24,595 nt of DNA, taken from positions 301 to 24,895 of the forward strand of contig DBVU01000024.1 in NCBI GenBank assembly GCA_002308195.1, read 5' to 3'. Of the stretch, positions 1 through 24,595 are shown in pieces. The notes beneath the pieces were generated by a model. The model was not told where the DNA came from and ran no database searches. It saw only the letters and a list, made by a program, of their open reading frames with translations. The first letter of the stretch is position 1. Each line of letters opens with the position of its first letter. Source of the DNA: Bacteroidales bacterium UBA1256. GTDB lineage: Bacteria > Bacteroidota > Bacteroidia > Bacteroidales > Paludibacteraceae. The position numbers were made by a program, and so were the translations under genes.

Positions 1-30
1 TCTCGGTAATAAAACAACCAAAAACGACTT

Positions 31-67
31 CTGAGCGCAGGAAAAATAAGGCCTGCGCTCAGTTTTT
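31..67. terminator. Strong bidirectional intrinsic terminator
   Basis: A perfect 11-bp inverted repeat (CTGAGCGCAGG at 31-41, CCTGCGCTCAG at 52-62) encloses a 10-nt AT-rich loop and is followed by TTTTT at 63-67. This is a classic Rho-independent terminator for a plus-strand gene lying left of the window. On the minus strand the stem is followed by a T-rich stretch (complement of 20-25), so it probably also ends the GH43 transcript, whose stop codon is about 30 nt before the stem. Confidence 0.9.
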
Positions 68-95
68 ATAAAGTGCGTTTTTTGACAGGGTAAAA

Positions 96-1565
96 TTACA
101 ACTGAATTGGCACTAGTTTGCACCAATCTACATCCAGAAAACCCGAATCGTTGATTGGCTGTCTATCGCGTGTCGCATAGAAGCCAATCTTAGCGCCAAC
201 CCATTCTCCGGGAACCATTTGAAATGCTTCTCCTTGCATTTCCCATACTCGGCCATCACGTGAAAGGTATAGGCGACAGAGATGGGTCTCAGACACGATG
301 ACTCTAACGAGCCACCATTGTCCGTCACCGGGAACGGGAAGAGTGCGACTCTGACGGCCAAAGATGATAAGACCTGCCTGTTCGTGCTCTTTGTTTTTCG
401 CCAAAGGCGTGAACCTCAAGCGTGCTTCTACTTGGAAAGCCGTGCCTGCAGGAATCTTGCGCAACAATAAGTTGGGCGCAGTCTGCACATCATCGGCCGG
501 GTACGTAAAGAGACGCAGATAGGAATCATCTGCATGACATGCGGCAAATTGCGCCTTGCGATTGCCACTCCACTGCCAGAAAGGCGCTATCTCGGCCGTA
601 TTAAATTCATCCGAAGAAGGGATATGCGCATAGTTGACTTCCGACTTTTCTTTCTTACGGTCAGTAGAAAGGACCGGTTCTCCGTTTTCTCCGATAACCG
701 GCCATGCATTTTTCCAACGGATAGGTTGCAGGTGAACAATACGGCCTGCTGCTCCCACATCTTGGAAATGGTAGAATTTATCCAAAATCCACGCTCCCTG
801 ATGAGGGCCATTAACAGAAGTACTACCCTGCTCTAACACTCTCTTGACTTCGTATGGCCCATATGGCGAACGACTACGCAGACAAAGTTGCCAACCAGTT
901 TTGACGCCTCCAGCAGGACAAAAGACATAATACCAATTGTCTTGCTTGTAGAACTTTGGACCTTCGCATGTAGGATTATCCGAGTGGCCATCAAAAATAA
1001 TTTTGTCCTCATGCAAGACACTTAACGCATCCGGAGTAAGTTCGCAAACGGCCAGAAGCGATTTGATTCCTGCTCGACTTCCCGCAAAAGCATGAACCAA
1101 ATAGACTCGTCCATCTGAATCCCATAATGGACATGGGTCGATCAGTCCTTTGCCACGTTTGACCAGCACCGCAGGTTCCCACTGACATGGAATGGCTTTG
1201 GTTCTCTCGGAACGGATACAAAAAATACCTATATCTGGATCTCCGTAAAAAATATAGAACCGTCCGTCATAATAACGGATAGAAGGAGCCCAAACACCAC
1301 AACCAGCAGGACATGCATCCAAATGACCATACCCGGGAATGGTATCCGGCAAAACAGCATCCACAATCTGCCAATTGACACCATCACGGGATTGGAGAAT
1401 CTGCAAACCCGGTGTAGAGGCAAACGTGCTATATGTCATATACATATCCGGTCCAACTTGTGTTACATCCGGATCGGAATAATCGTACGGCAAAATGGGA
1501 TTGACGTATGCCCGAACATTCGTCACAAACCATAAAGCACCAAGTATGAGCGCTATTCGTTTCAT
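96..1565 (-). CDS. GH43 family glycoside hydrolase (beta-xylosidase/alpha-L-arabinofuranosidase type), secreted
   Basis: This 489-aa protein begins with a Sec signal peptide (hydrophobic residues 4-15, likely cleaved near A19). Residues about 22-300 form a five-bladed beta-propeller of the GH43 type. The three expected acidic residues are visible: D31 in SDPDV (base), D143 in LIDPCPLWD (pKa modulator) and E201 in CEGPKF (acid). Residues about 315-489 resemble the beta-sandwich C-terminal domain of GH43 xylosidases (it starts near SSDEFN). Such enzymes remove xylose or arabinose from plant polysaccharides in the periplasm or outside the cell; the exact substrate cannot be read from sequence. 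It starts 6 nt after the stop codon of the upstream permease gene, so the two are probably co-transcribed, which is an odd pairing. Confidence 0.9.
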   Translation of the reverse strand: MKRIALILGALWFVTNVRAYVNPILPYDYSDPDVTQVGPDMYMTYSTFASTPGLQILQSRDGVNWQIVDAVLPDTIPGYGHLDACPAGCGVWAPSIRYYDGRFYIFYGDPDIGIFCIRSERTKAIPCQWEPAVLVKRGKGLIDPCPLWDSDGRVYLVHAFAGSRAGIKSLLAVCELTPDALSVLHEDKIIFDGHSDNPTCEGPKFYKQDNWYYVFCPAGGVKTGWQLCLRSRSPYGPYEVKRVLEQGSTSVNGPHQGAWILDKFYHFQDVGAAGRIVHLQPIRWKNAWPVIGENGEPVLSTDRKKEKSEVNYAHIPSSDEFNTAEIAPFWQWSGNRKAQFAACHADDSYLRLFTYPADDVQTAPNLLLRKIPAGTAFQVEARLRFTPLAKNKEHEQAGLIIFGRQSRTLPVPGDGQWWLVRVIVSETHLCRLYLSRDGRVWEMQGEAFQMVPGEWVGAKIGFYATRDRQPINDSGFLDVDWCKLVPIQL

Positions 1566-1571
1566 GGCAAA

Positions 1572-2546
1572 TTATTTGTTTTTTAAGATTATCCAGATAA
1601 TCATCGGCGCTCCAAACAAAGCGCTGACGGTAGATATCGGTAACGGATAAGTAAAGAGCGAACAAAGCACATCGCACAACAAGAGCAGACATGCGCCAAT
1701 CAGAGCGGACGCAGGCAATGTGATGCGATGGTTAGACGAACGGAAAAGTCCGCGAGCGATGTGCGGAACAGCAACTCCGATGAAGGCAATCGGTCCGCAA
1801 AAAGCAGTAACTCCGCCTGCGAGCAATCCCGTAGCTAAGACTATGAGAAGACGCGTGCGTGGAACATTGATACCTAATCCGCGTGCGTAGTCTTCGCCCA
1901 GCATAAGACCATTCAACGGTTTTAAGACACAGAGCACTAACAAAATACCAATCAACAAAATTGGCAGCAAGATTTGCATATCACTCCAACTGACGCTACT
2001 GAGCGAACCCAGCGTCCAAACGATAAAAAGTTTGAGTGCATCCGGATTTGCGAAATTCTGCAGCAGACTGACTAATGCGCCTGCAATAGAACCAAACATC
2101 AAACCGACAATAAGCAGGCTGACATTACTTTTGACGCGACGACTAACTGCCAGAACTAACAGCAATACCAGCGAAGCGCCAATACATGCTGCGACCGGCA
2201 GCAGGAAGTTAAGTCCTGTTTTGAAAAACGGTAGTGCGATAAGCGTGGAACACATCGTTAGAAATGCAACACCCAAACTAGCTCCAGACGACACGCCAAG
2301 TGTATAAGGGCCAGCAAGCGGATTTCGGAAAAGAGTTTGCATCATCAGGCCAGAGACTGATAATGCGGAACCAGCAAGAATAGCAGTAACCGCCTTGGGC
2401 CATCGAATGGAATAGAGGATCTGCTCAGACATAGGACTGAGATTGTCGAACGGCCAAATCCAGATACTACCACTACAGACATCTAAGCCAAGAAGAAGCA
2501 ATAACAAGGTAGTCAATGCCAAGAATATAGATGCATTTCTTTTCAT
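1572..2546 (-). CDS. FecCD/BtuC-type ABC transporter permease (iron-siderophore, haem or cobalamin import)
   Basis: The protein is a polytopic inner-membrane permease of about 324 aa with roughly ten hydrophobic segments. It carries family signatures such as the early ALSVSGLMMQTLFRNPLAGP segment, GVSSGASLG, and the late FCGPIAFIGVAVPHIAR segment that contacts the ATPase. Members import ferric siderophores, haem or vitamin B12 together with a binding protein and an ATPase, neither of which lies in the window. I chose the ATG at 2546, not the in-frame ATG at 2591, because the minus-strand -7 box (2567-2574) lies between them, so a start at 2591 would be upstream of the transcript. It is the first gene of a two-gene minus-strand unit with the GH43 gene. 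Substrate unknown. Confidence 0.9.
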   Translation of the reverse strand: MKRNASIFLALTTLLLLLLGLDVCSGSIWIWPFDNLSPMSEQILYSIRWPKAVTAILAGSALSVSGLMMQTLFRNPLAGPYTLGVSSGASLGVAFLTMCSTLIALPFFKTGLNFLLPVAACIGASLVLLLVLAVSRRVKSNVSLLIVGLMFGSIAGALVSLLQNFANPDALKLFIVWTLGSLSSVSWSDMQILLPILLIGILLVLCVLKPLNGLMLGEDYARGLGINVPRTRLLIVLATGLLAGGVTAFCGPIAFIGVAVPHIARGLFRSSNHRITLPASALIGACLLLLCDVLCSLFTYPLPISTVSALFGAPMIIWIILKNK

Positions 2547-2566
2547 CTTTTTGTTAAATTTGGTTG

Positions 2567-2597
2567 CAAAATTACAACTTTTTTTGCACATATCAAA
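2567..2597 (-). promoter_or_regulatory. Bacteroidota-type promoter for the permease-GH43 unit
   Basis: On the minus strand a -33 TTTG (plus-strand CAAA, 2594-2597) is separated by 19 nt from TAATTTTG (complement of 2567-2574), matching the TAnnTTTG -7 consensus. Transcription would begin near 2560, giving a short leader before the ATG at 2546. It overlaps the opposite-facing panB promoter. Confidence 0.75.
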
Positions 2598-2614
2598 AAA
2601 AAGTACTACTTTTG
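2583..2614 (+). promoter_or_regulatory. Bacteroidota-type promoter for panB
   Basis: TTTG at 2583-2586, a 20-nt spacer and TACTTTTG at 2607-2614 match the -33/-7 consensus of the Bacteroidota primary sigma factor. The predicted start near 2621 leaves a leader of about 25 nt before the ATG at 2647. The core is almost the same as the promoter at 3504-3534. Confidence 0.8.
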
Positions 2615-2646
2615 CGCACTTTTTTCACAAAACAGAAGACACAACT

Positions 2647-3462
2647 ATGAGTGTTCATGTACAAAACAGCCGTATGACGACGGCCAAACTGCGCCAGATG
2701 AAGGCTTCCGGAGAGAAGATTGCTATGCTGACGAGTTACGATTATACTCTTGCGCGCCTAGTAGACGAAGCAGGAATTGAGATACTCCTCGTAGGTGATA
2801 GTGCAAGCAACATTGTGTGTGGAAACCAATATACGCTGCCAATCACGGTGGACGAGATGATTTTCCTTACCAAAGGTGTAGTTCGCGCTGCGGAGCATTC
2901 ATTAGTGGTATGCGACATGCCTTTCGGCAGTTATCAGGTCAGCGAAGAAGAGGCAGTGCGCAATGCCATTAAGATACTGAAAGAGAGCGGTTGCGATGCA
3001 GTCAAACTGGAAGGTGGCGAAGAAATTTTACCGGCCATTCGTCATATGATTCAATCGGGTGTGCCCGTAATGGGTCATCTGGGACTTACTCCGCAGAGTG
3101 TCAACCAGTTCGGCGGTTATGGACTGCGTGCCAAAGAAGAGGCAGAAGCAGAAAAACTGCTGCATGACGCCAAGCTTCTGGATGAAGCAGGCTGTTTCTC
3201 TATCGTATTAGAAAAAATCCCTGCTGCCTTGGCAGAACGCGTGACCAAAGCTGTCAGTTGTCCGGTTATTGGTATTGGAGCGGGCAACAAATGTGATGGA
3301 CAAGTATTGGTTCTGCATGATATGCTAGGCATGAACAAAGGCTTCAAACCTAAGTTTCTCCGCCATTTTGCCAACCTGGCAGAAAATATTCAGCAGGCCG
3401 TTGAAAATTACATCAATGTAGTCAAAGATAGCAGTTTTCCGAACTCAGAAGAGAGCTATTAG
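2647..3462 (+). CDS. panB: 3-methyl-2-oxobutanoate hydroxymethyltransferase (ketopantoate hydroxymethyltransferase)
   Basis: PanB transfers a hydroxymethyl group from methylene-tetrahydrofolate to 2-oxoisovalerate, the first committed step towards pantothenate, CoA and the phosphopantetheine arm of carrier proteins. It is a cytoplasmic TIM-barrel enzyme. The 271-aa length is normal for the family. Signatures seen are LTSYDYTLARLVDEAG near the N-terminus, LLVGDSASNIV, the CDMPFGSYQ segment, the KLEGG metal/substrate region, GVPVMGHLGLTPQSVN, and VIGIGAG near the C-terminus. I use the ATG at 2647; a longer in-frame reading from 2443 would run through the promoter and overlap the divergent gene. 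It is separated from the pigment operon by 97 nt holding a second promoter, but supply of CoA for its carrier proteins is a plausible link. Confidence 0.96.
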   Translation: MSVHVQNSRMTTAKLRQMKASGEKIAMLTSYDYTLARLVDEAGIEILLVGDSASNIVCGNQYTLPITVDEMIFLTKGVVRAAEHSLVVCDMPFGSYQVSEEEAVRNAIKILKESGCDAVKLEGGEEILPAIRHMIQSGVPVMGHLGLTPQSVNQFGGYGLRAKEEAEAEKLLHDAKLLDEAGCFSIVLEKIPAALAERVTKAVSCPVIGIGAGNKCDGQVLVLHDMLGMNKGFKPKFLRHFANLAENIQQAVENYINVVKDSSFPNSEESY

Positions 3463-3503
3463 CAGAAAAATTGACGGAATATATAAAAAAAGAGCGCAAA
3501 GTA

Positions 3504-3534
3504 TTGCATATGTCAAAAAAAAGCAGTACTTTTG
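3504..3534 (+). promoter_or_regulatory. Predicted main promoter of the aryl polyene operon
   Basis: ATTG at 3503-3506 (imperfect -33), a 20-nt spacer and TACTTTTG at 3527-3534 (perfect TAnnTTTG) lie just upstream of the first gene of the long plus-strand operon. Transcription would start near 3541, about 19 nt before the ATG at 3560. The element shares TTGCA, TCAAAAAAAAG and TACTTTTGCGC with the panB promoter at the same relative positions. Confidence 0.8.
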
Positions 3535-3559
3535 CGCCCGATTTTTATATTTTATATAA

Positions 3560-4405
3560 ATGAACCAACTATTAGCAGGAAAAAGAGGTGTTATCTTCGG
3601 TGCGCTGGATGAGCGTTCTTTGGCATGGCATATTGCGTTGCGTTGCCAAGCAGAAGGAGCGCAGATTGTATTGAGCAATACTTCTGCTGCTATACAACTT
3701 GGAACAATTAGCCAATTGGCAGAAGTACATCAAATGCCTCTAATAGCCTGCGATGCCACTAAGACAGAGGAACTGGCTGCGCTTTGGCAACAAGCTCAAG
3801 CACAAACAGGAGGTAAGATTGATTTTGTGCTACACGGCGTTGCGCAGAGTGTTAATCTGCGTCGCCATAAGAATTACGAAGACATCAACTACGAATACTA
3901 CAAGCAGACCTTGGATATTAGTGCCATGAGTCTGCACAAGATAATTCGTACTGCGATGGAGCAAGATGCATTGGCCGAAGGTGCAAGTGTAGTGGCTCTA
4001 TCGTATATCGCTTCGGAGCGCTACTTCCTCGGCTACAACGATATGGGCGATGCAAAAGCATTATTGGAGAGTATCGCCCGCCAACTGGGTGCCATCTACG
4101 GTCAAAAGAAGAAAGTGCGCATTAACATTGTCAGCCAATCGCCTACGCGTACAAAAGCAGGCGGACAATGGAAAGAGATCGATTTCTTCTATCGCTACTC
4201 TGACCAACTGTCGCCACTCGGAAGCGCGAGCGCAGACGATTGTGCGGATGTGTGCGTAGCGCTATTCTCCGACCTGATGCGGAAAGTGACGATGCAGACC
4301 ATCTATTGCGATGGCGGATTCGGACGAACAATCCTCACGCCTGAACTGGTAGAAGACTACCGCAGAATGGAAGACTTAGAAGAAGAATTAAAATCAGAAA
4401 TATGA
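3560..4405 (+). CDS. fabI: Enoyl-[acyl-carrier-protein] reductase, FabI type (NADH)
   Basis: FabI reduces trans-2-enoyl-ACP to acyl-ACP, the last step of each round of fatty acid synthesis. The 281-aa protein shows the FabI form of the short-chain dehydrogenase fold: VIFGALDERSLAWHIA near the N-terminus (cofactor loop), DFVLHGVA near residue 90, the catalytic pair in SYIASERYFLGYNDMGDAK (Y149, Y159, K166 in the FabI Y-x6-K arrangement), then VSQSPTRTKAGG and a closing YCDGGFG. Its C-terminus is an extended acidic tail. The stop codon overlaps the ammonia-lyase start (ATGA at 4402), so it is translationally coupled to the pigment genes. That is unexpected, because polyene synthesis should avoid this reaction. 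It could be the housekeeping FabI at the head of the operon or a dedicated paralogue. Confidence 0.92.
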   Translation: MNQLLAGKRGVIFGALDERSLAWHIALRCQAEGAQIVLSNTSAAIQLGTISQLAEVHQMPLIACDATKTEELAALWQQAQAQTGGKIDFVLHGVAQSVNLRRHKNYEDINYEYYKQTLDISAMSLHKIIRTAMEQDALAEGASVVALSYIASERYFLGYNDMGDAKALLESIARQLGAIYGQKKKVRINIVSQSPTRTKAGGQWKEIDFFYRYSDQLSPLGSASADDCADVCVALFSDLMRKVTMQTIYCDGGFGRTILTPELVEDYRRMEDLEEELKSEI

Positions 4406-5913
4406 AACTGGATTTAGACTTGGTGCACGACATCTTGTACCGTAATGCGCGCCTCGAGATAGACGAGGCGACGATGAAAGCTGTGCGGGATTGTTATGCG
4501 TTCTTGGAAGATTTCTCCAAGGACAAAATTATCTATGGTATCAATACGGGCTTTGGTCCGATGGCCCAATGGCGCGTAGACGATGAGAACCTTCGCGCGC
4601 TGCAATACAACATCATTCGCTCCCACTCTACCGGTGCAGGCGAACCACTCGACGATTTTTTTGTACGCGCGGGTATGCTCGCGCGCTTAGGCTCGTTCCT
4701 ACAGGCGAAGAGCGGAGTTCATCCGGAGATAGTGGAACTGCTGACAGAATTTATCAATCGCGGTATTCATCCGTTTATTCCGAAGCATGGTAGCGTTGGT
4801 GCCAGTGGCGACCTAGTACAACTTGCGCATATTGCGCTGTGCTTGATAGGCGAAGGAAAAGTGCATTATCGCGGCGAATGGCGTGAGACCAAAGATGTGA
4901 TGAAAGAATGTGGTCTAAAACCACTAGAGATCCATATTCGTGAAGGCCTCAGCACTACGAACGGCACAAGCGTAATGACCGGTATCAGCGCTGTGAATCA
5001 ACTGGACGCAGAAAATTTGCTTCGTTGGGCAGAAATAGCTGCTGTCTGGATGAATGAGATTGCAGCCAGCTATGACGATTTCATGGCTGAGCCGTTGAAC
5101 GAATGTCGTCGTCACGAAGGTCAGAAGAAGATTGCGGCTGATTTGCGCCTTTTGAGCAAAGGAAGCAAATGCATGCAAAAACGCGAGGTAAAATTATATG
5201 ACGAAGGTCACAAGGACGTGAAAGTATTCCATGACAAAGTGCAGGCATATTACTCGCTTCGTTGCACGCCACAAGTGCTCGGTCCGATTTGGGAGACGCT
5301 ACAGAACAGCCGTCGCGTGATAGAAGAAGAGCTGAATGCGGCCAGCGATAATCCTATAGTAGACCCGCAAACCAAGAATGTATATCATGGAGGAAACTTC
5401 CATGGCGACTATATCTCATTGGAGCAAGACAAAGTGAAGATAGCTATCGTGCGCTTGGCTATGCTGAGCGAACGCCAGTTGAACTACCTCTGCCACGACC
5501 GAATCAATGGCATCTTGCCTCCGTTCTTAAATTTGGGAACACTGGGTTTGAACTATGGTATTCAAGCGTGTCAGTTTACCGCTACGAGCACGACGGCAGA
5601 ATGCCAGACATTGGCAATGCCGAACTATGTGCATTCGATTCCTAACAACAACGACAACCAAGATATCGTCTCGATGGGAACCAATAGTGCTGAACTATGC
5701 AATCAAGTGTTGAATAATGCTTATCAAGTGATGTCCATTTTGATGCTAGCACTAGCACAAGCCGTTGATTGTCTACAAATACAGGACAAACTGGCGCCCG
5801 CTACGCGCGAGCAATACGATGCCATTCGCCGTATCACTCCAACCATCGTGGAAGATACTCCATTCTACGAAGATTTAGCAGAAATAGAAACGTATTTACG
5901 CAGTAAAAGATGA
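4402..5913 (+). CDS. Aromatic amino acid ammonia-lyase, probably tyrosine ammonia-lyase (4-coumarate starter supply)
   Basis: This 503-aa protein of the HAL/PAL/TAL family removes ammonia from an aromatic amino acid using the self-made MIO cofactor. The MIO triad ASG is at 134-136 in SVGASGDLVQ, the catalytic Tyr is Y45 in IYGINTGFGP, and the late HSIPNNNDNQDIVSMGTNSA block is intact. The substrate-selectivity pair is S74-H75 in IIRSHSTG. Histidine lyases often have Ser-His here, but the characterised flavobacterial tyrosine lyase, as I recall it, also has RSHSSG and shares YYSLRC-PQ-LGP, YHGGNFHGDYISLE and QFTATSTTAE with this protein. With the polyene genes around it, tyrosine to 4-coumarate (the aryl head of APE and flexirubin pigments) is the best call. 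It overlaps its neighbours by 4 nt on both sides. Confidence 0.93.
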   Translation: MKLDLDLVHDILYRNARLEIDEATMKAVRDCYAFLEDFSKDKIIYGINTGFGPMAQWRVDDENLRALQYNIIRSHSTGAGEPLDDFFVRAGMLARLGSFLQAKSGVHPEIVELLTEFINRGIHPFIPKHGSVGASGDLVQLAHIALCLIGEGKVHYRGEWRETKDVMKECGLKPLEIHIREGLSTTNGTSVMTGISAVNQLDAENLLRWAEIAAVWMNEIAASYDDFMAEPLNECRRHEGQKKIAADLRLLSKGSKCMQKREVKLYDEGHKDVKVFHDKVQAYYSLRCTPQVLGPIWETLQNSRRVIEEELNAASDNPIVDPQTKNVYHGGNFHGDYISLEQDKVKIAIVRLAMLSERQLNYLCHDRINGILPPFLNLGTLGLNYGIQACQFTATSTTAECQTLAMPNYVHSIPNNNDNQDIVSMGTNSAELCNQVLNNAYQVMSILMLALAQAVDCLQIQDKLAPATREQYDAIRRITPTIVEDTPFYEDLAEIETYLRSKR

Positions 5914-6641
5914 ACAAAGGATACGCTTTAGTGACAGGCGGTAGTCGCGGAATAGGCCGTGCTATCGCAGAACGATTAGCCAAAGACGGTTATACTGTGG
6001 TAATCAATTATCGCAGTAACGAAGCCGCAGCCCAGGAGACCAAGAATGCGATTGAGCAAGCGGGTGGCCAAGTAGAACTACTGCCATTTGATGTGGCAGA
6101 TGGCAAGGCCATTGAAGCAGCTCTTAGTTCGTGGGAATCTTCGCACGAAGGTGCGCATTTTGATGTATTGGTCAACAATGCAGGTATTCGTCGTGATGGA
6201 CTGATGGTATTTATGGGTGAAGAAGACTGGAGCGATGTGCTACAGACTACGACGAATGCGTTCTACTACATCACACATCGCGTGCTGGGCGGCATGCTAC
6301 GCGCGCGCAACGGGCGCATCGTGAATATCACGTCCATTTCAGGTGTATCCGGTCTACCGGGACAAGTGAATTATTCTGCAGCCAAGGCAGCGCTGATAGG
6401 TGCAACGAAAGCGTTGAGCAAAGAAGTAGCCGCTCGCAAAGTGACTGTCAATGCGGTAGCACCAGGATTTATTAAGACAGACATGACCGCCGATTTGGAT
6501 GAAGGCGAACTGAAGAAAACGATTCCGGCCGGCAGATTTGGCCAACCGGAAGAGGTAGCCGCGTTGGTTAGTTTCCTCTGTTCGGATGAAGCCGCATACA
6601 TAACCGGTCAAGTAATTAATATAGCAGGAGGCATGGCATAA
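5910..6641 (+). CDS. 3-oxoacyl-ACP reductase, FabG-like ketoreductase of the polyene pathway
   Basis: The 243-aa short-chain dehydrogenase reduces 3-oxoacyl-ACP to 3-hydroxyacyl-ACP with NADPH. The Rossmann motif is TGGSRGIG (9-16), the NNAG motif is at about 89-92, and the catalytic residues are S142 in NITSISG, Y155 and K159 in YSAAK. The C-terminus ends with the usual ITGQVINIAGGMA. Length and motifs are standard FabG. The start overlaps the ammonia-lyase stop (ATGA) and its own stop overlaps the next ATG (TAATG), so it is embedded in the operon. In aryl polyene clusters a FabG-like enzyme acts after every ketosynthase round, which fits. Confidence 0.93.
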   Translation: MNKGYALVTGGSRGIGRAIAERLAKDGYTVVINYRSNEAAAQETKNAIEQAGGQVELLPFDVADGKAIEAALSSWESSHEGAHFDVLVNNAGIRRDGLMVFMGEEDWSDVLQTTTNAFYYITHRVLGGMLRARNGRIVNITSISGVSGLPGQVNYSAAKAALIGATKALSKEVAARKVTVNAVAPGFIKTDMTADLDEGELKKTIPAGRFGQPEEVAALVSFLCSDEAAYITGQVINIAGGMA

Positions 6642-7867
6642 TGAGACGCGTAGTAATAACAGGCATGGGAATCTGGTCGTGTATCGGTCAGAACCAACAA
6701 GAAGTAACAGAATCGTTGCGCAAAGGCCGCAGCGGCATTGGCTATGATGAAGCGCGTCGCGAGTACGGTTTTCGTAGTCCGTTGACAGGTGTTGTGCCAA
6801 CTCCGGATCTGAAAGCTCTACTCCATCGTCGTCTGCGCACAGGTATGTCGCAGGAAGCCATGTACGCGTATATGGCCAGTCGCGAAGCATTTGAGCAAGC
6901 AGGCATAGACGAACAATATCTGCTAGACAACGAAGTAGGCGTATTGTTCGGAAACGACAGTACTGCTCTACCAACTGTGGAGATGCATGAGATGATGTTG
7001 GAAAAACACGACACGATGCTCTTAGGCAGCGGATTGATTTTCCAATCGATGAACTCGACAGTCAATATGAACCTAAGCACCATTTTCCATTTGCGCGGCA
7101 TCAACTTCTCTGTAAGTGCTGCATGTGCGAGTGGTAGCCATTCGATTGGTTTGGGCGCGATGTTTATTCGTCAGGGCTTGCAAGACATGGTGCTGGTTGG
7201 TGGCGCTCAGGAAGTGAATCCGTATGCAATGGCTGCGTTTGACGCGCTCGGTACTTTCTCAGGGCGCGTAGATGATCCGACTCATGCAAGTCGTCCGTTT
7301 GACTCGGCGCGCGATGGATTGGTACCAAGTGGCGGTGCTGCAGCATTAGTACTGGAAGATTATGAGCACGCCGTAAGACGTGGTGCGAACATTCTGGCGG
7401 AAGTATGCGGATATGGCTTTTCGAGTAATGGCGGAGGTATCTCGCAGCCAAGTAGCGAAGGATCGTTCATCGCTATGCAACGCGCGCTAGACGATGCGCA
7501 GATGAAAGCAGCAGATATCGACTATGTGAATGCACACGCCACATCGACCAAGCAAGGCGACGAGGAAGAAGCAATTGCCTTGACCAAACTGTTTGCAGGC
7601 CAAAAAGCATGGATCAGCAGCACCAAGTCGATGACCGGTCACGAATGTTGGATGGCAGGCGCAAGCGAAGCTGTATATTGCATACTAATGATGCAAAACG
7701 GATTTGTAGCACCCAACATCAACCTGGAAAATGTAGATGAGTGCGCAAAAGAACTTCGCCTGGCAGATCACACGATTGAGATGCCGATACAAACCGTACT
7801 AAGCAACAGTTTTGGTTTTGGCGGAACCAACAGCGCGTTAGTTTTGAAATCATTAAACTCTATATAG
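6641..7867 (+). CDS. Beta-ketoacyl-ACP synthase, FabF-like (elongating ketosynthase)
   Basis: The 408-aa thiolase-fold enzyme condenses acyl-ACP with malonyl-ACP. The complete active site is present: C162 in VSAACASGSHS, H299 in NAHATSTKQGD, and K329/H334 in TKSMTGHECW, with the FGFGGTN loop near 391. It is therefore predicted active. Length fits FabF/KAS II. In type II aryl polyene systems one active ketosynthase pairs with a second ketosynthase or chain-length-factor-like partner; candidates are the proteins at 10610, 11638 and 12431. The gene starts inside the ketoreductase stop codon and is followed by the only sizeable gap of the operon (94 nt with an 11-bp repeat). Confidence 0.94.
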   Translation: MRRVVITGMGIWSCIGQNQQEVTESLRKGRSGIGYDEARREYGFRSPLTGVVPTPDLKALLHRRLRTGMSQEAMYAYMASREAFEQAGIDEQYLLDNEVGVLFGNDSTALPTVEMHEMMLEKHDTMLLGSGLIFQSMNSTVNMNLSTIFHLRGINFSVSAACASGSHSIGLGAMFIRQGLQDMVLVGGAQEVNPYAMAAFDALGTFSGRVDDPTHASRPFDSARDGLVPSGGAAALVLEDYEHAVRRGANILAEVCGYGFSSNGGGISQPSSEGSFIAMQRALDDAQMKAADIDYVNAHATSTKQGDEEEAIALTKLFAGQKAWISSTKSMTGHECWMAGASEAVYCILMMQNGFVAPNINLENVDECAKELRLADHTIEMPIQTVLSNSFGFGGTNSALVLKSLNSI

Positions 7868-7870
7868 TGC

Positions 7871-7936
7871 TCTCGTGATTGTCTCGTGATTGTCTCGGTA
7901 ACGTCTCGTTCACATCACGTGATTGTCTCGATAAAG
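7871..7936. repeat. Six phased 11-bp units in the 94-bp gap between ketosynthase and methyltransferase genes
   Basis: Units begin at 7871, 7882, 7893, 7904, 7915 and 7926: TCTCGTGATTG twice, then TCTCGGTAACG, TCTCGTTCACA, TCACGTGATTG and TCTCGATAAAG. Five of six begin TCTCG and three end GTGATTG. The fifth unit, with the bases before it, forms the perfect palindrome ATCACGTGAT (7914-7923). A strict 11-bp phase places every unit on the same face of the helix, as for arrays of transcription-factor half-sites. No Bacteroidota promoter consensus is evident in the gap. The function (operator array, internal regulatory site or just slippage-derived repeat) is unknown. Confidence 0.8.
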
Positions 7937-7961
7937 TTACGACTAAAAGAAGAAAAAGGAA

Positions 7962-9062
7962 ATGCATTTATTTGACAATTTGAAGAAGGCTTTCAGCCGC
8001 GAACCATATAATGCGCAGCAAGCACAAGCAATGGCCCATTTGTACTCGTGGGGACCAGTAGTATTTCAAGTGGCGCGACTGATGATCAAATACGGCATAC
8101 TGGATATGCTGAATGATAACCGCGAAGGATTGACTCAAGAAGATATAGCAGAAAAAACAGGTTTGAGCATATATGCCACCAAATGTCTGCTGGAAGCATC
8201 GCTCTGTACGCATATCGTGCTGATTAATCCAGAGACCGACCGTTATCGTCTGGGCAAAACCGGATGGTTTCTGTTGCGCGACGCGATGATTCGTGCCGAT
8301 ATAGATTTCAATCACGATGTCAACTACGAAGGATGGTTTGTTCTGGACAAAGCTCTGGAAGAAGGCAAACCAGCCGGATTGAAGCATTTTGGCGACTGGC
8401 CAACCATCTACGAAGGTTTGAGTTCGCTTCCGGCAGATGTGCAGCGTTCGTGGTTCGGTTTTGACCATTATTATTCGGACCATTCGTTTGACGAAGCACT
8501 AGCTATCATCAGCGCCAACAAAACACGCAACCTGTTAGACGTAGGAGGAAATACCGGTCGATTTGCCATGCGATGCGTGCAATATAATCCGACTTTGGAA
8601 GTAACTATCTGCGACCTACCGCAACAAATCGGCTTGATGAAAAAAGCCACCGCGGGTCAACAAGGTGCAGAGCGTATTCATGGCGTGGGAATGAATCTGC
8701 TGGACGAAAAGAACCAATTTCCGACAGACAAACATTATGACGTAATCTGGATGTCGCAGTTCCTGGATTGCTTCAGCGAGGAGCAGATAGTTTCTATCTT
8801 GCGCCGTGCCGCAGCCATATTGGATAAGAGCAACCGCATCTATATCATGGAAACGCTTTGGGACAGACAAGACTATGAACCGGCTGCCATGAGTCTGACG
8901 ATGACAAGCCTGTATTTCACAGCTCTTGCGAATGGTAATAGTAAGATGTACAATACCGACGACATGACACGACTGATTCGTCAAGCCGGACTGGAAGTAG
9001 AACAAATACACGACCGCATTGGAAATGGCGGACACTCAATACTCATTTGTAAAAAACAATAA
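7962..9062 (+). CDS. SAM-dependent methyltransferase with winged-helix dimerisation domain (aryl head-group methylation?)
   Basis: The 366-aa protein has an N-terminal winged-helix dimerisation region (about 25-105, including LTQEDIAEKTGLSIYATKCLL) and a C-terminal class I Rossmann methyltransferase domain with SAM motif I LLDVGGNTGR (191-200) and acidic motif II TICDLP (215-220). This is the architecture of plant caffeic-acid and bacterial hydroxyneurosporene O-methyltransferases. The segment that carries the catalytic His in O-methyltransferases (LHDW-type) reads MSQFLDCFSEEQ (264-275), with Leu at the His position. O-methylation by the usual base mechanism is therefore doubtful; C-methylation of the phenol ring, as in ring-methylated flexirubins, is an alternative. 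It is followed 6 nt later by an acyl carrier protein gene. Confidence 0.88.
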   Translation: MHLFDNLKKAFSREPYNAQQAQAMAHLYSWGPVVFQVARLMIKYGILDMLNDNREGLTQEDIAEKTGLSIYATKCLLEASLCTHIVLINPETDRYRLGKTGWFLLRDAMIRADIDFNHDVNYEGWFVLDKALEEGKPAGLKHFGDWPTIYEGLSSLPADVQRSWFGFDHYYSDHSFDEALAIISANKTRNLLDVGGNTGRFAMRCVQYNPTLEVTICDLPQQIGLMKKATAGQQGAERIHGVGMNLLDEKNQFPTDKHYDVIWMSQFLDCFSEEQIVSILRRAAAILDKSNRIYIMETLWDRQDYEPAAMSLTMTSLYFTALANGNSKMYNTDDMTRLIRQAGLEVEQIHDRIGNGGHSILICKKQ

Positions 9063-9068
9063 ACGAAT

Positions 9069-9311
9069 ATGGAAAAAGAACAATTAATCGAAAAAGTAAA
9101 CAATCTCCTCATCGAAGAGTTTGAGATTGATGCGGAGAAACTAACTCCGACAGCATTGCTGAAAAATGATTTGGAAATCGATTCTCTCGATTTTGTGGAC
9201 ATCGTCGTTCTCGTTGACCGCGAGTTCGGCTTTAAGCCCAAAGCAGAAGAGCTGAAGACCGTAAAAACGCTCGAAGATTTCTATCAATACATCGCAGCAC
9301 ACATCGCATAA
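9069..9311 (+). CDS. Acyl carrier protein 1
   Basis: An 80-aa acidic four-helix carrier protein. The phosphopantetheine attachment site is S39 in DLEIDSLDFVDIV, followed by the typical helix II sequence. It would hold the growing polyene or the coumaroyl starter in the cytoplasm. A holo-ACP synthase/Sfp-type transferase is needed and is not seen in the window. It differs clearly from the second carrier protein at 12177, so the two may have distinct jobs (starter loading versus elongation), but sequence alone does not say which does which. Confidence 0.95.
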   Translation: MEKEQLIEKVNNLLIEEFEIDAEKLTPTALLKNDLEIDSLDFVDIVVLVDREFGFKPKAEELKTVKTLEDFYQYIAAHIA

Positions 9312-9318
9312 GTAAATT

Positions 9319-10197
9319 ATGGCACAACAGTGGTCCGGACAAACAGGTGGTACACATGGCATGCAGAAAGCGCTTGTCAGTATTTTCCGCTATGTGGATG
9401 TTCGGGTCATGTATGCTGTGATGAACTTGTGGCTGATATGGTATATCATCGTTCGTCCTTCCACCACGCGTGCCACCTATCGTTATCATCGTCGTTGGGG
9501 ACGCAGTCGTTGGGCATCCATCTGGGCAACATATCGTAGTTTCTACACCTTTGGAGAAGCCATTGTGGACCGATTTGCCGTTTACGCCGGCCAGCACTTT
9601 GACTACCAAGTAGATAACAGCGAACGCTTCTATGGTCGCGCCAATCAACCGGAAGGATTTATCCTACTCTTCTCGCATGTTGGCAATAGCGAAATGGCTG
9701 CTTACAGTCTCAGCACACCGGACAAAAGGATGAATATCTTGGCGTTTGGCGGAGAATCGGAAGTAGTGATGGAACAGCGTGCCAAAGTACTGGCGAAGAA
9801 CAACATGGGAATGATAACCGTTTTTCCTAACGACATGAGTCATATCTATCGTATCAATGAGATATTACAGGCCGGTGAAGTACTGGCTATTGCCGGCGAT
9901 AGAAAAATGGCTCAAAACGACAAGACGATTGGCTGCACCATTCTTGGCGGCGAAGCACAACTGCCGGCCGGACCATTCGTGCTGAGCGCATCGTTGAGAC
10001 GACCTGTCGTTCTATGCTTTGTCATCAAAGAGAAATGGAACAAATACCATATCTTCACCGAGCAATTGCAGGTGGACACTACTCTACCTCGACATGAGAG
10101 ACCGAAAGATTTGGCACGGCAGTATGCTGAACATATCGAGCGAATGACACGTCAATATCCTTACCAGTGGTTTAATTTCTACGATTTCTGGGCGTGA
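9319..10197 (+). CDS. LpxL/HtrB-like lysophospholipid (lipid A-type) acyltransferase
   Basis: A 292-aa membrane-associated acyltransferase of the LpxL/LpxM/HtrB family. There is one N-terminal hydrophobic segment (about 30-46). The catalytic HX4E motif is H120-E125 in FSHVGNSEM, followed by typical segments around GMITVFPNDM and LAIAGDRKM, and LPAGPFVLSASLRRPV. Family members transfer acyl chains from ACP to a glycolipid at the cytoplasmic face of the inner membrane. Such enzymes are regular members of aryl polyene and flexirubin clusters, where they probably transfer the polyene acyl chain from ACP to a lipid acceptor. The gene lies 7 nt after the carrier protein gene and overlaps the next gene by 4 nt (GTGA). 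Confidence 0.9.
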   Translation: MAQQWSGQTGGTHGMQKALVSIFRYVDVRVMYAVMNLWLIWYIIVRPSTTRATYRYHRRWGRSRWASIWATYRSFYTFGEAIVDRFAVYAGQHFDYQVDNSERFYGRANQPEGFILLFSHVGNSEMAAYSLSTPDKRMNILAFGGESEVVMEQRAKVLAKNNMGMITVFPNDMSHIYRINEILQAGEVLAIAGDRKMAQNDKTIGCTILGGEAQLPAGPFVLSASLRRPVVLCFVIKEKWNKYHIFTEQLQVDTTLPRHERPKDLARQYAEHIERMTRQYPYQWFNFYDFWA

Positions 10198-10613
10198 GTA
10201 CAAAACTTGACATATTGGAGTATATTCCGCAAAGACCACCGTTCGTATTTGTGGAGGAATTGCTATATGCTTCGCCAGAGCAAGTGCGTACCGCGTACTG
10301 CATCCGAGAAGATAATCCGCTGGTAATCAATGGTATACTACCCTTAGCAGGACTCATGGAGCACGCTGCGCAGACATGTGCTGTGCGCGCGGGTTGGGTT
10401 CAACACGAGCAAAAACAGGCCATTCGCATTGGTTATATCGGAGCCATCAAACAGATGCAGGCTACGCGTCTGCCACATGTAGGTGAACGATTGGAGACCG
10501 AAGCAAAAGTAGTGCAAGAAGTGGCAAATATCAGTATGCTGGATTGCAACACTTATGTAGGCAACGAACTGATTTGCCAAACGACCATCAAACTAGCATT
10601 AGTAGACGAATGA
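10194..10613 (+). CDS. Hotdog-fold dehydratase subunit, ApeP-like (COG4706 type), without catalytic His
   Basis: A 139-aa single hotdog-domain protein starting with GTG, where GTGA overlaps the acyltransferase stop. It opens with LDILEYIPQRPPFVFVEEL, typical of 3-hydroxyacyl-ACP dehydratase-like proteins, and has GLMEHAAQTCAV (53-64), which aligns with the FabZ helix carrying the catalytic Glu; E56 is retained. The FabZ segment HFPGxPxxPG that supplies the catalytic His is replaced by NPLVINGILPLAG. It cannot form the normal His/Glu dyad alone. The other hotdog protein of the operon (14952) has the His but a Gln in place of the Glu, so the two probably form one heterodimeric dehydratase, as known for ApeI/ApeP. 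Confidence 0.85.
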   Translation: MSTKLDILEYIPQRPPFVFVEELLYASPEQVRTAYCIREDNPLVINGILPLAGLMEHAAQTCAVRAGWVQHEQKQAIRIGYIGAIKQMQATRLPHVGERLETEAKVVQEVANISMLDCNTYVGNELICQTTIKLALVDE

Positions 10614-11647
10614 TTAGTTGCATAGGACATAATATCATATCGCCATTGGCTGTTGGATCAACCGCCAATTTTAAGGCCATTCTGTCCGGCAAGACTGCAG
10701 CTCGTCTATACACCGACCGTTTTGAGTCGGTGGAACCATTCTATGCATCGCTGTTTGAGACTCCTCAGTCGTTTGTGCCACTGTGTATCCAAAGCGCAGA
10801 ACAAGCCATTGCAGAGGCACAAATAGATGCATCGGACAAGTCAGTCATATTTATCCTAAGCACCACCAAAGGAGATAATCTCGATTTGCTGACACCCGCT
10901 GAATCCATTGCCCGCCATTTTGGCAATCCGAATCCGCCGATTGTGGTGAGCAACGCTTGCACATCGGGCGTGTGCGCTCAAGTAACGGCTATGCGCCTGC
11001 TAGATGCACAGATGTACGAAACAGCCATTGTGATTGGATGCGACATACAGAGCAGATTCATCGTAAGTGGTTTCCAAGCATTCAAAGCCCTATCTCCGGA
11101 AGCATGCCGACCGTTTGATGCCGAGCGCAAAGGTCTAAACCTGGGAGAAGCCGCAGCCACTATCATCTGGACCAGCAAACGGAACACTAAATGGCATTTG
11201 ACGGCAGGAAGTATTCACAACGATGCGAATCATCTGTCGGCTCCAAGTCGCACAGGCGAAGGCGCACACTTGTGCTTGCAGGATGTGCTCGCGAAAAGTG
11301 ACATTCAGCAACTAGCTTTTGCCGGAGTACATGGTACAGCTACGCTCTATAACGATGAGATGGAATCGATAGCGCTGCACCGTGCAGATTTAGACACACT
11401 TCCTATCTGCGCGCTGAAAGGCTATTATGGTCATACAATGGGAGCGGCAGGTGTAGTAGAAACCATCATTGGCATGCTATGCGTGGAGGAACAGATTCTT
11501 CCTGCGGCCAAAGGATACAACTCATGCGGAACAAGCTATCCGCTCTGTATCTCCAACGAGAAACAGGCTATTCAGGGCAAACAATTCATAAAAATGCTAT
11601 CCGGCTTCGGTGGCACTAATGCAGCCATACTACTGACATGCGAGTAA
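10610..11647 (+). CDS. Short beta-ketoacyl synthase (second ketosynthase, ApeC-like partner candidate)
   Basis: A 345-aa ketosynthase of the thiolase fold, shorter than FabF (about 410 aa) because the N-terminal region before the Cys is abbreviated. The active-site residues are all there: C117 in VSNACTSGVCA, H241 in GVHGTATLYNDE, K270 and H275 in LKGYYGHTMGAAG, plus the FGGTNAA loop near the C-terminus. Start: the ATG at 10610 overlaps the dehydratase stop (ATGA); the reading frame is open upstream to 10544 but that extension lies within the dehydratase gene. In aryl polyene systems a second ketosynthase-like protein pairs with the elongating one; whether this is an initiating ketosynthase or a partner subunit is uncertain. 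Confidence 0.88.
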   Translation: MISCIGHNIISPLAVGSTANFKAILSGKTAARLYTDRFESVEPFYASLFETPQSFVPLCIQSAEQAIAEAQIDASDKSVIFILSTTKGDNLDLLTPAESIARHFGNPNPPIVVSNACTSGVCAQVTAMRLLDAQMYETAIVIGCDIQSRFIVSGFQAFKALSPEACRPFDAERKGLNLGEAAATIIWTSKRNTKWHLTAGSIHNDANHLSAPSRTGEGAHLCLQDVLAKSDIQQLAFAGVHGTATLYNDEMESIALHRADLDTLPICALKGYYGHTMGAAGVVETIIGMLCVEEQILPAAKGYNSCGTSYPLCISNEKQAIQGKQFIKMLSGFGGTNAAILLTCE

Positions 11648-12189
11648 CGCACGAAATAGAAATAACTCCTACCTCGGTTCGTTTGGACGGACAAGAACTG
11701 GCGGTAACAGAACGCGGAGAGAAACTACTCAGCGAATTGTACCGTAGCCGCATATCCGACTATCCACGGTTCTACAAGATGGACACACTAAGCCGATTGG
11801 GATTTGTGGCAAGCGAACTACTGCTGCAAGCGGAAAAAGCAACGGGAGACGAACTTCCGACCAATAGAGCCGTAATTTTCGCCAACAGAAGTGCAAGCAT
11901 CAAGAATGACACAGATTTCATACAAACAATAGCACCAAGCAATTACTATCCTGCCCCGGCACTGTTTGTTTATACCCTACCCAATATCGTGACAGCGGAA
12001 ATTGCCATCCGCAATCACTATACAGCAGAGACTGCTTTTTATATCTTGGCAGAGGCTGAGCAACTATTACCAATCGTGAAGACTACGCTACAACAACCTT
12101 CTGCACCACAATCGGCTCTGGTTGGTTGGTGCGAATGTAGCGCCGCTGATACGTATTATGCAAAAATACAAATTATATGGAACAATTAA
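11638..12189 (+). CDS. Half-size ketosynthase-like protein lacking the catalytic Cys
   Basis: A 183-aa protein resembling only the N-terminal half of a beta-ketoacyl synthase. Helical segment TLSRLGFVASELLL (50-63) is followed by a strand RAVIFANRSASI (77-88), and the nucleophile-elbow region is YPAPALFVYTLPNIVTAEIAIR (104-125). Here Asn stands where Cys would be, and no catalytic His motifs follow. It ends where the second KS half would begin. The same order of elements is seen in the C-terminal domain of the ketosynthase at 12431. It probably acts as a non-catalytic partner of a ketosynthase, perhaps a chain-length or scaffold subunit. It overlaps the preceding gene by 10 nt and the next by 13 nt. 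Confidence 0.78.
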   Translation: MRVTHEIEITPTSVRLDGQELAVTERGEKLLSELYRSRISDYPRFYKMDTLSRLGFVASELLLQAEKATGDELPTNRAVIFANRSASIKNDTDFIQTIAPSNYYPAPALFVYTLPNIVTAEIAIRNHYTAETAFYILAEAEQLLPIVKTTLQQPSAPQSALVGWCECSAADTYYAKIQIIWNN

Positions 12190-12434
12190 TCGAAACACTT
12201 AAAGCACAAATTATTGAAGCACTGAACTTCGAAGAAATGACACCCGCAGACATCGACACCGATGCACCTCTGTTTGGAGAGGGCCTTGGATTGGATTCGA
12301 TCGATGCACTTGAACTAATCATGTTACTTGACCGTGAGTACGGCATCAAGTTGGCTGACCCGAAAGCCGGCAAAGCCATCTTCCGCTCCGTACGTACTAT
12401 GGCCGAATATATCCAAGCTAATCGCACCAAGTGA
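12177..12434 (+). CDS. Acyl carrier protein 2
   Basis: An 85-aa carrier protein with S41 in GLGLDSIDALELIMLL as the phosphopantetheine site, preceded by the PLFGEGLGLDS pattern common to carrier proteins of type II polyketide and aryl polyene systems. It lies between the half-ketosynthase (13-nt overlap) and the next ketosynthase (4-nt GTGA overlap), suggesting it serves as the elongation carrier for those enzymes. The DSID context, in place of DSLD in ACP 1, marks the two as non-redundant subfamilies. Confidence 0.95.
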   Translation: MEQLIETLKAQIIEALNFEEMTPADIDTDAPLFGEGLGLDSIDALELIMLLDREYGIKLADPKAGKAIFRSVRTMAEYIQANRTK

Positions 12435-14155
12435 GAATCGTTGTTACCGGCATAGGAGTTGTTAGCGCTATTGGTATCAATTGCGAAGAGACACGGCAAG
12501 CTCTGCTGAATGAGCAATCGGGAATAGGCCCGATGCGCTATCTGCGGAGTGTGCACCAACTACCAGTAGGCGAAGTCAAGTACACCAACGAACAACTGCG
12601 CTCGTTGGCCGGCATAGGCGATCAACCTATGCCCCGCTCGTCATTGTTAGGATTGATTGCTGCTCAGGAAGCCTTGAAACAAGCCAACTTGCAGCCAAGC
12701 AGCGACATGGCCTTTATTTCAGGAACGACAGTGGGTGGTATGGACCTAACCGAGCAGTACTGGAACGAGTATCATGAGGGTAGACATACCGAGACGATTG
12801 CGCTACATGAAGCAGGAGAATCTACACTAGCTATCGCACGCGAACTAGGTTCATTCGGATTCATCACAACGCCTTCCACCGCCTGCTCTTCTGCTCTCAA
12901 TTCCATCATGGTAGGAGCAGATATGCTGCGTACCGGTCAGATCAAACGTGCGTTGGTAGGAGGATGCGAGAGTTTGAGCCGTTTCCATTTCAATGGATTC
13001 AGGACATTGATGATTCTTGACAGTGAACCATGCCGCCCGTTTGATTCCACACGTGCCGGTTTGAATCTGGGAGAAGGTGCCGGTTATTTGGTTATAGAGA
13101 ACGAAGCCGATGCCCTGGCCCGTGGAGCACAGATTCTGGCTTATGTAGGCGGATATGCGAACACCTGCGATGCATTCCACCAAACGGCTTCGTCCGAAAA
13201 TGGCGAAGGTGCTTATCTGGCAATGAGCAAGGCCATCCAAATGGCCAAACTGCAACCACAAGATATTGACTATATCAATGCACACGGAACCGCTACGCCC
13301 AATAATGATTTGAGTGAGTCGGCCGCGCTGATACGTCTGTTTGGTTCGCAGATGCCTGCTATCAGTAGCACCAAAGCATTTACAGGCCATACTACCTCGG
13401 CTAGCGGTGGACTGGAAGCTGCTTTCTGCGTCATGGCTTTGCGCGAAGGGTTTGTTCCCGCCAACTTGCGTTGGGCACACACGGCAGAAGGATTGATCCA
13501 GCCAACTCCGCATACGCAGAAGAAGCCATTGCACCATGTACTCTGCAACGCTTTTGGTTTTGGCGGAAATGAATCTTCATTAGTACTTTGCGACCATGCC
13601 GTAGAATTGTCCGTAGCGAATATTCAACAGAACAAAGTGCAACAGGTGGTTAGCGTAGAACAAATCGCTCCGGAGGAAATTACATCGTTGGTATCGGCTG
13701 CAGAAGCACGCCGAATGACCGTTCAGACACGTCAATTGGTTGCGGTGGCTCGCAAAGCATTGCGTCTAGCTGGAATAGAAATGCCGGATGCTATTCTCTG
13801 TGCTACACAATGGGGCTGCATGCAGCAGTCCATGCGTTTCCTGCTAGATATGCTACAAACCAACGAGCAAGAACTCAAACCTACGCCGTTCATCCAATCA
13901 ACGCACAATACGATTGCGTCGATGATTGCTATTCAGACAGGTAATCATGGTTATAATATCACGTATGCTCAGGGGGTAGAATCGTATGCAAGTGCAGTGC
14001 AAGACGTTACCAACCAAATGGCCCTAGGACGTATTCTAACAGCTCTAATTCTTGAGTTCGATGAATCGGTGCCGGAATGGGATGAGGTGCTCGAGCAGAT
14101 TAACAGTAAGACACAAAACATAGCACGAGCTCACGTGTTTAACTATCAATCATAG
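12431..14155 (+). CDS. Beta-ketoacyl-ACP synthase with fused C-terminal half-ketosynthase domain
   Basis: A 574-aa protein starting with GTG (GTGA overlap with ACP 2). Residues 1 to about 390 are a complete ketosynthase: C152 in PSTACSSALNS, H285 in NAHGTATPNND, K315 and H320 in TKAFTGHTTSASGG, and AFGFGGNESS near 374. Residues about 425-545 form an extra domain that looks like the N-terminal half of another ketosynthase: RQLVAVARKALRLAG, then DAILCATQWGCM, then PFIQSTHNTIASMIAIQTG with Asn at the nucleophile position. This resembles the PF13723 (Ketoacyl-synt_2) type of domain and matches the free-standing protein at 11638. The fused domain may act as a built-in partner subunit. A gap of 2 nt separates it from the next gene. 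Confidence 0.88.
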   Translation: MRIVVTGIGVVSAIGINCEETRQALLNEQSGIGPMRYLRSVHQLPVGEVKYTNEQLRSLAGIGDQPMPRSSLLGLIAAQEALKQANLQPSSDMAFISGTTVGGMDLTEQYWNEYHEGRHTETIALHEAGESTLAIARELGSFGFITTPSTACSSALNSIMVGADMLRTGQIKRALVGGCESLSRFHFNGFRTLMILDSEPCRPFDSTRAGLNLGEGAGYLVIENEADALARGAQILAYVGGYANTCDAFHQTASSENGEGAYLAMSKAIQMAKLQPQDIDYINAHGTATPNNDLSESAALIRLFGSQMPAISSTKAFTGHTTSASGGLEAAFCVMALREGFVPANLRWAHTAEGLIQPTPHTQKKPLHHVLCNAFGFGGNESSLVLCDHAVELSVANIQQNKVQQVVSVEQIAPEEITSLVSAAEARRMTVQTRQLVAVARKALRLAGIEMPDAILCATQWGCMQQSMRFLLDMLQTNEQELKPTPFIQSTHNTIASMIAIQTGNHGYNITYAQGVESYASAVQDVTNQMALGRILTALILEFDESVPEWDEVLEQINSKTQNIARAHVFNYQS

Positions 14156-14157
14156 GT

Positions 14158-14517
14158 ATGAATACTCTACGTTTGCTGCTACTGGCTATCATACAAAGTC
14201 TCTTCCTCTGCGGAGGACAACTATTCATGAAACTAGCGCTCAAAGCGATGGGCAAAGCTTCGTGGACATGGTCGTTTATTGCCTCGCAGCTAACCAACTG
14301 GTGGTGGTTGGCATGTGGCGTATCGTTTACCATTGCCGGACTAATGTGGATGTATATCCTCAAACACTGGTCGTTCTCACAAGCATACCCACTCAGCAGT
14401 ATTGCATATGTGTTTGGTATGATAGCCGCAATGTTGGTTTTTCACGAACATATCGCATGGACGCAGTGGGTTGGAATATTGTTTATCATGGCGGGATGCT
14501 ATTTAGTTGTTAATTAA
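14158..14517 (+). CDS. Small four-helix permease of the SMR/EamA (ArnE/ArnF-like) type
   Basis: A 119-aa protein with four predicted membrane helices (about 2-20, 43-65, 72-91, 98-117). It contains GGQLFMKLAL, which corresponds to the first-helix region of EmrE/EamA half-transporters, and a PLSSIAYVFGMIAAM stretch typical of ArnE/ArnF-like undecaprenyl-phosphate-sugar flippases. It may dimerise to move a lipid-linked intermediate across the inner membrane. The same operon encodes a GT2 domain of the dolichyl-phosphate sugar synthase style, so a lipid-linked sugar is a possible cargo; this is inference. Confidence 0.82.
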   Translation: MNTLRLLLLAIIQSLFLCGGQLFMKLALKAMGKASWTWSFIASQLTNWWWLACGVSFTIAGLMWMYILKHWSFSQAYPLSSIAYVFGMIAAMLVFHEHIAWTQWVGILFIMAGCYLVVN

Positions 14518-14518
14518 G

Positions 14519-14968
14519 ATGCTAGCATTGATTTTAAGTCTCATAATCTCCTTGGAAGCAGACTTCGTACAAACCAAACAGGTTGCTATGCTTTCCGAAC
14601 CGCAAGTGGCTAAGGGGCACCTCACTTATCGTGCCCCGGAGTACATACGTTGGGAGTATCTCAAACCAGACCAATATGTATGGATGCTGGATGGGAAGCA
14701 ATCGAACGTCAATCCACAGATACAACGCTTGCTACAGATGATTATGCAATCTGTATCAGGAGCGAATCTGCAGCCAAGCCAGGATTTTGACGTACAGCAA
14801 TCAGGCAATGTATATACGCTCACACCGCGTAAACGCGAATACAAACATATGTTCCGCAGCATCGTTATCACACTCGATCCGGCCACTCAGATTGCTCAGA
14901 AAGTACAATTGAATGAGACGAACGGAAACGATACGCTAATCGAATTTCACAATGTTGTTACGAAATAA
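14519..14968 (+). CDS. LolA-like periplasmic lipid carrier protein
   Basis: A protein of about 149 aa with a short hydrophobic leader and a LolA-type N-terminus, ADFVQTKQVAMLSEP, followed by GHLTYRAPEYIRWEY, the standard second-strand signature of outer-membrane lipoprotein carrier proteins (family PF03548/PF19574). LolA-like proteins are recurring members of aryl polyene clusters and are thought to carry the lipidic pigment through the periplasm to the outer membrane. The start is uncertain: ATG at 14519 follows the upstream stop by 1 nt; an in-frame TTG at 14507 would add MLIK and give the signal peptide a positive charge. Its 3' end overlaps the next gene by 17 nt. Confidence 0.85.
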   Translation: MLALILSLIISLEADFVQTKQVAMLSEPQVAKGHLTYRAPEYIRWEYLKPDQYVWMLDGKQSNVNPQIQRLLQMIMQSVSGANLQPSQDFDVQQSGNVYTLTPRKREYKHMFRSIVITLDPATQIAQKVQLNETNGNDTLIEFHNVVTK

Positions 14969-15302
14969 TCTATATACAGTAGCTGAAGCAGGAAGTGAAT
15001 ATCGTGTTTGCTTCAATGCGGCCCACCCTATCTTTGCCGGCCATTTTCCGGGGCATCCTATTGTTCCGGGAGCGTGCTTGGTCCAGATTGCGGAGGAATT
15101 GCTAGCACTACATATCGGAAAGAACGTACAACTGCAATCCATACGCAATCTGAAGTTCCGCAAAGCGATTACGCCGGACATGGAGGTCAACTTCGCACTC
15201 ACCCTACACGACGAAAATAATTACACAATAGATATACACGACGAGAACAATCCATATGCACAATTCTCAGCAACATATATGTGCCCTAATTCCAACCTAT
15301 AA
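14952..15302 (+). CDS. Hotdog-fold 3-hydroxyacyl-ACP dehydratase subunit, ApeI/FabZ-like, with His but without Glu
   Basis: A 116-aa FabZ-like protein with the conserved loop AHPIFAGHFPGHPIVPG (24-40), in which H31 is the catalytic histidine. In FabZ the catalytic Glu sits 14 residues later in a VLIIEAMAQ-type helix; here that position is Q45 in ACLVQIAEELL. It therefore complements the dehydratase-like protein at 10194, which has the Glu (E56) but not the His. The likely role is dehydration of 3-hydroxyacyl-ACP to the conjugated enoyl-ACP during polyene growth. Its 3' end overlaps the following fusion gene by 47 nt in another frame. Confidence 0.87.
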   Translation: MLLRNNLYTVAEAGSEYRVCFNAAHPIFAGHFPGHPIVPGACLVQIAEELLALHIGKNVQLQSIRNLKFRKAITPDMEVNFALTLHDENNYTIDIHDENNPYAQFSATYMCPNSNL

Positions 15303-17745
15303 CAACGCAGGAACCATTGTCGATGTAGTGAAACGCGTACATGATTTTGTACGCGATATCATTGTGGTGGTGGATGGTAGTACAGACGATACGCTTCGTT
15401 TGCTAGGTGAGTTGGAGTTTCCTATCACCATTGTCACGCACGAGCGCAATCGCGGTAAGGGCGCAGCACTCAAAACTGGCTTTCGCAAAGCGCTAGACAT
15501 GGGATTTGACTATGCCGTCACACTCGATGGAGATGGTCAACACTACGCGGAAGATATACCGTTGCTAATTCAAGCGTTGGATCTGCATCCTAATGCGCTC
15601 ATTGTTGGTAGCCGTCATTTCACTGACGAAAATATGCCGGGCAAAAGTAAGTTTGCCAATCGGTTCTCCAATTTCTGGTTCCGCCTGCAAACTACTGTCA
15701 ATCTGCCGGATACGCAGACCGGAATGCGCATCTATCCGCTACACAGGTTACATGGACTGTCCATCCTGACCAGTCGTTACGAAGCCGAATTGGAATTGCT
15801 GGTTTTTGCTGCTTGGCACAATGTTCCGCTCATCCCGGTACCTATTCGCGTATACTATCCGCCCAAAGAGGAACGCGTCAGCCATTTCCGTCCGGCACGT
15901 GATTTTACGCGAATTAGTATCCTCAACTGCTTCCTATGTCTAGGCGCCCTCTTCTTTGGGTATATTAATATGTGGTGGAGAACCATCTATGCCTTCTTCT
16001 GGTTTGGATCTACCATGTTGCTGGTCGTTTCGACGCTTTCGCCAATCTATTTCATGCTATTTGGCAAAGGTGCGAAAAGTCGTGCACGCTACCACCGCAT
16101 CGTACAGCGTTTTGCTCAACACTACCAGTGGGCCATCAACGGACTACGTGTACATGTTCACAATCCGCAGAATATTGAGGTTGGCGGACAACCATCCATC
16201 ATCATTTCCAACCATCAGTCGTTTATTGATGTGATGTCTATTTTGGCACTTAGTCCCAAAATTGCTGTGATGGTAAAAGATTACATTTGGAAAAATCCTA
16301 TCTATTTCGTCCTCTGCCGTTTGGCCGATTTCTTCCCCATCGATTGGGACGAGCAACGCAAACTGGAACAAGTTCGTCGTCTAACCGATGAAGGCTATTC
16401 GGTATTGGTATTCCCCGAAGGTACTCGTTCTTATACCGGTGAAATAGGTCGTTTCCATCGCGGAGCGTTCTACTATGCAGAACAACTGCACCTGCCTATT
16501 CAGCCTCTCCTAATCGAAGGTATGATAGACCATATCGGCAAACGTCAATTTATGATGCGCCCTAACGATGTCGAACTGTCCGTACTTCCTACTTTGAATG
16601 CTGATGATGCGTCCATGGGCCGTAACTACAAACGTCGCGCAAAATCAATGGAGTATTATTATAGTTCTCTCTTGCATACACACCACCAGCCCGTTGGTAT
16701 CCTTGGCGCAGGTGTAGGCGGACTCTTTACCGGCGCATTGCTGGCTAAAGAGGGCTATCCGGTTACAGTCTTGGAACAGATGCCTGTATACGGTGGCGGA
16801 CTCTATTCGTTTGAACGCGATGGCGAGACTTGGCAAACGGGACTGCACTTCCTCTCCGGAATGCAGGCTGTTTGGCAAACTCTGGAAGAATTAGGTATCT
16901 CATTGCCTGTCGAACCCACCACTCTCGACCATGTACCGGCTGACTTGATTGGAGAAAAAGAATGGGAAAAATCGGCCAAAGGTGTATATCGTATCATCGG
17001 TGGCTCGCAACAATTGGCAGACCAACTGGCTATGTATATCAGCCGCCACGGAGGACGTGTGCTAACTGGCCAATGCGTCACGAATATAACGATGGATGGC
17101 GATACCTTTGTGGTCAAAACGAAGACGAATACATTCCGTTTTGAGCAGATTATCAACAGTTTACATCCAAAACAGTTGCTCTCTTTGACTTCCCTGCCCA
17201 TCTACCGTCCTGCAACGATTAAACGCATCGAACAAACACCGGAGACCTTCGGAACATTCAAACTGTATATTCGTCTGAAACCGGAGACGCTGGCCTTTGA
17301 CAGCGTGACGCACTACCTGCCGAAGCAACGACTCCTGGTGCTGACCCCTCCGACATCCGAGAACCAGCAGTGGGCACGAACGATAGAAACAGTGATGCCG
17401 CTTGACTATGCAGAATTGGCGCCATGGCATTCGGACAGAAAAAAAGATTATGCCGCCTACGAAGCATACAAACAGCGCAAAGCGGAAGAAGTACTGGTGC
17501 ATGTGCGCAAACTCTATCCGACTATAGACCAATGTATTGCCGATATATTCAGCGCCACATCGCTCACCTTCCGTGACGATTACCGCACGCCGGAAGGCGC
17601 TATGTTCGGGCTCAGCGAACCTGTTGGTTCGGTGGCTACGCGTATTCCGGGCTTCTACATGACCGGGCAGAATATATTCCTACGCGGTATATGCGGTACT
17701 ATTATGACATCTATTCAAACTGTTCAAACCATTTTGCGCCAATGA
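15256..17745 (+). CDS. Three-domain fusion: GT2 glycosyltransferase - PlsC acyltransferase - FAD-dependent oxidoreductase
   Basis: An 829-aa protein. Residues 8-230 are a family 2 glycosyltransferase of the dolichyl-phosphate sugar synthase style (CALIPTYNNAGT, VVVDGSTDDT, metal-binding DGDGQH at 91-96). Residues about 240-270 contain a membrane segment. Residues about 280-470 are a PlsC-like acyltransferase: H320-D325 in NHQSFID (HX4D) and FPEGTR at 386-391. Residues about 478-829 are an FAD-dependent oxidoreductase of the phytoene desaturase/retinol saturase style: GAGVGG (484-489), VTVLEQ, GGGLYSF, and a C-terminal FYMTGQNIFLRGICGTIM FAD-binding segment. GT2-acyltransferase fusions occur in other aryl polyene clusters; the third domain is the striking addition. 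The start at 15256 is required to keep the first GT2 strand. It probably glycosylates and acylates the lipid-anchored pigment and oxidises or reduces it. Confidence 0.9.
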   Translation: MHNSQQHICALIPTYNNAGTIVDVVKRVHDFVRDIIVVVDGSTDDTLRLLGELEFPITIVTHERNRGKGAALKTGFRKALDMGFDYAVTLDGDGQHYAEDIPLLIQALDLHPNALIVGSRHFTDENMPGKSKFANRFSNFWFRLQTTVNLPDTQTGMRIYPLHRLHGLSILTSRYEAELELLVFAAWHNVPLIPVPIRVYYPPKEERVSHFRPARDFTRISILNCFLCLGALFFGYINMWWRTIYAFFWFGSTMLLVVSTLSPIYFMLFGKGAKSRARYHRIVQRFAQHYQWAINGLRVHVHNPQNIEVGGQPSIIISNHQSFIDVMSILALSPKIAVMVKDYIWKNPIYFVLCRLADFFPIDWDEQRKLEQVRRLTDEGYSVLVFPEGTRSYTGEIGRFHRGAFYYAEQLHLPIQPLLIEGMIDHIGKRQFMMRPNDVELSVLPTLNADDASMGRNYKRRAKSMEYYYSSLLHTHHQPVGILGAGVGGLFTGALLAKEGYPVTVLEQMPVYGGGLYSFERDGETWQTGLHFLSGMQAVWQTLEELGISLPVEPTTLDHVPADLIGEKEWEKSAKGVYRIIGGSQQLADQLAMYISRHGGRVLTGQCVTNITMDGDTFVVKTKTNTFRFEQIINSLHPKQLLSLTSLPIYRPATIKRIEQTPETFGTFKLYIRLKPETLAFDSVTHYLPKQRLLVLTPPTSENQQWARTIETVMPLDYAELAPWHSDRKKDYAAYEAYKQRKAEEVLVHVRKLYPTIDQCIADIFSATSLTFRDDYRTPEGAMFGLSEPVGSVATRIPGFYMTGQNIFLRGICGTIMTSIQTVQTILRQ

Positions 17746-18593
17746 GATTCCAGGGGTTGATATTTTTGTTGCTTCTCTGCAGTTGTTTGCAGGCAAAGAC
17801 ATTGCCCGGCACTATCAAAGCACCTAACCGCTATAAGGTGTCGCTTACGCCGTATCTGGCCGATAGCGCCAACAATACCGGCATCGGTGTGGTCGTTTGT
17901 CCCGGAGGCAGTTATAGTTGGCTGGATATGAAGGTAGAAGGCATCGGCGTGGCTGAATGGTTGCAACAAAACGGCATCAATGCGTTTGTATTGCAGTACC
18001 GCGTGGCTAATGTGAGTGCGTATATTCTCGGCTATCGTGTGCTAGGTATAGGAAATAAATATCCAAATATGCTTCGTGATGTCGAATGGGCGCTTGAGCA
18101 GGTTTACGGTATGGCCGATTCGCTTCATGTAGATACAACGCGTATTGGCGTCATGGGCTTCTCTGCCGGCGGTCACCTGACGATGCTGAGCCATACGCAC
18201 AATACCACTGTGTATAGGCCGAAATGGCTTTGCCCTGTCTATCCCGTAGTCACTTTCTCCGACCAGCGCTATGTGCACAAGCGCAGCCGTCGTGCGGCTC
18301 TGGGCGTATGGCGCCAATGGAATCACACCCTGCAAGATTCGCTCTCTATCGAGCAACATATATCTGCCGATTGCCCGCCTGTTTTTCTTATCAACTGCGT
18401 GGACGATCCGATAGTTAAATACCAGAACTCCGAACTGTTGGACTCGGCTCTCACTGCCGAAAATGTTCCCCATCGTTACGTGCAATACCTCACCGGTGGG
18501 CATGGTTTTGGTGCCTCTGAGACCAAAGGAACCGACGAGTGTCATCAATGGAAAAAAGAATTTCTACAATGGATATCGAATTTGAATCAATAG
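17742..18593 (+). CDS. Alpha/beta hydrolase, acetyl-esterase/BD-FAE-like, exported lipoprotein candidate
   Basis: A 283-aa protein starting at the ATGA overlap with the fusion gene. The N-terminus MRFQGLIFLLLLCSC has a signal sequence; L12-C13-S14-C15 is a possible lipobox, otherwise cleavage after LQA is possible. The mature part is a carbohydrate-esterase-like alpha/beta hydrolase: oxyanion region VVCPGGSYSW, nucleophile S141 in MGFSAGGH, an Asp in NCVDDPIVKYQNS, and the His in GGHGFG. Relatives deacetylate xylan-type sugars. Inside a pigment operon it may instead trim or transfer an ester of the polyene in the periplasm or at the outer membrane. Its actual substrate cannot be predicted. 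It overlaps the downstream ligase gene. Confidence 0.85.
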   Translation: MRFQGLIFLLLLCSCLQAKTLPGTIKAPNRYKVSLTPYLADSANNTGIGVVVCPGGSYSWLDMKVEGIGVAEWLQQNGINAFVLQYRVANVSAYILGYRVLGIGNKYPNMLRDVEWALEQVYGMADSLHVDTTRIGVMGFSAGGHLTMLSHTHNTTVYRPKWLCPVYPVVTFSDQRYVHKRSRRAALGVWRQWNHTLQDSLSIEQHISADCPPVFLINCVDDPIVKYQNSELLDSALTAENVPHRYVQYLTGGHGFGASETKGTDECHQWKKEFLQWISNLNQ

Positions 18594-19858
18594 AGCGCAT
18601 TCGCGACTACCAGGAAGAACTGCTCCGCAAACAGATCAGCTATTTGGCTGCTCATTCGCCCTATTACCGGCGTATGTTTGCTGACCAGCATATCGATCCT
18701 TCCTCTATCCGTACGATAGACGACCTGCAGCGACTGCCGTTCACCGAGAAGAAAGACCTGCAACTCCACAACGACGATTTTCTCTGCGTTGACCGCAGCG
18801 AGATTATCGACTATATCACTACGTCCGGCACGCTGGGCGACCCTGTACTCTTTGGTTGTACCGACCATGATCTGGAGCGACTGGCCTACAACGAGCACAA
18901 ATCATTTGCCTGTGCCGGCCTGAAGAAAGGTGATATTCTGCAGTTGATGACTACGCTCGACAAGCGATTCATGGCCGGTTTGGCCTATTGGATGGGCATC
19001 CGTCATATGGGAGCAGGTATTATCCGCGTGGGTAACGGCAATCCCGAACTGCAATGGGACACTATTCGCCGACTCCACCCGACCGCTATCATGTGCGTTC
19101 CGTCCTTCATCTTGCGCCTGATAGAGTATGCCGAGCAGAACAATATCGATTATCGTCATAGTTCGATTCGCAAGATCATAGGCATAGGCGAAGGACTGCG
19201 TGACCAACAGTTCCATCTCAATCTACTCGGTCAACGCATCCACGACAAATGGCCGGAAGTGGAACTCTACGCCACCTATTCGTCCACCGAGATGTCTGCC
19301 ACTTTCTCCGAGTGCGAGCACAGTTGCGGAGGCCATGTCCATCCGGAACTCATCATCGTGGAGATCATCGGTGACGACGACAAGCCTGTGGCCGATGGTC
19401 AACCGGGAGAGATCGTCATCACGACGCTGGGCGTAGAGGGTATGCCGCTACTGCGTTTCCGTACCGGCGATATTGCTACTAAAATAACTGAACCGTGCGC
19501 GTGCGGGCGCAATAGTTACCGACTCACGCCGCTCATCGGGCGTAAACACAACATGATTAAGCTGAAAGGTACTACTATCTACCCGCCTGCCATCAATGAT
19601 GTACTGGATAATGTCGATTTTGTGGGCAATTATGTGGTAGTGGTACGTATGTCCGAGGCCGGCACAGACGAGGTGCTGGTGCGTGTCAGCATTCGACCTT
19701 CCATCACGCCTGACGAAGCCATCAAGACGCTCAAGGACCATTTCCGCAGTCGTCTGCGTGTCACTCCTCTGATCGAGATCTTGCCGTTTGATGTCATTCA
19801 GCAAATCAATTTCCCGGCCAAGAGCCGCAAGCCAATTAAGTTTATTGACGAACGATGA
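18569..19858 (+). CDS. PaaK-like acyl-CoA/acyl-ACP ligase (activation of the aryl starter acid)
   Basis: An adenylate-forming enzyme of about 429 aa, phenylacetate-CoA-ligase family. Seen in order: YQEELLRKQISYLAAHSPYYRR N-terminal segment typical of PaaK, the ATP loop TTSGTLGDP (84-92), YATYSSTEMS (A5), FRTGDIA (A7), a CACG pair with an upstream Cys that may bind zinc, and the C-terminal lid ending SRKPIKF. It probably adenylates 4-coumarate and passes it to a carrier protein or CoA, supplying the first unit of the polyene. Start choice: ATG 18569 gives the family-typical N-terminus; in-frame alternatives are ATG 18548 and GTG 18539, all overlapping the hydrolase gene. Its stop overlaps the exporter start (ATGA). 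Confidence 0.9.
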   Translation: MDIEFESIERIRDYQEELLRKQISYLAAHSPYYRRMFADQHIDPSSIRTIDDLQRLPFTEKKDLQLHNDDFLCVDRSEIIDYITTSGTLGDPVLFGCTDHDLERLAYNEHKSFACAGLKKGDILQLMTTLDKRFMAGLAYWMGIRHMGAGIIRVGNGNPELQWDTIRRLHPTAIMCVPSFILRLIEYAEQNNIDYRHSSIRKIIGIGEGLRDQQFHLNLLGQRIHDKWPEVELYATYSSTEMSATFSECEHSCGGHVHPELIIVEIIGDDDKPVADGQPGEIVITTLGVEGMPLLRFRTGDIATKITEPCACGRNSYRLTPLIGRKHNMIKLKGTTIYPPAINDVLDNVDFVGNYVVVVRMSEAGTDEVLVRVSIRPSITPDEAIKTLKDHFRSRLRVTPLIEILPFDVIQQINFPAKSRKPIKFIDER

Positions 19859-22050
19859 ATCAGTGGTTGCTCCATCTATATGACGTGTTGCAAACCCATC
19901 GCCGATGGCTGTGGATAGCGTTCGTTTGCGTGCTGCTGCCGCTGCTCGTTCTAGCGCTAACGCTGCGCTACAACGAGGATATCATGGATTTTCTCCCTAT
20001 TGCGGACGAAGACCGTGAGTCGATGGTTATCTACCAGCAGCAACAGTCGGCCAACCGATTGGTGCTCATCATCGAAGGCGACGACCCGGATCTGATATGT
20101 GATGCGATAGATAGTTGCGCAGATATAATCCCGGGATTGATTACCGAGGTCGATATCGACACTTATCTCGCGCGTCTACGTTACGTACATAGTCAGATGC
20201 CTTATTTCCTGACGGAAACCGACTACGCACGGCTCGATTCTCTGTTCTCGCCGGAAGCCATGCACGCAGCCTTGGATCGCGACAGACGCATCTTGTCTGC
20301 ACCAGGTACAGGTTTCCTTAGCCAAGCTATCCAGACCGACCCGTTGGGCCTGTTGCCGCTCTCTGTCGGCGCACGAGGCCAGTTCTCCGGAGCCGAAGCA
20401 CAAACGGCCTTTACCAGCTATGACGGATATATGATGACGGCTGATCAGCAGATGGGATTCTGTTTCTACGACACTCCCTACGGAGGCACCGAGACGCAGC
20501 AGAACGCCCGCCTCATCGATAGTCTGCAATCAGCCATCGACCATCTACAACCGCAATTCTCTTCGCTGCAGATGCGCTGGTTAGGCGCACCTGTGGTAGC
20601 AGTGGGCAACGCACGCCGCATCAAGATAGATACCGCTATGTGTATCGGCTTGTCGCTGGTGCTGATCATCGCTCTGTTGCTCTATGCTTTCCCGCGCAAG
20701 CGAGACATACTGCTCATTCTGCTTTCCATCTCGTTTGGCTGGCTCTTCGGTATGGCCGTCTTACGGCTCTATACGCCTACTATCAGCGCTATCGTGCTGG
20801 GTATCGGTTCTGTCTTAATTGGCATCGCGGTCAACTATCCATTGCATCTGCTCGTTCATCAGCGTTATACCACGTCGGTGCGCCAGACGCTCAGCGAAGT
20901 GCTCACACCGCTCGTGGTGGGCAATATCACCACTGTCGGAGCTTTTCTCACGCTCATTCCGCTCCACGCAGAAGCGCTACGTGACCTGGGTATTTTCGCC
21001 GCCTCTATGCTGGTAGGCACTATCCTATTCTGCGTACTGGTACTGCCACATCTGATGTCGGCCCGACCTACACCACTGCGAGAAATACACATACCCGCCG
21101 TCCAGACCAAACACTCTACATTCCATATTACTGCCATCGTGATGCTATTGCTGACCGTAGCGGCAGGCGCCTATCTGATGCTTTGCCCGCAAGAGCGCTT
21201 TGATAGCAACCTGAGTCATATCAACTACATGACGCCGCAACAGCGTGCCGATTTTGCCTATTTTGACTCCATTTCTAATCCTTCGTCTGCTGTGGGTCGT
21301 CCGACTTATTTAGCTCCTACTGCTCGTGAGGAACTGGAACATCGCGCGGAACTATGGCAAAACTACTGGCAGACTCATTCGGCTGACAGTGTCGCTATGC
21401 ATTTGCGTCACGAAGCGGAACAAGCAGGTTTCCGGCCCGATGTATTCGAACCCTTCTGCACTATGCTGACCAGTTGGCAACCCATGGCCGACATCAACAC
21501 TGAGACACTCGGCGAACTGTGGCCGGGACGCTTCGACAGCGCTACGCTCAATGCCCATTTAACAAAACAATTAAGCGACCATTTCGATTATATCGGCCTA
21601 TGCTGCAGCCTGATCGTGTTCCTTTTCCTTTGGCTCAGTTTCCGCAACTTGTGGCTGGCGCTCATCGCTTTTGTGCCTATGGCGCTCAGTTGGGTATGGA
21701 TACTCGCTATCATGCAACTGCTTGGTTTGCAGTTCAATATCGTCAACATCATCTTGGCTACATTCATTTTCGGTCAGGGTGACGACTATACTATCTTCGT
21801 GGTAGAAGGTTTGCTATATGAACATCGTTCGGGACGTCCTATGCTGCCGCAGTACCGCCAGTCCATTTTCCTCTCCGCCTTGATTATGTTGGTGGGCATT
21901 GGTATTCTGGTCCTGGCTGTTCATCCGGCAATGCATATGTTGGGAGCCGTTACGCTCATCGGCATGTGTACCGTAGTACTTATGGCGCTGACTATACCTA
22001 ATCTGCTCTTCCATTGGCTAGTACGCTGGTGCCCACGGTGGATCCAATAA
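19855..22050 (+). CDS. MMPL/RND-family exporter (aryl polyene/xanthomonadin exporter type)
   Basis: A 731-aa inner-membrane protein with the duplicated RND layout. There is one N-terminal helix (about 19-37), a large periplasmic loop (about 40-255) and a bundle of helices at about 260-400. A second half then follows with one helix (about 424-442), a periplasmic loop and a bundle to the C-terminus. Helix motifs include GIGSVLIGIAVNYPLHLLVH in the first half and IFGQGDDYTIFVVEGL (about 638-653) in the second half, where the charged DD may serve proton relay. Exporters of this MMPL type accompany nearly all aryl polyene clusters and are assumed to move the lipidic pigment out of the inner membrane to the LolA-like carrier. 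It overlaps the ligase gene by 4 nt. Confidence 0.9.
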   Translation: MNQWLLHLYDVLQTHRRWLWIAFVCVLLPLLVLALTLRYNEDIMDFLPIADEDRESMVIYQQQQSANRLVLIIEGDDPDLICDAIDSCADIIPGLITEVDIDTYLARLRYVHSQMPYFLTETDYARLDSLFSPEAMHAALDRDRRILSAPGTGFLSQAIQTDPLGLLPLSVGARGQFSGAEAQTAFTSYDGYMMTADQQMGFCFYDTPYGGTETQQNARLIDSLQSAIDHLQPQFSSLQMRWLGAPVVAVGNARRIKIDTAMCIGLSLVLIIALLLYAFPRKRDILLILLSISFGWLFGMAVLRLYTPTISAIVLGIGSVLIGIAVNYPLHLLVHQRYTTSVRQTLSEVLTPLVVGNITTVGAFLTLIPLHAEALRDLGIFAASMLVGTILFCVLVLPHLMSARPTPLREIHIPAVQTKHSTFHITAIVMLLLTVAAGAYLMLCPQERFDSNLSHINYMTPQQRADFAYFDSISNPSSAVGRPTYLAPTAREELEHRAELWQNYWQTHSADSVAMHLRHEAEQAGFRPDVFEPFCTMLTSWQPMADINTETLGELWPGRFDSATLNAHLTKQLSDHFDYIGLCCSLIVFLFLWLSFRNLWLALIAFVPMALSWVWILAIMQLLGLQFNIVNIILATFIFGQGDDYTIFVVEGLLYEHRSGRPMLPQYRQSIFLSALIMLVGIGILVLAVHPAMHMLGAVTLIGMCTVVLMALTIPNLLFHWLVRWCPRWIQ

Positions 22051-22065
22051 GAAAGGGACGCGCGT

Positions 22066-22131
22066 ATGATATGGATACTGATATTTACCTTAATCATTGC
22101 CTATGCCAGAAAGAATACAAGACAAAAATAG
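22066..22131 (+). CDS. Possible 21-aa single-pass membrane peptide
   Basis: An ATG at 22066, 15 nt after the exporter stop, opens a 21-codon frame giving MIWILIFTLIIAYARKNTRQ plus K. It is a clean hydrophobic helix followed by a strongly basic tail, the usual shape of small inner-membrane peptides. A purine-rich stretch (AAGAAAGGGA, 22049-22058) lies upstream. It overlaps the start of the acyltransferase gene in another frame by 29 nt, so it could also be a leader that couples translation of that gene, or chance. No homology is known to me. Confidence 0.35.
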   Translation: MIWILIFTLIIAYARKNTRQK

Positions 22132-23125
22132 GCTATATGCATTTCTTCGGCCGTACGTAGACTGGATGTTCCGTCATTCGTACCGCCACATGCGTTATAT
22201 CGGTAAGGAGAATATCCCTACCGATGGAGCCGTTATCTTTGCGCCGAACCATACCAACGCGCTATGCGATGCCATGGCTATTCTGGGTATCGACCGCTCG
22301 CGCAAGGTGTTCGTGGCTCGCGCCGATATTTTCCGCAAACCTCGTCAGGCCAAACTGTTGACTTGGCTCAAGATCATGCCTATCCGCCGCATGCGCGATG
22401 GCGTCGATGAAGTGCGGCACAACGATGAAACCATGGACCGAGCTGTAGAGACACTACATGATGGTGTTCCGTTCTGTATCCTGCCCGAAGGTACTCATCG
22501 ACCAATGCATTCGCTTCTTCCGCTGAACAAAGGCATTTTCCGTATTGCCTTGCGAGCTAACGATGAATTTGGTGCAGAGAAACCCATCTACATCCAACCG
22601 GTTGGATTGGAATATGGCGATTATTACCATCTTTGGAATGATCTGACGGTCAACATCGGCAAACCGCTCAATGTGACACAGTTTGTGCGTGAGCATAGCG
22701 ACCTGGAGCGGCCGCAACTGATTATGGCCTTGCGCGAAGAACTGACTCTGCGCATGCGTGAACAGATTTTATGGGTACCAGATGACGAACATTATGAGGA
22801 GAATTTTGCCAAACTGCAAGCTAATCCGCCTGCGCCATTCAATCATTTCCCTCGCCATCGCATGCCGCACTGGCTCCTCTTTATTATCCTAATACTCTTG
22901 TCGCCGCTGTTCCTCATCAGTCTGGCGCTCACTGTTCCGCTCTGGGTGGCCTGGTTGCTCATCCGATGGAAAGTCAAGGACCCGGCCTTCCACAATTCTG
23001 TACAATATGTATGGCAGGTGATTTGTATTCCACTCACGCTATTCATCACACTGCCATTCTGGATGTTCCTGCAGGAATATATGTATCAAGTACGCATCCT
23101 AAGACAATCTAGATCGAAAAAATAA
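22103..23125 (+). CDS. PlsC-like 1-acyl-glycerol-3-phosphate acyltransferase, Bacteroidota type
   Basis: A 340-aa membrane acyltransferase. The catalytic motif is APNHTNALCDAM, with H50 and D56 (an HX5D spacing, as I recall from the Bacteroidota NHxNALMD family, not the usual HX4D). LPEGTHRP corresponds to the glycerophosphate-binding EGTR block. Two hydrophobic segments near the C-terminus (about 254-280 and 300-320) anchor it. It would acylate lysophosphatidate or another lipid acceptor at the inner membrane. The ATG at 22103 was chosen over the upstream in-frame TTG (22097). It lies 52 nt after the exporter gene on the same strand, so it may be the last lipid-assembly gene of the operon or an independent phospholipid gene. 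Confidence 0.88.
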   Translation: MPERIQDKNRLYAFLRPYVDWMFRHSYRHMRYIGKENIPTDGAVIFAPNHTNALCDAMAILGIDRSRKVFVARADIFRKPRQAKLLTWLKIMPIRRMRDGVDEVRHNDETMDRAVETLHDGVPFCILPEGTHRPMHSLLPLNKGIFRIALRANDEFGAEKPIYIQPVGLEYGDYYHLWNDLTVNIGKPLNVTQFVREHSDLERPQLIMALREELTLRMREQILWVPDDEHYEENFAKLQANPPAPFNHFPRHRMPHWLLFIILILLSPLFLISLALTVPLWVAWLLIRWKVKDPAFHNSVQYVWQVICIPLTLFITLPFWMFLQEYMYQVRILRQSRSKK

Positions 23126-23161
23126 CATAAACAATCATTTAACATCTAAAATCTAATCATT

Positions 23162-24334
23162 ATGATACGAGCGTATCTCATTATTGCATTGTATGTCCTC
23201 GTTCCGGTGCTGATTATTGAGTGTTTTAAGCGCTGGACATGGATGCAAAAAATCGGTACCGTGGTGGCGGCCTACGCAGTAGGTATTATCTTCGCACTCA
23301 CGGGCTTTGTTCATTTCGAGGCTGGAACAGAAGCCGCACTGACGTTCTCCAAACTGCAATCTACCATCATGTCCGTAGCAGTGCCATTGGCTATTCCGCT
23401 GATGTTGTTCAACTGCGATTTCCGGCTATGGACCAAGGCGTTGCCTAAAACTATCTGGTCATTGGTGGGAGGTATAATGGCGGTGCTGATTGCTATCGTC
23501 AGTGGTTATTTCATTTTCCGCACCAATGATGTTCCGGAGTTCAACAAGGTGGCAGCTATGATGACCGGTATCTATACCGGCGGCACGATGAATTTCAATG
23601 CCTTGGGCGCATCGCTCGGTGTTGACAAAACCATTATGGCTATCGTGCTGGCATTCGAGATGGTGCTGACCACGCCGTATATCTTCTTCATCATCGGTGG
23701 CGGCTACAAGGTCTTCCGCAAGATCCTGCCGTACGAAGATGTCACGCGCAAAGGACGTACCGATGAAGCGGTTGAGTCCAAGGACGTGGAGAACTACCGC
23801 GGCATGTTCGACCGCAAGAACGTTGGCGGCATGTTTGCCGGACTGGGCTTGAGTCTGCTCTTCCTGGCCATCGGTGCAGGATTAGCCCTACTGCTTACCG
23901 GCACACTGAACGAACTGGTAGTTATCCTCACTATCACCACGCTGTCTATCATCGCGTCTTTCTTCCGTTGGGTGCGCGAACTGCCTAAGACCTTCGAACT
24001 GGGTATGTTCTTCATCCTCATTTTCTCGGTCATCGTAGCTTCGCTCTTCGATATCCATAGTGTCAACGGCGGTTCGCTGATGATTGGGCTATTCGTGGCA
24101 TGGGTAATGATTGTTGCTGCTATTTCTCACCTCATCTTCTGCCGCATCGCGCACGTCAGTGGCGACCTATTCTGCGTCAGCCAGATTGCCCTACTCTGCT
24201 CACCTCCATTCGTTCCGCCTGTTGTGGGAGCAATGAAAAATAAGAAGGTGCTGATCTCCGGTATCGTGATCGGTCTGGTTGGTTATGCCGTCGGCACCTA
24301 TCTGGGTGTAGCTATCGCTATGCTCCTGCCCTAA
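23162..24334 (+). CDS. DUF819 family multi-pass membrane protein
   Basis: A 390-aa polytopic protein with about ten to twelve membrane segments. It carries the DUF819 hallmarks GIYTGGTMNFNALG (about 138-151) in the first half and CSPPFVPPVVGAMKNKK near the C-terminus, in an arrangement of two related halves similar to sodium-coupled carboxylate or bile-acid transporters. The function of the family is not established; transport is inferred. It follows the acyltransferase gene after 36 nt of AT-rich DNA without a clear promoter or terminator, so read-through from upstream is possible. There is nothing that ties it to pigment synthesis. Confidence 0.88.
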   Translation: MIRAYLIIALYVLVPVLIIECFKRWTWMQKIGTVVAAYAVGIIFALTGFVHFEAGTEAALTFSKLQSTIMSVAVPLAIPLMLFNCDFRLWTKALPKTIWSLVGGIMAVLIAIVSGYFIFRTNDVPEFNKVAAMMTGIYTGGTMNFNALGASLGVDKTIMAIVLAFEMVLTTPYIFFIIGGGYKVFRKILPYEDVTRKGRTDEAVESKDVENYRGMFDRKNVGGMFAGLGLSLLFLAIGAGLALLLTGTLNELVVILTITTLSIIASFFRWVRELPKTFELGMFFILIFSVIVASLFDIHSVNGGSLMIGLFVAWVMIVAAISHLIFCRIAHVSGDLFCVSQIALLCSPPFVPPVVGAMKNKKVLISGIVIGLVGYAVGTYLGVAIAMLLP

Positions 24335-24337
24335 TCA

Positions 24338-24360
24338 TAAATTTGAAATTTGAAATTTGA
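24338..24360. repeat. Tandem TTTGAAA repeat upstream of the last gene, with a possible -7 box
   Basis: The AT-rich spacer between the DUF819 stop and the last gene has three copies of a 7-nt unit (AATTTGA). The first copy creates TAAATTTG at 24338-24345, matching the TAnnTTTG -7 consensus, but I see no TTTG at the right distance upstream, so promoter assignment is weak. Confidence 0.4.
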
Positions 24361-24368
24361 AATATAAA

Positions 24369-24595
24369 ATGAAAAAAATTCTATTTATTCTTTTCGCATT
24401 TCTTCTGCTCCCTTCCCTTCAGGGAGGGGATGGAGGTAGGCTCTCAGCTAAACGCGAGCCAAAACCACAAGAAGTAGATTCTACGGGACGTAAAATCAAG
24501 ACAGGGTGGAACTTTGGTATCCTCCCGTCCGTAGCCTATGATGCCGACTATGGCTTCCAGGGAGGTTTGCTGACCAATGTCTATTACTACGGCGA
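24369..24595 (+). CDS. Outer-membrane beta-barrel protein (BamA/TamA surface-antigen-like), 5' part, cut by the window end
   Basis: The ATG at 24369 opens a frame that runs off the window (75 codons seen). It starts with a signal peptide (MKKILFILFAFLLLPSLQ), a low-complexity GGDGGRLSAKREPKPQ stretch, and then KTGWNFGILPSVAYDADYGF followed by QGGLLTNVYYYG, which resembles the opening of Bacteroidota surface-antigen/BamA-like barrel proteins. A GC-rich hairpin repeat (24409-24430) lies in frame right after the signal peptide and appears to have added several residues. Most of the barrel is outside the window, so the family call is moderate. Confidence 0.72.
   Translation, partial: MKKILFILFAFLLLPSLQGGDGGRLSAKREPKPQEVDSTGRKIKTGWNFGILPSVAYDADYGFQGGLLTNVYYYG
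24409..24430. repeat. Palindromic GC-rich element inside the signal-peptide region of the last gene
   Basis: The sequence CCCTTCCCTTCAGGGAGGGG (24410-24429) with one flanking base on each side pairs as a 10-bp stem (one T-G wobble) with a 2-nt apex, followed by GATGGAGGTAGG. This resembles the CCCTCCC...GGGAGGGG-type short palindromic repeats scattered in Bacteroidales genomes. It is unusual in being translated in frame. Confidence 0.6.

Follow-up and report, generated by a model that had tools for sequence, protein, structure and literature searches.

A glycosyltransferase–acyltransferase fused to a shortened FAD oxidoreductase domain in a flexirubin/aryl-polyene-type cluster of a Bacteroidales bacterium

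In a gut bacterium, Bacteroidales bacterium UBA1256, a cluster of the yellow-pigment type contains a single reading frame for a glycosyltransferase (GT2), a PlsC-type acyltransferase and an FAD oxidoreductase, which raises the question of whether this joining is real and what the third domain might contribute. The fusion is encoded in a flexirubin/aryl-polyene-type cluster within the window (i.e., the whole stretch of 24,595 nucleotides analysed; Table 1). This setting, already proposed in an earlier note on this DNA, is supported by the FlxA, FlxB, FlxJ and FlxY models, all above cut-off; the LolA2_flexi equivalog stays below its own in the window (94 bits vs 125). When 20 proteins of the window were compared with NCBIfam, which may have no Dar model, none received the name of a dialkylresorcinol enzyme (DarA/DarB).

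Table 1. Features of the window
Feature	Coordinates	Strand	Basis
FabI-like enoyl-ACP reductase	3560..4405	+	NCBIfam FabI family, below cut-offs
FlxA tyrosine ammonia-lyase	4402..5913	+	NF053541, 826.9 bits, cut-off 700
FlxB ketoreductase	5910..6641	+	NF053542, 384.9 bits, cut-off 340
Ketosynthase KS1	6641..7867	+	FabB/FabF-type models, below equivalog cut-offs; presence tracks FAD
FlxJ family methyltransferase	7962..9062	+	NF053543, 563.5 bits, cut-off 560 (narrow pass)
Acyl carrier protein 1	9069..9311	+	ORF; named from sequence, no family scan
LpxL-type acyltransferase	9319..10197	+	PF03279
FabZ-like dehydratase DH1	10194..10613	+	Weak FabZ match; no Pfam match
Ketosynthase/chain-length-factor-like KS2	10544..11647	+	PRK09185 subfamily match, below cut-off
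Acyl carrier protein 2	12177..12434	+	PRK09184, above cut-off
Ketosynthase KS3	12431..14155	+	FabF-type models, below cut-offs
LolA-like carrier	14507..14968	+	PF03548; LolA2_flexi below cut-off
FabA/FabZ-like dehydratase DH2, overlaps fusion start	14952..15302	+	PF07977; presence tracks FAD
GT2-PlsC-FAD triple fusion	15256..17745	+	829 aa plus stop; ORF list, Pfam, relatives, AF2
GT2 domain, DPM-synthase-like	15256..15891 (residues 1-212)	+	PF00535; DxD 91-93
Long hydrophobic helices between GT2 and PlsC	15892..16134 (residues 213-293)	+	AF2 helices 213-269, 273-293
PlsC acyltransferase domain, NHX4D + FPEGTR	16138..16590 (residues 295-445)	+	PF01553
CrtI/CrtD-fold FAD oxidoreductase domain, short form	16681..17742 (residues 476-829)	+	
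Deletion junction in FAD domain	16942..16980 (~residues 563-575)	+	Alignment; free relatives carry ~100 more residues there
BD-FAE-type esterase, overlaps fusion end	17691..18593	+	PF20434
FlxY 4-coumarate-CoA-ligase-like enzyme	18539..19858	+	NF053551, 689 bits, cut-off 520
MMPL/RND-type exporter	19855..22050	+	HpnN / HAE3 models, below cut-offs
Second PlsC-type acyltransferase	22097..23125	+	PF01553

The frame runs unbroken from ATG to stop, and Pfam assigns to it PF00535 (residues 10-135, 77.9 bits vs a cut-off of 23.3), PF01553 (residues 298-420, 83.9 vs 23), PF01593 (59.1 vs 19.8) and PF13450 (residues 482-546, 43.1 vs 21.9). The motifs DGDGQH (91-96), NHQSFID (with H320 and D325), FPEGTR (386-391) and GAGVGG (484-489) are all present; D91, D93, Q95 and H96 are invariant across 21 aligned relatives, and the PlsC motif columns are invariant or nearly so in the alignment of 21 sequences. 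The GT2 part matches the dolichol-phosphate mannose synthase 5mlz at 2.5e-8 and the PlsC part matches the 5kym PlsC at 3e-10. Foldseek and VIA searches with the whole fusion reported the FAD part alone, and the fold assignments of GT2 and PlsC come from sequence. Residues 213-293 are presumed to be a membrane anchor from their hydrophobic character, and the AF2 model of the full fusion has a mean pLDDT of 80.8.

Prevotella-type clusters have these parts as separate, abutting or overlapping ORFs, and an assembly or frameshift artefact could have fused such neighbours. This possibility is already refuted because the fusion recurs, and we hold it to be vanishingly improbable. The same four Pfam families have been found together in one protein in the best 119 of 2369 database matches besides the fusion, each match being a separate 90%-identity cluster; the architecture thus exists in at least 119 other protein clusters, 11 of them on contigs longer than 100 kb. 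Moreover, the domains are conserved across the joints in the 21-sequence alignment. The three-domain protein of 829 aa is genuine, far beyond chance, as the earlier note had read it. That note had also considered that the fusion might be universal and already described, which does not apply: of 61 genomes sampled at genus level, 10 carry the full-length form, and a GT2-PlsC-FAD fusion is described in none of the titles and abstract openings found, in a search that took in a minority of subscription journals and no bioRxiv preprints.

Other arrangements of the three activities have been found in relatives. The FAD enzyme is encoded by one or two separate genes in 40 of 80 loci, directly behind GT2-PlsC in 38, and by two tandem copies in 27/80; GT2 and PlsC are present without FAD in 28 of the 80 (within the examined stretch), and PlsC-FAD, FAD-PlsC and longer GT2-PlsC-FAD joinings also occur. 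In agreement with the earlier reading, the fusion is a true, recurrent one. The three activities are likewise linked, since outside the fusion FAD has a gene of its own within the cluster and several arrangements couple it to PlsC. The FAD1 and FAD2 genes of Prevotella-type clusters (e.g., P. jejuni L064, P. amnii L021) belong to the same family and occupy the same position as the fused FAD, but they are separate, mostly about 500 aa long, and retain a helical bundle. The signature GGGL is common to the FAD2 type and the fused form, whereas FAD1 has GGCL. In the all-column tree, which omits pieces shorter than 390 residues (including a mis-cut ORF from L040) and the truncated FAD2 of L057, short FADs fall on the FAD2 side with a 100/99 split from FAD1; with the deleted columns removed, they have no settled place between FAD1 and FAD2. 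One of two trees, then, suggests that the short form descends from the FAD2 type. Starred branches of the FAD trees separate the long fused form (L081, P0122-P0124) from the short clade, and the triple fusion may have had one or two origins, the AU tests disagreeing (p 0.037 when the deleted columns were retained and L081 was the sole long form; p 0.161 with these columns removed and three further long forms added). Four fused genomes (G001-G004) have no free FAD at E<=1e-5. The idea that the fusion replaces all free FADs was ruled out by four of the 10 genus-sample genomes with the fusion (G132, G138, G162 and G166), which carry a free FAD elsewhere; all four free FADs belong to other ketosynthase clusters (L091, L089, L090 and L092), so the replacement claim is narrowed to the pigment cluster.

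All key motifs had been described as intact, and this stands for FAD binding: G484, G486 and G489 are found in 48/48 sequences and E507 in 47/48, in an alignment chosen from FAD-tree rows, later loci and P0122-P0124. It fails for the FAD domain as a whole, which is without a block of about 100 residues and smaller pieces, all retained by free relatives. The deletion is a 103-column alignment block, short forms fill 0-15 of 133 insert columns (16/16), and the segment that free relatives have at the junction is a beta hairpin plus helical bundle. In CRTI, helices 103-208 form a six-helix membrane-binding domain between the FAD and substrate parts, and R148, D149 and R152 have been proposed as catalytic residues (PMC3382138). 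This pseudodomain is absent from the short fused FADs in the alignment, and the lost segment is the one holding these three residues in CRTI; therefore, the short FAD may not perform CRTI chemistry. The loss of the CRTI-type bundle had been overlooked in the earlier note. In the long fused form the bundle is retained, so that tethering by itself does not render it dispensable. With PF01593 above the gathering score and an N-terminal GxGxxG FAD motif, the domain is of the CrtI/CrtD type; against the NCBIfam CrtD and CrtI family models it scores 89.7 and 46.1 bits, below the cut-offs of 549.7 and 238.1. As a natural experiment, the bundle-less domain can show which elements of the CrtI fold are required.

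Such a deletion could also mean that the fused FAD is a shrinking, non-catalytic remnant that, with its substrate-side bundle gone, is disappearing, as it already has in close relatives. In fact, 133 alignment columns are gone, the whole bundle included, and L010 and L085 have no FAD while L086 has a stub between PlsC and esterase, all three nesting within the fused clade in a quick GT2 tree without bootstraps. This reading seems quite unlikely to us, since the domain is kept in the 119 or more other protein clusters, 14 residues downstream of the deletion are unchanged in 48/48 free and fused sequences, and the AF2 model is confident over the FAD domain (pLDDT blocks of 72-96, mostly about 90). 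In addition, identity to the six nearest loci is as high for the FAD domain (0.55-0.62) as for PlsC (0.51-0.60); amino-acid identities were used, and a dN/dS test for relaxed selection on the FAD domain was dropped, because synonymous sites are saturated (pS 0.66-0.92).

By fold and by profile, the FAD part is matched best by carotenoid desaturases and isomerases, whose substrates are conjugated polyenes. Together with the shared polypeptide, which includes the presumed anchoring enzyme, and the position of the fusion at the cluster's export end, this agrees with a redox step (oxidation, saturation or isomerisation) on the aryl polyene itself, and not on a second acyl chain, during glycolipid mounting by GT2 and PlsC. 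We judge this unlikely from the company that FAD keeps. In tyrosine-ammonia-lyase clusters it follows the KS1/FlxB/dehydratase genes, not GT2-PlsC: these genes occur in 10/11 FAD-bearing vs 0/6 FAD-less clusters, a count from which L088 (same contig stretch as L017) was excluded, in which the close relatives L064 and L077 were both kept, and where FAD-less L063 and L086 have <1.4 kb downstream, so that genes there would be missed. Outside the pigment cluster, 8/8 examined FADs (chosen from more found, with G140, G167, G173 and G175 among those left out) adjoin ketosynthases without GT2. These results, and the loci with GT2-PlsC but no FAD, speak against the earlier proposal that the polyene or its anchor undergoes a redox step while being glycosylated and acylated. 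Over all 57 long-flank rows, on the other hand, the link of FAD to KS1/FlxB is weak (26/39 vs 7/18, p 0.08), and L087 has a fused FAD without KS1, FlxB, DH1 or DH2 in the examined stretch (1.4 kb of contig being outside it).

The explanation that we favour, tentatively and at a little under an even chance, is that an ApeJ-type GT2-acyltransferase absorbed the FAD oxidoreductase of its cluster at the C-terminus, where it would act on an acyl chain and hand it to PlsC. By analogy with ApeJ, for which both steps are themselves proposals, GT2 would glycosylate a membrane lipid, and PlsC would esterify an acyl chain to the resulting glycolipid. This chain would come from the KS1-FlxB-dehydratase module, and the fused FAD domain would stand in for the FAD enzyme that Prevotella-type clusters encode separately, carrying out an oxygen-independent redox step or double-bond isomerisation on the chain. 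The tether may allow the modified chain to pass straight to PlsC, and the bundle may be dispensable because GT2-PlsC supplies membrane contact. The presence in one protein of three steps often separate in relatives suggests a shared membrane-bound product. Points against this explanation are L087, the weak 57-row link, the open place in the trees, the lost CRTI catalytic segment, the bundle of the long form, and L010, L085 and L086, without FAD inside the fused clade. It is also conceivable, if rather doubtful, that the short FAD is an active lid-less CrtI-type enzyme in which the GT2-PlsC helices and acyl-binding surface replace the bundle and catalytic segment, forming a composite site where an ACP-derived chain would be oxidised or isomerised and transferred to the glycolipid without leaving the protein. 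If this were true, FAD/PlsC tethering of such a kind would be a design that recurs across Bacteroidales lipid-pigment clusters. The FAD-acyltransferase joinings and the co-occurrence with ketosynthase, ketoreductase and dehydratase point to a redox step in the pathway as it exists in Bacteroidales, which is testable because named strains of Prevotella encode these enzymes in separate genes.

Among known systems, the carotenoid desaturase 4rep aligns over 334 residues with the fused FAD domain and 457 with a free FAD2. The phytoene desaturase CRTI (4dgk), whose six-helix membrane-binding domain (103 to 208) is absent from the fused FAD domain, is among the best 50 structural matches of the free FAD2 but not of the fused model. 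Ladderane-type FASII clusters of anaerobes are alike in having CrtI-type FAD oxidoreductases beside divergent ketosynthases; they differ in that the phytoene-desaturase-like proteins are separate genes, with no mention of a GT2-PlsC fusion in the sections consulted, and their product pathway is itself unproven (PMC2649909). Another example is the flx cluster of Chitinophaga pinensis (flxA-flxY), of which the FlxA, FlxB, FlxJ and FlxY models pass in the window. Its acyltransferase, LolA, glycosyltransferase and exporter (flxP-flxU) are given as separate entries, and the text, table S4 being outside scope, names no FAD oxidoreductase (PMC3992019). Finally, ApeJ of E. coli CFT073 (c1194) is described without a FAD part, and the 18-gene E. 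coli ape table contains no FAD oxidoreductase, which also argues against a redox step on the aryl polyene itself; the same paper mentions a lipid structure reported from Xenorhabdus doucetiae (PMC8253772). Like the fusion, ApeJ combines glycosyltransferase and acyltransferase in one protein, so that GT2-acyltransferases are indeed known from aryl-polyene clusters, and it has neighbours like those of the window, i.e., a LolA-like carrier, dehydratases, ketosynthases, an RND exporter and a second acyltransferase (PMC8253772). In the fusion, a GT2 with DxD precedes a PlsC that has both NHX4D and FPEGTR, and the surrounding cluster contains KS/CLF, ACPs, dehydratases, a LolA-like carrier and an MMPL exporter; by this domain order and these neighbours it is a putative member of the ApeJ-type GT2-acyltransferases.

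The single continuous 829-aa frame with GT2, PlsC and FAD domains claimed in the earlier note has been confirmed by the ORF and by Pfam, in which all four domains score above gathering (PF00535, GT2; PF01553, PlsC; PF01593 and PF13450, an amine-oxidase/CrtI-type FAD domain), and the motifs reported for it were found at exactly those residues (GT2, 91–96; PlsC, 320–325 and 386–391; FAD, 484–489). The same four families occur in all of the best 120 of 2369 matches, query included, with lengths of 790–855 aa; the 119 other listed matches share 52–73% identity with the fusion, and two of the 120 carry organism names, both Paludibacteraceae. An assembly error joining genes is excluded by the recurrence of this architecture in those 119 matches, 11 of them on contigs >100 kb. 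Four neighbours pass the NCBIfam flexirubin cut-offs, namely FlxA tyrosine ammonia-lyase, FlxB reductase, FlxY ligase and, narrowly, FlxJ methyltransferase; the LolA-like carrier of the window scores below its NCBIfam flexirubin cut-off. Besides these, the cluster has genes for an MMPL exporter, an esterase, three ketosynthase-type proteins and two FabZ/FabA-like dehydratases, together with a second PlsC and a pair of ACPs, one of them identified from its sequence alone.

A genome scan gave at least 591 confirmed stretches, of which the best 80 loci were analysed with flanks of up to 10 kb, so that some FADs may lie farther away than the examined stretch. GT2-PlsC-FAD forms one ORF in 10 loci (one cut by a contig end) and PlsC-FAD a fusion in 2/80, while separate FAD ORFs occur in 40, directly behind GT2-PlsC in 38 and elsewhere in the cluster in L014 and L055; 27 of the 40 have a tandem pair. 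Within these ≤10-kb flanks 28/80 loci have no FAD, and in Hoylesella loescheii (L047, genome G009) it lies ~14 kb from the locus. The full-length fusion is present in 10 of 61 genomes of a genus-level sample and, within a family-level sample of 120, in G002 and G021; the G021 protein is longer (~960 aa), and three more of this kind were found (P0122–P0124). Other layouts have also been observed (see the table). Three of the 40 loci with separate FAD ORFs (L041, L053 and L071) have an extended one; the extension in L071, the sole one of three scanned, is a PlsC domain just above the Pfam cut-off, placed after the FAD instead of before it as in the window, and the three tails resemble one another. 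An esterase is joined to GT2-PlsC in L051 and to GT2 in L078. MMPL exporter and PlsC form one protein of ~1,170–1,230 aa in 11/80 loci, whereas the window has a separate gene for each, side by side. The GT2-PlsC frame split in Prevotella histicola is whole in its close relative P. jejuni (L064).

Coordinates of fused, extended and split frames in the window and in the loci (L) of relatives
Feature	Position	Strand	Description
GT2-PlsC-FAD ORF	window, 15256-17745	+	829 codons, uninterrupted
GT2-PlsC, FAD-like stub, esterase	L086:6340-8760		stub ~60 aa; one 807-aa frame
PlsC-FAD fusion	L020:3292-5484		between LpxL-type acyltransferase and chain-length factor (CLF); GT2-PlsC elsewhere in cluster
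PlsC-FAD fusion	L078:2725-5064		between LpxL-type acyltransferase and CLF; GT2-esterase fusion elsewhere in cluster
Longer FAD ORF	L041:12836-15601		C-terminal extension ~370 aa
Longer FAD ORF	L053:11101-14067		C-terminal extension ~370 aa
Longer FAD ORF	L071:11461-14091		C-terminal extension ~370 aa
MMPL-PlsC fusion	L064:16928-20455		PF03176 + PF01553 confirmed (Pfam)
MMPL-PlsC fusion, further loci	L016, L021, L033, L034, L042, L043, L065, L075, L077, L080		
Split GT2-PlsC frame	L077:9902-11452		P. histicola JCM 15637; stretches of 397 + 119 aa

Among 17 clusters of the tyrosine-ammonia-lyase type (16 loci and the window), the ketosynthase KS1 with the ketoreductase FlxB, and likewise the FabA/FabZ-like dehydratase DH2, occur in 10 of the 11 that have FAD and in none of the six without (p 5.7e-4), the exception being L087, which has FAD and lacks all of these in the examined stretch; the three supported independent contrasts of this set run in the same direction (2.9/3 on average), a number that cannot reach significance. 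DH2 was also counted across 80 rows, made up of the window and 79 loci whose flanks extend ≥4 kb upstream and ≥1 kb downstream: it is present in 45/51 rows with FAD versus 13/29 without (p 5.6e-5), its 11 contrasts averaging 4.4 the same and 0.1 opposite (median sign-test p 0.125). The link of KS1/FlxB to FAD is weak (26/39 versus 7/18, p 0.08; 57 long-flank rows). Genome G138 has two pigment-type clusters: L087, which has a fused FAD but no KS1, no FlxB and neither dehydratase within the examined stretch, and L017/L088, in which GT2-PlsC stands alone. Eight FADs outside pigment clusters (L082, L083, L084, L089–L093), sampled from a longer list, are free CrtI-type enzymes of separate ketosynthase clusters in related genomes; a phosphatidylserine-decarboxylase-like protein, below cut-off, was seen in L082 and L084. 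A KS1-like ketosynthase adjoins the FAD in all eight and an ACP-like ORF in six, and a GT2 match was found in none of the eight stretches examined.

Gene content makes the FAD enzyme look like a partner of the fatty-acid/polyketide module; because it is joined to PlsC in several layouts, its product would seem to pass on to acyl transfer. From this partnership and this joining we propose, at slightly less than even chances, an oxygen-independent redox or isomerisation step by the FAD enzyme on an acyl chain, which would occur either ahead of that chain's transfer to the glycolipid or during it. The interpretation in the earlier note, a finishing station acting on the polyene or its lipid anchor, is supported in part: its GT2-acyltransferase layout is indeed known (ApeJ), and redox on the finished aryl polyene itself is retained as a rival only, and a rather unlikely one.

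With respect to descent, the tree splits the FADs into two types, FAD1 and FAD2 (100/99). With the deleted columns kept, the 15 short fused FADs come out as a single clade (100/100) that lies with FAD2. Without these columns the short forms (16 rows) make up a separate clade (100/100), and the FAD2 placement is no longer supported. The FADs of the long fused type fall in one group (100/100) with the FADs of L014, L020, L078 and of four other ketosynthase clusters, which favours two separate fusions, and a single fusion was not rejected by the AU test (p 0.161; p 0.037 with another row set). Membrane anchoring of the fused protein might account for the six-helix bundle lost from the short form, and its simple version is disfavoured because the long fused form retains the bundle. 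A further rival, still live and held to be improbable, sees in the short domain a dying remnant. In L086 the domain is apparently in the course of being lost; since the FAD-less L010, L085 and L086 fall inside the window's 12-row clade in a quick GT2 tree (SH-aLRT 99) and L086 retains a stub, their lack of FAD is most likely a secondary loss.

CrtI-type FADs adjoining ketosynthases are already known in ladderane-type clusters, according to passages of PMC2649909. The gene table of the E. coli aryl-polyene cluster (PMC8253772) names no FAD oxidoreductase, nor do text passages on the Chitinophaga flx cluster. The GT2-acyltransferase core has the layout of E. coli ApeJ as it appears in the same source (PMC8253772), and the fusion is a new domain variant of this already known tailoring enzyme of aryl polyenes, in which the CrtI fold is unexpectedly trimmed.
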